Source: Pseudomonas asgharzadehiana (GTDB taxonomy: Bacteria > Pseudomonadota > Gammaproteobacteria > Pseudomonadales > Pseudomonadaceae). Taken from it: a stretch of DNA of 64,000 nt. The notes beneath the pieces were generated by a model. The model did not search any database, had not been told where the DNA came from, and saw only the letters and a program-made list of their open reading frames with translations. The stretch covers positions 3,038,001 to 3,102,000 of the forward strand of contig NZ_CP077079.1 of NCBI RefSeq assembly GCF_019139815.1, given 5' to 3'. A program made the position numbers and the translations under genes. Below, in pieces: positions 1 through 64,000 of the stretch. Within the stretch, counting starts at the first letter, position 1. Each line of letters begins with the position of its first letter.

Positions 1-605
1 TTGATCAGCTCAAGCAACAGGCCGATCCGCGCCAGCGCGGCGAACTGATCGCTGATATGTATGCCGACCTGGGTGAGCTGGAAGAAATGGTCTCCGAGCT
101 GCTCACTTACGCCAGCCTGGAGCGCGGCGCGACCCAGGTCACTCGCGAACGCATCGAAGCCCATAGCTGGCTCGACAGTGTGATCGGCAGCGTGGCCCTG
201 GAGGCTGAGGCGGCGGGTATTCAGTTGTCGTTGCGCACCTGCGAGGTGGACGTGATCGAGATCGAACCGCGCTTTATGGCGCGGGCGGTGATCAACCTGC
301 TGCGCAATGCCATCCGTTACGCCGAGCGCCGCGTGGAGGTGTCGCTGATCACATTCGGCAGCGGCTATGAAGTGCGGGTGTGCGACGACGGTCCTGGCGT
401 GCCCGAAGAGGGCCGGGCGAAAATCTTCCAGCCCTTTATGCGCCTGGACGCCAGCCGCGACCGCCGTACCGGCGGCTTCGGCCTCGGCCTGGCGCTGGTG
501 CAGCGGGTGTCGCAGTGGCATGGCGGGCAGGTGCATGTGTTGGATTCGGAATGGGGCGGGGCCTCGTTTCGAATGACCTGGGCCTATGCTGAACAACATG
601 TCTAA
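1..605 (+). CDS. Sensor histidine kinase, C-terminal part (5' end outside window)
   Basis: This is the end of a two-component sensor kinase; its frame is open from base 3, so the start lies upstream. The visible part begins at the end of the dimerisation helix (ELLTYASLERG) and holds a complete ATP-binding domain: N box NLLRNAIRYA, G1 box DDGPGVPEEG, F box IFQPFMRLD and G2 box GGFGLGLALV. The phosphoacceptor histidine and the sensor region lie outside the window. The style of the HisKA/HATPase part resembles RstB-type kinases, but without the N-terminus I do not assign a name. A terminator follows about 75 bp after the stop. Confidence 0.85.
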   Translation, partial: DQLKQQADPRQRGELIADMYADLGELEEMVSELLTYASLERGATQVTRERIEAHSWLDSVIGSVALEAEAAGIQLSLRTCEVDVIEIEPRFMARAVINLLRNAIRYAERRVEVSLITFGSGYEVRVCDDGPGVPEEGRAKIFQPFMRLDASRDRRTGGFGLGLALVQRVSQWHGGQVHVLDSEWGGASFRMTWAYAEQHV

Positions 606-679
606 AGCCGCGGACGATCGGAACGTGTAGCCCAGCACCCCATCTGCGCACATGACCTGATCTCACCCCTGCCTTCGAG

Positions 680-712
680 CCGGTCGGCGTCCAGCCGCCC
701 GGTTTTATTTTT
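680..712 (+). terminator. Rho-independent terminator after the histidine kinase
   Basis: The arms CCGGTCGGC and GCCGCCCGG (one T/C mismatch) flank a five-base loop and are followed by TTTTATTTTT. The T-rich tail lies on the + side only, so it serves the kinase transcript. It overlaps the last bases of the convergent serine-hydrolase-like gene. Confidence 0.65.
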
Positions 713-2537
713 GCCGGAAACTCAAGGGTGGGTGCGGGGAGTCGGTACGTTTGAAGGCATAGCCCGAAGCGCTGAGGCCGTTGATCTGGCGGCTGACGGT
801 GTCACCCAGGCCATAACCGCTGCCGGCGAGTACGGCATGGGCGTTGTCCACCGGCAGCAGGATGTAGTCGGTCAGGGGCTCGCTGTGCAGTTGGCCGCGT
901 ATCACCAGGAAGCCGTCTTCCAGGCGCACGCTGATGCCGCTCAACGGCGCGTTGGGTTCGTGGGTATTGAGTACTTGATAGGTGCCGACGGTGTTGGCCC
1001 AGGCCATGGGCAGGGGCGGTGCCTCGATGCGTTCGCCCACGGCAATGCGCTGGCCGTAACTGCGCGCGGTAAGCATCCGTCTGCCCAGCACTGTGACCAC
1101 ATCCAATTGCACGCGGCCCAGTTCGCCGAGGTCTCTGGGCCACCAGCCCAGCAGCTTTTTCTGCGCGCGTAGCCAGCCCTCTTCATCGCGTACCAGTTCG
1201 AAGGTGTCGCCAGCCCATTCAACGGCCAACCGCGTGTTGTCGTCCTTGATGCGCAATACGCCCCAGGCCGTGGCGTAGAAGCCGGCCAGGCGCTTGCGGT
1301 CGGTGGCTGTCGGTACCTGGCGCAGCTTGAGCCCGTGGCTCGGCGGCTGGCAGTCTGCGCTGCACGCGGGTGCGCCGGTGGCGGCCTGGAACATCAGGCG
1401 CAGGGTATCGGTGCTCAGCCGGGCGACCAGGTCTTCGGCGTTGCTGTCGTTGGCCATAATGATCACGGCCAGTTGCTGATCGGGCAGCAGGCTCAATTGC
1501 GCGGCAAACGCATCGCCGCCGCCACTGTGCTGGAAGGTTCGCACGCCAGGGACGATGGGCTCGTCACCGCACGGCGCGAGAAACCAGGCCAGGCCCATCT
1601 GGCAATCGAAGTCCAGGGCATTGCCGGTGTTTTGCTGGCGGAACATCTCATCGATCGATTGGCTGTGCAGCAGCCGCTGCCCCTTGTAGAGCCCGCCGGC
1701 GAAGAGCATTTGCACGTAATGGCTGAGGTCTCTGGGGCTGGCCCACAAGCCCTCGGCGGCGAGGTCGCGCACTTGAGCGTCGGCGCTCGCGACCCCGTCC
1801 TCATACCCCACGGCGCGATAACTCGATTGCGCGGCGGTGCCCACAAAGCTCGCGTGGTTCATCTGCAGAGGGGTGAGCAGGCCCTGTTGCAGTTGCGTTT
1901 CGAAGTCCTTGCCGCTGCTGCGTTCGATGGCCGCTCCGACCAGTGTGTAGCCCAGGTTGGAATAGGCCACCTGGGTGCCGGGCGGCGCGCTCAGCCATAC
2001 ACCCGACACGCGCATCGGCATCTGGCCCATGGCGAAGGCGGTGCGCAGGTCGCGCAGATGTTCGCTGGGCAGGCCGGATTGATGGCTGAGCAGGCGGCGC
2101 AGGGTGATATCGCGGTCAGCGTCGTGCGGGTCCTGGTGGAACCTCGAGCGCACATGGAATTCGCGCAGGGTCTGCTGGATCGGCGCATCCAGCGCCAGGC
2201 GCCGCTGCTCCACCAATTGCAGCGCCGCGCCGGCAGTCAACAGCTTGGAGATTGCGCCCGCCCGGAACGCGGTATTGGGTGTCACCGCAATGCCCATGGC
2301 CGTGTCGGCCATGCCGAAGCCACGGGCCCAGAGCAACTCCTGGCCGTTGACCAGCGCGATGGACAGCCCGGGTATGTGCTCCCGGGCCATGTCCTGCACA
2401 ATGCGGGTTTGCAGGTAGCGAATGATCGCGCTGTAGTCGCCCTTGGGAATCGGCGGCGGGGCAGGCGGCTGGCGATGACAGCCGACACTGCCCAACAGGC
2501 AGCCAAGCAGCGTAATACTGCGCAATGTGCCAAGCAT
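705..2537 (-). CDS. Beta-lactamase/serine-hydrolase-family lipoprotein lacking the nucleophilic serine
   Basis: A 610-residue protein of the class C beta-lactamase/penicillin-binding fold followed by a long C-terminal extension. The N-terminus is a lipoprotein-like signal ending at Cys20 (SVGC). The expected SxxK catalytic motif reads AISK (Ala95-Lys98) in the context FRAGAISKLLTAG, so the nucleophile position is alanine (codon GCA). The other signatures are intact: LLSHQSG, YSN (192-194) and HSG (337-339). From the family, it should bind peptidoglycan- or lactam-like substrates but not acylate through that serine. It may be a binding or regulatory relative, or recently inactivated. The ribosome site lies in a hairpin immediately upstream. 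It is convergent with the kinase gene. Confidence 0.8.
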   Translation of the reverse strand: MLGTLRSITLLGCLLGSVGCHRQPPAPPPIPKGDYSAIIRYLQTRIVQDMAREHIPGLSIALVNGQELLWARGFGMADTAMGIAVTPNTAFRAGAISKLLTAGAALQLVEQRRLALDAPIQQTLREFHVRSRFHQDPHDADRDITLRRLLSHQSGLPSEHLRDLRTAFAMGQMPMRVSGVWLSAPPGTQVAYSNLGYTLVGAAIERSSGKDFETQLQQGLLTPLQMNHASFVGTAAQSSYRAVGYEDGVASADAQVRDLAAEGLWASPRDLSHYVQMLFAGGLYKGQRLLHSQSIDEMFRQQNTGNALDFDCQMGLAWFLAPCGDEPIVPGVRTFQHSGGGDAFAAQLSLLPDQQLAVIIMANDSNAEDLVARLSTDTLRLMFQAATGAPACSADCQPPSHGLKLRQVPTATDRKRLAGFYATAWGVLRIKDDNTRLAVEWAGDTFELVRDEEGWLRAQKKLLGWWPRDLGELGRVQLDVVTVLGRRMLTARSYGQRIAVGERIEAPPLPMAWANTVGTYQVLNTHEPNAPLSGISVRLEDGFLVIRGQLHSEPLTDYILLPVDNAHAVLAGSGYGLGDTVSRQINGLSASGYAFKRTDSPHPPLSFRQK

Positions 2538-2540
2538 GAG

Positions 2541-2568
2541 GAGCCTCCAACAGAGGGTTTGGAGGCTC
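2541..2568 (-). promoter_or_regulatory. Perfect inverted repeat that encloses the Shine-Dalgarno of the lipoprotein gene
   Basis: On the minus strand GAGCCTCCAA and TTGGAGGCTC form perfect 10-bp arms around an 8-base loop, ending three bases before the ATG at 2537. The only good ribosome-binding sequence, GGAGG, lies in the 3' arm, so the folded mRNA would hide it. It could alternatively be a dyad operator. Confidence 0.55.
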
Positions 2569-2778
2569 GAATGCTATTGGTGGGCGGCTTGAAGGTCTTT
2601 GACTGCTTTGTCGAGAAACTGTCAAAGACTGTTAACGGGCCAGGTCGAAGCGCATTCAGTGCTGGCGAATGAATCACCGTGCTATGTGGGTTGATGGCGT
2701 TTTCCACGTCTTGCGTGCCGGTGAAGCGGCCCTCCGTGTATCGGCCTTTTTCCAGGCCGGAGAGGTCCCCGGTGTTTT

Positions 2779-3738
2779 TCATTCGCCATTGAAGCGTACT
2801 GTCTGGTAGCGCGGCGCTACCAGATGCCAGGCGATATTGCCGCGCCATTGATTATGCAGGGCCTGGGCGCAGATTTTCGCTTGTTCCTGGCTGCGCTCGT
2901 CAAACCCCAGGATTGCCAGTTGTGCGGGTAGCACGGCCTGGGCGTGTGCAAAGCGCTCAGCCCACTGCTCAATACGCTGGGAAACGTTCTGGGTTGCTTG
3001 GTGTACGGAATTTCCATGGGCGTGCCTGAGATGAGTCAGCAGGTTGAATACATCCTCGTCGGGGTTTTCCATGATGGGAAACGACAACACATCGTTAACC
3101 GCCTTGAACAAGTTCAGCGCCACGCTGCGCAGTTCCTGCCAGGGAGCACTGTAGTAAAGGTCTGATGACAAGTTGATGTTTTGCGCCAAGTAGGTGAACT
3201 CCAGGCACACCTGGAACCCACCGGCATTTTGCCAAAGGTGTCCATAACCTTCGTTACCCGGCTGGGTGTGGTGCAAGCGATGCATCAGGGCGATGGCGCA
3301 TGGAGCGAGGTAAGTTGCATATTGCTCTGCGACGCGCTGCTTCCAGATAGGTGGCATCAGCCGAGCAGCTCTGCGCATGATATCTGCGAGTGCACAGGCG
3401 AGCGGTTCGCGGCTCACCGTATTTGCGGTGAACGCGTGGGTATATACGCCACGAATCAGGCGTTCGAGGACTTCAGGGTCTCTGCAGTCCTCGTCGGCGA
3501 GGTCATCCTGGCAACTGAACCAACCCACCAGGTCTGACAGAATCATCAGTATGTCCGCAGGCGCATCACTCCACATGTAACCGGCATAAGTGCCCGGTAC
3601 GTAGATATCTAATTGATGGGCCGCATGGGGCGTGGTTCCAAGTCCCATGCGGCTGAGCCACTGACGAGTATGTTGTTGCGCTTCGTCCGTGTAGGGGCTC
3701 AGTGGAAAAGTCGTCCCGGCAGACAGTAACCCGGTCAT
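2779..3738 (-). CDS. Class I terpene synthase (terpene cyclase)
   Basis: A 319-residue protein with the signatures of bacterial class I terpene cyclases, which ionise a linear prenyl diphosphate and cyclise it. The Asp-rich metal motif is D78-D79-L-A-D82-E83 and the C-terminal RY pair is R310-Y311 (NIAWHLVAPRY). The second metal motif is N215-D216-V-L-S219 with glutamate at 224. That is one residue further from the serine than the usual NDxxSxxxE, and the downstream D-V is displaced equally, so one residue seems inserted. About 46 residues before N215, where an arginine normally senses diphosphate, I read LWQNAGG with no arginine. Length is normal. The gene faces a prenyl synthase across 299 bp. 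No methyltransferase or P450 is adjacent. The product cannot be predicted. Confidence 0.85.
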   Translation of the reverse strand: MTGLLSAGTTFPLSPYTDEAQQHTRQWLSRMGLGTTPHAAHQLDIYVPGTYAGYMWSDAPADILMILSDLVGWFSCQDDLADEDCRDPEVLERLIRGVYTHAFTANTVSREPLACALADIMRRAARLMPPIWKQRVAEQYATYLAPCAIALMHRLHHTQPGNEGYGHLWQNAGGFQVCLEFTYLAQNINLSSDLYYSAPWQELRSVALNLFKAVNDVLSFPIMENPDEDVFNLLTHLRHAHGNSVHQATQNVSQRIEQWAERFAHAQAVLPAQLAILGFDERSQEQAKICAQALHNQWRGNIAWHLVAPRYQTVRFNGE

Positions 3739-4037
3739 CTTATGTATCCAGTGGTGTTTGAAAGGAACTTGGTATGTAAGATAGATGAGCCTGGGAACGA
3801 GCGTTAGAGGTTTTGAATGAAGTTAGGATTTGCTGGCGAAGCCAGTTATTTAACTATCAGGGCGGGATAAGCCTCTGCGTTATATGTTGAGTGTTCTTAA
3901 TTGCTAAAAAAAAGCATGTTTGACGTGCACGTCGCTAAGGTTAAGTGCAGGAATCAATATCTGGGTAAAGCGGTGGCCTGGCAGTGTGAGGGTCTTTTAC
4001 TGGCGAGTAAACACATTGCACGAATAAGGCCTGCCCT
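3739..4037. promoter_or_regulatory. AT-rich divergent promoter region of the terpene pair
   Basis: This 299-bp gap holds no convincing gene. It is clearly richer in A and T than neighbouring DNA (for example TTGCTAAAAAAAAGC near 3900). It must carry the promoters of both terpene genes. The + gene has a usable ribosome site (TAAGG, 11-15 bases before the ATG at 4038); the - gene has only a weak one. I could not identify a specific operator. Confidence 0.5.
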
Positions 4038-4985
4038 ATGAACAGCTCTTTCTACGGCTTTGATAACACGGGCTATGCACGCGCTAAGTCTCGGTGGATC
4101 GAGCCGTTCGCCTACCAGTCCCGCTTCCAGGGAAAGTTGATCCGCACTGAGCTTGGCTGGGCGCTTGCCATGCTGTTTGGTGTGCCAGCAGCGCAGGCGC
4201 ATGTGTTGTGTGAGTCGGTTGAACTGATGAACACCGCTTCGTTGATACATGACGATGTGTTCGATGCGGACTGCCTACGTCGGGGGCAACCATCGGTATG
4301 GAAAACCTACGGTGCGACGGTGGCGATTATTTCAGGAATGCACGGGTACCTGGCTGGTCTCCAACGTCTTGCTTCCCTGGGTAACGAGGGCGTCATCACC
4401 ACCGGTCTCGAAAGCCTCGAAGCCCTGCATATTGGGCAGCACCTTGACGTGTGTGCCAGTGAAGGCACGGCATTGCCTTCGCTGGACGACTACAGGTTGA
4501 TCGCTCAGGCCAATACGGGCTGTTTTTTCGTTTTTTTATTGAATGCCTGCCAGTGTTTGAAGCCTGTGGATGAGGACACGTACTTGGCGTTGAAAGCGTT
4601 GCTGTATGACCTGGCCGTCTACTATCGATACGTGAATGATTATTGCGATGTGAATCATATTCCGCATTTTGCGAAGAAAGGCTTCGCGACGGATCTCGAA
4701 GGAGGGCCAAAGTCATTTTTAATGATCCTGGCCGGGCAGCCGTTATCTAAGGAAAAGCGCTCCTTTGACCAAAAGAATGAAATCATCCGAGCATTTGGCG
4801 ACGCGGGTGTGCTCGATCTTGCAATAGTCGTGATGGAAGAAACTTACTGCCGGATCCTCAACGGTCTGGCCGTTATTGGACACTCCTGTACCCAGCGAAA
4901 AAACAAAAGGCTGGAAGCGTTTATTCGTGATATTCACTTCCAACCTGCTGCTGATGATGATTACTACAAGCGCGTGCTCAGGTAG
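4038..4985 (+). CDS. Polyprenyl diphosphate synthase (trans-isoprenyl family)
   Basis: A 315-residue enzyme expected to condense isopentenyl diphosphate with an allylic diphosphate and so supply the neighbouring cyclase. Visible motifs are the first Asp-rich motif D72-D-V-F-D76 followed by the RRG segment, HIGQHLD (132-137), and a second Asp-rich motif N200-D-Y-C-D204 in which the first Asp is Asn. Ordinary bacterial FPP synthases have a longer DDxxxxD first motif. Here it is the short DDxxD with small residues (Ala67, Ser68) just before it, which in the family tends to allow longer chains such as C20. That is only an inference. The housekeeping ispA should be elsewhere. The gene diverges from the cyclase and looks AT-richer than its flanks. 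Confidence 0.85.
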   Translation: MNSSFYGFDNTGYARAKSRWIEPFAYQSRFQGKLIRTELGWALAMLFGVPAAQAHVLCESVELMNTASLIHDDVFDADCLRRGQPSVWKTYGATVAIISGMHGYLAGLQRLASLGNEGVITTGLESLEALHIGQHLDVCASEGTALPSLDDYRLIAQANTGCFFVFLLNACQCLKPVDEDTYLALKALLYDLAVYYRYVNDYCDVNHIPHFAKKGFATDLEGGPKSFLMILAGQPLSKEKRSFDQKNEIIRAFGDAGVLDLAIVVMEETYCRILNGLAVIGHSCTQRKNKRLEAFIRDIHFQPAADDDYYKRVLR

Positions 4986-4990
4986 TGGCG

Positions 4991-6145
4991 TTATTGATCC
5001 ACCGCACTCAGAATTGCATGCGCCACTTTCACCCGCTCGGCATTCGGGTAGTTCTTGTTTGCCAGGATCACCACGCCGATGTCCTTGCTCGGCACATACG
5101 CCACATAGGCACCAAAGCCGCTGGTTGAACCGGTTTTGTTGAACAGGACGTTGGCGGGTTGTACGTGCGGTGTCGCCAGCCAATTGGCCGTGTGCGGCTC
5201 CATTGCCATGGGCGTGGAGTTGCCGTCGATCAAGGCTTGCAGCGTGATCGGGTAGGGGTAGTACTCCCAGCCCAGGGCCTGGGTGGTGCCGTTTACCGTG
5301 TAGTAGCCGGTATGGGTGGTGGCGATGGCTTGTTGCAGGGGTTTTTCCAGGGTGTCGGGGTGCATGTTGACCAGCACGTAGCGCGCCAGGTCGTGGGCGC
5401 TGGTCTTGATGCCGTAGGCTTCGCTGTCCAGTGCGCCGGGGCCGACGCGCACCGGTTTGTGCTGTTTGTCATAACCCTGGGCATACAGCGCGGCCTTGTC
5501 GGCCCGTACGTGGACGTAGGTGTTGTTCAGGCCCAGTTTGGGCAGCAGCGTGTTTTCCATGGCTGTATTGAACGGCTGGCCCAGGCTTTGTGCGGCGAGG
5601 TAGCCGAACAGGCCGATGCTCGGGTTGGAATAAAGGCGTTGGGCGCCGGGGGCGTAAGTCGGTTGCCAGTGTTGGAAGTAGCTGAGCATGGTCTGGGCAC
5701 TGTCGGCCGACGGCGGAAACTGCAGGGTCAAGCCGCCTGGGGTGTAGGTTGCCAGTTGCAGCAGGCTGATGTGGTCGAAGGCGCTGCCCTTGAGGGTCGG
5801 CAGGTGTTGGCTGGCCTTGTCCGCGAGCTTGAGCTTGCCGGTGGCCTGGGCGTAACCGCCGAGGGTGGCGGTGAAGGTTTTGCTCACCGAGCCGATTTCG
5901 AACAGGGTGTCTTGGGTGATGGGTTGCTGTTGTTCTTTGGAGGCGACACCGTAGTTAAAGTATTGCACCTGGCCTCGGCTCACCACGGCCACCGACAGGC
6001 CGGCGATCTGTTCTTGTCGCATCAGTGGTTCGACGTTATCGTCCACGACCTTGCGCAAATCGGGGGCGGCCATGCAAGTGCCGGAACCGAGCAGTAAGGC
6101 GCAAATAAAGATGTTTCGTACGTTGAGATGAGACTTTTCGTGCAT
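4991..6145 (-). CDS. ampC: Class C beta-lactamase AmpC
   Basis: A 384-residue periplasmic beta-lactamase that hydrolyses cephalosporins and penicillins through an acyl-serine intermediate. The N-terminus is a Sec signal ending near CMAAP. All three active-site motifs are intact: SVSK (86-89), YSN (172-174) and KTG (337-339). The ATG at 6145 was chosen because it gives the normal signal peptide and AmpC length and has a GGAAG upstream; a longer open frame adds 43 unlikely residues. It diverges from ampR, the classical arrangement in which AmpR induces ampC in response to cell-wall muropeptides. Confidence 0.95.
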   Translation of the reverse strand: MHEKSHLNVRNIFICALLLGSGTCMAAPDLRKVVDDNVEPLMRQEQIAGLSVAVVSRGQVQYFNYGVASKEQQQPITQDTLFEIGSVSKTFTATLGGYAQATGKLKLADKASQHLPTLKGSAFDHISLLQLATYTPGGLTLQFPPSADSAQTMLSYFQHWQPTYAPGAQRLYSNPSIGLFGYLAAQSLGQPFNTAMENTLLPKLGLNNTYVHVRADKAALYAQGYDKQHKPVRVGPGALDSEAYGIKTSAHDLARYVLVNMHPDTLEKPLQQAIATTHTGYYTVNGTTQALGWEYYPYPITLQALIDGNSTPMAMEPHTANWLATPHVQPANVLFNKTGSTSGFGAYVAYVPSKDIGVVILANKNYPNAERVKVAHAILSAVDQ

Positions 6146-6276
6146 GATGTTTCGCTTCCATGTAGGTGAAGCATTGGCGGTCAAAGCCTGAGCAGGCGCC
6201 GCAAATCTAGGCAGTTTGGCGCCTGGAGGCAACCGATCATATTTCGCACCAGCCATTAGAAAATTTAGGGTCAACC
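6146..6276. promoter_or_regulatory. ampC-ampR intercistronic control region
   Basis: These 131 bp separate the divergent ampC and ampR starts. In other Gram-negative bacteria the equivalent region carries the AmpR operator and overlapping promoters. An AT-rich stretch lies next to ampR (TTAGAAAATTTAGGG, about 6256-6270). I infer its role from position and did not find an unambiguous copy of a known AmpR site. Confidence 0.6.
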
Positions 6277-7152
6277 ATGCTGCGTTCCCACCTGCCCCTC
6301 AACGCACTGCGTGCATTCGAGGCTTCAGCCCGGCACTTGAGCTTTACCCGCGCGGCCATTGAGTTATGCGTGACCCAGGCGGCCGTCAGCCATCAGGTCA
6401 AAAGCCTGGAAGCGCAGTTGAATGTCACCTTGTTCAAGCGGCTGCCGAGGGGGCTCATGCTCACCCGCGAAGGCGAAACGCTGCTGCCGGTGCTGCGCGA
6501 ATCCTTCGACCGCATCGCCACCACCTTGGGCCAGTTCGAAGGCGGCCACTACCGTGAGGTGCTTACGGTCGGCGCGGTCGGTACCTTTGCCGTGGGATGG
6601 CTGCTGCCGCGTCTGCCGGACTTTCACGCACGCTACCCGTTTATTGACTTGCGCCTGTCCACCCATAACAACCGCGTCGATGTTGCCGCCGAAGGCCTGG
6701 ATTACGCGATTCGCTTCGGTGCCGGCGCCTGGCACGGCACGTACGCCTGCCCATTGCTGGAAGCGCCGCTGACCGTGTTGTGCGTGCCGCAGCTTGCCGA
6801 GCAATTGCACGCCCCGCGTGACCTGTTGAAACACACCTTGCTGCGTTCCTACCGCGCCGATGAATGGAGCCTGTGGTTCCACGCCGCCGGCTTGCCGGCC
6901 GACACCCTGGTGCCGCGCAGCATCATGTTTGACTCGTCGCTGGCGATGATGGAAGCGGCCCTGCAAGGTACCGGCGTGGCGTTGGCGCCAGCGATGATGT
7001 TTGCGCGACAGCTGGAGGGGGGTGTGATCCGCCAGCCGTTCGACGTGGGCATCACCACCGGCAGCTATTGGCTGACGCGCTTGCAGTCGCGCAGCGAGAC
7101 CTCGGCGATGGCGGCGTTCAAGGGCTGGCTGTTGCAGGCTGCCGCGGGTTAA
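6277..7152 (+). CDS. ampR: LysR-type regulator AmpR
   Basis: A 291-residue LysR-family regulator. The N-terminal helix-turn-helix (LNALRAFEASARHLSFTRAA, then VTQAAVSHQVKSLE) is characteristic of the AmpR/GcvA branch and is followed by a substrate-binding-like effector domain. Divergence from ampC and the match to the AmpR pattern make the assignment strong. AmpR represses or activates ampC depending on bound peptidoglycan precursors or anhydro-muropeptides. Its stop overlaps the stop of the convergent dienelactone hydrolase gene by a few bases. Confidence 0.9.
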   Translation: MLRSHLPLNALRAFEASARHLSFTRAAIELCVTQAAVSHQVKSLEAQLNVTLFKRLPRGLMLTREGETLLPVLRESFDRIATTLGQFEGGHYREVLTVGAVGTFAVGWLLPRLPDFHARYPFIDLRLSTHNNRVDVAAEGLDYAIRFGAGAWHGTYACPLLEAPLTVLCVPQLAEQLHAPRDLLKHTLLRSYRADEWSLWFHAAGLPADTLVPRSIMFDSSLAMMEAALQGTGVALAPAMMFARQLEGGVIRQPFDVGITTGSYWLTRLQSRSETSAMAAFKGWLLQAAAG

Positions 7153-8036
7153 ACCAGGTATTTGCGAAACCATCCCAGGGTGCGTTCCCACGCCAGATTC
7201 GCCGCGGCCTCGTCATAGCGTGGCGTCGAATCATTGTGAAAACCGTGATTGGCGCCCTTGTAGATAAATGCCTCGTAGGTCGTGCCCGCCGCCTTCAACG
7301 CCTGCTCATACGCCGGCCAGCCTTCGTTGATCCGCGTGTCCAACTCACCGAAATGCAACATGATCGGCGCCTTGATGCGCGGCACGTCCTGGGCTTGCGG
7401 CTGACGCCCGTAGAACGATACCGCCGCGCCCAGTTCAGGGTAGGCCACCGCCGCTGCGTTGGTCACGCCGCCGCCGTAGCAGAAGCCGGTGATGCCGACC
7501 TTGCCGGTGCTGTCGTCGTGGTGCATCAGCCATTCGATGGCCGCGAAAAAGTCGTTCATCAGTTTGGTAGGGTCGACGGTCTGTTGCAGCGCCACGCCTT
7601 TTTCGTCATTGCCGGGGTAGCCGCCGACGGAGCTCAGGCCGTCCGGCGCCAGTGCGATAAACCCGGCTTTGGCCAGGCGTCGGGCGACGTCTTCGATATA
7701 AGGGTTCAGGCCACGGTTTTCGTGAACCACCACCACGGCGGGCAACTTGCCTGCCGCCTTGGCCGGGCGCACCCGGTAGCCGCGCACCGTGCCGTTGCCC
7801 TTGGGCGAGGGGTAGGTGACGTAGTCGGCGACGATGTCAGGGTCGGTGAATTTGACTTGTTCGGCCAGCGCGTAGTTGGGGCTCAGGGCGGCGAGCAGGG
7901 CCGATGCCGTGAGGCCGCCGAAGGTGAACAGCGCGGCGCGGTCGAGAAACTCGCGGCGGTTGAGCTTGCCATGTGCGTAGCCGTCGTAGAGTTCCAGCAG
8001 TTCGGGGGCAAAGTCCTGCGCGGTGAGACGAGCCAT
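7149..8036 (-). CDS. Dienelactone hydrolase family protein with Tat-like signal
   Basis: A 295-residue alpha/beta hydrolase of the dienelactone hydrolase family. The nucleophile is the Cys in GFCYGGG, the acid the Asp in ELDTRI and the base the His in NHGFH. A twin-arginine stretch (NRREFLDRAALF, near residues 26-37) followed by a hydrophobic run and ALA suggests Tat export, as in YghX-type proteins. The ATG at 8036 was chosen because it has a GAGGA ribosome site and the usual MARLTAQDF beginning. It lies 44 bp downstream of the thioesterase gene on the same strand, so the two may be cotranscribed. The substrate is unknown. Confidence 0.85.
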   Translation of the reverse strand: MARLTAQDFAPELLELYDGYAHGKLNRREFLDRAALFTFGGLTASALLAALSPNYALAEQVKFTDPDIVADYVTYPSPKGNGTVRGYRVRPAKAAGKLPAVVVVHENRGLNPYIEDVARRLAKAGFIALAPDGLSSVGGYPGNDEKGVALQQTVDPTKLMNDFFAAIEWLMHHDDSTGKVGITGFCYGGGVTNAAAVAYPELGAAVSFYGRQPQAQDVPRIKAPIMLHFGELDTRINEGWPAYEQALKAAGTTYEAFIYKGANHGFHNDSTPRYDEAAANLAWERTLGWFRKYLV

Positions 8037-8080
8037 CGGTGCAATCCTCGAGGGGTGGTGGCAATCAATGTAGACCAGGT

Positions 8081-8575
8081 TCAACTCTCGCGGCCATGGG
8101 CGGCGGCGGCCAGATGGCCGGTGTCGACACGCACGAACACTGAATCACCGATTGCGGTGAGCACGTCGCCCGCGTATACCTCGCAGACCACGCGGCTTTT
8201 GCGCCCCACGTCGCCTTCGACCCGTGCGCGCAGGGTCAGCGGGACGCCCATGGGGGTGGGCTTGATAAATTTGATGCCCAGGTTGCCGGTGACGCAGTCG
8301 ATGCGCGGCAGGCTGCCGGGTTCGCGGTGTTCGGCCTGGTAGTGGTAGGCCATGGCGGTCCAGTTGGAATGGCAGTCCACCAGCATGGCGATCAGGCCGC
8401 CGTAGACCAGGTCGGGCCAGCCGCTGTATTGAGGCTCGGGTTGGTGCTCGGCGATGACGTGGATGCGGTCCTCGTCCCAGCGGCTCTTGATGTGCAGGCC
8501 GTGGGGGTTGCTGCTGCCGCAACCGTAGCAAATGCCTTCCGGGGCCGTGATGTCTTGCAGAGAAGGGAAGTGCAT
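8081..8575 (-). CDS. PaaI-type hotdog thioesterase
   Basis: A 164-residue single-domain hotdog-fold protein of the PaaI/YbgC type, which usually cleaves acyl-CoA thioesters. The segment GGLIAMLVDCHSNWTA matches the family active-site helix (the HGG...D region is YGG...D here). An N-terminal CYGCG pair of cysteines is common in this subgroup. The start at 8575 has a textbook AAGGAG seven bases upstream, much better than the longer frame. The following gene is the dienelactone hydrolase. Confidence 0.8.
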   Translation of the reverse strand: MHFPSLQDITAPEGICYGCGSSNPHGLHIKSRWDEDRIHVIAEHQPEPQYSGWPDLVYGGLIAMLVDCHSNWTAMAYHYQAEHREPGSLPRIDCVTGNLGIKFIKPTPMGVPLTLRARVEGDVGRKSRVVCEVYAGDVLTAIGDSVFVRVDTGHLAAAAHGRES

Positions 8576-8662
8576 GCAAACTCCTTGTTGTAATGGGCGG
8601 TTACTCTGTTTAGCAGGACCCGCGCCTGATGGGAATACAGCCATTTTTTTGCGGAGCGGTGC

Positions 8663-9220
8663 ATGAAACGTCGACTGTTGGGGCTTACCCTTGTGCTGGG
8701 CTGCATCGCCAGCGCCCAGGCCGTGGAGTACAAGGACGTCAACCCCACCGCCAGCCAGATCACCTTTACCTACAAACAGTTGGGGCAGCAGGTCTACGGC
8801 ACCTTCGGCCAGTTCGAGGGTACGTTGACCTTCGATACCCGCAAACCTGAGGCGGGGCACGCGTTGCTGAAGATTCAGCTCGCCAGCATCAACGCCGGGA
8901 GCGACGATGCCAATGACACCCTGCAACGCGCGTCCTGGTTTGATACCGCCACCTATCCGGTGGGCGTGTATGAGTCCACGGCGGTCAAGGCCCTGGGCGA
9001 CAACCGCTTCAAGATCAGCGGCAACCTGACCATCAAGGGCACCACCCGCCCGGTTGACGTGCAGGTGCTGCTCAAGGAGCTGGATGGCATTGGCATATTC
9101 GACGGCGAATTCACCCTCAAGCGAGGTGACTTCAAGATCGGCGAGGGGGAGTGGGCCGGCAACAGCGTGGTGTCCAACGACATCCGTATCAAGTTCAAGA
9201 TGGTCGCGCCGCAGCGCTAG
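8663..9220 (+). CDS. YceI-family periplasmic protein
   Basis: A 185-residue protein with a Sec signal (cleavage after SAQA) and a single YceI lipocalin-like beta-barrel domain, recognisable from FDTRKPEAGHALLKIQLAS and ISGNLTIKGTTRPVD. Family members bind long isoprenoid or amide lipids in the periplasm. Family knowledge, not the sequence alone, suggests lipid binding. It ends tail-to-tail with the EamA transporter gene, overlapping by four bases. Confidence 0.85.
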   Translation: MKRRLLGLTLVLGCIASAQAVEYKDVNPTASQITFTYKQLGQQVYGTFGQFEGTLTFDTRKPEAGHALLKIQLASINAGSDDANDTLQRASWFDTATYPVGVYESTAVKALGDNRFKISGNLTIKGTTRPVDVQVLLKELDGIGIFDGEFTLKRGDFKIGEGEWAGNSVVSNDIRIKFKMVAPQR

Positions 9221-10107
9221 CGGGCGAACTCCTTGGCGCCGGCCACGCAGCCGATCACGGCAACCGTCACCAGTACCATGCCCAGGCTTACCTGTTCATG
9301 CAGCAGGCCCGCCGCCAGTGCCAGGCCGAAGAACGGCTGCAGCAACTGCAACTGGCCGACGGCGGCGATGCCACCCTGGGCCAGCCCGCGGTACCAGAAC
9401 ACAAAGCCGATCAACATGCTGAACAACGACACATACGCCAGGCTCAGCCACGCTGGCAAGCTGATGCCGGTGAAGCTGGATGGCGCCAGGGCCAGGCTCA
9501 ACGGCAGCACCACCGGCAGCGACACGACCAGCGCCCAGCAGATCACCTGCCAGCCGCCCAGGCTGCGCGACAGCTTGGCGCCTTCGGCGTATCCCAGGCC
9601 GCACACCAGCACCGCCAATAGCATCAACACGTCACCGGCAGGCGCGGCACTCAAGCCTTGGGCCAAGGCGTAACCCATCACCAGGGCGCTGCCCAGCACC
9701 GAAAACAGCCAGAACGCCGGGCGCGGTCGCTCGCCGCCGCGCAGCACACCGAAGATCGCGGTGGCCAGGGGGAGCAGGCCGATGAATACGATGGAGTGCG
9801 CGGAGGTCACGTATTGCAGCGCCAGGGCGGTGAGCAAAGGAAAGCCGATCACCACGCCCAGCGCCACGATGACCAGCGGTACCCATTGGCTGCGCATGGG
9901 GCGTTTTTCCTTGAACAGCCACAGCAAAAGCAGCCCCAGCAGCGCCGCAATGGTGGCGCGGATCAGGGTGAGGAACACCGGGTCGAACTCCAGCACGGCC
10001 AGGCGCGTGGCGGGCAACGAGCCGCTGAAAATCAGCACGCCGATAAAGCCGTTGATCCAGCCCTGGGTATTGCTGTCCGGGGTGTCGAGCGGGGAGGTGC
10101 GTTCCAT
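9217..10107 (-). CDS. EamA/DMT-family transporter
   Basis: A roughly 296-residue inner-membrane protein with about ten hydrophobic segments in two EamA repeats, typical of drug/metabolite exporters. The ATG at 10107 was preferred over a TTG 18 bases upstream; neither has a strong ribosome site. It diverges from a MocR regulator, an arrangement in which the PLP-binding regulator commonly controls the exporter. The substrate is unknown. Confidence 0.8.
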   Translation of the reverse strand: MERTSPLDTPDSNTQGWINGFIGVLIFSGSLPATRLAVLEFDPVFLTLIRATIAALLGLLLLWLFKEKRPMRSQWVPLVIVALGVVIGFPLLTALALQYVTSAHSIVFIGLLPLATAIFGVLRGGERPRPAFWLFSVLGSALVMGYALAQGLSAAPAGDVLMLLAVLVCGLGYAEGAKLSRSLGGWQVICWALVVSLPVVLPLSLALAPSSFTGISLPAWLSLAYVSLFSMLIGFVFWYRGLAQGGIAAVGQLQLLQPFFGLALAAGLLHEQVSLGMVLVTVAVIGCVAGAKEFAR

Positions 10108-10183
10108 GGGCGGCGTCCGAAACAAAGAAAGGTTGCGTGAGAGCCATCCTAGGATCGAAGATCAAGACAATCAAAAAATTGTC

Positions 10184-11524
10184 ATGGATACATCGCCAAT
10201 GCCCCGTGCCCGCTACAAGCTGCTGGTCGACTCCTTCGCCGAAGCCATTCGCTCGGGGCACATGCTCCCCGGCACGCGCCTGCCCACCCATCGCCAACTG
10301 GCGGCCGAGCATGGCCTTGCCCTGGTCACCGCCAGCCGTGTGTACTCGGAGCTTGCGGCCATGGGCCTGGTCAGCGGCGAAACCGGGCGCGGCACCTTCG
10401 TGCGCGAGATTTCGTTGCCGCCGGGGCAGGGCAGTGGGCAAATGACGGTAGCGACCGGCCTGCTCGACCTCAACTTCAACTACCCGTCGTTGCCGGGCCA
10501 GGCCGAACTGCTGCGCACCGCGTTGCGCCAATTGGCGTTGTCCGGCGACCTGGAGGCGCTGCTGCGTTACCAACCCCATGCCGGACGTCTGCATGAGCGT
10601 GCAGCGATGGCGCGGCACTTGCTGCGCCGGGGCCTGACGGTGGAAGCCGAGCAGGTGCTGATGGTCAGCGGTGCGCAGCATGGTCTGGCGGTAACGATGA
10701 TGGCGCTGCTCAAGCCTGGGGATGTGATCGCCGTGGACGCGTTGACCTATTCGGGGTTCAAGGTGTTGGCCGAAACCCTGCACCTGGAAATCGTCGCCAT
10801 CCCGGTGACCCCCCGTGGCCCGGACCTGGATTACCTCCACGCCCTGTGTCGCAAGCGCCCGGTCCGCGCGGTGTACAGCATGCCGACCTTGCACAATCCA
10901 CTGGGCTGGGTGATGGACCTGCCGCAACGCGAACGGCTGGTTGCTGTCGCCCGTCAGCACAACCTGATGATCATTGAGGACGCGGCCTACGCATTTCTGG
11001 CCGAACACGCACCACCCCCGCTGGCGAGCCTGGCGCCGGAGCGCACGGTGTACGTGGGTGGGTTGTCGAAGAGTGTCGCCACCGGGCTGCGCGTGGGGTT
11101 TGTCGCCGCACCGCCGGCCTGGGCGAAACAGCTGGAACGCGCCGTCATGGCGACCACCTGGAACGTGCCCGGTGTGATGAGCGCCATTGCCGTGGCCTGG
11201 CTCGAAGATGGCACGGTGGCGCAGTTGGAAACGCAAAAACGCCATGACGCCCAGGCGCGCCAAGCCTTGGCGGCGCACGTGTTGCAGGGGCTGGCGTATA
11301 GCAGTCACCCGTCATCGTACTTTTTGTGGTTGCCATTGGCAGAGGAGGCCCGCGCCGATCAAGTCGCCATGACCCTACTGCGCGAGGGCATCTCGGTGTC
11401 GACCGCCGAGCCATTTGCCGTCTCGGCCCAAGTGCCCCACGCGCTGCGCCTGGCCTTGGGCTCGGTGGATATGCCGGCGCTGCGCGGGGCGTTGCTCAAG
11501 GTGCGCCAGGTGGTGGCGTGGTGA
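10184..11524 (+). CDS. MocR/GntR-type PLP-dependent transcriptional regulator
   Basis: A 446-residue regulator: an N-terminal GntR winged helix (TRLPTHRQLAAEHGLALVTA, VYSELAAMGLV) fused to an aminotransferase-like domain. The latter carries the PLP lysine motif GGLSKSVATGLRVG and the upstream YSMPTLHNPLG substrate loop. Such proteins sense amines or amino acids through PLP. The open frame extends far upstream over the divergent transporter, so I chose the ATG at 10184; 10199 is an alternative. The target is most likely the adjacent EamA gene. Confidence 0.85.
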   Translation: MDTSPMPRARYKLLVDSFAEAIRSGHMLPGTRLPTHRQLAAEHGLALVTASRVYSELAAMGLVSGETGRGTFVREISLPPGQGSGQMTVATGLLDLNFNYPSLPGQAELLRTALRQLALSGDLEALLRYQPHAGRLHERAAMARHLLRRGLTVEAEQVLMVSGAQHGLAVTMMALLKPGDVIAVDALTYSGFKVLAETLHLEIVAIPVTPRGPDLDYLHALCRKRPVRAVYSMPTLHNPLGWVMDLPQRERLVAVARQHNLMIIEDAAYAFLAEHAPPPLASLAPERTVYVGGLSKSVATGLRVGFVAAPPAWAKQLERAVMATTWNVPGVMSAIAVAWLEDGTVAQLETQKRHDAQARQALAAHVLQGLAYSSHPSSYFLWLPLAEEARADQVAMTLLREGISVSTAEPFAVSAQVPHALRLALGSVDMPALRGALLKVRQVVAW

Positions 11525-11536
11525 GCCCGCGGGCGA

Positions 11537-11962
11537 TCAGAATTTGAACGCCTGACGACCGATCAGCAACCAGTGGCCTTTCTGTTTCTGCCACACCTGG
11601 AAGTTCTCGATGTCGGTGGGTACTTCAACGCCGCTGTTCACTGCCTGGGCGTGAAAGTGGTTGCGCACCAGGGCGGTATCGCCTTGCAGGGTGATGGTCT
11701 GCTTCTGCATTTCCAGGGTCTTGAAGCCGCTGCGACCGGTCTCGATATCGGCGATGAACTCCTGTTTGTTCTGGATCTTGCCGCTGGAGTGGCCGTACGT
11801 GAGCTGCTCGGCGGTGAGCGCCTGCAACTGCTTGATGTCTTTGTGCAGCATGGCTTGGGTCAGGTGGTCGACCGCTTGGGCGACATCCTGATCGGCAGGG
11901 GCAGCCGTGACGTAGCCGCTGAACAGGCACAGAAAACCGATCAGCACTTTGATGTTTTGCAT
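11537..11962 (-). CDS. SnoaL/DUF4440-like secreted protein
   Basis: A 141-residue protein with a Sec signal (ending near VTAAP) and one NTF2/SnoaL-like domain, seen in HLTQAMLHKDIKQLQALTAE and VWQKQKGHWLLIGRQAF. The fold is used by small enzymes and binding proteins, so no reaction can be given. The start at 11962 has AAGGAA upstream and gives a clean signal peptide; a longer frame to 12022 adds no hydrophobic leader. It is convergent with the MocR gene. Confidence 0.7.
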   Translation of the reverse strand: MQNIKVLIGFLCLFSGYVTAAPADQDVAQAVDHLTQAMLHKDIKQLQALTAEQLTYGHSSGKIQNKQEFIADIETGRSGFKTLEMQKQTITLQGDTALVRNHFHAQAVNSGVEVPTDIENFQVWQKQKGHWLLIGRQAFKF

Positions 11963-12206
11963 GGGGGGTTCCTTATTGTTGTTGATGTTTACGACAGTTT
12001 GAGTCGTCGTACAACCATGCAATATTTTTTAGGGGGAGGGGAAGTGAAATCTGAAATATTCAGAAAAGATGGGCAGTTGAGCATAGGAAGCCCTTATACG
12101 ACGTCTCAACACATCTACCAGTTTTACTCGGAATACCCGGTTGCTTCCTAGATAGCTGGCAGATAGCTATGCTACTGCGGACATCAAAAACTGCCCGGGA
12201 ACAAAA

Positions 12207-12425
12207 ATGGATTTTGACTGGCACAGCAACCCTCTCACCCGCGCCACGCCGGTGACGCCTGGCTATAAAAACACCCAGAACGTACGCCGCTTCATGCTGT
12301 TGCACTGTGGCCCTGCGTTCAAATTCGACCGCCCGTTCATGGCCTGGATTCGCGACGAAACGCCCAAGACCCTGGGTGACGTGGTGGATGAGTGGTTACG
12401 CCGCAATGCGGGCCCACGGGGGTGA
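12207..12425 (+). CDS. DUF6434-type small protein
   Basis: A 72-residue protein with the pattern of the DUF6434 domain (FDWHSNPLT, VTPGYKNTQNVRRF, MLLHCGPAFKF, FMAWIR). The function is unknown. Its TGA overlaps the ATG of the following CPBP remnant (TGATG), which implies translational coupling of the two. About 180 bp of AT-richer DNA upstream presumably holds its promoter. Confidence 0.7.
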   Translation: MDFDWHSNPLTRATPVTPGYKNTQNVRRFMLLHCGPAFKFDRPFMAWIRDETPKTLGDVVDEWLRRNAGPRG

Positions 12426-12878
12426 TGACGTCCGCCTTCGGCGTGCTGGTCAACTACCTCTTTCATCTGCTGCCTGGCCTGCTGCTATTTGGCGTGTGGT
12501 GGGCGGCTACGCCACGCTCACTGGTGGCGATGCGTATCCTGATCTTGCTGGCGGCGTTTGTGCTGATGCGAGATGCGATGACGCCGTTAGACCTGTGGGC
12601 GGTCGGCAGCGACGTACAGATCGCCTTTTCGGCCAATACACTCGTGTTGGGGGCACTGGGTTGCCTGTCGCTGCTACTGATTATGTTGCTTGCACGGGCG
12701 GCGCCCGAGTTGTGGCGACTGGTTGTGTGGGTCAAAGGCAGTGGCTTGGCCGGTGTTGTTGTTTACCTTGTTGGAAGGCTTGGCCTGCGCCTTGGTGCGT
12801 ATGCGCTACGGCGTGCTGGCGGCGACGCTGACCCACGGCACGGCAATCCTGTTGATTGCCGTGCCCTATACCCGCTGA
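12425..12878 (+). pseudogene. CPBP-type membrane protease remnant with internal deletion and frame change
   Basis: The first part (from ATG 12425) encodes hydrophobic helices beginning MTSAFGVLVNYLFHLLPG and running to LWRLVVWVKGSG near 12741. The same frame then gives an Arg-rich, non-membrane tail. From about 12742 the +1 frame instead reads VAWPVLLFTLLEGLACALVR and ends TLTHGTAILLIAVPYTR, which looks like the last helices of a CPBP protease (the THG histidine). The EExxxR motif and first catalytic His normally found between these parts are absent. The simplest reading is an out-of-frame deletion of the catalytic middle. It may still make a short membrane peptide coupled to DUF6434. Confidence 0.6.
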
Positions 12879-12922
12879 TTTGAACTGCAATCAAACGGGC
12901 TTATCTCGCACCCGGGCCGCGT

Positions 12923-14629
12923 TTACTCAACTGCCAACGGCGGCGTACGCGGCGGTACCAGGCGCTTGCTGCCCGTCGCCTCATACGCCGCCGCGAAACG
13001 CAACAGCGCCGAATCATCATAAGCACGCCCGGCAAACGTCAGCCCCACCGGCATGCCGATATCCGCCATCACGCCCATCGGCACGGTGACGGTGGGTACG
13101 CCCAGGTGGCGGATGGCGAGGTTGCCGTTGGCCACCCAGATACCGTTGCTCCAGGCGATGTCGGCGCTGGCTTCGTTCACGTCGGCGTCGGCCGGGGCCA
13201 CATCGGCCACGGTGGGGAACAGCACCGCATCCAGGCCCAGTGTGTCCATCCAGTCTTCCAGGTCGATGCGCCGGGTTTGCTCCAGGCCGCGCAGGCCGTC
13301 GGGCACGCTGGTGATCTGGTCCCACGGCGTGATACCGCGTTGCGCCATGCGCACGTACTCGTCCATGCCGGCGGCGAGGTCGTCTTCGCGGTTGGGCAGG
13401 GTGCCGGGGTCGTGGGGGAAAATCTGCGGGCCGTCTACCTCCGCCAGGCGGTTGAGCGCTGGGTCGTTGTTGGCGCGCAGGAAATCGTCGAACGCCCAGG
13501 CCGACAGCTCCCATAACTCGTCGTGCAGGAATTCTTTGGAGACCAGCCCGCGGGTAAACACCGTCGGCGCGCCGGGGCGGTCGCCTTCGCAGTTGGAGAC
13601 CAGTGGGAAATCCACTTCGATGACTTCGGCGCCGGCGGCTTCCAGCGCCGCGCGTGCGGCTTTCCATAAGTCGATCACGCTGACACGGGTGTTGATTTTC
13701 TGCCCGGTCGGGCCGCCGATGCCGGGTTTTTCGCTGGTGCCGGCGTCGGGGTCGGCATTGATGTACATGCGCGGCACGCCGAAGCGTTTACCGGCGAGGG
13801 CTTCGGCTGGAGCGGCCAGTTCGGCATAGAAGGCTGGGCGCACCGAGGCGACGCTGGGGATGGGTACCCAGGGTTGCAGGCGCCACAAATCGCCACGGGT
13901 GTCCGGGTCTTCTGCCACCACCACGTCGAGCACTTCGAGCAGGTCGGCCATGGTGCGCGCGAACGGCACCACCACGTCCATGGTCGGGGTCAACGGCCAG
14001 TTGCCGCGCACCGAAATTACGCCGCGCGATGGGGTATAGGCGCACAAGCCGTTGTTGGACGCCGGGCCGCGTCCGCTCGACCAGGTTTCTTCGGCCAGGC
14101 CGAACGCGGCGAAGCTGGCCGCCGTTGCGGTGCCGGCGCCATTGGACGAGCCGGAGGCAAACGGCGCGGTGAGGTAGCCGGCGTTATAGGGGCTTTCTGC
14201 GCGGCCATACACGCCGCGTTGCATGCCGCCATTGGCCATCGGCGGCATATTGGTCTTGCCCAGGCAGATCGCGCCACCGGCGCGCAGGCGTTCGATGGTG
14301 AAGGCGTCGCGATGCGCAACGAGTTTGGCGAACGCCGGGCTGCCGGAGGCCGCGGTCAGGCCTTTTACCAGGTAGCTGTCTTTGGCGGTGTAGGGGATGC
14401 CATCCAATGGCCCCAGGGTTTGGCCCTTGGCGCGGCGCGCATCGGACGCCTCGGCTTCTTCCAGGGCTTGCGGGTTGCGCACCACCACGGCGTTCAACGC
14501 GGTGGCGGTCTGCGGGCCGTCGTAGGCCTCGATCCGGGCCAGGTAAGCCTTGACCAGTTCCACCGCAGTGGTCTGGCCGGATTCAAGCGCAGCGCGCAAT
14601 TGGGCAATGGAGACTTCGGTAACTTGCAT
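12923..14629 (-). CDS. Amidase-signature family hydrolase
   Basis: A 568-residue amidase-signature enzyme. The catalytic lysine is in PYTAKDSYLVKG. The Ser/Gly-rich signature reads ASGSSNGAGTA, and the nucleophilic serine lies in ETWSSGRGPAS, where most relatives have GSDTGGSxRxPA. That spelling is typical of a subgroup of larger bacterial and fungal amidases, so the enzyme is probably active on some amide, but the substrate is unknown. The ATG at 14629 was preferred to a 20-residue-longer frame. The XRE regulator gene ends 56 bp upstream on the same strand, so the pair may be cotranscribed. Confidence 0.85.
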   Translation of the reverse strand: MQVTEVSIAQLRAALESGQTTAVELVKAYLARIEAYDGPQTATALNAVVVRNPQALEEAEASDARRAKGQTLGPLDGIPYTAKDSYLVKGLTAASGSPAFAKLVAHRDAFTIERLRAGGAICLGKTNMPPMANGGMQRGVYGRAESPYNAGYLTAPFASGSSNGAGTATAASFAAFGLAEETWSSGRGPASNNGLCAYTPSRGVISVRGNWPLTPTMDVVVPFARTMADLLEVLDVVVAEDPDTRGDLWRLQPWVPIPSVASVRPAFYAELAAPAEALAGKRFGVPRMYINADPDAGTSEKPGIGGPTGQKINTRVSVIDLWKAARAALEAAGAEVIEVDFPLVSNCEGDRPGAPTVFTRGLVSKEFLHDELWELSAWAFDDFLRANNDPALNRLAEVDGPQIFPHDPGTLPNREDDLAAGMDEYVRMAQRGITPWDQITSVPDGLRGLEQTRRIDLEDWMDTLGLDAVLFPTVADVAPADADVNEASADIAWSNGIWVANGNLAIRHLGVPTVTVPMGVMADIGMPVGLTFAGRAYDDSALLRFAAAYEATGSKRLVPPRTPPLAVE

Positions 14630-14685
14630 GACGTTTTCTTCGCCGCCTTCAGTTGTGGTATCGCCGCAGTCTACGTACAGATATT

Positions 14686-15474
14686 TCACAAAACCAGCGC
14701 GGCATAATCGGCGTAGGCGCCGCGCATCACCTGCCAGGTCGCGTCGTCCGCAGGAATCAGATGCTCGATACGCAGTGACGTCAGGGTGATGTCCTGGGGC
14801 ATGCCGAAAGTGGTGAACGTCGACAGAAAGCTCAGCTCACCCCGGCTTGAACGCACGCGGGTCAGCACCAGCGGTGGCATTTCGTTGGGCAGTTGGGTGT
14901 GGGTGGGCGGCGGCAGGCGCGCCAGCAACGTGGCCAACGCCGGGTTGCCCAGCGCCTCGCGAGCTGCCCGTTGCCAGGCCAGGGTGCGGATCTCTTCGGC
15001 GTTGAGCAGGTGGTCACCCAGGCCGCCGGGTTGCAGCAGGGTGGTCAACAGGTTGAGGTCGTCGGCCGCCCGGGGCTCGATGCCCAGCAGCGCAAACAGC
15101 ACGGCGGCGCTGGCATTCGCCGCCAACACTTGCCACTCACTGCCCAGCAGAATCGCCGGCGCCGGGTTGTTGGCATGCAGTACATGGCTGACCGCTTCAC
15201 GAATCGCGGCCATGGCCGGGGACGCGAGCGGGGTGGCGCTATAGCGCGGGGCGTAACCGGCGGCGAGGAACACGCGGTTGGCGCGTTCCAACGGCGCATC
15301 CAGTGCGGTCAGCAATGCATGCAACGTAACCGGGCTGGGCCTGGCGCGGCCGGTTTCGAGGCAACTGAGGTGGCGCTGGGACACGCCGGTGATCAAGGCC
15401 AGGTCGAGTTGGCTGAGCTTGGCCTGTTTGCGTAACTGGCGCAGGTGTTCGCCGGCGGTGGCAGGGTTGTCCAT
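14686..15474 (-). CDS. XRE-family regulator with MmyB-like ligand domain
   Basis: A 262-residue regulator. The N-terminal helix-turn-helix reads LRQLRKQAKLSQLDLALITG followed by VSQRHLSCLETGRARPS; the C-terminal part is the MmyB-like ligand-binding domain common in Pseudomonas and actinobacteria. The ATG at 15474 is taken as the start; a TTG at 15513 is possible. A 17-bp palindrome lies 10-26 bp before the ATG and probably serves as its operator. It precedes the amidase gene. Confidence 0.8.
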   Translation of the reverse strand: MDNPATAGEHLRQLRKQAKLSQLDLALITGVSQRHLSCLETGRARPSPVTLHALLTALDAPLERANRVFLAAGYAPRYSATPLASPAMAAIREAVSHVLHANNPAPAILLGSEWQVLAANASAAVLFALLGIEPRAADDLNLLTTLLQPGGLGDHLLNAEEIRTLAWQRAAREALGNPALATLLARLPPPTHTQLPNEMPPLVLTRVRSSRGELSFLSTFTTFGMPQDITLTSLRIEHLIPADDATWQVMRGAYADYAALVL

Positions 15475-15483
15475 GGCGTATTG

Positions 15484-15500
15484 ATGACCTCCGAGGTCAT
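15484..15500. promoter_or_regulatory. 17-bp palindrome, likely operator of the XRE regulator
   Basis: ATGACCTC and GAGGTCAT form perfect 8-bp arms around one central C, directly upstream of the XRE start and between the divergent XRE and DUF2834 genes. Such a short tight dyad suits a dimeric helix-turn-helix repressor. It also contains the only GGAGG near the XRE start, so bound protein would block expression. Assignment is by position and symmetry. Confidence 0.55.
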
Positions 15501-15514
15501 TGCGAGGGGCCAAA

Positions 15515-15528
15515 CCTTATCACTAAGG
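15515..15528. promoter_or_regulatory. Second short dyad in the XRE/DUF2834 divergent region
   Basis: CCTTA-TCAC-TAAGG, a 5-bp-arm inverted repeat 14 bp from the first palindrome and 30 bp before the DUF2834 start. Its sequence differs from the first dyad, so it may be part of a promoter or a second protein's site. Confidence 0.3.
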
Positions 15529-15557
15529 TGAGGCTCGATCACGTCAAGGAACAGACC

Positions 15558-15863
15558 ATGCCCAGACCCTTTCTCGCCCTGGCCGCTTTGCTCGGGTTTT
15601 CGCTGTATACCCTGGTGACGATGCTCACCGCCGAGCAATCGCTGCCGGCCTTTGGACGGGAACTGCTATCACGGCCCGACACCGCGCAGGTGGTGATTGA
15701 TCTATACCTGATGGCGGTACTGGCGTGCGTATGGATGTATCGGGATGCGCGTCGGCGAGGGCGCAGGCTGATGTCGGTGCTACCGTATTTTCTGCTGACC
15801 GCCGTGTTCGTGTCGGTGGGGCCATTACTTTACATCGTGGTGAATGGGCGGCGAGATGACTGA
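15558..15863 (+). CDS. DUF2834-type small membrane protein
   Basis: A 101-residue inner-membrane protein with about three hydrophobic segments (FLALAALLGFSLYTLVTML, VVIDLYLMAVLACVWMY, LPYFLLTAVFVSVGPLLYIV), matching the DUF2834 pattern. The ATG at 15558 has AAGGA seven bases upstream. It diverges from the XRE regulator. A short ORF overlaps its stop codon. The function is unknown. Confidence 0.7.
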   Translation: MPRPFLALAALLGFSLYTLVTMLTAEQSLPAFGRELLSRPDTAQVVIDLYLMAVLACVWMYRDARRRGRRLMSVLPYFLLTAVFVSVGPLLYIVVNGRRDD

Positions 15864-15951
15864 CCCGATTAAGCTCTACGCCCTGTGTGTGCGGGTGCTG
15901 GGCGTTAATTTGTTCGGACTCGGCGGCGTGAGCATTGCCCGGTTGCTATGA
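15856..15951 (+). CDS. Possible 31-residue small membrane protein overlapping the DUF2834 stop
   Basis: The ATG sits within the last codons of the DUF2834 gene (GATGACTGA), so it could be translated by coupling. The peptide begins MTDPIKLYALCVRVLG and continues VNLFGLGGVSIARLL, one plausible membrane helix. It may be a real small protein or the start of a gene lost downstream. I rely only on the overlap and the hydrophobic sequence. Confidence 0.35.
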   Translation: MTDPIKLYALCVRVLGVNLFGLGGVSIARLL

Positions 15952-15984
15952 ACGGCCTCCAAGACCGCCGCTCCCTCATCCGCA

Positions 15985-17142
15985 TCAGGCCCCCGGCCCG
16001 GTCCTATCCACCAACCGAATACTGTCGCGCCCACCCCGCTTGGACTCATACAACGTCCAATCCCCTTGTTCAATCAACACCGCCAGGCTCTCCGGCTGAT
16101 CGAACAGATTCGCGCCAATGCTCAACGTCACCGGTTGCGGCGTGCTGAAACTCTGCGCGGCCAATTGCTGGAATTGCCCGCGCAAGTCGCTGCCCAGCTC
16201 AACAATCTGCTCGGTAGACGCCGGGCTCAGCAGGATCACAAATTCATCGCCGCCCAAGCGTGCCGCCAGTGCGCCCTTGGGCACGACGCCGCGGATCATC
16301 TCGCTCAGGGCGATCAACAGACGGTCGCCCGCCGTGTGGCCGTGGAGGTCGTTGACCCCTTTGAAGTTGTCGATGTCGATCAGCAGCAGGGCGCCGGGTT
16401 GGGCCGGCGAGATCTGCGCCAGCAGGCGCGGGGCGCGCAGGTCGAGGGCGCGGCGGTTGTAGAGGGCGGTGAGTGGGTCGCGGGCGGCGAGGCGGGCGAT
16501 CTGTTGTTCGCGGCGGTAGCGCTCGGAGCCGGTCATGGACAAGGCAATCAACATGATCGCCATCGCGCCTTCCACCAGGGAAACCTGGATGATTTCGCCC
16601 TTGAACGCGGCAAGGTCGATCAGCGTGCCGGGGACCACGACCGAGAGGGCCTTGATCACGTAGAACAGCCCATGGATCAGCAGCACGAAACGCAGTTGCA
16701 CCGCACCCACGCTCAAGGACCGGCCATGGGGCCGCAGCAGCAAGCTGGCACGCAAGGTGGGCAGGGCGACCAGCAGCGACTGCACCACCAGCATGGCTTT
16801 GGACCATGACGGGTCGGCCGGCAGGGCCAGCATGCCAAACCAGACGGCGACCATCAGCAACCACGCCCGCGACACGCGCACCTGGGTAAACCGTGCCACG
16901 CCGAGCAAAAACAGAAAATGTGCGCTCACCAGCAAGCCGTTGGCGAACCAGATACCGATGACTAAAAAACCGTTGATGCGCAGCAGCGCCAGCGTGGAGC
17001 CAAGGCTAATGGTGGCGAAACCGGCGCTCCAGAACAGCAGCGACGGTTCGCGCACGCTGCGCCATTCCACCGCGAGGTACAGGGCGGCCGCGGCGGCCAG
17101 GGCGACGGTGAGGGCCAAAATGGTAGGAGGGTCGAGTGTCAT
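15985..17142 (-). CDS. Membrane diguanylate cyclase (GGDEF)
   Basis: About 385 residues: an N-terminal region of some seven hydrophobic segments, then a GGDEF domain (DPLTALYNRRALD, LLLIDIDNFKGVND, RLGGDEFVILL) that makes cyclic-di-GMP from two GTP. The inhibitory I-site RxxD usually found just before the active loop is absent (sequence PKGALAAR), so product inhibition through it is not expected. The start is uncertain: the ATG at 17142 is preferred, and 17202 would add 20 basic residues. The input signal is unknown. The gene is followed at 17229 by a kinase gene on the same strand. Confidence 0.85.
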   Translation of the reverse strand: MTLDPPTILALTVALAAAAALYLAVEWRSVREPSLLFWSAGFATISLGSTLALLRINGFLVIGIWFANGLLVSAHFLFLLGVARFTQVRVSRAWLLMVAVWFGMLALPADPSWSKAMLVVQSLLVALPTLRASLLLRPHGRSLSVGAVQLRFVLLIHGLFYVIKALSVVVPGTLIDLAAFKGEIIQVSLVEGAMAIMLIALSMTGSERYRREQQIARLAARDPLTALYNRRALDLRAPRLLAQISPAQPGALLLIDIDNFKGVNDLHGHTAGDRLLIALSEMIRGVVPKGALAARLGGDEFVILLSPASTEQIVELGSDLRGQFQQLAAQSFSTPQPVTLSIGANLFDQPESLAVLIEQGDWTLYESKRGGRDSIRLVDRTGPGA

Positions 17143-17228
17143 GTGTTGCCGGGTCTGCCTGAGGTGCGTGGACAAACGCGATTGTAAGCGTTTCACAGGC
17201 ATTTCGGAGCATTAGTGGCAATCGGCTA

Positions 17229-18368
17229 TCAAGCTGCTCCAGCGCCGTTGAGGGGCACCGTCACACGAAACACCGTGCCGTGCCGGCTGTCGGATTCGAC
17301 CTCAATCAAACCCTGGTGGGAGGCGACGATTTCGGAGGCGATAAACAGACCCAGCCCCAGGCCTTCCGTCGGGCCATGCTCAATCACCGAACGTTGGGAA
17401 AAGCGCCCCATGGGGTTGAAAATGAAGGGCAGCACGTCATTCGGGATCGGCGGGCCCTGGTTATGCACGCTGAACACACAGTGGTCTGGCGTGACCGTCA
17501 GCGCCACCGCAATGGGCGAATGCAAGTCGCCGTGATGCACGGCGTTACTGATGATGTTGGAAAACACCTGCTCCATGCGCGCGCCGTCGAACAGTCCCGC
17601 CGCCGATGGGGCCGACTCGAATCGTAGCTGGGCGTGCGGATCAAATGCCTGGATCTCGGCAACGATACGCTCGCAGATCGGCACGAGGTCGACCTGGGTG
17701 CGTCTTACCGGAATACCGGGGCCCATCTGGCAGCGTGTCAGGTCCAACAGGTCGCCGACAATTTGGCTGGCACGCTGGACGCTGGTGTAGATCTGGGTGG
17801 CCACGCGGCTGTCGCGTTCGCCCCCCAGTTGTGAGCGTCTGAGGCTATCGGCACCAAGCAAGATAGCGCCCAGTGGTGTGCGCAGGTCATGACCGAGGAT
17901 GCCGAGGAACACGTTGCGCGAGGCTTCCACTGCCCGCGAATAACTGGCGATGGATTCGGCGAGGGCCTGGTCGATAGCTTCATGAAAACGGTTCATGTCA
18001 TCGACATCCAGCGCTGTACCGCCCTTGACACGCTTGAGCCATTGGCGCAGCACACTGGTACGCAGCGCACGGTATTCGGACACCATCTGGTCGATGGAAA
18101 ACCCCGCCATCAAGCGTGTGACCGCATGGGTTTCGGCGGGGGTTTCCGCGTCTCCCTGGGGGGCCAGGCCCTGGGCCTTGTCCAACTGCTCCTGCACGGT
18201 CTGCGTGGTGCGCAGGTCCTGGACGATGGCGTGCAACATCTGCGCGGCATGATCGCGCAGGCCGTCCTGGTCCAGTGCCGCGCCGGGTGTCTGGATCGTG
18301 CTGGCGAAGTCTTCCCAGTCCTGCAGGATGGGTTCGAGGTTGCTAAGGATGAAGTCTGACAGGCGCAT
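17229..18368 (-). CDS. Sensor histidine kinase with RsbRD-type N-terminal domain
   Basis: A soluble 379-residue kinase without membrane segments. The first ~150 residues look like the RsbRD/RsbT co-antagonist N-terminal domain (LEPILQDWEDFA, GFSIDQMVSEYRALR). HisKA follows with the phospho-histidine in LGILGHDLRTPLGA, then HATPase with NIISNAVHHG, HNQGPPIP and GLGLGLFIA. It should autophosphorylate and pass phosphate to an unlinked receiver, as no response regulator gene is adjacent. The diguanylate cyclase gene follows it on the same strand. Confidence 0.85.
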   Translation of the reverse strand: MRLSDFILSNLEPILQDWEDFASTIQTPGAALDQDGLRDHAAQMLHAIVQDLRTTQTVQEQLDKAQGLAPQGDAETPAETHAVTRLMAGFSIDQMVSEYRALRTSVLRQWLKRVKGGTALDVDDMNRFHEAIDQALAESIASYSRAVEASRNVFLGILGHDLRTPLGAILLGADSLRRSQLGGERDSRVATQIYTSVQRASQIVGDLLDLTRCQMGPGIPVRRTQVDLVPICERIVAEIQAFDPHAQLRFESAPSAAGLFDGARMEQVFSNIISNAVHHGDLHSPIAVALTVTPDHCVFSVHNQGPPIPNDVLPFIFNPMGRFSQRSVIEHGPTEGLGLGLFIASEIVASHQGLIEVESDSRHGTVFRVTVPLNGAGAA

Positions 18369-18487
18369 GCGGTAATCCTAGCGAGTGGCGATACGCAGAG
18401 AAGCGCACGGGGCTGCCAAACGGGGATTTAAGCACGATTTAGCCTGCATGACGCTGCGCAGTGCAAAGGCACTGCGCAACGGGTCGG

Positions 18488-19699
18488 TCACACGCCTTTG
18501 GTCGACGGCAGCAGGATCGTCAGGATGCCTACCAGCGGCAAGAAAGAGCACAGCGTGTAGACATACTCGATGCCATGGCTATCGGCGAGCAAACCCAGCA
18601 AAGCCGCGCCGATCCCGCTGAAGCCGAACATCAGGCCGAAGAACACGCCCGCGATCATTCCCACGTTGCCTGGCACCAGCTCCTGGGCGAATACCACGAT
18701 GGCCGAGAACGCCGAGGCCAGGATAAAGCCGATCACCACGCTGAGCACGGCGGTCCAGAACAGGTCGACGTAGGGCAGGGCGAGGGTGAACGGCGCGGCG
18801 CCGAGGATGGAGAACCAAATGACCTTCTTGCGCCCGATCCGGTCGCCGATCGGCCCGCCAAAGAAGGTGCCCGCCGCCACCGCGCCCAGAAACAGGAACA
18901 GGTACAACTGCGAGTTGGCCACCGACAGGTTGAATTTTTCGATCAGGTAGAAGGTGAAATAGCTGGTGAGGCTGGACATGTAGAAGTACTTGGAAAACAC
19001 CAGCACGGCCAACACCACCAGAGCAAAGGTCACGCGGCCTTTGGACAGCCCGTGGGTAGCCTTGCCGCCCTGCTTGAGCTTGAACAGGTTGAGGTGGTTG
19101 CGATACCAGCGGCTCAGGCCGTACAAAACCAGAATCGCGAACACCGCAAACAGGCCGAACCAGGCGATATTGCCCTGGCCGTACGGGATGATGATCGCCG
19201 CTGCCAGCAGGGGCCCCAAGGCACTCCCGGTGTTGCCGCCGACCTGGAACGTCGACTGCGCCAGGCCGTAGCGGCCACCGGAAGCCAGGCGTGCCACGCG
19301 GGACGTTTCCGGGTGGAAGGTCGACGAGCCAACGCCCACCAGCCCGGCCGCCAGCAGAATCGCCGGGAAGCTGCCGACAAATGCCAGCATCAAAATACCG
19401 ATCAAGGTGCACACCATGCCGGCCGGCAATAGCCAGGGCTTGGGATAGCGGTCGGTGTGGTAACCGATCCACGGTTGCAGCAGTGAGGCGGTCAGTTGGA
19501 ACGTCAGGGTAATCATTCCCACCTGGGTGAATGTCAGCCCGTAGTTGGCCTTGAGCATCGGATAGATCGACGGCAGCACGGCCTGGATCAGGTCATTGAT
19601 CAGATGCGCCAGGGCGCACGCGCCAAGGATGCGCATAACCAAGGGGCTGGCGTGGGGTGTACTGGTTGCAGCAGCGGGTGACGCGGTGAGTGTCGACAT
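18488..19699 (-). CDS. fsr: MFS exporter Fsr (fosmidomycin resistance type)
   Basis: A 403-residue major-facilitator exporter. It follows the Escherichia coli Fsr sequence closely by memory: QVGMITLTFQLTASLLQPW, GSSTFHPETSRVARLASGG, FSKYFYMSSLTSYFTFYL and GGPIGDRIGRKKVIW. Fsr expels fosmidomycin, an inhibitor of the MEP isoprenoid pathway; its natural substrate is not settled. It diverges from an AraC-type regulator 145 bp away, which is the obvious candidate controller. Confidence 0.85.
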   Translation of the reverse strand: MSTLTASPAAATSTPHASPLVMRILGACALAHLINDLIQAVLPSIYPMLKANYGLTFTQVGMITLTFQLTASLLQPWIGYHTDRYPKPWLLPAGMVCTLIGILMLAFVGSFPAILLAAGLVGVGSSTFHPETSRVARLASGGRYGLAQSTFQVGGNTGSALGPLLAAAIIIPYGQGNIAWFGLFAVFAILVLYGLSRWYRNHLNLFKLKQGGKATHGLSKGRVTFALVVLAVLVFSKYFYMSSLTSYFTFYLIEKFNLSVANSQLYLFLFLGAVAAGTFFGGPIGDRIGRKKVIWFSILGAAPFTLALPYVDLFWTAVLSVVIGFILASAFSAIVVFAQELVPGNVGMIAGVFFGLMFGFSGIGAALLGLLADSHGIEYVYTLCSFLPLVGILTILLPSTKGV

Positions 19700-19844
19700 G
19701 CAGGCATTCCATACAAGGCAGCGAACAGGGGCAGCCAGTACTTGAGCCGGCTGCCCATTTCAAATTGTTTCGGGGTTTATGCTAGATTCCTGAAAAATGC
19801 CTGTCTCGCGAAATCGGGGCAACAACTGTCGCAAAAAGGGCGAA

Positions 19845-20618
19845 ATGATCAAATCCCTGGATAAATTCCTGCAAGAGATCGACGAGGGCGATTGGGCCGT
19901 GATCAGTTCGGCCACCGATTACCCGGAAAATTGGGTGATCCCCGACCACAGCCACGATAAGCATCAACTGCTCTATGCCACTGAAGGCGTGATGGTCGTG
20001 CATTCGGCGCAGAACCAATGGACGGTGCCTCCCCATCGCGGTTTCTGGATGCCCAGCGGGCATGTGCATTCCTTGCGGTGCGTGGGGCCGCTGAAGATGC
20101 GCAGCGTGTTTGTCCGCGCCGACAGCTTCCCCAACCTGCCCACCGAGACCAAGGCGGTGAGCATCTCGCCCCTGCTGAGCGAGCTGATCAAGGCCTCGGT
20201 CAGTTTGAAGCCGCCCTATGCCGAGGACTCGCGGGACGCCCGGATCATGCACCTGATCCTCGATGAGCTTGCCCTGTTGCCGGCCCTGCCGTTGTCCTTG
20301 CCGCAGCCTGGCGACCCGCGTATACGGCAAATCTGCCTGGCGCTGCAACAGGACCCCGGCGACGCCTCCACCGTCGCGCACTGGAGCGAACGCCTGGGCC
20401 TGGACCAGAAAACCATCCAGCGCTTGTTCCGCAGGGAAACCGGCATGACCTTCGGCCAATGGCGTCAGCAGGCACGCTTGCTGCTGGCACTGGAGCGCAT
20501 CGCGCTGGGCGAGAAGATCATCGACGTGGCCCTGGCGCTCGGCTATGACAGCCCGAGCGCGTTTACCAGCATGTTCAAGAAGCAGTTCGGCAAGACGCCG
20601 AGTCACTTTTTCAAATAG
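19845..20618 (+). CDS. AraC-family transcriptional regulator
   Basis: A 257-residue regulator: an N-terminal cupin sensor (PDHSHDKHQLLYATEGVMVV, HRGFWMPSGHVHS) and a C-terminal double helix-turn-helix (LGLDQKTIQRLFRRETGMTF, VALALGYDSPSAFTSMFKKQ). The ATG at 19845 has AAGGG close upstream and was preferred to a start 48 bases earlier. It is divergent from fsr and probably senses a ligand of that exporter. Confidence 0.85.
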   Translation: MIKSLDKFLQEIDEGDWAVISSATDYPENWVIPDHSHDKHQLLYATEGVMVVHSAQNQWTVPPHRGFWMPSGHVHSLRCVGPLKMRSVFVRADSFPNLPTETKAVSISPLLSELIKASVSLKPPYAEDSRDARIMHLILDELALLPALPLSLPQPGDPRIRQICLALQQDPGDASTVAHWSERLGLDQKTIQRLFRRETGMTFGQWRQQARLLLALERIALGEKIIDVALALGYDSPSAFTSMFKKQFGKTPSHFFK

Positions 20619-20663
20619 CGCATCACGCCTCGCGCGTAGAACTGTCCTACTGACCCACGTGCG

Positions 20664-23243
20664 TTATGCCTGATGGGTTCGCTGGTGATCATCCATCAGC
20701 AGGTTGGTGAACGCATCGATATCCATGGGGCGACTGAGGAAGTAACCCTGGCCCTCATCACAGGCCACGGCCTTGAGCATGGCCAGGTGCTCGGCGGTTT
20801 CGATGCCTTCGGCGGTCACCGTGAGTGTCAGGGCGCGCCCGAGGCCGATGATGGCCTGGACAATGGCCATGTCACCCTCGCTGTCTTCGAGCCGGGTCAG
20901 GAAGCTGCGGTCGATTTTCAGCCCATCGAACGGGAAGGCGCGCAGGTAGCTGAGGGATGAATACCCGGTGCCGAAATCATCCATGGCGATGCGAATGCCC
21001 AACTGCTTGAGGGTGTGCATCACCTCAAGCGCGACAACGGCATCTTCGAGCATGACACTCTCGGTAATTTCCAGCTCAACCCGCGCCGGGTCGATGCCCG
21101 CGGTATTCAGCGCCTGGCGTACGCGTTGTACCAGGTGGCCGCGCTTGAATTCGATGGGCGAGAGGTTCACCGACACGAACAGGTTGTCCGGCCATTTGGC
21201 GGCACAGGCGCAGGCGGTGGCTAGCACCCAATCGCTGAGGGACAGGATCAACCCCGACTCTTCGGCAATCGGGATGAAGGTGTCCGGGGCGATCAGCCCG
21301 CGCACCGGGTGCTGCCAGCGCACCAGCGCTTCGGCCCCGACCATCTGCCCATCGGCGATGCGATAGCGTGGCTGGAAGTGCAGGCGCAATTCCTCATGTT
21401 TGATCGCATAGCGCAGGTCGCTTTCCAGGCGGCGGCGTTCGATGATTTTCGCGTTCATCTCACCCGAGTAAAACCGCCAGGTATTGCGCCCGGCCGCCTT
21501 GGCCTCGTACAGCGCGATATCGGCGTAACGCAGCAGCTCGGTGACCTCGCTGGCGTCATTGGGCGCCAGTGTGATGCCGATGCTGGCGCTGATAAACACG
21601 TCCTGGTCATCGATGCGGATGGCCTGCTCGATCGACCCGATCAAGCGCCGACACAGGTTTTCGACGTCGTCCTGCGTGCCGGCATCGGTCAGGATCAGCA
21701 CAAACTCATCGCCACCGACCCGCGCCACCAGGTCGCCATGGCGCACGCAAGCGCTCAGGCGGCTCGACACTTCATTGAGCACGCGGTCGCCGGCGGCATG
21801 CCCGAGCAAGTCGTTGACCGGCTTGAAGCGGTCCAGGTCCAGGCTGAGCATGACCAGCGGGCGTTCCGGCGGCGGCAGCGCTTTGAGTTTGCTGTCGAGG
21901 AAGGCTTGCAGGCGCGTACGGTTGGGCAACCCGGTTAGGGCGTCATGCAGGGACAGAAACTCAATACGCCGGCGCGCCTCGACTTCTTCGGTCACGTCGG
22001 TGGCCGTGCCACGAAACCCGCCACAGGGCATTTGCCGCGCCGACAACCGGGTGGTGCGCTCTTGCCCCTTAGCATCCAGGTACAGGCATTGCACGCTGAG
22101 GTCGGGGCGGCGCCCCGGCGTGCACAACCATTGCGACAGCAAGCCGTCTTCGGTCTCCAGCAGGTCGTTCATCGCCGCGCCGATCCACGTATCACGGGCC
22201 AAGCCGGTGACGCTTTCGAAACGCTCCGACAAATACGTAAAGCGCCACTCGGCATCGATCTCCCACACCCAATCGGAACTGGCCTCCACCACATCGCGAA
22301 AGCGCGCTTCGCTGGTGGCCAAGGCGTTCTGGCTGTTTTGCAACGAGTCATGGCTGGCATCGAGGGCAAGGGCGGCCGCAGTGCTGCGCCGCAAAATCAT
22401 CCAGGTCATCAGGCACACCAGCAACGCCGCCAGGCCCAGCAGCGGCAGGGCGACGCCCATCAAACGCTTGCCGGGCTGCTCCGGCTGCCAATACAGGCTG
22501 CCCGCGCTGCCGTTGTCGCCGAGGGGCAGCGACACACCCTTGGCGATGTCGGCGGCTGTGGCGATGTGCAGCTTGGCCACGCCGAAGTCATCGCCGATCA
22601 CGCCCAGTTTGGCGCCGTCAAGAATATTGACGAACACCAGCACCGAGGCCCGCCGCTCATCGGCGACCACCGTGGGGTCGGTGCCTGGCGTGATGGCGGC
22701 GGCGGCCACGAGCGCAGGGTTGCCGCGCACGTTGATGAGGGTGCTCACCGATGTTTCGTTTTCAACCCCCGCCCGCGCCTGTTCGAGAAGGGCGGTGAGG
22801 GGCTGGTCGAGCCACTCGCTGATCTCAAAGGGTTGCTGTTCGCCCTCGACCACTGCATACACCGTGCGGTCGGCATCGTTGACCACAAACACGCCTTGGA
22901 AACCGAAATCCTGGTACAACGTCGCCCCGACATTGCCGCGCGTATAGGCCCAGTCTTCATCGACATGCAGGTGAAGATGCCGATAGGCATCGCTCCAGAA
23001 GGCGTAGTCCTTGACGTTCAAACGCATGGACTTCTCCATCGCCTGCATGGCTTTATGCGTATGAAATGCACTCTCGGCTTGCTCTGACCGGTCCATGTCG
23101 TGGGCAAGGTAGATCAGCGAGTACGCCGCGGCCGCAAACACACCGGCCAGCAGGATCATGAAGTTGAACAGTGAGGTGCGCGTCAGCGACAAGCTGGTGC
23201 GAGAGGAGAGCGAGCGGACGATAGGGGCGAGAGAGTTGGGCAT
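20664..23243 (-). CDS. CHASE4-PAS-GGDEF-EAL cyclic-di-GMP enzyme
   Basis: An 859-residue membrane protein. A transmembrane helix (residues ~24-46) leads into a periplasmic CHASE4-like domain, then a second helix (~265-287), a PAS domain (ARFRDVVEASSDWVWEID), a GGDEF domain with an intact active loop VGGDEF and I-site RHGD, and an EAL domain (AEALVRWQHP, DDFGTGYSSLSYLRAFP, KIDRSFL). Both motifs are complete, so it could make and degrade cyclic-di-GMP, with one activity often dominant. It is convergent with the AraC gene. Confidence 0.9.
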   Translation of the reverse strand: MPNSLAPIVRSLSSRTSLSLTRTSLFNFMILLAGVFAAAAYSLIYLAHDMDRSEQAESAFHTHKAMQAMEKSMRLNVKDYAFWSDAYRHLHLHVDEDWAYTRGNVGATLYQDFGFQGVFVVNDADRTVYAVVEGEQQPFEISEWLDQPLTALLEQARAGVENETSVSTLINVRGNPALVAAAAITPGTDPTVVADERRASVLVFVNILDGAKLGVIGDDFGVAKLHIATAADIAKGVSLPLGDNGSAGSLYWQPEQPGKRLMGVALPLLGLAALLVCLMTWMILRRSTAAALALDASHDSLQNSQNALATSEARFRDVVEASSDWVWEIDAEWRFTYLSERFESVTGLARDTWIGAAMNDLLETEDGLLSQWLCTPGRRPDLSVQCLYLDAKGQERTTRLSARQMPCGGFRGTATDVTEEVEARRRIEFLSLHDALTGLPNRTRLQAFLDSKLKALPPPERPLVMLSLDLDRFKPVNDLLGHAAGDRVLNEVSSRLSACVRHGDLVARVGGDEFVLILTDAGTQDDVENLCRRLIGSIEQAIRIDDQDVFISASIGITLAPNDASEVTELLRYADIALYEAKAAGRNTWRFYSGEMNAKIIERRRLESDLRYAIKHEELRLHFQPRYRIADGQMVGAEALVRWQHPVRGLIAPDTFIPIAEESGLILSLSDWVLATACACAAKWPDNLFVSVNLSPIEFKRGHLVQRVRQALNTAGIDPARVELEITESVMLEDAVVALEVMHTLKQLGIRIAMDDFGTGYSSLSYLRAFPFDGLKIDRSFLTRLEDSEGDMAIVQAIIGLGRALTLTVTAEGIETAEHLAMLKAVACDEGQGYFLSRPMDIDAFTNLLMDDHQRTHQA

Positions 23244-23404
23244 TATTTTGCGCAGGGCCTCGCTGCAAGTCAGTGGTATGACAGGCTATCGGCGGCCCCG
23301 GCGAAATATTTAGAGGTTCAGGCGCTGCGGCAGCGCACGGCGCGGCCACTGACACGGTGTGCCGCCCAAGCGCGATATCGCCGACCTGCGTGGCCAATCG
23401 GCGC

Positions 23405-23911
23405 CTAGCAATCATTCGCCGTTAAATTAGCGAAGAAGATGCAGCCGATCAGCCGGGCGAACAGGCTGAGGGTTTCCGGCAGGTTGGGGTCGTCAAACAG
23501 CATCGCGCGCGAATCCAGCGCGCACAGCGCGCCGAACAGGCGACCGTCAGGCAGGAAGATCGGCGCTCCCGCGTAACTTTCGATGGCGTATTGCTTGACC
23601 ACGGGCCGCGTGGCAAAGCGGCCGTCTGCGCTGACTTGGGGGATGAACAAGGTCTGCGGGTTGACGCAGAACTCGCTGCACAGGGTGGTTTCCAGGTCGA
23701 GTACATCGTCTACGTTGATGCCCATTTCCATGGGGTCGTAGGCCGAGCACACGATCCAGTCCTGGTCCGTGAACTTGGCGATGCCGGCAAATCGCATGTT
23801 GGTCAGGCGCGTGACCAGTTGCAGGATGCTGGTGGTGGCTTCTATTTCGGCAATCGCAGCGCGCTCTTCCGGGCTGAGCAGCGATTGTGGGGCGGTGACG
23901 CTCGAAAGCAT
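23405..23911 (-). CDS. Stand-alone GAF domain protein
   Basis: A 168-residue protein that is essentially one GAF sensor domain (LVTRLTNMRFAGIAKFTDQ, FCVNPQTLFIPQVSADGRF, SYAGAPIFLPDGRLFGALCA). No output domain is present, so it may bind a ligand and act on a partner. The ATG at 23911 has GGAG eight bases upstream. It is followed, after 161 bp, by the GGDEF-EAL gene on the same strand, a plausible functional link. Confidence 0.75.
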   Translation of the reverse strand: MLSSVTAPQSLLSPEERAAIAEIEATTSILQLVTRLTNMRFAGIAKFTDQDWIVCSAYDPMEMGINVDDVLDLETTLCSEFCVNPQTLFIPQVSADGRFATRPVVKQYAIESYAGAPIFLPDGRLFGALCALDSRAMLFDDPNLPETLSLFARLIGCIFFANLTANDC

Positions 23912-23927
23912 GCTGAACACTCCGGCA

Positions 23928-23951
23928 GCGTGGTGGCCTCGGCCACCACGC
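23928..23951 (-). terminator. Strong hairpin between proP and the GAF gene
   Basis: Perfect 11-bp arms GCGTGGTGGCC and GGCCACCACGC with a two-base TC gap, starting 12 bp after the proP stop on the minus strand. No T-run follows, so it is either an inefficient terminator or an RNA-stability hairpin; it also lies only 17 bp before the GAF start. Confidence 0.5.
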
Positions 23952-23962
23952 GGGGTAAGGGT

Positions 23963-25465
23963 TTAGTTGATACGGGGATGCTGCTGCACCAGGCTCTTGC
24001 GCTTGGCTTCCAATTCGGCAATCTGCGCATCGATGTCTTCGATCTTCTGCTCGATATTGTCGTGGTGTTCCTGCAGCAACTCCTTGGCCTCTTCCATGTC
24101 CGACGCCGCCGGTGCCGCGCCGCGCAGGGGCTTGTTGGCGGTTTCCTTCATGGTCAGGCCGGTGACCAGGCCGACCAGCGCAAACACCATCAGGTAATAG
24201 GCGGGCATGTACAGGTCGTTGGTGCTTTCCACCAACCAGGCCACGGCGGTCGGGGTGACACCGGCGATCAATACCGAAACGTTGAACGCACTCGCCAGCG
24301 CGCTGTAGCGCAGGTGGGTAGGGAACATCGCCGGCAACGTCGAGGCCATCACGCCGATAAAGAAGTTGAGGATCACCGCCAGGATCAACAGGCCGGCGAA
24401 GATCAGGCCGATCTTGCCGCTGGTGATCAGCATGAACGCCGGGATCGACAGAAACAGCAGGCCAATGCTGCCGGCGATAATGAATGGCTTGCGCCCGATC
24501 TTGTCGCTGACAAAACCAATGAACGGCTGCACGAACAGCATGCCCACCATGATCGCGATGATGATCAGCACGCCGCTGTTTTCTTTGTAGTGCAGGTTGT
24601 GCGACAGGTAGCTGGGCATGTAGGTGAGCAGCATGTAGTACGTCACGTTGGTGGCCGCGACAATCCCGATGCATGTCAGCAGGCTGCGCCAATGTTGCGT
24701 GGCAACTTCCTTGAACGAGACTTTGGGGCCTTGGCTCAGGCCTTCGCGGTCGCCTTGTTCGAGCTTGTCCATGTGCTGTTGGAACGCTGGGGTTTCTTCC
24801 AGCGCGTGGCGCAGGTACAGGCCGATGATGCCCAGGGGCAGGGCGAGGAAGAACGGCAGGCGCCAGCCCCACGCTTCAAATTCGGCTTCGCCCAGCACGC
24901 TGGAGATCAGCACCACCACACCGGCACCGAGCACGAAACCGGCAATCGAGCCGAAGTCCAGCCAGCTGCCGAGGAAACCGCGCTTGCGGTCCGGCGCATA
25001 TTCGGCAACGAAAATCGACGCGCCGGTGTATTCACCGCCCACCGAGAAGCCTTGGGCCATCTTGCACAGCAGCAACAGGATCGGCGCCCAGATGCCGATC
25101 GAGGCATAGCCGGGGATCAGGCCGATGGCGAAGGTACTGAGCGACATGATCACGATGGTCGCGGCAAGGACTTTCTGGCGCCCGTATTTGTCGCCCAGCG
25201 CGCCGAAGAACAGGCCGCCGAGCGGGCGAATCAGGAAGGGCACCGAGAACGTGCCGAGTGCGGCGATCATTTGTACGCTGGGCGAGGCGTCCGGGAAGAA
25301 CACCTTGCCCAGCACATAGGCGACAAACCCATACACGCCAAAGTCGAACCATTCCATGGCGTTACCCAGGGCGGCGGCGGTGATCGCCTTGCGCACCTTG
25401 GTGTCGTCGACAATGGTGATGTCATTCAACCCGATGGGTTTGACGCTCTTCTTACGTAATTTCAT
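23963..25465 (-). CDS. proP: Proline/betaine:H+ symporter ProP
   Basis: A 500-residue osmoprotectant importer of the MHS branch of the major facilitator family. The size and core motifs (NAMEWFDFGVYGFVAY, PLGGLFFGALGDKYGRQK) fit ProP. The diagnostic feature is a C-terminal heptad coiled coil (HHDNIEQKIEDIDAQIAELE) as in E. coli ProP, where it tunes osmotic activation. The start at 25465 (MKLRKKSVKP) was preferred over a frame 13 residues longer. It diverges from a sugar-acid transporter gene. Confidence 0.9.
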   Translation of the reverse strand: MKLRKKSVKPIGLNDITIVDDTKVRKAITAAALGNAMEWFDFGVYGFVAYVLGKVFFPDASPSVQMIAALGTFSVPFLIRPLGGLFFGALGDKYGRQKVLAATIVIMSLSTFAIGLIPGYASIGIWAPILLLLCKMAQGFSVGGEYTGASIFVAEYAPDRKRGFLGSWLDFGSIAGFVLGAGVVVLISSVLGEAEFEAWGWRLPFFLALPLGIIGLYLRHALEETPAFQQHMDKLEQGDREGLSQGPKVSFKEVATQHWRSLLTCIGIVAATNVTYYMLLTYMPSYLSHNLHYKENSGVLIIIAIMVGMLFVQPFIGFVSDKIGRKPFIIAGSIGLLFLSIPAFMLITSGKIGLIFAGLLILAVILNFFIGVMASTLPAMFPTHLRYSALASAFNVSVLIAGVTPTAVAWLVESTNDLYMPAYYLMVFALVGLVTGLTMKETANKPLRGAAPAASDMEEAKELLQEHHDNIEQKIEDIDAQIAELEAKRKSLVQQHPRIN

Positions 25466-25766
25466 GCGAACCACTCTAAAACTGAACAAGGGGAGTGCTA
25501 TCACTGCGACAGCACCGCTCTGTCAGTTCAGATACAAGCGCACATGAAATAATTCACCTTTAAGCGTGTTTTTTCTCAATTGAGGATTAAAACCGTTTGT
25601 CATCCTACAACCTGGCTTTCCTGAAACGTTTAGTAACCACGTGATACCTCGACAATTCGCGATTTTTCAGATTGACACCCCGCGAGCGGCCCGATATAAA
25701 AGCCACAGTTGTACGACGACATATGACGTTACCTATGTCCTACCTAACAAAAATAAAAGTGATGCC
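25466..25766. promoter_or_regulatory. Divergent promoter region of proP and the sugar-acid carrier, with a dyad
   Basis: A 301-bp AT-richer gap without a gene. Near the carrier side, ACGACATATGACGT (25716-25729) is an almost perfect dyad (ACG-N-CATATG-N-CGT), 38 bp before the ATG at 25767. It is a reasonable operator for a GntR-type sugar-acid regulator, but no regulator gene is adjacent. Confidence 0.4.
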
Positions 25767-27170
25767 ATGAATCTGAACGAGCCCATCAGTGCCCATCGTG
25801 TTGGCCAGGCGGTCGGCAACTATCGCTGGACCATCTGCGCGATGCTGTTTTTCGCCACCACCGTCAACTACCTCGACCGCCAGGTACTCAGCCTGCTGGC
25901 CCCGCAGTTGTCCACGCAATTTGGCTGGAGCAACACCGACTACGCCAACATCGCGGCGGTGTTCCAGTTTGTGTATGCGATTTCCATGCTGTTCGCCGGG
26001 CGCTTTGTCGACAAGATCGGCACCAAGGCCGCCTATGTCATCGCGATTGCGATCTGGTCCACCGGCGCAATCATGCATGCGTTCTCGGTGCCGATGGGCG
26101 AGGGCATCGCCGCCGTCAGCGGGGCCATCGGGCTGGCGGTGATTCCGGTGTCGATTGCCGGTTTCATGCTGTCGCGCGCTGTGCTGGCGATTGGCGAAGC
26201 GGGTAACTTCCCGATTGCGATCAAGGCCACCGCCGAATATTTCCCCAAGAAAGAACGCTCACTGGCCACCGGTATCTTCAACTCCGGCGCCAACGTCGGC
26301 GCGATCCTGGCGCCGATTTGCGTGCCCTTGATTGCCGGCATGTGGGGCTGGGAAGCGGCTTTTATGGTCATCGGCATGCTCGGCTTCGTGTGGGTGGCGG
26401 TGTGGGCGGCGGTGTATGAAAAACCCGAGCAGCAAAAACGTCTTTCGGCCGAAGAACTGGCCTACATCCGCAGCGACCAGACCGTGCAGCCGTTTGCCAA
26501 GGCGCCCGTCGGCACGGCCGAGAAAAAAGTCTCGTGGTTCAAGCTGCTGACCTACCGCCAGACCTGGGCCTTTGCCTTCGGCAAGTTCATGACCGACGGC
26601 GTATGGTGGTTCTTCCTGTTCTGGCTGCCCACTTACCTGTCGGCGCAGTACGGCATGAAAGGCGCCGATATCGTGATGCCGCTGGCCGTGCTGTACAGCA
26701 TGACCATGGTCGGCAGTATCGGCGGCGGCTGGTTCCCCAGCTACTTTATGGCGCGTGGCGATGCGCCGTATGACGGCCGCATGAAGGCCATGCTGGTGAT
26801 CGCATTGTTCCCGCTGGTGGTGTTGCTGGCCCAACCGCTCGGCTATATCAGCTTCTGGGTACCGGTGGTGTTGATCGGCGTGGGCGCCTCCGCGCACCAG
26901 GCGTGGTCGTGCAATATCTTCACCACCGTGTCCGACATGTTCCCGCAGAAAACCGTGGCCTCGGTGGTGGGCATTGGCGGCATGGCCGGTGGTCTGGGCG
27001 GCGTGGTGATGACCAAGATCGGCGGCTGGGTGTTCGACTACTACAAGTCGATCAACGACATCCACACCGGCTACATGATCATGTTCGCCATCTGCGCGCT
27101 GGCGTATCTGGTGGCCTGGAGCGTGATGAAGACGCTGGTGCCGCGCCACAAGGAAATCACTGATCTGTAA
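25767..27170 (+). CDS. MFS sugar-acid transporter (ExuT-like, ACS family)
   Basis: A 467-residue carrier of the anion:cation symporter branch, with the family signature near the N-terminus (FFATTVNYLDRQVLSLLAPQL) and RAVLAIGEAGNFPIAIKATA. The sequence is closest in style to ExuT/hexuronate carriers that import glucuronate or galacturonate, but relatives carry other organic acids and no catabolic genes sit nearby. The start at 25767 is the first that gives a normal N-terminus; its ribosome site is weak. The 3' end overlaps the convergent EamA gene by 14 bp. Confidence 0.8.
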   Translation: MNLNEPISAHRVGQAVGNYRWTICAMLFFATTVNYLDRQVLSLLAPQLSTQFGWSNTDYANIAAVFQFVYAISMLFAGRFVDKIGTKAAYVIAIAIWSTGAIMHAFSVPMGEGIAAVSGAIGLAVIPVSIAGFMLSRAVLAIGEAGNFPIAIKATAEYFPKKERSLATGIFNSGANVGAILAPICVPLIAGMWGWEAAFMVIGMLGFVWVAVWAAVYEKPEQQKRLSAEELAYIRSDQTVQPFAKAPVGTAEKKVSWFKLLTYRQTWAFAFGKFMTDGVWWFFLFWLPTYLSAQYGMKGADIVMPLAVLYSMTMVGSIGGGWFPSYFMARGDAPYDGRMKAMLVIALFPLVVLLAQPLGYISFWVPVVLIGVGASAHQAWSCNIFTTVSDMFPQKTVASVVGIGGMAGGLGGVVMTKIGGWVFDYYKSINDIHTGYMIMFAICALAYLVAWSVMKTLVPRHKEITDL

Positions 27171-28155
27171 AGCGGCCGGGGCTTGAGTCGATCAAGCCCC
27201 GTTTTACAGGGACGCTTGCCCCGCTCAGGATGATCCGCACCGCCATTACCACGCCCATCAGCACGGCGGCCAGGCCTGCCGTTTCCGTCGGCGTTGGCCA
27301 GCGCCCGTGAAACCCTAGGCCGAGCAGCGTGGCGAAGAGCGACTCGAGGGCAATCAATTGCCCGCTCAGTACCATGGGCAGGCGCCGGGTTGCGGCGTTC
27401 CAGGCCCAGGCGCCCACCACGGTGGACATCACCGCGATGATCAAACCCCAGGCATACAACGGTCCTGCCTGGGGCAGGCTGAAACCTGCGGTTGGCAGTT
27501 CGAGCAAGCCCAGCGCCAGCGCAACAGGCAGCAGGCACAGCGTCGCGAGCCCTGCGCCCAGCAGCATCAGCGCGCTCCAGAGCCCGGTGGCTGACGCCGG
27601 CAGTTTCATCAATTGCCGTTGGTTGATCACACTGAAGCCAACCCACAAGGCCACTGCACCCACCGAAAAAAACAACCCGGCCAGCCAGGCGACGATGCCC
27701 AATGACGGCTGATGCGCGCTGCTGAGATTCGACAGCAACAACCCTGCCGTTACGCTGGCCAGCGGCGTCGCCAGCCGACGCCACTGCACGGTCTTGTCGC
27801 TGGCATTGCCCACCAGCGCCAGCAACACCGGAACCAGGCCGACCAACGTGGGCGTCAGTACCGGGCCGCCGAATACCACACCCGCAGCGATGCACACGCC
27901 GTACCCCAGGCAACCGAGTGCGCCGAGCGCTGCGGCGACGCACCATTGGCCTGGCCCGAGCACACGCAGGTGGGCACGGTACAGCAGGGTACCCATCAGG
28001 CCCAATATTCCTGCAATCAGAAACCGCACCACCATCAGGTCGTAGAGGCTATAGGCGCCACTGACGTAAGGGGTGATGAAGTTCAGCGCCCAGCCCAGGG
28101 TCGCCACCACCGCCAGCGCCACGCCGGTGCGCATCGACGTTTGCATTGAGTTCAT
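27157..28155 (-). CDS. EamA/DMT-family transporter
   Basis: A 332-residue inner-membrane protein with ten hydrophobic segments in two halves, typical of DMT exporters (VALAVVATLGWALNFITPYV; RRLPMVLSGQLIALESLFAT). The substrate is unknown. It diverges from a LysR regulator across 92 bp, which suggests local control. Confidence 0.8.
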   Translation of the reverse strand: MNSMQTSMRTGVALAVVATLGWALNFITPYVSGAYSLYDLMVVRFLIAGILGLMGTLLYRAHLRVLGPGQWCVAAALGALGCLGYGVCIAAGVVFGGPVLTPTLVGLVPVLLALVGNASDKTVQWRRLATPLASVTAGLLLSNLSSAHQPSLGIVAWLAGLFFSVGAVALWVGFSVINQRQLMKLPASATGLWSALMLLGAGLATLCLLPVALALGLLELPTAGFSLPQAGPLYAWGLIIAVMSTVVGAWAWNAATRRLPMVLSGQLIALESLFATLLGLGFHGRWPTPTETAGLAAVLMGVVMAVRIILSGASVPVKRGLIDSSPGRFTDQ

Positions 28156-28247
28156 CAGGGTTATCCATCAGGGAGTGGGTGCATGGTGCCCAGGCCTGCC
28201 GCTGTGCTACAAACGAGTTCTCGGCCCTGGATGCATAACCTCCCATT

Positions 28248-29162
28248 ATGAATACGCTCGGCAAAACCCTACCGCCCCTGGCCAGTTTGTTGCCGTTTGA
28301 AGCGGCGGCGCGCCTGGGTAGTTTTTCCAAGGCGGGTGATGAGCTGCACATTACTCAGGCCGCCATCAGCCGCCAGATACGCGGGCTAGAGGACAACCTC
28401 GGGGTGAAGCTGTTTTATCGGCGCAACCGTGCGGTGTTCCTCACCCCGCAAGGGCAGGACCTGGCGCGCGTGGTCAGCGACGCATTGCACAGCATCCGTG
28501 ACAGCGCCGCCCGCTTGCGAGCCTCACCACACAGCAACCGGGTGGTGTTGCTCTGTCAGTTGTGCGAAGCGTTTTATTGGCTGATGCCGCGTCTGTCGAG
28601 CTTCCACCAGCAATACCCACAGATCGAAATCCAGGTAGTGACCTCCACCCGCCCTTTGACGGAATTCAATGACCCCTTCGACGTCGCCCTCCAAAGCACG
28701 CGGCGCGCCAGTGGCGCGCATCCGTTGATGTTCACCGCCTCCGACGAGGTATTTCCAGTGTGCAGCCCGGCCTATCTCGCCGCGCCAAAACCGCTGTCGC
28801 TGGCCCAATTGCAGTCATGCACGTTTTTGCACCACAGCTCCGAGCCTCCGCACCTGATGGAGTGGGAAAGCTGGTTGCAAGTGTTCGGTCAGGCATTGGC
28901 CGAGGATGCGCGCAGTGTCACGTTCGATAGCTACCCGCTGATGTTGCAGGCAGCAGTGGAGGGGCACGGAGTCGCCATGGGTTGGCAGCGTACGGCGGGC
29001 CGGTTGATTGAAAGTGGTGCGCTGGTGCGGCCATGCGCCGAGCGGGTGTACCTGCCCGAGGCGATTTCGATTTACCGGCATCAAGAGGCGGGCAGCCGGG
29101 CAGAGGTAGCGGCGTTGCTCGGCTGGCTGGAGGCGCAGTTGCAGAGTGAAGGCGACAGCTGA
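28248..29162 (+). CDS. LysR-family regulator (GcvA-like)
   Basis: A 304-residue LysR regulator. The helix-turn-helix region (LPFEAAARLGSFSKAGDEL, ITQAAISRQIRGLEDNLGVK) is followed by a substrate-binding-like domain. It is likely to regulate the divergent EamA transporter gene. No clear ribosome site precedes the ATG. A hairpin repeat 86 bp after the stop separates it from the convergent sugar dehydrogenase gene. Confidence 0.85.
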   Translation: MNTLGKTLPPLASLLPFEAAARLGSFSKAGDELHITQAAISRQIRGLEDNLGVKLFYRRNRAVFLTPQGQDLARVVSDALHSIRDSAARLRASPHSNRVVLLCQLCEAFYWLMPRLSSFHQQYPQIEIQVVTSTRPLTEFNDPFDVALQSTRRASGAHPLMFTASDEVFPVCSPAYLAAPKPLSLAQLQSCTFLHHSSEPPHLMEWESWLQVFGQALAEDARSVTFDSYPLMLQAAVEGHGVAMGWQRTAGRLIESGALVRPCAERVYLPEAISIYRHQEAGSRAEVAALLGWLEAQLQSEGDS

Positions 29163-29247
29163 GCACCTTTGGGGGCCATCGTCCCCCGCGAACGCCAGTC
29201 GAAAAATCAATATTGATCGTATAAAAATCTTACAAACTGCGCAGTTT

Positions 29248-29277
29248 AATGTGGGAGGGGCACAGCCCTCCCACATT
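29248..29277. repeat. REP-like hairpin between convergent genes
   Basis: AATGTGGGAGGG and CCCTCCCACATT are perfect 12-bp arms around GCACAG. The arm sequence is the common fluorescent Pseudomonas REP stem. The symmetric position between two convergent genes makes it a likely bidirectional terminator or RNA-stability element. Confidence 0.7.
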
Positions 29278-29309
29278 TGGATCTCCATCAGGCAGACAGG
29301 TATCAGCGG

Positions 29310-30602
29310 TTACTGAGTCCGCGTCACCCGCCACACGGTATTGGCCAGGTCATCGGCGATGATCAGCGCACCTTTTGGGTCCACCGTCACCCCCACCGGG
29401 CGCCCGCGGGTCTTGCCGTCGTCCCCGTGAAAACCGGTCGCAAAATCAATCGGCTCGCCGGATGGCTTGCCGTTGCTGAACGGCACGAAGATCACCTTGT
29501 AGCCCACCGGGTTCGGGCGGTTCCAACTGCCGTGTTCACCCACAAACACCCCGTCGGCAAACGTGTCGCCCATGGCCGGGATGGAAAAGTCCACGCCCAG
29601 CGCGGCCACGTGGGAGCCCAGGCTGTAATCCGGTTTGATCGCGGCGGCGACTTTGGCCGGGTCCTGCGGTTGGGCGCGCGGGTCGACGTTCTGGCCCCAG
29701 TAGCTGTAGGGCCAGCCGTAGAAGGCGCCTTCACGCACCGACGTCAGGTAGTCGGGCACCAGGTCGGGGCCGAGTTCGTCACGTTCGTTGACCACTGTCC
29801 ACAGTTGCCCGGTGCCGGGTTGCATGGTCAGTGCCGTGGGGTTGCGCAGGCCGGTGGCGTAGGGTTTATGCGCGCCGGTGGCGGCGTCGATCTGCCAGAC
29901 CATGGCACGGTCGATTTCCACTTCCATGCCGCGTTCGGTGACGTTGCTGTTGGAACCGATGCCCACATACAGCTGGCGCCCGTCGGCGCTGATGGCCAGG
30001 GATTTGGTCCAGTGATGGTTGATCTGCGCCGGCAGGTCGGTGACTTTGGTCGGCGCGCCGGCGGCTTTGGTCTGGCCGTCGGTGTAATCGAAGCGCACCA
30101 GCGCGTCCTGGTTGGCCACATAGAGTTTGCCGTCGGCAAACGCCAGGCCGTAGGGCGCGTTGAGGTTCTCGGCAAACACCGTCTTCAGTTCGTAGGTGCC
30201 GTCACCATCGGCATCGCGCAGCAGCGTCAGGCGGTTGCCGCCCTTGACCTGGGTGTTGCCCTGGGCCTTGATCAGGCTGGCGATCACATCCTTGGGCTTG
30301 AGCTTGGCCGCACTGCCGCCACGGCCTTCTGCGACGAGGACGTCACCGTTGGGCAGCACCAGCGTCTGTCGCGGGATCGCCAGGTCGGTGGCGATGGCCG
30401 TGACGCTGTAGCCTTCGGGTACCTTGGGTTTCTGCTCGCCCCAGGGGGTCGGTTCGGCGATTTTCATGCTTGGTATCAGGCTGCTTTGTTGCTCGGCCAG
30501 TTTGGGATCGGGGCCGTGGGCCTGGGTCTTGTCGCCTTCACCACCGCAGGCACTCAGCAACAGGGCGGCGCTCAACAGGGTCAATGTGCTGGACGTTTTC
30601 AT
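29310..30602 (-). CDS. PQQ-type sugar dehydrogenase lipoprotein (sorbosone dehydrogenase-like)
   Basis: A 430-residue six-bladed propeller protein of the soluble glucose/sorbosone dehydrogenase family, which oxidises aldoses with PQQ. It has a lipobox LLLSAC, so it should be a lipoprotein. Family marks include GLAFADGKLYVAN, GIGSNSNVTERG, VVNERDELGPDLVPDY and EHGSWNRPNPVGYKV. The ATG at 30602 overlaps the stop of the upstream membrane-protein gene (ATGA), so the pair is translationally coupled. PQQ binding is inferred from the family. Confidence 0.85.
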   Translation of the reverse strand: MKTSSTLTLLSAALLLSACGGEGDKTQAHGPDPKLAEQQSSLIPSMKIAEPTPWGEQKPKVPEGYSVTAIATDLAIPRQTLVLPNGDVLVAEGRGGSAAKLKPKDVIASLIKAQGNTQVKGGNRLTLLRDADGDGTYELKTVFAENLNAPYGLAFADGKLYVANQDALVRFDYTDGQTKAAGAPTKVTDLPAQINHHWTKSLAISADGRQLYVGIGSNSNVTERGMEVEIDRAMVWQIDAATGAHKPYATGLRNPTALTMQPGTGQLWTVVNERDELGPDLVPDYLTSVREGAFYGWPYSYWGQNVDPRAQPQDPAKVAAAIKPDYSLGSHVAALGVDFSIPAMGDTFADGVFVGEHGSWNRPNPVGYKVIFVPFSNGKPSGEPIDFATGFHGDDGKTRGRPVGVTVDPKGALIIADDLANTVWRVTRTQ

Positions 30603-31012
30603 CGGGCACCTCCCGAACGCAGCCCGATCCAGGTCGCCGCAAGCGTCAGTACGGCAACGATCGCCGACAGCACCAGGCCGGTGGGCATCATCGCGTAGGC
30701 GTCCTTGGCATGCTGGAACGCGTTGACCAAGCCGAGCACCCACGTCGCCAATAACAACAGGAAGTACGCAAGCGGCTGCCCGGCCTTGTGTTCGGCGCGC
30801 ACCAGGTTGACCAGCGCAAACAACAGCGCAAGCCCGGCAAACACCAGCGCGCCGGCAATCAACCACGAGGCGAAGTTGGCCCACTGAATCTGGTAGGTCT
30901 TGCCGTAGGCAATGTCACTGAGCAGGGCGCCAAGGAACAACGGCACGGTGCCGGCGAGCAAGGTCGCGTGCAGCGGGCCTGGCGTAGGGCGGTAGGTGGA
31001 GAGGGTAGTCAT
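30599..31012 (-). CDS. DUF2231-type four-helix membrane protein
   Basis: A 137-residue inner-membrane protein with four hydrophobic segments (LHATLLAGTVPLFLGALLSD, FASWLIAGALVFAGLALLFA, LAYFLLLLATWVLGLVNA, LVLSAIVAVLTLAATWIGL). The pattern fits DUF2231, often found beside sorbosone-dehydrogenase-like proteins and possibly an electron-transfer partner. It overlaps the dehydrogenase start by four bases. The start at 31012 is preferred over an upstream extension. Confidence 0.7.
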   Translation of the reverse strand: MTTLSTYRPTPGPLHATLLAGTVPLFLGALLSDIAYGKTYQIQWANFASWLIAGALVFAGLALLFALVNLVRAEHKAGQPLAYFLLLLATWVLGLVNAFQHAKDAYAMMPTGLVLSAIVAVLTLAATWIGLRSGGAR

Positions 31013-31182
31013 GGTGGCGGCGACTCCTTGTTGCTTTCCAACGTTATCAACGCCCCAGGTCGGGGCAGCACATAGGAAGTGAACGCAGCGCAAGTAGGAA
31101 AGTTCAGGGCAATTGACGCTGAAATGTTAGGAAACAGCGTCAAAGATGGCATGCTTCAGTGCCACACAAAGGAAGCATCCCC

Positions 31183-31662
31183 ATGCCAACCCTGCACCTG
31201 CTGTGCGGCAAGATCGCCTCGGGCAAGTCAACGCTTGCCCACCGCCTCACCGTTGAACACGGCGCGATACTGCTGAGCGAAGACCAGTGGCTTGCGCAGT
31301 TGTACCCCGGCGAAATCCTGTCGATCAGCGACTACCTGCGCTGCGCCCAGCGCATTCGTGGGGTGTTGGGGCCGCTGGTTATCAACCTGCTGGCGTCAGG
31401 CAATAACGTGGTGCTGGATTTTCCGGCCAATACCCTGAGCCAACGCGAATGGCTGGTTGGCCTGGCCCAGGCAGCCCAGGTGCCGCACCGCCTGCACTAC
31501 CTCGAGCTCGACGACGACACGTGCCGTGCACGGCTGCATGCGCGCAATGCGCGCGGTGACCATGATTTCGCCGCGACGGATGCCGAGTTTGATCTGATCA
31601 CACGCCATTTCTGTGTGCCGAGTGAGGAGGAGGGGGTGGTGATTGAGGTGCATCGCACATGA
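31183..31662 (+). CDS. Small P-loop ATPase/kinase (AAA_33, zeta-toxin-like fold)
   Basis: A 159-residue protein with a Walker A motif at the N-terminus (CGKIASGKST) and a core typical of small nucleotide or metabolite kinases (LLSEDQWLAQLYPG; NNVVLDFPANT; RARLHARNARG). Proteins of this type phosphorylate small molecules or RNA ends, and some relatives are zeta toxins, but there is no antitoxin-like neighbour. The ATG at 31183 has AAGGA upstream. Confidence 0.75.
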   Translation: MPTLHLLCGKIASGKSTLAHRLTVEHGAILLSEDQWLAQLYPGEILSISDYLRCAQRIRGVLGPLVINLLASGNNVVLDFPANTLSQREWLVGLAQAAQVPHRLHYLELDDDTCRARLHARNARGDHDFAATDAEFDLITRHFCVPSEEEGVVIEVHRT

Positions 31663-31749
31663 GAACTGCAGCCGCCGCCAATCCCCCTGCGGGAGATGTC
31701 GAGCTTCAGCGAGGCTTCGATGGCGGCGGCAGGGCTGGCTGGTGGGGTG

Positions 31750-31795
31750 GCTGGCACACCGCTATCGGAAGCAAGCCCCCACACATTTGATCTCT
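31750..31795. repeat. REP-like element, single degenerate copy
   Basis: CACACCGCTATCGGAAGCAA followed by GCCCCCACACATTTGAT resembles one half of the Pseudomonas repeat seen intact at 60050-60137 (ATCGGGAGCAAGCCCCC). The partner half, if present in 31681-31700 (CCCCCTGCGGGAG), is eroded. It lies between the ATPase and chemoreceptor ends, which are convergent. Confidence 0.45.
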
Positions 31796-31841
31796 GTTGT
31801 TACCGACATCGGTGTTCACCGCCGGGCCGGCATCCAGCCCT

Positions 31842-33782
31842 TTACGATTTGAACCGCCCCACCAATCCATTCAGCTCATCCGACAGGTTCGACAACCGTC
31901 CCGAGTCGTCCTGTGCGGAGTTGGCCAGGCTTTCCACCAGCCGTGCTTCGTCGTAGATCTGCTGGATGTGCCGGTTGATCTCTTCGGCGACGCTGTGTTG
32001 CTCCTCGGCGGCGGCGGAGATTTGCAGGTTTTGGTCGCGGATTTCATTCACCGATAACTGGATACCCTCAAAGCTGTCCCGCGCGCTTTCGATGGACGAC
32101 ACGCTGGCCTTTGACAGGTCCAGGCAACTGCCCATTTTCTGCGTGACTTCTTCGGTCTTGCTGCCCAGGGTGCCGAGCAGTTGCTCGATCTCACTGGTGG
32201 AATCGGAGGTGCGCTTGGCCAGTGCGCGGACTTCGTCTGCAACCACCGCAAACCCCCGGCCCTGGTCGCCGGCCCGCGCGGCTTCAATCGCGGCGTTGAG
32301 CGCCAGCAGGTTGGTCTGTTCGGCAATCGCGCGGATGGTGCCGAGGATCTGGTTGATGCTGCGGCTGCCGGCCTCCAGCTCGACCATGGCCTGGGACGAT
32401 TCGGTGAGGCGGCGGCCCAGGCGGTTGACGTTTTCGGTCGTCAGCTCGATCTGCTGCTTGCCTTCGGCGACGCGGCGGTGGCCATTTTCGGCGGACTCGG
32501 CGGCGCCGCTGCACGAACGGGCGACTTCGTTGGCGGTGGCGACCATTTCGTTGAATGCCGTCGACACCAGTTCCACTGCCTCGCGTTGGCGCCCGGCGGC
32601 CTCGTTCATGTTATGCGCCACCTCGCTGTTGACCTTCGAGGCGTTCTGCAAATTGGCCGAGGCCGCGCCGATGTGCTGGATCAATTGGCGAATGGCCGCG
32701 AGAAACTTGTTGAACCAGCCCGCCAGTTCGGCGGTTTCATCCTTGCCCTGCACCTGCAATTCATGACGCAGGTCGCCCTCGCCTTGGGCGATGGACTGCA
32801 AACCGGTGCTGACCTGGCCGATGGGCTTGACGATGACCTTGGAAAACGCCGCCGCGAGCAACCCGAAGATCAGCACCAGCACGCCGACGATGGCCACGGT
32901 GAGGTAGGTCATGCGCGTGGCTTCGGCCATCACTTCGTTGTGTTCGATCAGCCCGATATAACGCCAGCCCAGGCCGGGGGAGGTCCACACGTTGGCCATG
33001 TAACGCACGCCGTCGATCTCCACATCGGTAGAGCCTTGGGCGGTATTCGCCAGCTGCGCATAGGCCGCACCGAGATCCTTGAGCGGTTTGAAGCTGTGGG
33101 CGGCGTCGCGCGGGTCGACCAGCACCACGCCGTCTTCGATCAGCATCACGTAGCCGCTTTCGCCGAGCTTGATGCTCTTGACCAGCTCGGTGAGGTTTTT
33201 CAGCGACACGCTGACCACGAAGACGCCTTTGGCTTTGCCGGCGTTGTCCAGCAACGCGCGCGCGGTGCCGACCAGGGCCACGTCGTCTTTGTCGTAGTAA
33301 TACGCCGGGGTGCGCACGGTTTTGCCGGGGCTGGCCATTGCCGCCTTGTACCAGGGGCGCGCGCGGGGATCGTATTTAGCCAGTTGCGGGTCATCCGGCC
33401 ATTTGACGTAGGTACCGTCTTCCAGGCCGATGGACAGGATCGCCGCCGCCGGGTGGGTCGCGCCGAAACGCGCGAAGCGCTCGATAACCGCCTGCGCGGC
33501 CGCCGGCATCGGCTGGCTCGCGGCGTCGGCGGGTTGGTAGTTCTTCAGCGTGTCGATGGACGTGTATACAGGATCGGTGGCCATCTGATCGACGTTTTGC
33601 TGCGTGCCGTCGAAGAACTGACGGATGTTACCGTCGATCTGGCGGATTTCGCGGGTACTGCCGTCGATGAACTGATCGACCGCCTGGGTCCGTGTATTCA
33701 TCACAGAGATCACCGCCACCAGGCTTACCGGGATAAACGCAACGGAGACAAAAGCCAGTACAAGCTTATTTTTAATTTTCAT
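31842..33782 (-). CDS. Methyl-accepting chemotaxis protein (dCache sensor)
   Basis: A 646-residue chemoreceptor: an N-terminal helix ([20 protein letters not shown]), a ~270-residue periplasmic domain with dCache features ([39 protein letters not shown]), a second helix ([21 protein letters not shown]), HAMP, and a signalling domain with the conserved hairpin tip [20 protein letters not shown]. dCache domains of this kind usually bind amino acids or similar small ligands; the ligand here is unknown. No CheR-binding pentapeptide is visible at the C-terminus. The start at 33782 gives a normal [11 protein letters not shown] beginning. Confidence 0.9.
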
Positions 33783-33932
33783 CGAGACGACCATCAGCGT
33801 AGAGGGCGGCCAAATCGTCAGGTTCCAGAAAAAGAACCACGGCGATTTGCTATCACTGATGTTTCGGCCCGGCCAAGGTAAATCTTTAGGGTTTTTTGTA
33901 CACAATACAAAACGCGATTGTTCTGTATCCAA

Positions 33933-36900
33933 TCAATACACATCACGCAGATAACGTTTCTGCTCGCTCAGTTGGCGCCAATACTCCACGGCGCTCTGCG
34001 CACCAAGCCCGCCGTGGGTTTGCGCCACCTGACGCAGTGCCTGGTCGACATCCTTGGCCATATGGCTGGCGTCGCCGCAGATGTACAGCCTGGCGCCGTC
34101 CTGCAACCAGCGCCACAGCTCGGCGCCCTGTTCGCGGATGCGGTCCTGCACATAGATCTTCTGCGCCTGGTCGCGCGAGAACGCCAGGCTCAGATGGGTA
34201 AGCAAACCGTCGCGTTGCATGCCTTGCAGTTCGTCCTGGTAATAGAAGTCGCTGGCGGCGTGCTGTTCGCCAAAGAACAACCAGTTGCGCCCCGGGTGCC
34301 CGAGGGCGCGGCGTTCCTGCAAAAACGCGCGGAACGGCGCCACGCCGGTTCCCGGGCCAATCATGATCATGGGCACATCGCCGTCGCGGGGCGTGCGAAA
34401 GTGCTTGGACGGTTGCACAAACACCGGCACCTCGCCGTCACCGACACGGTCGGCGAGGAAGGTCGACGACACGCCCTTGCGCTTGCCATACCGCACGGCC
34501 GCCACGGTGAGGTGCACTTCCTGCGGGTGCGCCTTGGCGCTGGAAGCGATCGAGTACAGGCGCGGTTGCAGGCGCCTGAGGGTGCCGAGCAACTCATCCG
34601 CCGAACAGTCGATGGGGTAGTGTTGCAGCACATCCACCAGTTGCCGGCCCCACAGCCACTCGTTCAGTTGGGCCTTGTGCTCGGGCCGCAATAATTGCTC
34701 AAGGCCTGGGTTGGCGCTGCGCTCGGCGATAAAGGCAAGGGTCTCGCTGCTGGGCCGGGCGATTTCGAAATGCTGGGTCAGGGCCTGTTGCAGCGGCACA
34801 TCGCCGAAGGTGTCGATGTTTACCGTGGTGTTGGCGCCAAGGCGCGTCAGGTCGAGCAGTTCGCTGACCAATTCCGGGCAGTTACGCGGCCGCACGCCAA
34901 GGGCGTCACCGGGTTCATAGGTCAGCCCCGAGTCCGCGAGGTCGAGGGCGAACTGGCGGGTTTCCTTGTGTTGGCTGTGGGGGTTCAGGTGCCGGTTGAG
35001 CAGCAGCCGTGAGCCGTGCAGCTTGGTTTTGCCGGCGGGCGTGGCTTGGATAACGGATTTTGTCGGGTGCAGCGTTTGCTGCAAGCGCGTCAGCCAGGCA
35101 TCGGCGCGTTCTTCAAATTCGGTGTCGCAGTCCACCCGTTCCAACAGGCGTGTGGCGCCCAGTTCCAGCAGGCGCTGGTCGAGGCGCTTGCCGTGTTTGC
35201 AGAACTGGTCGTAATTCGTATCGCCCAAGGCCAGCACTGCAAAACGCAGCGACTCCAGGCGTGTTTCGACGGTGCTGAGGCTGTGCCAGAAGGCTTCGCC
35301 ATTGTCCGGCGCGTCGCCGTCGCCAAAAGTGCTGCTGATCAGCGCCAGGTTCTGCGTGTTGGCCAACCTGCTGGCCGGGAAGTCCGCCATCGCGCTCAGT
35401 TCGACGCTGATGCCGCCTTCGCGCAGGCGCTTGGCGAACCGTTCAGCCAGGGCTTCGGCGTTGCCGGTTTGCGAGGCCCACAACAGGGTGACGTCCGGGG
35501 AGGGCGCCGGGGTGGTGTGCGCGCGACTGAATAACCCCGCGAGCATACCGTCCAGCCACAGCCGCGTTTGCTCGGCCAACGGCGCGCTCGCCGGCATCAC
35601 CGGTACCCCGTGGGCCTGGCTCCCGGCAACGGATTGCAGGCCGCTGAGGAACCCGGCGAGGTAGCTGCGCTCGCTATCACTGAGTGACGGTGCAGGTCCA
35701 TTGCGAATACCGGCGAGTTCGGCGAAAGCGTCGGCGCGCGACATGGCGAGGTCCTCTGCAAGGTCAGGATGGGTGGAGGCCGGTTGGTCGAGGAACTGGT
35801 GATCGATCAACTCGACCCGCGCCAGGGCAACCGCGCAACACTTGAATTCGGGCTGCAGCGAAATCGGGTCGACCGCGTCGTGGGTCACCGCGTTGATCGC
35901 CAGGTGCTCGCCAAACACATCGTTCCAGTGAAACGGCGCGAAACAGCTGCCGGGGCGTACCCGCTCGGTGATCACGGCGGGCAGCACCGCGTGGCCGCGC
36001 AGGGAGCGCACCTGCACCCGGTCCTTGGCCCTGATGCCCAGCCGCGCGGCATCGTCGGGGTGGATTTCCACGAACGGGCCGGGGTTCAGTTTGTTCAGGG
36101 TGGCGACCTTGCCGGTCTTGGTCAGGGTGTGCCACTGGTGCTGCACGCGACCGGTGTTGAGCACGAAGGGGAAGGCGTCATCGGGCATTTCCGCCGGCGG
36201 CATGTGCGGGCGCGGGAAAAACTGACCTTTGCCGCTGTCGGTCGCGAAGGCGAGGGTGCCGTGATCACGGTAGCGGATCGGGTTGCGAGCCGGCGCATCC
36301 GCCGTGGCGAGCGGCCATTGCAGCGGTTGTTGGCGCAGGCGCGCGTAACTGGCGCCGCGGATGTCGTAGCCGGTCTTGGGGTTCCAGGCGCGTTTGATTT
36401 CTTCAAACACTTCGCTGGCGGATGCGTAGGTGAAGGCCTCGGCAAACCCCATCGCGCAGGCGACCTGGGCGATGATTTGCCAGTCGGGCAAGGTCTCGCC
36501 GGGAGGCTCGACGGCTTTTTGCATCAAGGTCAGGTTGCGCTCGGAGTTGATCATCACCCCTTCGGCTTCGGCCCACAGCGCGCCGGGCAGCAGGATGTCG
36601 GCGTAGCGGTTGGTCTCGGTGTCGAGGAACGCGTCCTGGGTGATCACCAACTCGGCGGCGCGCAGGCCATCGATCACGGTCTGACGGTTCGGCACGCTGG
36701 CGACCGGGTTGGTGCAGATGATCCAGCACGCCTTGATCTGCCCGGCGGCCATCTGCTCGAACAGCGCCACGGTGCCGGTGCCTGCTTCGCGCGGCAGGCT
36801 GTCGTGGGGGATTTGCCACAGGTCCTCGATAAAGGCGCGGTCGGCTGCCACCAGCACCGAGCGTTGCCCCGGCAGGCCCGGGCCCATGTAGCCCATCTCG

Positions 36901-37919
36901 CGGCCACCCATGGCATTGGGTTGGCCGGTGAGGGAAAACGGCCCGCTGCCGGGGCGGCAGATTGCGCCGGTGGCCAGGTGCAGGTTGCACAGGGCGTTGG
37001 TATTCCACGTGCCATGGGTGCTCTGGTTGAGGCCCATGGTCCAGCAACTCATCCATTCGGCGGCGTGGCCGATCCACTCGGCGGCTTGGCGGATATCCGC
37101 TTCGGCAAGGCCGGTGATCTGGGCGACGGTATGCGGCGGGTAATCCTCGAGGAAACCCGGCATGGCCTCCCAACCTTCGGTGAACGCGGCAATAAAGGCC
37201 GGGTCGGTATGGCCGTTTTTAACCAGCAGGTGCAGCAAACCATTGAGCAGGGCGAGATCGGTGCCCGGTTTGACCGGCAGATAAAGGTTGGCCTTATCGG
37301 CGGTGGCGCTGCGCCGTGGGTCAACCACGATCAGCTTCGCCCCGGCCTTGACCCGGTCCATCATGCGCAGGAACAGGATCGGGTGACAGTCAGCCATATT
37401 GGCGCCGATCACAAAGAACAGGTCGGCGCGGTCGAAATCTTCATAGGAACCCGGCGGGCCGTCGGAGCCCAACGAGAGTTTGTAGCCGCTGCCCGCGCTG
37501 GCCATGCACAGGCGCGAGTTGGATTCGATATTGCGGGTGCGTACAAAACCCTTAGCCAGTTTATTGATCAGGTACTGGGCTTCCAGCGACATCTGCCCGG
37601 ACACGTAGAACGCCAGCGCATCGGGGCCATCGCGGTCGAGGATGTGGCGCAAGCGCCCGGCGGTTTCGTCGATGGCGGTATCCATGGCGATACGCACTGG
37701 GTCGTGCTCGCGGTTCTCCCGCAGGTAAGCGTTTTCCATGCGCCCGGACTCGGCGATGGCTTGCCCGCAGGTGGTGCCCTTGGTGCACAGGCGGCCGAAG
37801 TTGGTGGGGTGGTCCTTGTCGCCGACGACCTTGACCACTTTATTGTTCTGGACCTGCATGACGATGCCGCAGCCCACGCCACAATAAGGACAGACGCTGT
37901 GTACGTTCTGGTTTGCCAT
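33933..37919 (-). CDS. nasA: Assimilatory nitrate reductase fused to a flavodoxin/FAD reductase
   Basis: A 1328-residue fusion. The N-terminal ~780 residues are a bis-MGD molybdoenzyme of the NasA type, with a [4Fe-4S] motif C10-x2-C13-x3-C17...C45 (CPYCGVGCG; GRLCTKG). After a short linker come a flavodoxin-like domain (LLWASQTGNAEALAERF, from about residue 805) and a ferredoxin-reductase-like FAD/NADPH module (LYSIASSAKAHP; MIMIGPGTGVAPFRAFLQ; CGDASHMAKDVDQAL). NADPH electrons can thus reach the Mo site within one polypeptide, reducing nitrate to nitrite. The ATG at 37919 has GAGG upstream; the frame extends further into the leader but that is not coding. It diverges from nirBD, which takes nitrite to ammonium. 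Confidence 0.9.
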   Translation of the reverse strand: MANQNVHSVCPYCGVGCGIVMQVQNNKVVKVVGDKDHPTNFGRLCTKGTTCGQAIAESGRMENAYLRENREHDPVRIAMDTAIDETAGRLRHILDRDGPDALAFYVSGQMSLEAQYLINKLAKGFVRTRNIESNSRLCMASAGSGYKLSLGSDGPPGSYEDFDRADLFFVIGANMADCHPILFLRMMDRVKAGAKLIVVDPRRSATADKANLYLPVKPGTDLALLNGLLHLLVKNGHTDPAFIAAFTEGWEAMPGFLEDYPPHTVAQITGLAEADIRQAAEWIGHAAEWMSCWTMGLNQSTHGTWNTNALCNLHLATGAICRPGSGPFSLTGQPNAMGGREMGYMGPGLPGQRSVLVAADRAFIEDLWQIPHDSLPREAGTGTVALFEQMAAGQIKACWIICTNPVASVPNRQTVIDGLRAAELVITQDAFLDTETNRYADILLPGALWAEAEGVMINSERNLTLMQKAVEPPGETLPDWQIIAQVACAMGFAEAFTYASASEVFEEIKRAWNPKTGYDIRGASYARLRQQPLQWPLATADAPARNPIRYRDHGTLAFATDSGKGQFFPRPHMPPAEMPDDAFPFVLNTGRVQHQWHTLTKTGKVATLNKLNPGPFVEIHPDDAARLGIRAKDRVQVRSLRGHAVLPAVITERVRPGSCFAPFHWNDVFGEHLAINAVTHDAVDPISLQPEFKCCAVALARVELIDHQFLDQPASTHPDLAEDLAMSRADAFAELAGIRNGPAPSLSDSERSYLAGFLSGLQSVAGSQAHGVPVMPASAPLAEQTRLWLDGMLAGLFSRAHTTPAPSPDVTLLWASQTGNAEALAERFAKRLREGGISVELSAMADFPASRLANTQNLALISSTFGDGDAPDNGEAFWHSLSTVETRLESLRFAVLALGDTNYDQFCKHGKRLDQRLLELGATRLLERVDCDTEFEERADAWLTRLQQTLHPTKSVIQATPAGKTKLHGSRLLLNRHLNPHSQHKETRQFALDLADSGLTYEPGDALGVRPRNCPELVSELLDLTRLGANTTVNIDTFGDVPLQQALTQHFEIARPSSETLAFIAERSANPGLEQLLRPEHKAQLNEWLWGRQLVDVLQHYPIDCSADELLGTLRRLQPRLYSIASSAKAHPQEVHLTVAAVRYGKRKGVSSTFLADRVGDGEVPVFVQPSKHFRTPRDGDVPMIMIGPGTGVAPFRAFLQERRALGHPGRNWLFFGEQHAASDFYYQDELQGMQRDGLLTHLSLAFSRDQAQKIYVQDRIREQGAELWRWLQDGARLYICGDASHMAKDVDQALRQVAQTHGGLGAQSAVEYWRQLSEQKRYLRDVY

Positions 37920-37952
37920 CCGTAACCCTCGAAACTTTTTTTGCCCGACAAC

Positions 37953-38001
37953 AAAAAAGCGCCCTGCAACCCTCCGTTTGAAAACGGGGGCTGCACGGCG
38001 C
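37953..38001 (-). terminator. Attenuator terminator in the nasA leader
   Basis: On the minus strand a long hairpin starts GCGCCGTGCAGCCCCCGTTT and returns AAACGGAGGGTTGCAGGGCGC with few mismatches, followed by TTTTTT, 34 bp before the nasA ATG. Its 5' arm includes the 3' arm of the second ANTAR hairpin, so the two structures exclude each other. This is the expected layout of an antitermination switch. Confidence 0.8.
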
Positions 38002-38034
38002 CTTTGTCGTGTGTGGGCAATCAGCGTTGATTGC
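37994..38034 (-). promoter_or_regulatory. ANTAR-type tandem hexaloop RNA motif (NasT target) in the nasA leader
   Basis: Read on the minus strand: P1 is GCAATC-AACGCT-GATTGC (38034-38017), a perfect 6-bp stem with a hexaloop. After a 5-base linker P2 is CACGAC-AAAGGC-GCCGTG (38011-37994), a 6-bp stem with one mismatch. Both hexaloops have A at position 1 and G at position 4, the known signature recognised by ANTAR antiterminators such as NasT/NasR. P2 shares bases with the terminator, so protein bound to P1-P2 would let transcription continue into nasA. Confidence 0.8.
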
Positions 38035-38048
38035 TCTTGAGGTGTTCC

Positions 38049-38065
38049 TAGCAAGTCACGCGCCA
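38049..38065 (-). promoter_or_regulatory. Sigma-54 promoter of nasA
   Basis: TGGCGCGTGACTTGCTA on the minus strand matches the -24/-12 consensus TGGCACN5TTGCW with one mismatch and the invariant GG-N10-GC spacing. Transcription would begin just upstream of the P1 hairpin. NtrC control is inferred from nitrate-assimilation genes in general. Confidence 0.7.
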
Positions 38066-38275
38066 GCTTTTCCAACCCGTGGCATAAGCGGCTTTTGGTG
38101 AGGCGCGGGGCTTGCTGTACTGCGCGGGGCAAGCTCGCTCGCCACACGCCGCATCGGTAAACCGGCGGGGGCAGGTGCGCTGTTTTGAGGCGAGGCGCAC
38201 CACTTGGAGGCGCAATCGCAGGTGTTGGGCGCGGTTGAAGGCCTTGCGCAGCCGTGACAACAGGCTTGCGCCGGA
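38066..38275. promoter_or_regulatory. Central part of the nasA/nirB control region, possible activator sites
   Basis: This 210-bp stretch lies between the two sigma-54 promoters and has no gene. It contains an imperfect dyad GCGCACCACTTGGAGGCGC (38195-38213), which loosely resembles an NtrC site, and the inverted repeat GGTGCGC/GCGCACC (38174-38201). A shared enhancer between the promoters is plausible but not proven. Confidence 0.3.
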
Positions 38276-38292
38276 TTGGCACAGAGCCTGCA
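38276..38292 (+). promoter_or_regulatory. Sigma-54 promoter of nirBD
   Basis: TTGGCACAGAGCCTGCA matches the -24/-12 consensus (TTGGCAC, then CTGCA for TTGCA) with exact GG-N10-GC spacing. It would give a leader of about 180 nucleotides before nirB, containing two hexaloop hairpins and a terminator. Confidence 0.75.
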
Positions 38293-38311
38293 AGCTCCCC
38301 TTCAACCCCAC

Positions 38312-38416
38312 TCGGTCAACGACGATCGACAGGCCATAAAAGGTCATGGGCATAAAGCGATGGATCCGGCGATGTCGTCCGAACCGATCCCGCAAAAGAA
38401 CAGGCAAAGACGCCTG
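38312..38416 (+). promoter_or_regulatory. ANTAR-type hexaloop hairpins in the nirB leader
   Basis: P1 is TCGGTC-AACGAC-GATCGA (38312-38329), a 6-bp stem with one G-U pair. P2 is CAGGC-AAAGAC-GCCTG (38401-38416), a perfect 5-bp stem. Both loops have A1 and G4, and they nearly repeat the loops on the nasA side (AACG.. and AAAG..). P2 overlaps the terminator's 5' arm. The 71-base gap between P1 and P2 is longer than the 5 bases in the nasA leader. A weaker hexaloop CAT-AAAGCG-ATG (38351-38362) lies in between. Confidence 0.7.
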
Positions 38417-38445
38417 GAACCGTAAGGTTTCAGGCGTTTTTTTTT
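38410..38445 (+). terminator. Attenuator terminator in the nirB leader
   Basis: ACGCCTGGAACC-GTAA-GGTTTCAGGCGT is a 12-bp stem with one G-U pair and a tetraloop, followed by nine T residues. It lies 38 bp before the nirB start. Since it must be bypassed to express nirBD, and it shares bases with P2, it is read as an attenuator and not as a gene-end terminator. Confidence 0.85.
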
Positions 38446-38483
38446 GCTTTTTTTAACCGTGATGAGCGTCGTCGGGTGCTGAT

Positions 38484-41045
38484 ATGAATTCCAAGATCGC
38501 CAATCTGAAAGAGCTGAAAACCCTGATCGTCGTCGGCAATGGCATGGTCGGCCACCATTGCGTGGAGCAGTTGATCCAGCGCGGGGCGCTGGAGCACTAC
38601 CAGTTGCATGTGTTCAGCGAAGAGCCGATGCGTGCCTATGACCGTGTGCACCTGTCCGAATACTTCACCGGCCGCGACGCCGAGTCGTTGGCGCTGTCCG
38701 AGGCGTCGCTGTACCAGACGCCGGGCGTGACCTTGCACTTGGGTGTACCGGTGTTGGAAATTGATCGCGCACGCCGCGAGGTGATCACCGCGCAAGGCTG
38801 TGTGGCCTACGACAGCTTGGTGCTGGCCACCGGCTCTTACCCGTTCGTGCCGCCGATTGAAGGCGCCGAAGGCGATTCGCGGCTGGTGTATCGCACCCTG
38901 CAAGACCTCGATGCCATTCGCGCGGCGGCGGCCAATGCCCGGCGTGGCGTGGTGGTCGGCGGTGGCCTGCTCGGCCTGGAAGCCGCCAATGCCTTGAAAA
39001 GCCTCGGCCTGGAAGCCCATGTAGTGGAATTCGCGCCGCGCTTGATGCCGGTGCAACTGGATGACTTTGGCGGCCTGGCGCTCAAGGCCCAGATCGAGCG
39101 GTTGGGCGTGGGTGTGCACCTGTCCCGCGCCACTCAGTCGATCAGCGCGGGCGAGCAGTACCGCTACCGCATGAACTTTGCCAATGACGAGTTTCTCGAA
39201 ACCGACCTGATCGTGTTCTCGGCCGGTATCCGTGCCCAGGACGCGCTGGCACGCCAGGCCGGCCTGGAAATCGGCCCGCGTGGCGGTGTGGTGATCAACG
39301 ACGAATGCCTGAGCTGCGACCCGCACATCTACGCGATTGGCGAGTGCGCCTCGTGGAACGGCAGCCTGTTCGGCCTCGTCGCGCCGGGGTACCAGATGGC
39401 CCGAGGGGTTGCCGCGCTGTTGTGCGGGCAGGCCGCCGAGCCGTTCGTAGGGGCCGATATGTCGACCAAGCTCAAGTTGCTCGGCGTCGACGTGGGCTCC
39501 ATTGGCGACGCCCACGCCCACACGCCGGGTGCGCGCAGCTATCAGTTCGTCGACGAGGCGAGCGCCAGCTACCGCCGCCTGGTGGTGGACGCAAGTGGCA
39601 AGCATGTGATCGGCGCGGTGCTGGTCGGCGACAACAGCTACTACGACACCTTGCTGCAATACATGCAGAACGCGATTGCGCTGCCCGCCGAACCGGCCAG
39701 CCTGATCCTGCCGTCGTCCGCCGGCGCGCCCACCCTTGGGCCAGGCGCGTTGCCGGAGTCGGCCACTGTTTGCTCGTGCCACAACGTCAACAAGGGCGCG
39801 ATCTGCTCGGCCATCGATGCCGGCTGCAGCGACCTCGGCCAGCTCAAGGCGCAGACCAAGGCCTGCACCGGTTGCGGTGGTTGCGCCGGCTTGCTCAAGC
39901 AGGTCTTCGAGCATGAGTTGATTGCCCGTGGCGTCAGCGTCGACAAGAGCCTGTGCGAACACTTCGCCTATACCCGTCAGGAGTTGTACGCCCTGGTGCG
40001 TGTGGAAGGGGTGATCACCTTCGAAGAACTGCTGGCCAAACACGGGCGCGGCCATACCGGCTGTGACGTGTGCAAACCGGCGGTGGGCTCGATCCTGGCT
40101 TCCTGCTGGAACCAACCGATCATGGACGCCTCGCTGGTGCCGTTGCAGGACACCAACGACACCTTCATGGCCAACATGCAAAAGAACGGCACCTACTCTG
40201 TGGTGCCGCGCATTCCGGGCGGCGAGATCACCGCCGACAAGCTGATTGTGATCGGCGAAGTGGCGAAGAAATACGACCTCTACACCAAGATCACCGGCGG
40301 CCAGCGCATCGACCTGTTTGGCGCGCAACTGCACGAGCTGCCGGACATCTGGGCCGAACTGATCGCCGCCGGCTTTGAAACCGGGCACGCCTATGGCAAA
40401 TCCACGCGTACGGTAAAGTCTTGCGTGGGCAGCACCTGGTGCCGTTATGGCGTGCAGGACAGCGTGAAAATGGCCTTGCTGATCGAGGACCGCTACAAGG
40501 GCCTGCGTTCGCCGCACAAGCTCAAGTTCGCGGTGTCGGGTTGCACCCGTGAGTGCGCCGAAGCGCAGAGCAAGGATGTGGGCGTGATTGCCACCGAGAA
40601 GGGCTGGAACCTTTACATCGCCGGCAATGGCGGCATGCGCCCACGCCATGCCGAACTGTTCGCCACCGACCTCGACGACGCCACGCTTATCCAGTACATC
40701 GACCGTTTCCTGATGTTCTACATCCGCACCGCCGACAAGCTGCAGCGCACCTCGGTGTGGCGCGAAAGCCTGGAAGGTGGCCTGGATTTCCTCAAGGATG
40801 TGATCGTGCACGACAGCCTGGGCCTGGGTGCCGAGTTGGAAGCGCAGATGCAGCTTGTGGTCGACCGCTACGAATGCGAATGGGCCAATGCCCTTAAAGA
40901 CCCGGAAAAACTCAAGCGCTTTCGCACCTTCGTCAACGACAAGCGCCCCGATCCGGACATCCACTTTGTCCAGGAACGTGGCCAGCGCCGGCCGATCATG
41001 GCCGCCGAACTCAACCTGATTCCCGTCATCGAGGAGATTGCCTGA
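38484..41045 (+). CDS. nirB: Assimilatory nitrite reductase, large subunit
   Basis: An 853-residue NAD(P)H-dependent nitrite reductase large subunit that reduces nitrite to ammonium in six electrons. Domains in order: FAD/NADH oxidoreductase (TLIVVGNGMVGHHCVEQL; VVVGGGLLGLEAANAL), a [2Fe-2S] BFD-like region near residue 430 (CSCHNVNKGAI...CTGCGGC), and the sirohaem/[4Fe-4S] reductase domain with CVGSTWC (about 645) and CTREC (about 685). The start is set by the conserved beginning; its ribosome site is weak, which fits control by the leader. TGATG overlaps nirD. Confidence 0.95.
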   Translation: MNSKIANLKELKTLIVVGNGMVGHHCVEQLIQRGALEHYQLHVFSEEPMRAYDRVHLSEYFTGRDAESLALSEASLYQTPGVTLHLGVPVLEIDRARREVITAQGCVAYDSLVLATGSYPFVPPIEGAEGDSRLVYRTLQDLDAIRAAAANARRGVVVGGGLLGLEAANALKSLGLEAHVVEFAPRLMPVQLDDFGGLALKAQIERLGVGVHLSRATQSISAGEQYRYRMNFANDEFLETDLIVFSAGIRAQDALARQAGLEIGPRGGVVINDECLSCDPHIYAIGECASWNGSLFGLVAPGYQMARGVAALLCGQAAEPFVGADMSTKLKLLGVDVGSIGDAHAHTPGARSYQFVDEASASYRRLVVDASGKHVIGAVLVGDNSYYDTLLQYMQNAIALPAEPASLILPSSAGAPTLGPGALPESATVCSCHNVNKGAICSAIDAGCSDLGQLKAQTKACTGCGGCAGLLKQVFEHELIARGVSVDKSLCEHFAYTRQELYALVRVEGVITFEELLAKHGRGHTGCDVCKPAVGSILASCWNQPIMDASLVPLQDTNDTFMANMQKNGTYSVVPRIPGGEITADKLIVIGEVAKKYDLYTKITGGQRIDLFGAQLHELPDIWAELIAAGFETGHAYGKSTRTVKSCVGSTWCRYGVQDSVKMALLIEDRYKGLRSPHKLKFAVSGCTRECAEAQSKDVGVIATEKGWNLYIAGNGGMRPRHAELFATDLDDATLIQYIDRFLMFYIRTADKLQRTSVWRESLEGGLDFLKDVIVHDSLGLGAELEAQMQLVVDRYECEWANALKDPEKLKRFRTFVNDKRPDPDIHFVQERGQRRPIMAAELNLIPVIEEIA

Positions 41046-41407
41046 TGAGCCAGCCCAACACTCAGCGACACCTGGCCGCCTGGAAAAGCGTGTGCAACGA
41101 GACCGATCTGGTGAGCAACTCCGGCGTGGTGGTGTGGCTCGACGGCGCGCAGGTGGCGCTGTTCTACCTGCCCGGCGCGCAGGACCAGACGCTGTACGCC
41201 ATCGACAACCACGACCCGGAATCCGGCGCGAACGTGATCGGGCGCGGTTTGGTGGGCAGTATCAAGGGGGAGCTGGTGGTGGCTGCGCCGATCTACAAAC
41301 AGCATTACCGTTTGCAGGACGGCCAGTGCCTGGAGGCGCCGAACCAGCGCTTGCGGGTGTGGCCGGTGCGGTTGAATGGCGGGGTGGTGGAGCTGGGAGT
41401 CAACTGA
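41045..41407 (+). CDS. nirD: Nitrite reductase, small subunit
   Basis: A 120-residue Rieske-fold small subunit of the NirBD nitrite reductase (WKSVCNETDLVSNSGVVVWL; ALFYLPGAQDQTLYAIDNHD). As usual for NirD, the Rieske cluster ligands are not all present (no second CxxH); the role is structural. Its ATG overlaps the nirB stop by one base. A REP-like hairpin follows 18 bp after the stop. Confidence 0.92.
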   Translation: MSQPNTQRHLAAWKSVCNETDLVSNSGVVVWLDGAQVALFYLPGAQDQTLYAIDNHDPESGANVIGRGLVGSIKGELVVAAPIYKQHYRLQDGQCLEAPNQRLRVWPVRLNGGVVELGVN

Positions 41408-41424
41408 AGCACTGCGGTCTAAAG

Positions 41425-41465
41425 GTGGGAGGGGCGGTGCGACGGTTCGACTTGCTCCCTCCCAC
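41425..41465. repeat. REP-like hairpin between nirD and the ABC operon
   Basis: GTGGGAGGG and CCCTCCCAC are perfect arms around 23 bases. The sequence belongs to the same repeat family as 29248 and 60050. It sits between two convergent transcription units and could end both. Confidence 0.6.
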
Positions 41466-41493
41466 GTTTGAATTGCGTTGCAGCTGAGTAATC

Positions 41494-42825
41494 CTACTGT
41501 TCCTTGCTGCAATCCCTCGGCGTGATGCCTTTCTCCTTCGCATACTGCGCCGCCGATGCTTCGATGATCGGCCGCAACAAGGCTCGGTCGGCCTGTACCC
41601 AGTCGCTGATCAGGTTCCAGCGTTGCCCATCCCATTGCTGAAAGCGCACCGCGCCGCCGCCTTCGTGGTCGGCGCAGGACAGTTTCAGCGGTTGCACCAG
41701 GCCTTTGGCGCCCAGGGCTTGCAGGCGTGCGTCGTCGAGGTTGAGGTGTTCGAAGCCCCAGCGGACCTGCTCGCCGGTCAAGGGCTTGTCACCGTATTTT
41801 TGCTGGGCCAGGCGTACGGCTTCGACGTTGAGAATGCCGTTTACCACGCCGAGGTTGTAGTACACCGTGCCGAAGCGTTTCGGGTCGGCCAGGTTGCCTT
41901 TGCCGGCGTCGACGACGCTTTGCTTGATGCCTTGCAGCACCGGAAAGTCGGTGCCCGACGGGTGCGTGGTGATCGCGATATAGCCCTTCGCCGCGTTGCC
42001 GGCCGGCACTACGTCTTCTTCCGAGTTGCTCCAGATATTGCCGATGATGTGATCGGCCGGGTAGCCGACTTTCTGCGCGGACTTGAGCGCCACCGGGTTC
42101 ATTACCCCCCAGCCGCGCAGGATTACCCAGTCCGGCTTGAGGCGGCGGATGTTCAGCCATTGCGATTGCTGTTCGTTGCCGGGGTGTGGCACTTCCAGCA
42201 ACGTCAGTTCGAAGCCGGCGTTTTTCGCGAGGGTTTCCAGCACGCCGTTGGTTTCTTTGCCGTAGGGCGAACCGTGATAGAGCACGGCGATTTTCTTGCC
42301 CTTGAGCTGGTCGGCACCGCCTTCGCGCTGGCCGATGTAGTTGATGATCGCCGAGACTTCCGAATACGGGTTCAGTTGCAGCGGAAACACGTAGGGGAAC
42401 ACACTGCCGTCGGTGGAGTCGGTACGGCCGTGGTTGATGGTGATCAGCGGCAGTTTGTCGGCGGTCGAGCGGTCCAGCGTGGCGTAGGCGATGCCCACCG
42501 ACAGTGGGTTGGTGGCCGCCGCCGCTGCGCCGTTGAGCCCACCCTTGAGGCGCTCGTAGCATTCGACGCCTTTTTCTACCACGTACTCGGTCTCGCATTC
42601 GCTCCAGGTCAACTTGACCCCATTCACCCCGCCCTTGGCATTGATGTATTGCAGGTAGTCTATAAACCCGCCGAAGAACCCCGTACCGCCGGCCGCGTAA
42701 GGCCCGACCCGGTAGCTTTGCAGCGGGAAGTACTGTTCGTTGGCGGCCTGGGCGCCGCTGGCAAGCCCGGCGGTCATCAAGGCCAGGCTCAGTGCCAGGC
42801 GGCGCAGCGATAAGCGGTGTGTCAT
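41494..42825 (-). CDS. ABC transporter periplasmic substrate-binding protein (LivK-like)
   Basis: A 443-residue protein with a Sec signal (cleavage near AQAANEQ) and a type I periplasmic-binding fold of the branched-chain-amino-acid-type group (GPYAAGGTGFFGGFIDYLQY; INAKGGVNGVKLTWSECETE). The ligand is unknown; transporters of this operon type are often linked to aromatic or fatty-acid-like compounds when an acyl-CoA-ligase gene is present. It is the last gene of a five-gene operon, 33 bp after the permease gene. Confidence 0.85.
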   Translation of the reverse strand: MTHRLSLRRLALSLALMTAGLASGAQAANEQYFPLQSYRVGPYAAGGTGFFGGFIDYLQYINAKGGVNGVKLTWSECETEYVVEKGVECYERLKGGLNGAAAAATNPLSVGIAYATLDRSTADKLPLITINHGRTDSTDGSVFPYVFPLQLNPYSEVSAIINYIGQREGGADQLKGKKIAVLYHGSPYGKETNGVLETLAKNAGFELTLLEVPHPGNEQQSQWLNIRRLKPDWVILRGWGVMNPVALKSAQKVGYPADHIIGNIWSNSEEDVVPAGNAAKGYIAITTHPSGTDFPVLQGIKQSVVDAGKGNLADPKRFGTVYYNLGVVNGILNVEAVRLAQQKYGDKPLTGEQVRWGFEHLNLDDARLQALGAKGLVQPLKLSCADHEGGGAVRFQQWDGQRWNLISDWVQADRALLRPIIEASAAQYAKEKGITPRDCSKEQ

Positions 42826-42858
42826 GAAGGCAATTCCTCGAGAGCGGTAGGGGGGAGT

Positions 42859-43926
42859 TCAGTAACGCAGCGGCCAGACCCTGGCCCGTTGGCGAAAGCG
42901 CTGCCACAGCCGGGCCAGCCCTTCAGGTTCCTTGATCAGGAAGGTGATGATCAGCGCGCCGAAGAGCATTTTCTGGATGTTTTCCAGCTGGCCCGCGTCC
43001 ATCAACCCAGCGGGCAACCACGCGAAGAGGTTGCCCAGCAGGATCGGGAACAACACGATGAACGCCGCGCCCAGCACATTGCCGAGCACGCTGCCCAGGC
43101 CGCCGATAATGATGATGAACAGCACCTGGAACGAGCGGCTCAGGTCAAAGCCGTGGGGCTCCACGGTGCCCAGGTAGGTGAAGGCCCACAGCGAACCGGC
43201 GACGCCCAGGTAAAAGCCGCTGATGGCAAAGGCAAGCAGCTTGGCTTTGAGCAGGCGGATGCCGATGACGGCCGCGGCAGTGTCCATGTCGCGCACCGCC
43301 ATCCAGTTGCGGCCCAGTTCGCTGCGCACCAGGTTTTTGCCGAGCCAGAACAACGCGACCACCACCGCCAGCGTCAGCACATAACGGCCACGCGGCGAGC
43401 TGAAATCCAGCCCGGCAACCCGCAGCGGCGGCGAAGTGATCACACCCGAGGCGTTGTCGTTGGTAAACCAACTGAAGCGGGTGAGTACCCACTCCACCAC
43501 GAACTGCGCGGCCAGGGTTGCCACCAGCAAATAGAACCCTTTGATACGCAGGCTCGGCAGACCAAAGAACACCGCCACCAGCGCGGCGATCACACCGCCC
43601 AGGGCGAAGCTCACCAGCAGGGGCAAACCCGGTACGCGCAGTTGCAGGTTGTAGGCGGCAAACGCGCCCACCGCCATGAACGCCGCCGAGCCCAGCGACA
43701 ATTGCCCCGCGTAGCCGGTCAGCAGGTTCAGGCCCAACCCGGCCAGGGACAGCACCAGCAACGGCACCAGAATCGCGCTGAACCAATAGTCGTTGCCCAG
43801 CCAGGGCATCGCCACGAAGGCAAAGCCCAGCAGCAGCCACAACCCGATGCGGTCCTGGCGCAGGCGAAAGGTGCGGCGCTCGGCCGCGTAGGAGGTGCTG
43901 ATTTGACCGACTTCTTGATACAGCAT
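42859..43926 (-). CDS. ABC transporter permease, LivM-type
   Basis: A 355-residue inner-membrane permease with about ten hydrophobic segments and the family patterns GLNLLTGYAGQLSLGSAAFM and SELGRNWMAVRDMDTAAAVI. It forms the membrane channel with the LivH-type protein. The start at 43926 gives the usual N-terminal extension. It lies 23 bp after the LivH-type gene. Confidence 0.9.
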   Translation of the reverse strand: MLYQEVGQISTSYAAERRTFRLRQDRIGLWLLLGFAFVAMPWLGNDYWFSAILVPLLVLSLAGLGLNLLTGYAGQLSLGSAAFMAVGAFAAYNLQLRVPGLPLLVSFALGGVIAALVAVFFGLPSLRIKGFYLLVATLAAQFVVEWVLTRFSWFTNDNASGVITSPPLRVAGLDFSSPRGRYVLTLAVVVALFWLGKNLVRSELGRNWMAVRDMDTAAAVIGIRLLKAKLLAFAISGFYLGVAGSLWAFTYLGTVEPHGFDLSRSFQVLFIIIIGGLGSVLGNVLGAAFIVLFPILLGNLFAWLPAGLMDAGQLENIQKMLFGALIITFLIKEPEGLARLWQRFRQRARVWPLRY

Positions 43927-43949
43927 GCAGGCAGTTCCTCAAAAAACCA

Positions 43950-44831
43950 TCAAACCCGTTCGATTGCGCGCTCGCCGAACAACCCGGCCGGTCGCACCAA
44001 CAAAAACACCAGGGCCAGGACATAAGGCACCCAGTTTTCAATGCCGCTGCCGATGATTGGCCCGAGGTAGATCTCGGCGATTTTCTCTGCCGCGCCGATG
44101 ATCAGGCCGCCGACAATCGCGCCGCCGATGGACGAGAATCCGCCGATGATCAGCACCGGCAGCGCCTTGAGCACCACCAGCGACAGCGAGAACTGCACGC
44201 CCAGGCGCGCGCCCCAGAGCAGGCCCGCCACCAGCCCGACAAACCCGGCCACCGCCCACACCAGCGCCCAGATACGCGGCAGGCGAATGCCCACCGCCAT
44301 CGATGCCAGCGGATCATCGGCCACCGCACGCAACGACAGGCCGATGCGTGTCTTGTTGAACAGCAGTGACAGGGCCAGTACCAGCCCGGCGGCGGTAGCG
44401 GCGGCAAACAGGTCGAATTGCGAGAGCAGCATGCCGCGGATTTCCAGCGGTTCATCGGCGATGCCCAGGTCCAGCCCGTGTACCTGGGCGCCCCATAGAA
44501 ATTGCGCCAACCCTTCGATCAGGTACGACAAGCCCAGGGTCGCCATGAACAGGATGATCGGCGGGCGATTGACCAGCGGCCGCAGCACCACTTTTTCGAT
44601 CAGCAAGGCCAGCGCCACCATGCTCGCCAGGGTGGCGAAGAACGCCCAGGCAAACGGAAAGCCGCGTTCCAGCAGGCTGACAAAGGTCAGCGCGGCGAAC
44701 AGCACCATGGCGCCCTGGGCAAAATTGAATACGCCGGAGGCCTTGTAGATCAGCACAAAACCAATCGCCACCAGCGCATACATCACCCCCGCCAACAGGC
44801 CGCCGATCAGCACTTCGAAAAAAAATTGCAT
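43950..44831 (-). CDS. ABC transporter permease, LivH-type
   Basis: A 293-residue permease with the LivH pattern (LIGGLLAGVMYALVAIGFVL, KASGVFNFAQGAMVLFAAL, GLSLRAVADDPLASMAVGI). The start at 44831 (MQFFFEVL) matches the family and lies two bases after the ATPase stop, which indicates tight coupling in one operon. Confidence 0.9.
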   Translation of the reverse strand: MQFFFEVLIGGLLAGVMYALVAIGFVLIYKASGVFNFAQGAMVLFAALTFVSLLERGFPFAWAFFATLASMVALALLIEKVVLRPLVNRPPIILFMATLGLSYLIEGLAQFLWGAQVHGLDLGIADEPLEIRGMLLSQFDLFAAATAAGLVLALSLLFNKTRIGLSLRAVADDPLASMAVGIRLPRIWALVWAVAGFVGLVAGLLWGARLGVQFSLSLVVLKALPVLIIGGFSSIGGAIVGGLIIGAAEKIAEIYLGPIIGSGIENWVPYVLALVFLLVRPAGLFGERAIERV

Positions 44832-44833
44832 GC

Positions 44834-45610
44834 TCAGGTTCCCAGGTAGGCGGTGATGACAGCCGGGTTGGCGCGCACCTGTTCGGGCGTGCCGTCGCCG
44901 ATCTTGCGACCGTAGTCGAGCACCACCACGTGGTCGCACAAGCCCATGACCACGCCGATATCGTGTTCGATCAACACCACGGTGGTGCCGAACGCATGGT
45001 TGATGTCGCGGATGAACTGGCTCATCTGCGCCTTTTCCTGGGCGTTCATGCCGGCCATGGGTTCATCCAGCAGCAACAGGGTCGGTTCAGAGGCCAGGGC
45101 GCGGGCCAGTTCCACACGTTTTTGCAGGCCGTAGGGCAGGGTGCCTACCAGCACGTGACGCCAGGGATGAATCTGCAAAAAGGCGATGATCTGTTCCGCA
45201 TGCAGGCGGTGGGCGTCGTCCTCGCGAGGGGCGCGGCCCACGCGCAACATCTGTTCGACCCAACTGCTGCGGCGCTTGAGGTTGCGCCCGGTGAGCACGT
45301 TGTCGAGCACGCTCATGCCCTTGAACAGCGCGATGTTCTGGAAGGTACGCGCGATCCCACCTTCGGCGGCCTGGTGCGCGCGCATGCGTCGGCGGGTTCG
45401 GCCGGCATAGCGGATGCTGCCGCTCTGGGGATGGTAGACGCCGTTGATCACGTTGAGCAGCGAGCTTTTACCGGCGCCATTGGGGCCGATCAGCCCGCAA
45501 ATGTCGCCGGCCTTGACGTCGAAGCTGATAGAGGTAATGGCCTTGATACCCTTGAACGACAGGGAAATATCATCGAGCCGCAGTAAAACCGAGTCAGTGG
45601 GTGCGCGCAT
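44834..45610 (-). CDS. ABC transporter ATP-binding protein, LivG-type
   Basis: A 258-residue ATPase with Walker A GPNGAGKSS, the LivG-type insert region (GGIARTFQNIALFKGMSVL), a variant signature LPYGLQKRVELARAL and Walker B LLLLDEP. The first signature residue is Pro and not Ser, as in some relatives. The start at 45610 (MRAPTDSV) lies 10 bp after the ligase-like gene. A second ATPase (LivF), normally required to pair with it, is not encoded in this operon. Confidence 0.9.
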   Translation of the reverse strand: MRAPTDSVLLRLDDISLSFKGIKAITSISFDVKAGDICGLIGPNGAGKSSLLNVINGVYHPQSGSIRYAGRTRRRMRAHQAAEGGIARTFQNIALFKGMSVLDNVLTGRNLKRRSSWVEQMLRVGRAPREDDAHRLHAEQIIAFLQIHPWRHVLVGTLPYGLQKRVELARALASEPTLLLLDEPMAGMNAQEKAQMSQFIRDINHAFGTTVVLIEHDIGVVMGLCDHVVVLDYGRKIGDGTPEQVRANPAVITAYLGT

Positions 45611-45620
45611 GGAGGGCTCT

Positions 45621-46676
45621 TCAGGCAGTCCGGGACAGCAAGGGGTCGGTAGGTGCGTGGCGGGGGGAAGGCTCGTGCCAATGTCCGGGGTGAACACCCA
45701 GCGCGCCAAAGAATGCCGCGCTCCGCGGGGCCAGTGGCGGCCCCACCAGCAACGGCACGCGCAGGCGGCTCATGCCCAGCACATCGAGCAATGGGCGGCG
45801 CACCAGCCAGCGGCCCAGCCAACGCCGAACGGGCGACGGGGTGGGTTGCATGGCCCAGCGGTACAGGCGATGACTGAACGTACCCGGCAACGGCAGGCGT
45901 TCAGCCACCCACTGTTCCAGGCGCCCATAGGATTCGCGGGTGCCCAGCACCAGGGTCGGGCCCAACTCACGACGGTCGGTGTCGCGGGTGGCCAGCGCTT
46001 CGGGAAAATTCAGGCGGAAGCCGGCGTGCAGCCAGGGCGCCAGCAGGTAACGCGCCTGGCCGCTGGCGGCGAATACCCGCGCGGCGAGGGCTTCTTCATC
46101 GCTGGTCAGGTGTTCTCGGGCGATCAGGGTGCGGGCGCCGGCCAACAATTGGGCATGGCTTAATTGCACGGGGGTGCCTGCGTGAAACACAAAGGCGAGG
46201 GCGCTTGATTGCGTGGCGCAGGCGGGGGCGGGAGCGTTTGCGCTCAAGTCGGCATAGGCGATCAAACCGGCGGCGTGCGGATGATTCAAACCGCGCCCGT
46301 CGAGGTATATCAGCACGCGGTATTCACCGATTTGCTGCACCGCCTGCAGATCTTCCGCCAGCACGAAGCTGGGCCGCCGTTCGGCCAACACCGCGCGGTT
46401 GTCGTGCTCGGGGTCCAGCAAGGTAACGCTGGCGCCCAACCACTGCGCGGCCAATGCCAGCAGCAAGGCTTCGGGGCGTGCCTGGCTGATGATCAACAGG
46501 TTGTCGTTGCCACTCAAACCCCGCTGGTGCAGAGCAGCGGCGAGCTCGCCGACATCGCCGGCCAGTTCACTCCAGGTGCGCACCTGCCAGATGCCCAGAC
46601 GCTTGTAGCGCAAGGCAACCGCTGAACCGCGCGTGTGTGCTTGGCGCAACAGCGCCTGGGGCAGGGTGTGGGGCAT
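45621..46676 (-). CDS. Degenerate acyl-CoA-ligase-like (AMP-binding) protein
   Basis: A 351-residue protein resembling only the N-terminal half of acyl-CoA synthetases (ALRYKRLGIWQVRTWSELAG; LLIISQARPEALLLALAAQW; LGASVTLLDPEHD). Family members usually have 500-650 residues. The ATP-gripping loop (YTSGTTGxPKGxxxSH) is reduced to FHAGTPVQLSH (165-174), and the C-terminal catalytic lysine domain is absent. Activity as a ligase is therefore unlikely. It heads the operon and is in an intact frame with a GAAGGA ribosome site, so it may have a binding or regulatory role or be decaying. Confidence 0.7.
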   Translation of the reverse strand: MPHTLPQALLRQAHTRGSAVALRYKRLGIWQVRTWSELAGDVGELAAALHQRGLSGNDNLLIISQARPEALLLALAAQWLGASVTLLDPEHDNRAVLAERRPSFVLAEDLQAVQQIGEYRVLIYLDGRGLNHPHAAGLIAYADLSANAPAPACATQSSALAFVFHAGTPVQLSHAQLLAGARTLIAREHLTSDEEALAARVFAASGQARYLLAPWLHAGFRLNFPEALATRDTDRRELGPTLVLGTRESYGRLEQWVAERLPLPGTFSHRLYRWAMQPTPSPVRRWLGRWLVRRPLLDVLGMSRLRVPLLVGPPLAPRSAAFFGALGVHPGHWHEPSPRHAPTDPLLSRTA

Positions 46677-46859
46677 GGGAGCATCCTTCGGGGTTAATGC
46701 AAGGGTGATTGCACGCGCCATGCCAGAGAGGAAATTGCTTTTATTTCAAAGGGATATGAGCGTCTTGCGGCGCAATGGCGTGTGTGGATTCAGCACAAGC
46801 TGCCCGGCCACTGTTGCTGCGCCAACAGTGGCGCTGGCCCGCGTGAAAGCGGCGGTGTT

Positions 46860-47420
46860 TTAACTCGATATCAGGATCTCATCGGTCGCGGCCACCCTGG
46901 CGTAGTCCATCGCCAGGTTGCTCAACGACAACGCGTGTACATCCTCAGCCGGCCACAGGCGCCCCGACAGGTCTGTCTGATCGAACGTATAACAGGCGTC
47001 CGACGCCACAATCACCTCAAACCCCAGGTTGCCACCCGAGCGCGCGGTGGCCTCGACGGAGTTGTTGGTGATCACCCCGACGATCACCAGTTGCCTGATC
47101 GAACGGGTATGCAGCCAGCGCTCCAGCCCGGTGTGTGTGAACGCATCCGGGACGTTTTTTTCGACGACATGTTCGTGCGCAAGCGGTTGCAGCGCGGCCT
47201 GGAACTCACAGCCTGGCTGTCCCGGCCAGAAGACGGAGCCTGGCGTGCGGGAAATATGCCGCACGTGTACGACCGGCCCGCCCGCCTGCCGCCACGCGCC
47301 CAGCAGGCGCTGCATGTGCCGCTCGGCGTCGGGGTTGTTGCGCCGCCCAAGCGCCGGTTGGTGCATGCCTTGCTGCATGTCGATGATCAATAACGCGGCG
47401 GTTGCGGCTAATGGTTGCAT
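46860..47420 (-). CDS. Isochorismatase-like hydrolase with Ser in place of the catalytic Cys
   Basis: A 186-residue protein of the isochorismatase/nicotinamidase fold. The catalytic Asp (D14, LIIDMQQG) and Lys (K88, VEKNVPDAF) are present. The nucleophile position reads GVITNNSVEATAR, Ser121 where most amidohydrolases have Cys. Some isochorismatases that hydrolyse vinyl ethers also lack the Cys, so an enzyme of that mechanism is possible; otherwise it may be a weak or inactive hydrolase. The ATG at 47420 has AAGGAA upstream. The 183-bp gap to the ABC operon holds nothing that I recognise. Confidence 0.75.
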   Translation of the reverse strand: MQPLAATAALLIIDMQQGMHQPALGRRNNPDAERHMQRLLGAWRQAGGPVVHVRHISRTPGSVFWPGQPGCEFQAALQPLAHEHVVEKNVPDAFTHTGLERWLHTRSIRQLVIVGVITNNSVEATARSGGNLGFEVIVASDACYTFDQTDLSGRLWPAEDVHALSLSNLAMDYARVAATDEILISS

Positions 47421-47539
47421 GGCACTTTCCTTGGCGGGGGAGGCACGAAACATATCAGCCAATGTGCGCACCCAAACAGCGATTTGTTCGAAAACAACCG
47501 CTACACTGCCGCCCCCGAATTTCAGCAAGGATGCTTTGG

Positions 47540-48928
47540 ATGCGTTCGCTCGTCAGCGGTGTGCTGCTTTCTCTGTCCCTGGCCACCTCGGCCATCGCCG
47601 AACCCCGTTCGTTTTCGGTCAATGACCCCAGTGGGCAGTTCCTGGTTGAGGTGCTGTTCCCGCAGGTCCCCCAGGACTTGCGCGAGCGGGCGCGGGCGTT
47701 GGTCACGGTGCGCGACAACGCCACCCTGCAGATTCTCCAACAGCTGGAAACGCCGGCAGGCAATGTGCCGCTGGACAATGACGGTAAAACCGATGCGGCG
47801 CACCTGGTGGGCGAGTCCGGCTTGCTGTACTTCGCCGATATCAATGGCGACGGTCGCCAGGACTTGGCTATCCGCCACGACACCGGCGCCGCCAAGGACT
47901 TCCAGTACAGTTACGACGTGTACCTGCAAGACCCGCACAATACGCAGTGGGTACTCAACGGCCCGCTGAGCACCCTGGCGAACGAGACCTCCGGCGGGAT
48001 GTTCTCGGTCAACCCCAAGGACGGCATCATCCATTCGCAAACCGATCGCGGCTGCTGCTGGATGCGTGTGAGTCGCTGGCAAATGCGCGATGGCGAACTG
48101 GTGCAGCTCAGCTCGTACACCCAGCAAGAGGTGCCCGCGACGGACGACGACGCCAACAACAGCATGCCCAGTGGCTACATGCTGCGCACCACCGGCGAGT
48201 GGAAAGACGGCCAATGGCTGGAAACCCCGCGCTTGGAAGGGCCGGTCAATGAAGATGCGCAACGGTTGGTCGGCACCCTCGATGGCAAGATCGCGGTGCA
48301 AATCTGGTACCAGCAGCAGGGCGCGGTGGTGATTGGCGAGTTGCGCTACACCAACAGCGGCAGCGGCAAGCCGATCAAGCTGGTGGGGGACCGTGGCGAA
48401 TATGGCGATGACACTTACCTTTACCTGCACGAGTACACCGACGACGGGCATCAAACCGGCATCTGGCGCATCAAGTCGGATTACACCGGTACTTGGGTCA
48501 GCGGTGCCAAGGGCGACAAGCGCGAGCGCGTGATCCAACTGCACGATGAATACCGTGAACCCGACTACGAGCTGTTTGGCGACGTTGCCCGCGACCAACG
48601 CGACGGCCATTACCAGATGCGCGATGACTTCCTCGACCGCGACGGCGACCTGGACCTCAGAATTCTCCCCGAGCGTGATGCCCAGGGCAGGGAAGTGGCC
48701 GAGTTCACCGTGACGCTCAAGGAAACCGGCACCGGCAAGGTTATCGTCAGCGCACACCACACGGTGCCGATGGAAACCGAAAACCTGATCATCGTGCGCG
48801 AACCACTGGCGACGCGACGCGCGGGGCCTTACCACATCCAACTGGTGAAGCACTTCGCAGTGATCAACCACAACTCGGCGCCGGATTTTCCGGATTACTT
48901 CACCGGGATGTATCGCAAGCAGCCCTGA
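47540..48928 (+). CDS. Secreted hypothetical protein with one VCBS/FG-GAP-like calcium loop
   Basis: A 462-residue exported protein (signal MRSLVSGVLLSLSLATSAIA). A single Asp-rich loop FADINGDGRQDLAIR resembles the calcium loops of VCBS/FG-GAP and XAC2610-type proteins. The rest is beta-rich with many charged residues (VGDRGEYGDDTYLYLHEYTD). I do not recognise a catalytic motif. The ATG at 47540, with AAGGA nine bases upstream, is preferred to 47531. The gene starts 119 bp from the divergent isochorismatase gene. Confidence 0.65.
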   Translation: MRSLVSGVLLSLSLATSAIAEPRSFSVNDPSGQFLVEVLFPQVPQDLRERARALVTVRDNATLQILQQLETPAGNVPLDNDGKTDAAHLVGESGLLYFADINGDGRQDLAIRHDTGAAKDFQYSYDVYLQDPHNTQWVLNGPLSTLANETSGGMFSVNPKDGIIHSQTDRGCCWMRVSRWQMRDGELVQLSSYTQQEVPATDDDANNSMPSGYMLRTTGEWKDGQWLETPRLEGPVNEDAQRLVGTLDGKIAVQIWYQQQGAVVIGELRYTNSGSGKPIKLVGDRGEYGDDTYLYLHEYTDDGHQTGIWRIKSDYTGTWVSGAKGDKRERVIQLHDEYREPDYELFGDVARDQRDGHYQMRDDFLDRDGDLDLRILPERDAQGREVAEFTVTLKETGTGKVIVSAHHTVPMETENLIIVREPLATRRAGPYHIQLVKHFAVINHNSAPDFPDYFTGMYRKQP

Positions 48929-48937
48929 GAGGGGCGC

Positions 48938-49813
48938 TTATCCGTTCAGCAGCAGCGACATGTCCGGGTACCTTGCACCTATAAAATCGACAAAAGCGCG
49001 CACCTTGGGTGCCGCCAGGCGCCTGGAGGTGTGCAAGACCCACAGTTCAGCCTCCACATCCGAAGCAACGCCCCACTGCACCTGCTCACCGCGGGCAAGC
49101 TGGCCCCACGCCATGGACTGCGGCAAGAGGGCAGCCCCACCACCTGCGACAGCGGCATCACGAATCATCAAGAAGGATGAGAAACGCAGCGTTGGAACCG
49201 GCTTCAGGATCAACTGGCCGCCATCGAGCGTCCAATGGCCGGGCTGGGAAGCCGACATCACGATGCCGGGAACGGGTCGGGTTGCGCCGGGCATTGGCCT
49301 GGGCACTTCAGGCGCCGCCACCACCACCAATCGGTCCCTGGCGAAGCAACGGCCGACCAGATTGCTGTCGGGGCTGGGGTTGATGCGGATGGCTATGTCG
49401 AATTGCTCCTCGACCAAATCGACCAGGCGATCCTCCGCCACCACGTCCAGCGTGATTTGCGGGTAGGCCGCACAAAAATCGGCGCCGATCCGGCCCATCG
49501 CCAGTTGGGAAAACAACACGGGGGCCGCCACACGCAAGTGTCCGCGCGGCGTCGATACGCCGTCGCGAGCAGATGCCATTGCTTCGACTACTTCGTTCAA
49601 CGGCCCCTCGGCGCGAGCCATCAGCGTGGCTCCAGCCTCGGTGAGCTTCAGGCCCCGCGCGCTGCGTTCAATCAGCCTGACGCCTAGTTGTTCCTCCAGT
49701 TCGGCAATGCGCCTGGAAAGTGTCGCCTTGGACCTGCCGCTGGCACGGCTGGCTTTTCCCAGCCCGGCGTTGTTGGCGACCAGGGCGAAATCAATCAGTG
49801 CGTTGAGGTTCAT
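48938..49813 (-). CDS. LysR-family regulator
   Basis: A 291-residue LysR regulator of the CrgA/DsdC-like branch: helix-turn-helix ALVANNAGLGKASRASGRSK, then ATLSRRIAELEEQLGVRLIE, and an effector domain. The ATG at 49813 is preferred to 49825 as it gives the usual MNLNALIDFALV beginning. It diverges from an NmrA-like reductase gene 102 bp away and is the likely regulator of it. Confidence 0.88.
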   Translation of the reverse strand: MNLNALIDFALVANNAGLGKASRASGRSKATLSRRIAELEEQLGVRLIERSARGLKLTEAGATLMARAEGPLNEVVEAMASARDGVSTPRGHLRVAAPVLFSQLAMGRIGADFCAAYPQITLDVVAEDRLVDLVEEQFDIAIRINPSPDSNLVGRCFARDRLVVVAAPEVPRPMPGATRPVPGIVMSASQPGHWTLDGGQLILKPVPTLRFSSFLMIRDAAVAGGGAALLPQSMAWGQLARGEQVQWGVASDVEAELWVLHTSRRLAAPKVRAFVDFIGARYPDMSLLLNG

Positions 49814-49915
49814 GCTGTTCCACATTTGAGACGGGGTGTCTACATAGTCGCGTCTTCGTTTTGTATGTGCAGCGGCCTATCGTCTGGTCTCCACTCCTCA
49901 ACATGAGCAATAGCC

Positions 49916-50785
49916 ATGAGCATTCTTGTTACCGGTGCCACGGGCACCATCGGTTCTCTTATCATCCAGGGCCTCAGCGAGGCCGGCGCAGAGGTCAAGG
50001 CTCTTGTGCGCCAGCCCGGTAAACGCGACTTTGCGGCAGGTGTCAGCGAAGTAGTTGCAGACTTGACCGATGTCGTGTCGATGCGTGCCGCGTTGTCGTC
50101 GGTGCGCACGCTGTTCCTGCTCAATGCGGTGACGCCGGATGAAGTGACGCAAGCCCTGATCGCGCTGAACCTGGCGCAAGAGGCGGGCATCGAGCGCATT
50201 GTCTACCTGTCGGTGATCCATGCCGATCGGTTCAGCAATGTCCCGCACTTTACCGGTAAACCCACGGTCGAGCGGATGATCGAGACACTCGACATACCGG
50301 CCACGATTCTGCGCCCGGCCTACTTCATGCAGAACGAACACATGGTTTTGCAGACTATCCGCGATTACGCGGTGTACCCAATGCCGATCGGCTCGGCGGG
50401 TGTGTCGATGATCGATGCGCGCGATATCGCCGATGTGGCAGTGGCTGAGTTGCTGCGTCGCGACCGGGCCCCGTCGGCGCTGGCGCGTACGACATTGGAA
50501 CTGGTGGGGCCGCAAGCGCTGAGCGGTGAGTCTGTGGCTGGGATCTGGAGTACGGCGCTGGGGCGCGAAGTGACCTATGGCGGTGATGATGTCGCCGCGT
50601 TCGAAGCGCAACTGGCCGCGTACGGTCCGGCCTGGCTGGCGTATGACATGCGCTTGATGATGGCGGGTATCCAGACGTTCGGCATGCAAGCGGCCGAAGG
50701 TACGGTAAAGCGTCTGGAGGCTATCGTCGGGCACCCGCTGCGCACCTACGAAGCTTTTGTGCGCGAGGCGGTTGCCGAGGGCTGA
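49916..50785 (+). CDS. NmrA-like NAD(P)-binding protein
   Basis: A 289-residue atypical short-chain dehydrogenase of the NmrA type. The N-terminal nucleotide motif is ILVTGATGTIGSLIIQGL, followed by LVRQPGKRDF, which favours NADP(H) with its Arg. The SDR active-site YxxxK is not visible in its usual place (the segment is GIERIVYLSVIHADRFSNV). Family members are redox sensors or quinone reductases. The divergent LysR gene probably controls it. Confidence 0.8.
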   Translation: MSILVTGATGTIGSLIIQGLSEAGAEVKALVRQPGKRDFAAGVSEVVADLTDVVSMRAALSSVRTLFLLNAVTPDEVTQALIALNLAQEAGIERIVYLSVIHADRFSNVPHFTGKPTVERMIETLDIPATILRPAYFMQNEHMVLQTIRDYAVYPMPIGSAGVSMIDARDIADVAVAELLRRDRAPSALARTTLELVGPQALSGESVAGIWSTALGREVTYGGDDVAAFEAQLAAYGPAWLAYDMRLMMAGIQTFGMQAAEGTVKRLEAIVGHPLRTYEAFVREAVAEG

Positions 50786-50801
50786 GCGTCAACGGCGCCC
50801 T

Positions 50802-51383
50802 TCAAAAGCCCTCCAGGCTGACCTTCACACCTGCTTGTTGTGCCAGCTCAACGATGGCTTCGACGCGCTGTGCATCCACGATAAACCCGACGTATTCGTC
50901 ACCGCCGGAGTCCAGATGCACAAAGCGCTTGCCGAAGCCGGTGAGCCATTGGTCATAGCTGTCCAACACGGCTTGCATCGGTCGTGTGCCGGTGTGCAGG
51001 TAGGTGTAGGGTTCCTGCACGCCACTGGCCGAAGCCAGGTGGGGGGCAAGGTATTGGAACCCGTCGAAGCCACGCCAATCGACGTTGAGCAATGCAAGGT
51101 AGGCGAGTTTCTGGCCTCTTGACGGGTCAAGCAGCCCGTCGGTCAAGGCGCTGGTGGCGTCTTGATCGACGGCGTACTTGCGCAGCACACGCCGTACGAG
51201 CCTGGCTCTTTCTGGCTCGGGTGCGGCGCTTAACAGCGTTTCGGTCAGGGTTGCGAGCGCTTGCTTGCGAGCCTTGGATTCAGGTGTGCGAAATTCCCGC
51301 ATGATTGCCGCATGACTGGCATTGGTTTCATCGGGAGGCGGCATCGTAAAACGGCCGCCGAACAAACGATCAAAGAACCCCAT
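50802..51383 (-). CDS. Uncharacterised protein, possibly DUF6630-like
   Basis: A 193-residue soluble protein beginning MGFFDRLFGGRF. The C-terminal half (GKRFVHLDSGGDEYVGFIVD) recalls DUF6630 proteins, but this is from memory and not certain. No signal peptide, membrane segment or catalytic motif is visible. It ends 17 bp from the convergent NmrA gene and starts just after the TetR gene on the same strand, so it may be cotranscribed with it. Confidence 0.6.
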   Translation of the reverse strand: MGFFDRLFGGRFTMPPPDETNASHAAIMREFRTPESKARKQALATLTETLLSAAPEPERARLVRRVLRKYAVDQDATSALTDGLLDPSRGQKLAYLALLNVDWRGFDGFQYLAPHLASASGVQEPYTYLHTGTRPMQAVLDSYDQWLTGFGKRFVHLDSGGDEYVGFIVDAQRVEAIVELAQQAGVKVSLEGF

Positions 51384-51398
51384 GCTGCCCCCTTTGCC

Positions 51399-52010
51399 TT
51401 ACTTGCTTAGGCGTTGGTACCCAAGAACCATCGCCAGAATCATCGCCAACAGCTCCTGCTGCGCCTCTTCACGGCTGATTTCGCCGCTGGCCGCCGCGTG
51501 AGACAGCGCCTCTGCCGCGCCCAACATGGCGCGCAGGCCGGCTTGAGAGACGGTGCCCGTGGGCGCGAAGGGCGCCAGTGCGTCGCGGCATTTGTCGAGG
51601 AAGATCACCTCGTATTTGCGCTTGAGGGCTTCGAGCTCCGGCGAGCCGCTCAGTGCTGCGGTCACTCCCGGGATTTCCCGCCCCTGCAACAACACACAAT
51701 CGACATACGACGCGGCAATCACCCACGCACGGTCTTCCAATGTCGCGCTGCTGGCGTCGATGGCGTCGGCAAACACTTGGTTCTGGCGCCCATCGAAATC
51801 TTCGTACAAGGCCGCCAGCAAGCCGGCACGGGTGACGAAATGGTCGTACACCACCGGCTTGGTCACGCCCGCCAGTTCCGCCAGGCGGCCCAGGGTCAGG
51901 GCGTCTGTGCCTTCTTCGCGCACCAGCTGCCAGGCCACTTCCAATAATTGACGCAGGCGATCTTCACGAGACAAACGCCGACGTGGGGCAGGGGATTCAC
52001 TGCTTGACAT
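51399..52010 (-). CDS. TetR-family regulator
   Basis: A 203-residue TetR regulator. The helix-turn-helix reads EEGTDALTLGRLAELAGVTK followed by PVVYDHFVTRAGLLAALYED. The C-terminal ligand domain gives no clue to the inducer. It diverges from a quinone-reductase-like gene across 69 bp that contains a tandem GTAACTTA repeat, the probable operator. Confidence 0.88.
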   Translation of the reverse strand: MSSSESPAPRRRLSREDRLRQLLEVAWQLVREEGTDALTLGRLAELAGVTKPVVYDHFVTRAGLLAALYEDFDGRQNQVFADAIDASSATLEDRAWVIAASYVDCVLLQGREIPGVTAALSGSPELEALKRKYEVIFLDKCRDALAPFAPTGTVSQAGLRAMLGAAEALSHAAASGEISREEAQQELLAMILAMVLGYQRLSK

Positions 52011-52025
52011 GCTTATATACCAAAA

Positions 52026-52047
52026 GTAACTTACTAATCGTAACTTA
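52026..52047. promoter_or_regulatory. Tandem GTAACTTA repeat, likely TetR operator
   Basis: GTAACTTA occurs at 52026-52033 and again at 52040-52047, 14 bp apart, in the short gap between the divergent tetR-type and quinone reductase genes. The first copy is also part of the small dyad GTAACTTAC. Repressor binding here would cover both promoters. Confidence 0.5.
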
Positions 52048-52079
52048 ACGCCAGCCTAAACCGAAAAGGTGTCAATGTC

Positions 52080-52679
52080 ATGCACGCACTGATCGTTGTT
52101 GCTCATCACGACCCGCAATCCCTTACGCACAGCATTGCCGCGCACGTCGCCGCCGGCCTCGGCGCGTCGGGGCACACCTATGAAATCGCCGACCTTGCCG
52201 CCGAAGGCTTCGACCCGCGCTATACCGCTGCCGACCATCGGGTACACCGCACCCACGCCACGCCACCGGCCGATGTGCTGGCCGAACAAGCGCGCCTGGA
52301 CCGTGCCGATGCGCTGGTGCTGGCGTTTCCGATCTACTGGTGGTCATTGCCGGGCCTGCTCAAGGGCTGGATAGATCGGGTATTCGTCAACGGCTGGGCG
52401 ATCGATTACGGCCCGGACACCCCGGTGGTGAAAAAGCTGCGCCACTTGCAGGTGCATCTGCTCGCCCTCGGCGCGGCGGATCACAGCGCGTTTGACCGCC
52501 ACGGCTATGCCAAGGCGATGCGCACGCAGATCGACTACGGCATCTTTGATTATTGCGGCGCGCAGGTGGTGACGTCCGAGCTGCTGCTGGACTCGGAAGG
52601 CGGCGCGGCGCAGGCACATTTGAAAACTGCACATACCGTGGGGCGAGGGTTGTTCAAGGCAGAGACGGTTGCCGGTTGA
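52080..52679 (+). CDS. Flavodoxin-fold NAD(P)H:quinone oxidoreductase
   Basis: A 199-residue protein of the MdaB/NQO1-like flavodoxin fold: an FMN/FAD phosphate-binding start LIVVAHHDPQSLTHSIA and the characteristic LVLAFPIYWWSLPGLLKGWI followed by DRVF. It should reduce quinones or other electrophiles with NAD(P)H in the cytoplasm. Induction through the divergent TetR regulator, perhaps by a quinone, is a natural inference. Confidence 0.88.
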   Translation: MHALIVVAHHDPQSLTHSIAAHVAAGLGASGHTYEIADLAAEGFDPRYTAADHRVHRTHATPPADVLAEQARLDRADALVLAFPIYWWSLPGLLKGWIDRVFVNGWAIDYGPDTPVVKKLRHLQVHLLALGAADHSAFDRHGYAKAMRTQIDYGIFDYCGAQVVTSELLLDSEGGAAQAHLKTAHTVGRGLFKAETVAG

Positions 52680-52680
52680 T

Positions 52681-53070
52681 TCAACCGTCGCGAAACAGAT
52701 CGTGGGCATCCAGCAGGCGATAGGCGATTTCCGGGCGCTTCTCCATGCCTCGGCGAATCGCCGCCGGAATCGATTGCCGGGTCTTGCGACACATGCCCGG
52801 TAACTCGTCGATGACGATCTGAATCCCGCGCATGCTCTTGACCTCGGTATGACCCGGCGCGACATGCACGCGAATGCCCAATTGCTGGTACATCAGCTGT
52901 TGCATGCGCTCCAGGTCTTGCAGGCTCTTGAGGTCTTCAAGGCGTTCGAGCAGGCGTTTTTCTTCCTGGCGCGTCAGGTTGAGGATGCGCAGGTCGGCGC
53001 CTGGGGTTGCAAGCAAATGCTCGCGGTTACAGACGCAGGCGCCGGGTGGGCAGGGTTGGCGAATTGTCAT
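52681..53070 (-). CDS. Conserved hypothetical protein with N-terminal Cys cluster
   Basis: A 129-residue protein, MTIRQPCPPGACVCNREHLL at the start (three Cys within eight residues), then a helical charged region LTRQEEKRLLERLEDLKSLQ that may form a coiled coil. The Cys cluster could bind a metal. I do not recognise a family. It starts 31 bp after the aroA-like gene on the same strand and is probably cotranscribed with it. Confidence 0.6.
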   Translation of the reverse strand: MTIRQPCPPGACVCNREHLLATPGADLRILNLTRQEEKRLLERLEDLKSLQDLERMQQLMYQQLGIRVHVAPGHTEVKSMRGIQIVIDELPGMCRKTRQSIPAAIRRGMEKRPEIAYRLLDAHDLFRDG

Positions 53071-53101
53071 GTGTGGCCCTCCCCAAACCGACGCGGCCGG
53101 C

Positions 53102-54358
53102 TCAGTAGCTGAGCGCGACCCCAAGACTGCCCAGGGCCTTCCAGTATTCCGGATAGGTCTTGGCCACGCAGTCCGGGTCCTGGATGCGGATACCCGACAC
53201 TTTCAGCCCGGCCAGGGCAAAGCACATGGCAATGCGGTGGTCGGCGTGGGTGTCGATCAGCGCATTGCACGATGTGCCGGCCAGCCCAGGGTCGGCGGCC
53301 ACCAGCAGGTCGTCGCCGTCGATGGTGGCCAGGCCCGGGCGAATCTCATTGAGGCCGTCATGCAGCGCTTGCACGCGATCACATTCCTTGACCCGCAGGT
53401 TGGCCAGCTCGGTGAAGCGCACGGGGGTGTTATTGAATGCGGCCAATACCGCCAGGGTCGGGATGGCGTCCTGCATTTGCGAGCCGACGACCGTGGCCTG
53501 CATGTTCGGGAACTGCGCGATCACGGCCTGGGCCTTGGCGTCGGGCTGGGTGAAATCCTGCGCGGCCACGCCGATGTCGATATGGCCGGCGGTCAGCACT
53601 TCGGCGGCCCACAGGTACGTGGCGGCGGAGGCGTCCGGTTCGATCAGGTAGTCATGGGCGGTGTAGCCGGTGGGCGCCACGCGCCAGGTGGTGTCGTCGA
53701 CCGCTTCGACCTGCGCGCCGAACGCTCGCATGCAATCGAGGGTCAGGTCCACGTAGCCGCGGGCGCCGATGTCCTTGCCGGTCAGCGCCACTTCAATCGG
53801 CGCTTCACCGCATGCCGCCAGCATCAGCAGGGCAGAGACGTACTGGCTGGACAACCCGCCGTCGATCTCAAAACGTTTGGCCTGGACCTTGCCTGCGCCG
53901 TGCACGGTTACCGGTGGGCAACCGGTTGGGCTGTCGACCTGGATACCGTTCTGGCCGAGGGTGGCCAGCAGCGGGCCGATCGGGCGCTTGCGCATATAGT
54001 CGTCGCCATCGAGTACCACGGTGCCCTCGACGGTGGCGACCGCTGCGGTGAGAAAACGCATCGCGGTGCCGGCGTTGCCGAGGAACAGCGGTTGTGTCGG
54101 CAATTGCAGCTTGCCGCAACCGGTCACGACGAAAGTGGTGTCATCGGGCTCATCGATGGTCACGCCCATTTGGCGCAGGGCCACCGACATATGCCGGGTG
54201 TCATCGCTCTTGAGTGCGCCGCTCAGGCGGCTGGTGCCCTTGGCCAGGGCGGCCAGCAGCAGGGCGCGGTTGGTAATGGATTTGGAGCCGGGCGGTGCGA
54301 CCTTGCCATTGAGGGGGAAATTGGGCGGTGTAACGGTCACGGTTTTCTGCGAACTCAA
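53102..54358 (-). CDS. aroA: Stand-alone EPSP synthase (3-phosphoshikimate 1-carboxyvinyltransferase)
   Basis: A 418-residue EPSP synthase, the sixth step of the shikimate pathway, transferring enolpyruvate to shikimate 3-phosphate. Motifs include PPGSKSITNRALLLAALA, LGNAGTAMRFLTAA (93-106) and DDYMRKRPIGPLLATL. I start it at TTG 54358, which has AGGAG nine bases upstream and gives the normal length; the ATG 69 bases earlier is poorly placed. Position 102 is Phe where the E. coli enzyme has Pro101 in the glyphosate-contact loop. Many pseudomonads carry aroA fused to a prephenate dehydrogenase, so this may be an additional copy. Confidence 0.9.
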   Translation of the reverse strand: MSSQKTVTVTPPNFPLNGKVAPPGSKSITNRALLLAALAKGTSRLSGALKSDDTRHMSVALRQMGVTIDEPDDTTFVVTGCGKLQLPTQPLFLGNAGTAMRFLTAAVATVEGTVVLDGDDYMRKRPIGPLLATLGQNGIQVDSPTGCPPVTVHGAGKVQAKRFEIDGGLSSQYVSALLMLAACGEAPIEVALTGKDIGARGYVDLTLDCMRAFGAQVEAVDDTTWRVAPTGYTAHDYLIEPDASAATYLWAAEVLTAGHIDIGVAAQDFTQPDAKAQAVIAQFPNMQATVVGSQMQDAIPTLAVLAAFNNTPVRFTELANLRVKECDRVQALHDGLNEIRPGLATIDGDDLLVAADPGLAGTSCNALIDTHADHRIAMCFALAGLKVSGIRIQDPDCVAKTYPEYWKALGSLGVALSY

Positions 54359-54448
54359 GGTACAAGGCTCCTGGTCAAGGCAAGGTGGTACGGAGTGGCC
54401 GACGGGCGGACCCGAATAATCGGCCAAAGGTGCGGTGCTTGTCGAGGT

Positions 54449-55003
54449 TTAGCGCTGGGAGAGCCAGTAATCGTGCAGCGCCCGCGCGGCCGGCTCGATC
54501 TCGCTGACGCGCTGTTGGTGGGCCTGCACGTCCAGGTCGGCGGGTAACTCGAAGTTGTCCTGCTCGGCGCACCAGGAGATTTTCTCCAACTGCGCGGCCA
54601 GTTCGACCGGCAGTTGCGGCCAATTGCCGATCGCTGCGCCACGGATGTAGCCAAAGCACCACTCTTCAGCCAGGGTCACGATTTGGCCTTGATGCTCGGT
54701 GTCATCAAAGCGTGCCTTGAAGTCTTGGGCGTTGTTGGCCAACTGTGCCGCCAGGGTGTTGATGTGGCGTACGCACAGCTCCAGGAAACGCTGTGCTTCT
54801 TCCATGTTTTCCCATTCCGGATTCTGCCCGCCCCAGATGGCCGGGAACCATTGGGCGATATCCACTTGCGTCGGGCTCGACACCAGCGCGGTGAAGTAGC
54901 CGTCGAGTTCGGCCAGGTTCAGCACCGAATGATCATCGCCGTACTTGAGCAGGGTTTCTTCGATAAGGTCGAATTCGGCGGCGGCGAGGGGTTGGGCGTG
55001 CAT
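54449..55003 (-). CDS. YgfB/YecA (UPF0149) family protein
   Basis: A 184-residue soluble protein of the UPF0149 family (LNLAELDGYFTALVSSPTQV; LAEEWCFGYIRGAAIG). Relatives affect gene expression or wall metabolism in Pseudomonas, but the SEC-C metal motif found in YecA itself is absent. Function cannot be stated. It is upstream of the aroA gene on the same strand, with 90 bp between. Confidence 0.75.
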   Translation of the reverse strand: MHAQPLAAAEFDLIEETLLKYGDDHSVLNLAELDGYFTALVSSPTQVDIAQWFPAIWGGQNPEWENMEEAQRFLELCVRHINTLAAQLANNAQDFKARFDDTEHQGQIVTLAEEWCFGYIRGAAIGNWPQLPVELAAQLEKISWCAEQDNFELPADLDVQAHQQRVSEIEPAARALHDYWLSQR

Positions 55004-55163
55004 GGCATTTCCTTAAAACATCGAGCGCCGCGTTCAGGGCGGCTTAAAGCGCCAAGGATGGCGCCTGGCAAGGTTTTTTGCCAGTCCCGCTTTTGGCCGA
55101 TGCGCCGTCATGCACCCTTGTTATAGTTCGGGCCTTATCACTCGCCAGTCAGGGATCACTGCC

Positions 55164-55976
55164 ATGTCCGAATACCAAGCTTTCGTCGTCGAACTCAGCG
55201 GCAACGTTGCCCATGTGCAGATCAATCGTCCGGAAAAGATCAATGCGATGAACGCCGCGTTCTGGACCGAGATCATCGACATCTTCCAATGGGTCGAAGA
55301 CACCGATGCCGTGCGTGCGGTAGTGCTCAGTGGCGCCGGCAAGCATTTCTCCTCTGGCATCGACCTGATGATGCTGGCCTCGGTGGCCAACGAATTCGGT
55401 AAGGACGTGGGCCGCAACGCACGTCTGTTGCGGCGCAAAATCCTTGAGCTGCAAGCCTCGTTCAACGCCGTCGACAACTGCCGCAAGCCGGTACTGGCGG
55501 CGATCCAGGGTTACTGCATAGGTGGCGCCATCGACCTGATCAGCGCCTGCGACATGCGCTACGCCGCCGAAGATGCGCTGTTCTCCATCAAGGAAATCGA
55601 CATCGGCATGGCCGCCGATGTGGGCACCCTGCAACGCCTGCCGCGCATTATCGGCGACGGCATGCTGCGTGAACTCGCGTACACCGGTCGCCAGTTCGGC
55701 GCCGAAGAGGCTCGCGGCATTGGCCTGGTCAATCGGGTGTACGCCGATCACGCGAGCCTGCTGGCCGGGGTGCTGGAGATCGCCCAGGAAATCGCCGCCA
55801 AGTCGCCGATTGCCATCGCCGGTACCAAGGCCATGATCAGCTACATGCGTGACCACACGGTCAATGACGGTCTGGAATACGTTGCCACCTGGAACTCGGC
55901 TATGTTGCAATCCAACGACCTGCGCGTGGCCATCGCGGCCCATATGAATAAGCAGAAACCCGAATTCGTGGATTGA
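55164..55976 (+). CDS. Delta3,5-delta2,4-dienoyl-CoA isomerase (crotonase family)
   Basis: A 270-residue crotonase-fold enzyme. The oxyanion-hole regions are [16 protein letters not shown] and [17 protein letters not shown], and the active-site segment [20 protein letters not shown] closely matches eukaryotic ECH1 dienoyl-CoA isomerase, including the Glu and Asp residues. It should shift double bonds during beta-oxidation of odd-positioned unsaturated fatty acids. The ATG at 55164 has AGGGA upstream. The next gene, nudC, begins within a few bases of its stop. Confidence 0.85.
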
Positions 55977-55981
55977 CTGAC

Positions 55982-56815
55982 ATGACTCCAGGCTGGATCA
56001 CCACAACGCTGCTGGATAACGAAACCCCCGGCGGCTGGGCCGTCGCCCGCAGCCGCGACGGTTTTTTACATGACTCCAACGGCCCGCTGTTCCCACGCGA
56101 ATGGCTCAAGCGCCAGGACCTCGCGGTGTTCGCCGAACACGGCCTCGGCCACCTCGATGGCGAGCCGGTGTACTTGCTGGAGCTCGACTCGGCGGGCGAG
56201 GTACCGGGGTGCAGCTGGCAGGGCCTGCGCGGCTTCATGCTGCAGGGCGATCACACCCTGTTCAAAGTGCTCGGTTATGCGGCGCAGATCGGCACTTGGG
56301 CGCGCGAACACCGGTTTTGCGGCAGTTGCGGCCAGGCCATGGTTCAGGTGCCTCGGGAACGCGCCATGTTCTGTGAGGCCTGCGACCTGCGCAGCTACCC
56401 ACGGATTTCTCCGAGCATGATCGTGCTGGTGACCCGTGGCGATGAGATTTTGCTGGCCCGTTCGCCGCGTTTTGTCAGCGGCGTGTACAGCACGCTGGCG
56501 GGGTTTGCCGAGCCGGGCGAGTCGGCCGAGGACTGCCTGATTCGTGAAGTGCACGAGGAAGTGCAGGTGCGCGTGAAGAATATCCAGTACATGGGCAGCC
56601 AATGCTGGCCGTTCCCCCATTCGATGATGCTGGGCTTTCACGCCGAATATGCCGGCGGCGATATCGTGCCCCAGGCCGACGAGATCGAAGACGCGCAGTG
56701 GTTCAACATCCACGACCTGCCGCCGTTGCCGGCGTCACGCTCGATTGCGCGTTACCTGATCGACCTCTACCTGGCCCGTCGTTTAGGCCACGCTGAACCA
56801 GTGTTGCCAGGCTAG
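55982..56815 (+). CDS. nudC: NAD(H) diphosphatase / NAD-decapping hydrolase NudC
   Basis: A 277-residue Nudix hydrolase. The zinc ribbon has CGSCGQ and [17 protein letters not shown]. The Nudix box is [20 protein letters not shown], followed by V, and the NudC-specific motif is SQCWPFPHS (SQPWPFPxS in most). It cleaves NADH and NAD-capped RNA. A TTG at 55973 overlapping the upstream stop could also serve as the start. The 3' end overlaps the convergent TSUP gene by 33 bp. Confidence 0.93.
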
Positions 56816-57562
56816 GCGCACCGTCAGGCCGAGGACCACGGTGATAAACACCGGGCGAATGAATTTGGCGCCGCCGCTGATCGCGCTGCGTGCGCCAAAG
56901 AACGCGCCCCCCATCACCGATATGCCCATGGCCAGGCCGACGATCCAGTCCACCGAGCCGTTGAAAATAAACACCGACAGGGCCGCCGCGTTACTGACAA
57001 AGTTCATGCTGCGCGCCACGCCGCTCGCTTTGACCAGATCGATGGGGTGCAGCAGCATCGTGCTCACCGTCCAGAACGCCCCGGTGCCGGGGCCTGCCAC
57101 GCCATCGTAGAAGCCCAGGCCGAAGCCCTGGGTGGCTTGCCATTTCTTCTTGATCGGCGCCTCGGCGTCCAACGGTGTCTTGGGCGTGCCACCAAACAGC
57201 AGGTAGACGCCGCAGGCGAATACGATCACCGGCAGCATCTTGTTCAGGGTTTCGGCGGGCAAGTAGTGCGCCACCACCGCACCGGCGAGGGCGCCGACCA
57301 GCGTGCCGACGATGGCATGCACCCACTGGCGCGGGTGGAACAGCTTGCGGCGGTAGAAGGTAAAGCTGGCGGTGGCCGAGCCGAAGGTGGAACTGAGCTT
57401 GTTGGTGCCCAGTACCAGGTGCGGCGGCATGCCGGCGGTGAGCAGGGCGGGCGTGGTGAGCAGGCCGCCACCGCCGGCAATGGCATCGATAAAGCCAGCG
57501 ATAAACGCGACGCAGGCGAGAATGGCGAGGGTGGTCAGGTCAACGCTGAGTTCGAAGGGCAT
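56783..57562 (-). CDS. TSUP (TauE/SafE, YfcA-like) membrane exporter
   Basis: A 259-residue inner-membrane protein with about eight hydrophobic segments and the family repeat ([40 protein letters not shown]). Members are thought to export sulfite, sulfonates or similar anions. The substrate is not evident from the neighbours. It overlaps nudC at the 3' end. Confidence 0.88.
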
Positions 57563-57628
57563 GGGATGGGCTTATTGTTGGCGGGGCGGGTGAGGGTCGC
57601 CATCTTACCTGCCTGATGTGCGCAGAAC

Positions 57629-57660
57629 CAACTGTGGGAGCAAGCCCGCTCCCACAGTTG
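57629..57660. repeat. REP hairpin
   Basis: CAACTGTGGGAGC and GCTCCCACAGTTG are perfect 13-bp arms around AAGCCC, the core of a Pseudomonas REP element (GTGGGAGC...). It lies 16 bp beyond the pcs stop and upstream of the TSUP gene, so it could also end the pcs transcript. Confidence 0.7.
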
Positions 57661-57676
57661 ATCTGTGTATGTTTGG

Positions 57677-58393
57677 CTACTTGTGGGTGCCCAGCCACTC
57701 CAGCGCCGTGCGCCACACGCAAATCCCCAAGAAGTACGCTGACATCAGCGACCACAACCCGAATGTCCACGGGTTGGTGTTGGGGTAGTCGACCACCATC
57801 AGAAAACTGCACAGCAACCAGATCGTGGTCACCGCGATGTTGATCGGCATGAACCGCTTGACCCGGAACGGGTGCAGGAACTTCATCGGCGTGACGGTCA
57901 GCAGCGCCAGGCCGATCACGGTCAGCAGCGTCACCCAGGCCTGCGGCTGGATGATGTATACGCATAAGGCAACTACGTTCCAGGCGGCGGGGAAGCCGAC
58001 GAAGTAGTTGTCCTTGCTCTTCATGTTCACGTTGCAGAAACAGAACAGCGACGACACCAGGATCACCGACACCGTGAACAGGTGAGTGAAGTCCGGCAGG
58101 TCGATGTAGCGGTAGATAAACAGTGCGGGAATGAACACATACGTGAGGTAGTCGATTACCAGGTCCAGCACCGAACCGTCGAAGCTGGGCAACACCGTGC
58201 TGACATTCAGTCGTCGCGCCAGTGAACCGTCGACGCCGTCCACTACCAGCGCCAAGCCCAGCCAGAGCAGGCAGGCCTTGGGTGAGTTTTCCAGCAACGC
58301 CAGGGTGGCCAAGAAGGCCAGGACCACGCCGGTGGCGGTGAAGCCGTGGGCGCCCCAGGCTTTGATTCTGGCTACATGCAGGGTCGATATCAC
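57677..58393 (-). CDS. pcs: Phosphatidylcholine synthase
   Basis: A 238-residue membrane enzyme of the CDP-alcohol phosphotransferase family that makes phosphatidylcholine from CDP-diacylglycerol and choline. The catalytic region is DGVDGSLARR followed by SFDGSVLDLVID, with the Pcs-type spacing. Eight or so hydrophobic segments and MKFLHPFRVKRFMPINIAVT are typical of bacterial Pcs. It acts at the inner membrane and is found in plant- and host-associated pseudomonads. The 148 bp up to the next gene hold nothing that I recognise. Confidence 0.9.
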   Translation of the reverse strand: MISTLHVARIKAWGAHGFTATGVVLAFLATLALLENSPKACLLWLGLALVVDGVDGSLARRLNVSTVLPSFDGSVLDLVIDYLTYVFIPALFIYRYIDLPDFTHLFTVSVILVSSLFCFCNVNMKSKDNYFVGFPAAWNVVALCVYIIQPQAWVTLLTVIGLALLTVTPMKFLHPFRVKRFMPINIAVTTIWLLCSFLMVVDYPNTNPWTFGLWSLMSAYFLGICVWRTALEWLGTHK

Positions 58394-58541
58394 GGGCGGT
58401 TCTCCAAAAGGTCAAACGGGGCAGCCGACAACGTGACGCGGTCGAGTCTGGCCGGGGAATGCAGGTATCGACCGGGAAGGGGGTTATAAGGTTCACCGCC
58501 CGGTGTATCGCTAAGCGTAGCAAGCGTAGGACGTTTCGACA

Positions 58542-59462
58542 TCAACCCTGACGGAACACCAGTGCTTTCAAGCCACTTTGCGCGTCGATATCGGGAAATT
58601 CCGGCGGGTTTTCCAGGCGCTCGACAAAGCGCAGGCCGGGGGCCTCGCGGGTCACGCCGTCGATCAGGAAGTCCTCGCCGTAGGCCGGGTCGTTCATGCA
58701 CGCCAGCACCGTGCCCTGGGACGTGAGCAGATCGGGCAGGCGGCGCAGCACGCGTTGGTAGTCCTTGGTCAGCAGGAAGCTGCCTTTCTGGAAGGACGGC
58801 GGGTCGATGATCACCAGGTCGTAGGGGCCGCTGTTGGTGACTTTGGCCCAGGACTTGAACAGGTCGTGGCCCAGGAAGGTCACTTTGCTCAGGTCATGGC
58901 CATTCAGGCGATGATTGTCGCGGCCACGGCTCAGGGCGCCGCGGGCCATGTCCAGGTTGACCACGTGGTCGGCACCGCCTTCGATGGCCGCCACCGAGAA
59001 CCCGCAGGTGTAGGCAAACAGGTTGAGCACGCGCTGGCCGTGGGCCTGTTCGCGCACCCAGTTGCGGCCGTAGCGCATGTCGAGGAACAGCCCGCTGTTC
59101 TGTTTTTTACCCAGGTCGATCAGGTAGCGCAGGCCGCCTTCGGTGATGACCCGTTCCTCGATGGCGTCGCCCACCAGCCATTCGGTGGTGCTTTGCGGCA
59201 GATAACGGTGTTGCAGGGCCACGGCGTGTGCACCGAAGCCGGCCCAGTCGATCTGCGCCAATTGGTGCTTCAAGGCTTGCAGATGTTCGGTTTCCTTGAA
59301 CAGGGCGACCAGCACGACGCCTTGCAGCCAGTCCACCGTCACCTGCTCCAGCCCTGGCCAGCAGCGGCCCCGGCCATGAAACAGGCGCCGGGTCTCGGCC
59401 GGCGCGCTGGCCAGGGCGGTGAGCAGGTGGGTGTGCAGGGTAGCGAGTGCGTCTGGGTTCAT
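58542..59462 (-). CDS. Class I SAM-dependent methyltransferase (RlmI/RlmK-like)
   Basis: A 306-residue methyltransferase with SAM motif I RVLNLFAYTCGFSVAAIEGG, acidic loop VVNLDMARGALSRGRDNHRL and the catalytic-type motif IIDPPSFQKG. The domain is the one found in RlmI/RlmK-like rRNA methyltransferases (KKQNSGLFLDMRYGRNWV), but the N-terminal PUA domain is absent. The target is unknown. The ATG at 59462 is preferred over one 14 residues upstream. Confidence 0.82.
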   Translation of the reverse strand: MNPDALATLHTHLLTALASAPAETRRLFHGRGRCWPGLEQVTVDWLQGVVLVALFKETEHLQALKHQLAQIDWAGFGAHAVALQHRYLPQSTTEWLVGDAIEERVITEGGLRYLIDLGKKQNSGLFLDMRYGRNWVREQAHGQRVLNLFAYTCGFSVAAIEGGADHVVNLDMARGALSRGRDNHRLNGHDLSKVTFLGHDLFKSWAKVTNSGPYDLVIIDPPSFQKGSFLLTKDYQRVLRRLPDLLTSQGTVLACMNDPAYGEDFLIDGVTREAPGLRFVERLENPPEFPDIDAQSGLKALVFRQG

Positions 59463-59521
59463 CGTTGAGCGTCGGTCGTTGAGCGGGCGGCATTTTAAAC
59501 ACAATCGAGCGCGGTTGTTGC

Positions 59522-60010
59522 TCAGAGCGTGGCGATCAAGGCTGGGCCAAAGGACTCACGCAGAAAGCCGGGGGCGATGTACCGCTCGTAATGCGCCTCG
59601 GAGAGCAGGAAGAACTCGCGGTCGATCGCGTCACGCAGGTCTGTGAGGTTGCGCTCGCGAAACTCCGGCAACAGCGCCAACCCATAGGCATCCAGCTTGG
59701 AAATCACCCGCGCACCTCGGGCAATCAGTTGGTAGGCCCAGCAATACGGCGACTGGTGCGGCATAAAGCGGATCTTGCGCTCTTCCAACTGCCGGCGCAG
59801 GCGTTGCGGGTCGAACACTTCCAGCTTGCTGGTCATTACCTGCACCAGCAGTTGCTCAAGGCGCAGCCACACCGCCTGTTTTTCCTCGGCGTTGTAGCCA
59901 TTCCACTGGATGACTTCATGGTGATAACGCTTGCAGCCCCGGCAGACCAGGTCACCGTAAACGGTGGAACACAGACCGATGCACGGGGTCTTGATGGTTT
60001 GGTTGGGCAT
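59522..60010 (-). CDS. DUF1289 domain protein
   Basis: A 162-residue protein. The N-terminal half carries the DUF1289 Cys motif (TPCIGLCSTVYGDLVCRGC), a likely zinc or iron-sulfur site; the C-terminal half is helical without recognised motifs. The start at 60010 (MPNQTIKTPC) is preferred as the longer frame runs into a repeat. There is no clear ribosome site. A REPIN begins 39 bp upstream. Confidence 0.75.
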   Translation of the reverse strand: MPNQTIKTPCIGLCSTVYGDLVCRGCKRYHHEVIQWNGYNAEEKQAVWLRLEQLLVQVMTSKLEVFDPQRLRRQLEERKIRFMPHQSPYCWAYQLIARGARVISKLDAYGLALLPEFRERNLTDLRDAIDREFFLLSEAHYERYIAPGFLRESFGPALIATL

Positions 60011-60049
60011 AAAGGGCAATTTGCAAAGTTTACGGAACACCGCGTTCCC

Positions 60050-60137
60050 AATGTGGGAGGGGGCTCCCGATAGCGGCGCATCAGTCACAGAGGCTTTAAC
60101 TGAACTACCGTCATCGGGAGCAAGCCCCCTCCCACAT
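60050..60137. repeat. REPIN (two inverted REP sequences)
   Basis: The left end AATGTGGGAGGGGGCTCCCG and the right end GGGAGCAAGCCCCCTCCCAC followed by ATT are inverted copies, apart from four bases (TTGC) missing from the left copy. Between them is a ~35-bp spacer with TCAGTCACAGAGGCTTTAAC. This is the typical form of a fluorescent Pseudomonas REPIN moved by a RAYT transposase. No RAYT gene is present here. Confidence 0.85.
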
Positions 60138-60155
60138 TGTGGTGTGTGATGCTGA

Positions 60156-61406
60156 TCAATCCCAGCTCAGCGCGCCGCCAGTCTGGTACTCGATCACACG
60201 GGTTTCGAAGAAATTCTTCTCTTTCTTCAAATCCATAATCTCGCTCATCCACGGGAACGGGTTGGTCGTGCCTGGATACTCTTCCTTCAGCCCAATCTGC
60301 GACAAACGACGATTCGCGATGAACTTGAGGTAATCCTCCATCATCGCCGCATTCATCCCCAGCACCCCACGCGGCATGGTGTCACGCGCATATTCGATCT
60401 CCAGCTGAGTCCCTTGCAGGATCATCTGGGTCGCTTCTTCCTTCATCTCGGCATCCCACAAATGCGGGTTTTCGATTTTGATCTGGTTGATCACGTCGAT
60501 ACCGAAGTTCAGGTGCATCGACTCATCGCGCAGGATGTACTGGAACTGCTCGGCCACGCCGGTCATTTTGTTGCGGCGGCCCATGGAGAGGATCTGGGTG
60601 AAGCCGCAGTAGAAGAAGATGCCTTCCAGTACGCAGTAGTAGGCGACCAAGTTGCGCAGCAGTTCTTTGTCGGTGTCGACGGTGCCGGTTTCGAACTTGG
60701 GGTCGGAGATCGAGCGGGTGTATTTCAGGCCCCACGCGGCCTTTTTAGCCACCGATGGGATCTCGTGGTACATGTTGAAGATCTCGCCTTCATCCATGGC
60801 CAGCGATTCGATGCAGTACTGGTAGGCGTGGGTGTGGATCGCTTCTTCGAAGGCCTGGCGCAGGATGTACTGGCGGCACTCCGGGTTGGTGATCAGGCGG
60901 TACACGGCCAGCACCAGGTTGTTGGCGACCAGCGAGTCGGCGGTGGAGAAGAAGCCCAGGTTGCGCATGACGATGCGGCGTTCGTCGTCGGTGAGGCCTT
61001 CGGGGTTTTTCCACAGGGCGATGTCGGCGGTCATGTTGACCTCTTGCGGCATCCAGTGGTTGGCGCAGCCGTCGAGGTACTTCTGCCAGGCCCAGTCGTA
61101 CTTGAAGGGCACGAGTTGGTTGAGGTCGGCGCGGCAGTTGATCATGCGTTTTTCGTCAACGGCGACGCGGGCGGAGGCGCCTTCGAGTTCGGCGAGGCCT
61201 TCGGCGACGTCGAGTTTGTCCAGGGCAGCCTTGGCGCGGATGATCGCAGCGGAGTCGTTGGCGGTGACGGCGCGGGCTTCGACGGCGGCAGCGGCGCCGG
61301 CACCGTCGAGGCGGTCCATGTTGGCTTCGGTGGCGTGGCCGGCGTTGGCGCCCTTGATCACCGCTGCACCGGTGTCTTCGTTGTCGACTTCATCCCAACT
61401 CAGCAT
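60156..61406 (-). CDS. nrdB: Class Ia ribonucleotide reductase, beta subunit
   Basis: A 416-residue radical-generating subunit that pairs with NrdA to make deoxyribonucleotides aerobically. Iron ligands are D157, E188, H191 and a second set ([19 protein letters not shown]). The radical tyrosine is Y195 (EAIHTHAY). The first ~80 residues are an Ala-rich extension common in Pseudomonas NrdB. Two NrdR boxes lie upstream. nrdA is not next to it in this window; the next gene upstream is a divergent dioxygenase. Confidence 0.95.
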
Positions 61407-61742
61407 TGAAATACTCCTTCCTGATCTGTTTCGGCGGGGTGTGAACCCGGTCTAAAAATAGGTGATTTTGCAGACTGCTAGGCATTGAAATATTGCGCGG
61501 AGTGTGGTCGGTAAATACCGATTCTGCACACTATGTAGTGGTCTGTCTTGTAGGTCGGCACACTATATGGGGTGTAACACCTCTGGTCAACGCACAAGAG
61601 CGGCTCGACTGTCGCAGGGGCCAAGCGCGTGCGGCGTGGGTGTGCATGCCTAAGCTAATGCTAAAAAGGTATTTGTTAGCGGTTTTTAAGATCGTTTAGC
61701 TTGGACGCTTCCCCAGGATGTTATTCAAGGAGCGAGCCGCCG
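61407..61742. promoter_or_regulatory. nrdB control region with two NrdR boxes
   Basis: A 336-bp gap without a gene. ACACTATGTAGTGGTC (61528-61543) and ACACTATATGGGGTGT (61560-61575) both fit the NrdR box pattern and start 32 bp apart, three helical turns, as expected for co-operative binding of the NrdR repressor. They lie about 120-170 bp before the nrdB start. The other side (61576-61742) must hold the promoter of the dioxygenase gene; I see no specific site there. Confidence 0.8.
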
Positions 61743-62780
61743 ATGGCCCACGTACAGTCAATTACCGCCTTGCCGCTGTTGGACCTGGCGCAGCTCGACG
61801 GCAGCCCGCAGCAGCGTCGGCAGTTTCTCGACGAGTTGCGTCTGGCGGCGCGCCATATCGGCTTTTTCTACCTCACCGGGCATGGCATCGACCGTGACTT
61901 GCTGGCCCAGGTGCAGCAACAGGCACGCGCGTTTTTTGCCTTGCCCGAGGCCGATAAACGGGCGGTGGGCATGCTCAACTCCCCCCACTTTCGCGGCTAC
62001 AACCGCGCCGCCTCGGAGATCACCCGAGGCCAGCCCGACCTGCGCGAACAATTCGACGTCGGCGCCGAGCGCGAGCCCTTGCCCGCCGCGCAATACCCGG
62101 CCGCCTGGGCACGCTTGCAAGGCCCCAACCAATGGCCGCCGGCTCTGCCACAACTCAAACCCCTGGTGCTCGGCTGGCAGCAGGCGATGACGCAAATGGC
62201 CCTGCGCCTGCTACGCGCGTTCGCCCAGGCCCTGTCCCTGCCGGAAAACGCCTTTGATGCGTTGTATGGCGACAAACCCAACGAACATATCAAGCTGATC
62301 CGCTACCCCGGCCGTCATGCGCAGCAAAGTCGCCAGGGCGTCGGCGCGCACAAGGACTCCGGGTTCCTGGGCTTTTTGCTGCAAGACCAGCAGGCCGGTT
62401 TGCAGGTGGAAGTGGAGGAGGGCCGTTGGATTGATGCGGTGCCGCGCCCCGACACGCTGGTGGTGAATATCGGCGAACTGCTTGAACTGGCCAGCAATGG
62501 CTACCTGCGCGCGACCGTTCACCGCGTGGTGTCGCCGCCGGTGGGCAGCGAGCGGTTGTCGCTGGCGTTTTTCCTCGGGGCGCAACTGGACGCGGTGGTG
62601 CCGGTATACCAATTGGCGCCCGAGTTGCTGCGCGATGCCCATGGCCCCGAGAGCGACCCGCGCAACCCATTGCTGCGCGATGTGGGCTGGAACTACCTCA
62701 AGGGGCGCCTGCGTTCCCACCCCGATGTGGCTCAACGTTTCTACGCCGACGCCACGTTGCCCGAAGCACTGTCCGCCTGA
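61743..62780 (+). CDS. 2-oxoglutarate/Fe(II) dioxygenase, isopenicillin-N-synthase-like
   Basis: A 345-residue enzyme of the isopenicillin-N-synthase family. The N-terminal DIOX_N part has RHIGFFYLTGHGID, and the core has the iron site HKD (in GVGAHKDSGFLG) with distal His in ATVHRVVSPP, and the cosubstrate Arg in GSERLSLAFF. Family members hydroxylate or desaturate small molecules; the substrate is unknown. It begins at ATG 61743 with AAGGAG upstream and is followed 14 bp later by an ABC methionine-type transporter, with which it is probably cotranscribed, suggesting a role with a sulfur-containing compound. Confidence 0.85.
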   Translation: MAHVQSITALPLLDLAQLDGSPQQRRQFLDELRLAARHIGFFYLTGHGIDRDLLAQVQQQARAFFALPEADKRAVGMLNSPHFRGYNRAASEITRGQPDLREQFDVGAEREPLPAAQYPAAWARLQGPNQWPPALPQLKPLVLGWQQAMTQMALRLLRAFAQALSLPENAFDALYGDKPNEHIKLIRYPGRHAQQSRQGVGAHKDSGFLGFLLQDQQAGLQVEVEEGRWIDAVPRPDTLVVNIGELLELASNGYLRATVHRVVSPPVGSERLSLAFFLGAQLDAVVPVYQLAPELLRDAHGPESDPRNPLLRDVGWNYLKGRLRSHPDVAQRFYADATLPEALSA

Positions 62781-62794
62781 TCAGGAGATCACCG

Positions 62795-63589
62795 ATGTTG
62801 AAAACCACCACCCTTACCCTGGCGGCATTGCTGGCCTCCTTCAGCGTGTCGGCCGCCGACGCGTTGCGCGTGGCCGCTGATCCGATTCCCCATGCGCAGA
62901 TCCTCGAATACGTACAAAAGCTCGACCCGAGCCTGAAGCTGAACATCATCGAGATCCCCAGCGGCGTGAATTCCAACGAGTTGCTCGCCCACGGTGATGT
63001 CGACGCCAATTACTTCCAGCACCTGCCGTACCTTCACTCCCAGGAACAGGCCCTCGGCCAGAAGTTCGCCGTGGCGGCCACGGTGCATATCGAGCCGTTG
63101 GGTATTTATTCGCGTCGGCACACCCGCTTCGCTCAAGTGCCGGACAAGGGCACTGTCGCCGTCCCGAATAACGTCACCAACCTCAGCCGCGCGCTGTACC
63201 TGTTGCAAGCCAACGGTTTGATCAAACTCAAACCCGGCTTCAACGACGCCGCCAAGGAACAGGCCACGCCCAAGGACATCGCCGAAAACCCCAGGCACCT
63301 GAAGATTCTGGAAATTGAATCGCCGCAAATTCCCCGGGCCTTGGACGATGTGGACCTTGCGGTGATCAACGGCAACTTCGCCCTGGAAGCCGGGCTCGAA
63401 CCGGCCAAGGATGCGTTGGGCCTGGAGCAGGCCAAGGGCAACCCGTATGCGAATATCCTCGTCACAACCCCCAAGCTGGCGGATGACCCGCGTATTCGGC
63501 AGTTGGCCAAGGACTTGCGCTCACCGGAACTGGCCAAGTTCATCAGTGAGAAATACGCCGGCTCTGTGATCCCGGTGGCGGTCGAATGA
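62795..63589 (+). CDS. ABC transporter substrate-binding protein, MetQ/NlpA type
   Basis: A 264-residue protein with a Sec signal ([20 protein letters not shown]) and the NlpA/MetQ fold ([60 protein letters not shown]). No lipobox is visible, unlike E. coli MetQ. It should bind methionine or a related sulfur compound in the periplasm. An AGGAG precedes the start, and it overlaps the ATPase gene start (ATGA). Confidence 0.88.
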
Positions 63590-64000
63590 TCGTTGTCGAG
63601 GGCGTCAGCAAAACCTACGCAAACGGCCAGCCGGCGGCATTGGATAACGTGTCGTTGCAGATCGCCGATGGGGCGATCTTCGGCATTGTCGGGCGCAGCG
63701 GCGCGGGTAAAAGTACCTTGCTGCGCTGCTTGAACCTGCTGGAGCGACCGACGTCCGGGCGTATCCTGCTGGATGGCCAGGACCTGACCCGGCTGAACGA
63801 CAAACAGCTGCGCCAGCACCGCCAGCGTATCGGCATGATCTTCCAGGGTTTCAACCTGCTGCATTCGCGCAATGTGGCGGATAACGTGGCGGTGCCGCTG
63901 GAGATCGCCAATGTGCCCAAGGCCGAGCGCGCGGCGCGGGTGTCGCAGTTGTTGGCACTGGTGGGGCTCAGCGACAAGGCCCAGGCGTTTCCCTCGCAGT
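63586..64000 (+). CDS. ABC transporter ATP-binding protein, MetN type (3' end outside window)
   Basis: The first 138 residues of an ATPase: [20 protein letters not shown], Walker [10 protein letters not shown] and Q-loop [10 protein letters not shown]. It has the MetN look ([20 protein letters not shown]). The gene begins with a four-base overlap with the MetQ-type gene and runs past the window end; the signature and Walker B are not visible. The permease should follow. Confidence 0.88.

Follow-up and report, generated by a model that had tools for sequence, protein, structure and literature searches.

A class I terpene cyclase (TC) and a trans-prenyl diphosphate synthase-like protein (IDS) are encoded beside ampC in the window, the whole 64,000-nucleotide stretch of Pseudomonas asgharzadehiana DNA that was analysed (Table 1). 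In the ORF list of the window, the two genes are divergently transcribed and separated by 299 bp (3739–4037). The original prediction of a class I terpene cyclase paired with a prenyl synthase agrees with the ORFs, the Pfam matches and the folds; its description of the genes as facing each other was mistaken, as transcription of the two runs outwards from the intergenic region. The base composition that it reported is borne out, with a GC content of 44.5% for the intergenic region and 53.1% for the pair against 62.3% for the window, and among 618 sliding windows of 2.2 kb only 2 have a GC content as low as that of the pair. A scan of positions 2500–5200 for sigma-70-type promoters returned 0, compared with 1.9 expected by chance.

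The listed ampC ORF (4991–6274) starts at 6274, upstream of the ATG of the gene at 6145. The LysR-type gene divergent from ampC is, going by its position, presumably AmpR-like. Reading of the ORF lists revealed no recognisable mobile-element gene among the ORFs listed near the pair, and no att-like site was seen by eye at the ampC junction. The pair had been described as lying between two serine-hydrolase genes. Both neighbours are confirmed, as a class C beta-lactamase and a PF00144 hydrolase, but the position between them appears incidental because, among the ampC-site loci compared (several of which end early), the AmpH-like gene stands beside the pair only in the window.

Table 1. Features of the terpene cyclase/prenyl synthase locus, in window coordinates
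Feature	Position	Strand	Basis or remark
Sensor kinase, C-terminal part	57..605	+	Named from its own sequence
AmpH-like PF00144 serine hydrolase, variable left neighbour	705..2537	-	Nearest AmpH, 112 against a cut-off of 266 (below)
Class I terpene cyclase (TC), 319 aa	2779..3738	-	PF19086 Terpene_syn_C_2, AlphaFold model, fold match
TC C-terminal RY pair (R310 Y311)	2806..2811	-	37/37 rows
TC NSE-like motif NDVLSFPIME	3067..3096	-	Exceeds NDxxSxx(K/R)E by one residue
TC W169, where the pyrophosphate-sensor Arg is expected (46 residues ahead of the NSE Asn)	3232..3234	-	W in 37/37
TC aspartate-rich motif DDxxD (D78 D79 x x D82)	3493..3507	-	D78 35/37, D79 34/37, D82 37/37
AT-rich divergent intergenic region	3739..4037		44.5% GC
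Trans-prenyl diphosphate synthase-like protein (IDS), 315 aa	4038..4985	+	PF00348, AlphaFold model, fold match
IDS first Asp-rich motif DDVFD (D72 D73 D76), canonical	4251..4265	+	53/53 rows
IDS N159, in place of the canonical K-T motif Lys	4512..4514	+	N 49/49 family, K 4/4 outgroup; K151 in human GGPPS by alignment
IDS second Asp-rich region, altered to YRYVNDYCD	4623..4649	+	Y196, R197 and N200 in place of F, Q and D
ampC, class C beta-lactamase	4991..6145	-	NF033085, 545 bits against a cut-off of 415; 384 aa from ATG at 6145
LysR-type regulator, divergent from ampC	6277..7152	+	ORF list, loci of relatives

Diphosphate-handling residues of the two proteins

TC matches PF19086 (Terpene_syn_C_2) with E = 4e-20 and 72.9 bits, the cut-off being 23.7. 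Its AlphaFold model is confident (mean pLDDT 90.8) and, by structure comparison, resembles solved class I terpene synthases across nearly its whole length, with the alpha terpenoid fold. In line with the original prediction, in which the pair was not recognised as a described Pseudomonas terpenoid locus, the libraries searched contain no close characterised cyclase. None of the NCBIfam models of characterised cyclases is matched at its cut-off, the best being isoafricanol synthase (NF041624; 126 bits against 500), and the best match by sequence to a solved structure, 1,8-cineole synthase (5nx6), reaches 74 bits. TC stands apart from these two enzymes and from T-muurolol synthase (9hqd), identity being at most 24% in the structural alignments with the 50 solved structures listed.

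Conservation in TC was read from an alignment of 37 rows, comprising the window protein and 36 of the 47 matches of a protein search. A Trp six residues before the RY pair (W304) is as constant as the pair itself (37/37). In contrast to bacterial class I terpene cyclases, TC has Trp at the place of the pyrophosphate-sensor Arg, an NSE motif that is longer by one residue and no Lys or Arg before the NSE Glu. The place of the sensor Arg, 46 residues before the NSE Asn, follows a position rule given in the cited parts of PMC8450962 and PMC5082573. Within the NSE-like motif, N215, D216 and S219 are present in all 37 rows. The Glu is found at +9 instead of +8 (Glu in 33 of 37 rows; Lys, Gln or Ala in 4), and the preceding residue, expected to be Lys or Arg, is Met or Leu in every row (37/37); the canonical triad ND(L,I,V)XSXX(K,R)E is absent from TC. 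In the AlphaFold model, the NSE helix stops at residue 222, before the Glu, and a further helix, by its place helix G, is broken at 172–174. Fourteen residues after the sensor place, where Glu or Asp is expected, TC has Y183, and a Glu sits at 180.

Deviating NSE motifs are also found in working terpene synthases, among those described in the cited parts of PMC8450962 and PMC5082573, and the deviation in TC therefore does not exclude function. Similarly, the sestermobaraene synthase SmTS1 is a working bacterial enzyme that naturally lacks the sensor Arg (cited part of PMC8450962); because it has Gly at that place, the Arg is not essential in every terpene synthase. TC differs from SmTS1 in having Trp rather than Gly there, and the NSE stretch of SmTS1, NQRYSYFKE, is of normal length in the same part of that source. 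TC would be expected to cyclise a prenyl diphosphate.

IDS matches PF00348 (polyprenyl_synt; E = 2.4e-36, 125.7 bits, cut-off 27). Its AlphaFold model (mean pLDDT 93.3, confident) resembles solved GGPP synthases over almost the full length, and the nearest solved structures, by both sequence and fold, are animal- and fungal-type GGPP synthases. In the top rows of these comparisons, identity to human GGPPS (6r4v) and to the prenyltransferase domains of fungal bifunctional terpene synthases (7s0l, 5ero) is 19–26%. These best matches suggest that IDS may have a eukaryotic origin.

The IDS alignment comprises 53 rows (the window protein, 48 of 60 close matches and 4 of 54 far matches), and residues were counted in 49 family rows against 4 outgroup rows. 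The first Asp-rich motif, DDxxD, is followed by RRG in 53/53 rows. The G-K-x-x-R and RR motifs of prenyl synthases form the IPP site, and the window protein has both (G32 K33 R36 R81 R82); G32, R36, R81 and R82 are invariant across the alignment, and K33, present in 38 of 49 family rows, is Met in the other 11. The Lys of the K-T motif has a role with the allylic diphosphate; in the family it is replaced by Asn (N159), and the Thr of that motif, T160, is retained (53/53). The second Asp-rich motif is NDYCD, not the canonical DDxxD, with its first Asp replaced by Asn in all 49 family rows. Y196, R197 and N200 each occur in 49/49 family rows, against Phe, Gln and Asp in 4/4 outgroup rows; N65 and Y195 are likewise fixed (49/49), the outgroup having His or Gln and Ala, respectively. 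Counted on a sequence alignment with human GGPPS, the family thus has Asn, Asn, Tyr, Arg and Asn (N65, N159, Y196, R197 and N200) at H57, K151, F184, Q185 and D188.

The interpretation that we favour, with a probability of roughly 0.6, is that IDS and TC form a dedicated two-enzyme terpene pathway, in which ordinary chain elongation would be followed by cyclisation. The elongation step is uncertain because TC and IDS both lack residues considered important for diphosphate handling and because the D188Y variant of human GGPPS has its activity cut fourfold, as stated in the cited part of PMC8016774. A rather unlikely alternative is that IDS performs a non-standard coupling and that the IPP isomerase (IDI) found in relatives is there to make DMAPP. 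According to the cited part of PMC3518182, chrysanthemyl diphosphate synthase differs from farnesyl diphosphate synthase by four changes: Phe to Tyr, Asp to Asn, Thr to Gly or Ser in the K-T motif, and a C-terminal Arg to Gly. Two of the four, the Phe-to-Tyr and Asp-to-Asn changes in the second Asp-rich region, are shared by IDS and fixed in the family (49/49). Moreover, Asn occupies the human H57 position in every family row, K33 is Met in some (11/49), and the diphosphate-binding residues of TC are altered as well. However, the chrysanthemyl enzyme is from plants and arose from an FPP synthase, its Thr-to-Gly/Ser change is not found in IDS, and R36, R81 and R82 are invariant. In addition, the cited part of PMC10960109 describes a mealybug FPPS in which Asp to Asn abolished irregular activity; there, a mealybug protein with NDYCD was inactive both ways, and the activity of another, with NDYYD, was confined to the regular kind.

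It is very unlikely that the IDS-like protein is instead an IDS-type terpene synthase, with the region of N200-D201 serving as an NSE-like motif and two terpene synthases acting on host FPP. Its second Asp-rich motif does begin with Asn, and terpene synthases of this type in termites derive from GGPP synthases (cited part of PMC13143122). The termite GGPPS-like proteins in that part of the source, however, conserve only FARM and one other motif, whereas the IDS family keeps G32, R36, R81, R82 and the K-T Thr invariant and K33 in 38 of 49 rows; such a function would also leave TC without a dedicated substrate.

Distribution and chromosomal homes of the pair

Of 398 Pseudomonas genomes in an even draw, 13 carry a TC-family protein (E < 1e-90) and 14 an IDS-family protein (E ≤ 1e-30). 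Unlike cyclases, with 21–27% identity, are the sole kind in 6 further genomes of the 398 and were set aside as other families. The only genome with IDS and without the family TC is G140, in which IDS (45% identity) has an IspG, a DXS and a terpene synthase of another kind in its vicinity and shares the changed diphosphate-handling residues of the family. A second DXS is present on another contig of G140. Apart from this genome, IDS is paired with TC at every family locus read, which also fits the reading of IDS as a terpene synthase in its own right, the partner in G140 being a different terpene synthase nearby.

Within the class, 369 genomes were searched and the sole match to IDS at E ≤ 1e-20 came from the source genome itself. 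A profile search limited to scoring the 8000 candidates with the most words in common gave a single protein (P0165) from beyond the family at E ≤ 1e-20. In named genomes the IDS profile located 18 loci, 17 of them in Pseudomonas, and at all 17 a divergent TC lies beside IDS, in agreement with the claim that the two enzymes are dedicated to each other. The eighteenth, from Zymomonas (L022, 29%), encodes an ordinary prenyl synthase with DDxxD-type motifs and was excluded. A large protein search gave 47 matches to TC, including that of the window and one fragment that is mostly IDI, and 60 close matches to IDS (E < 1e-60, own included). A minority of these matches carry an organism name; those named are all Pseudomonas for TC and, except for Dyella humi (P0078), Pseudomonas for IDS. 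The pair is a patchy, nearly Pseudomonas-only family.

The family occupies two chromosomal homes. At all 11 loci that the tree set contains from the subclade of the window (63–84% TC identity to the window), the pair lies at the 3′ end of ampC. The other subclade (13 loci, 48–56%) has a second home: at 11 of the 13, the pair is flanked within a few genes by a nucleotide nucleosidase gene and, opposite to it, by a gene for an FAD/NAD-binding protein, types that were named from one locus. Of the two exceptions, L009 ends before the left side, and at L016 no FAD gene was seen in the expected place. Trees were built from 24 loci, taking the longest piece of broken genes and omitting L069, L075, L077, L079, L080 and L081, which look like the same records. 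The home switches once on each of the TC and IDS trees, and the closest kin of the window pair, in P. lactucae (L005 and L071), are at the same site. The proposed gain by transfer is likely but, going by these two observations, would be old.

Sites at ampC without the pair, which the original prediction had named as support for insertion, exist in relatives. In G004, which lacks the AmpH-like gene, TC and IDS, the sensor kinase gene ends directly beside ampC. In G017 and G030, the gene that ends beside ampC is for a TRAP-type transporter (named from sequence), and at L007, L072 and L073 the pair lies between the TRAP-type transporter gene and ampC. The left neighbour of the pair thus varies among relatives, and the ampC 3′ end is constant in the subclade. 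These sites may reflect either gain or loss, and the transfer claim is qualified to that extent.

Synonymous divergence (pS) may point to exchange. For the more distant ampC-site relatives (L007, L008, L020 and L073), pS of the pair is 0.62–0.83, compared with 0.46–0.51 for LysR, 0.35–0.37 for DLH (which L073 lacks) and 0.38–0.54 for ampC. For P. lactucae L005, the values are 0.49 for TC and 0.61 for IDS, and 0.51, 0.38 and 0.37 for LysR, DLH and ampC, respectively. Because pS of the pair exceeds that of the flanking genes in the distant relatives and is not clearly higher against L005, we read these values as suggesting that the pair was exchanged between species long ago without a change of site and that its recent descent has been vertical. 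A differing codon bias could be an alternative explanation for the higher pS of the pair.

Plasmid and phage sources were also considered. TC matches 28 plasmid records, 26 of them from Streptomyces, all at less than 60% identity (24–27% in five listed). The DNA of positions 2500–6300 matches 527 plasmid records, of which the 20 listed cover only positions 2509–3509 of that query, where ampC lies, and carry either a class C beta-lactamase annotation or none. The IDS protein gave no match when searched against phages. From these searches, with TC and the DNA in plasmids and with IDS in phages, a plasmid or phage origin was rejected.

IPP isomerase, co-divergence and selection

A type I IDI is encoded at 12 of the 24 loci, fused to the N terminus of TC in 9 (including L013, in which the frame of the fusion is broken) and separate but adjacent in 3. 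In the one fusion scanned (P0019), the IDI domain passes the curated cut-offs of TIGR02150 (120.3 against 105.8) and NF002995 (158.6 against 127). The IDI coding part in these relatives sits between the TC domain and IDS. Its presence changes five times on each of the two trees and spans both chromosomal homes, and for this reason the simplest history, as far as the unrooted trees of 24 loci go, would be an IDI in the ancestor followed by repeated loss rather than several gains. In both trees, the window groups with L005 and L071, all three lacking IDI (SH-aLRT 96 and 99); the TC tree alone places L008, another IDI-free locus, with them (SH-aLRT 91). The lineage of the window thus appears to have lost IDI. 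No convincing remnant was found in positions 3601–4150 (best E = 0.82), and the only match to a type I IDI elsewhere in the same genome is partial, at 30% identity in a 230-aa frame (E = 4.7e-8). The original prediction had taken the locus for a minimal pathway; the two-gene state holds for the window, but it looks derived because half of the loci carry IDI fused or adjacent to TC.

The fusion of IDI to TC at 9 of 24 loci would fit a non-standard coupling that consumes DMAPP, and the lack of IDI at half of the loci, including the window, argues against it. In its fullest form, and somewhat more doubtful still, the proposal would be that IDS has arrived by convergence at residues of the chrysanthemyl synthase, that its product is an irregular or otherwise non-standard prenyl diphosphate, that DMAPP comes from the cyclase-fused isomerase in many relatives, and that the diphosphate site of TC has been rebuilt for that substrate, creating an isoprenoid line apart from the regular prenyl diphosphates of the host.

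TC and IDS have diverged together. Across 21 loci (L009, L021 and L071 being left out), TC and IDS distances correlate with r = 0.90, and 0 of 2000 permutations are as high; within 10 ampC-site loci, r = 0.525 (P = 0.0025). TC distances do not agree with those of LysR (r = −0.27, 8 loci) or DLH (r = −0.26, 9 loci), a weak control because LysR and DLH do not track each other either (r = −0.17, 7 loci). For TC and ampC, r is 0.32 (P = 0.07). The correlation of 0.90, like the 17 shared loci, upholds the description of the pair as dedicated.

Purifying selection acts on TC, with dN/dS of 0.06–0.15 in the four of five comparisons that were computable, and on IDS in one comparison (0.13), the remaining four being saturated. 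We consider it highly doubtful that the pair is a remnant of a once functional IDI–TC/IDS locus that is now inactive in the species of the window. Such decay would account for the missing IDI, the patchy distribution, the low GC content and the damaged copies among relatives. Both ORFs are intact, however, with the DDxxD motif, the N, S and E of the NSE-like motif, the RY pair and the first Asp-rich motif present, and dN/dS against P. lactucae is 0.11 for TC and 0.13 for IDS. The damaged copies include G304 (L071), in which the IDS match (from residue 51) meets the TC match (from residue 19) with no intergenic region and the TC match consists of two overlapping pieces; TC of L009, IDS of L021 and IDI of L013 are each in two pieces. 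The damage indicates that the locus is dispensable in these four relatives. Because the changes in both partners are family-wide and constant, the first Asp-rich motifs are kept and selection is purifying where computable, the evidence suggests that the active sites are rewired rather than dead.

A proposed pathway and its precedents

In the two-enzyme pathway that we favour, IDS would join IPP to an allylic starter, yielding a linear prenyl diphosphate. This precursor is probably C20, GGPP being the likely product because the nearest folds are GGPP synthases. TC would then ionise the prenyl diphosphate through Mg2+ held by the DDxxD and NSE-like motifs and cyclise the ionised chain to one terpene hydrocarbon or alcohol. 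Both genes are probably expressed from the shared 299-bp region. The lack of a sigma-70-type match in positions 2500–5200 and the damaged copies in relatives count against this pathway. The ancestral locus would have held a type I IPP isomerase, often fused to the N terminus of TC, which would balance IPP and DMAPP; having apparently lost it, the lineage of the window would draw on the IPP and DMAPP supply of the host.

A search of open-licence PMC found no literature on this TC/IDS family or on a fusion of IDI to a terpene cyclase, which may be described elsewhere. The nearest known precedent for the variable presence of idi in a terpene locus of proteobacteria would be the bacterial gibberellin operon. 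By the cited part of PMC7273348, that operon is proteobacterial and plant-associated, has its own prenyl synthase and has lost idi repeatedly; it differs in that idi is a gene at its 3′ end. Its CPS, KS and P450 genes were not recognised at the window locus from the ORF-list names or, for four proteins, from family searches.

The family comprises natural cyclases that are fused to the enzyme making their C5 starter, and both of its partner enzymes are altered at residues that handle diphosphate and are described in the literature as highly conserved. It opens a test of whether these residues are dispensable or are instead marks of a switch to irregular coupling, as in plants.

IDS relatives and other terpene genes

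The only named member of the IDS family (the polyprenyl diphosphate synthase-type protein) found outside Pseudomonas was P0078 from Dyella humi, which shares 54–55% identity and likewise carries the altered family motifs. A more distant member (45% identity) is encoded in Pseudomonas genome G140 and also has the N159, R197 and N200 changes. Its neighbours, in the region of locus L070 at 7885-14842, include an IspG, a DXS paralogue and a small terpene synthase of another type. Together these genes make up a candidate cluster for terpene formation that carries its own MEP-pathway enzymes; a further DXS copy is located elsewhere in the genome. Other, unlike terpene cyclases (21–27% identity) were observed in 6 of 398 Pseudomonas genomes (L035-L040, L042, L043).

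The ampC–kinase region

The region between ampC and the sensor kinase differs among relatives (L066, L068, L072, L073). On gene types assigned by sequence only, TRAP-transporter and acyl-CoA-type genes, the AmpH-like gene and the terpene pair are variably present there.

Split and damaged genes

Genes in two pieces in single relatives
Gene	Locus	Coordinates	Species
IPP isomerase (IDI)	L013	4057-4556	P. kitaguniensis
Terpene cyclase (TC)	L009	613-1541	P. iridis
IDS	L021	8001-8917	P. sputi

In genome G304 the TC–IDS pair is damaged (L071, 8448-9343 and 7659-8453): the two matches abut without an intergenic region, and both lack N-terminal residues. The locus is therefore dispensable in that strain.
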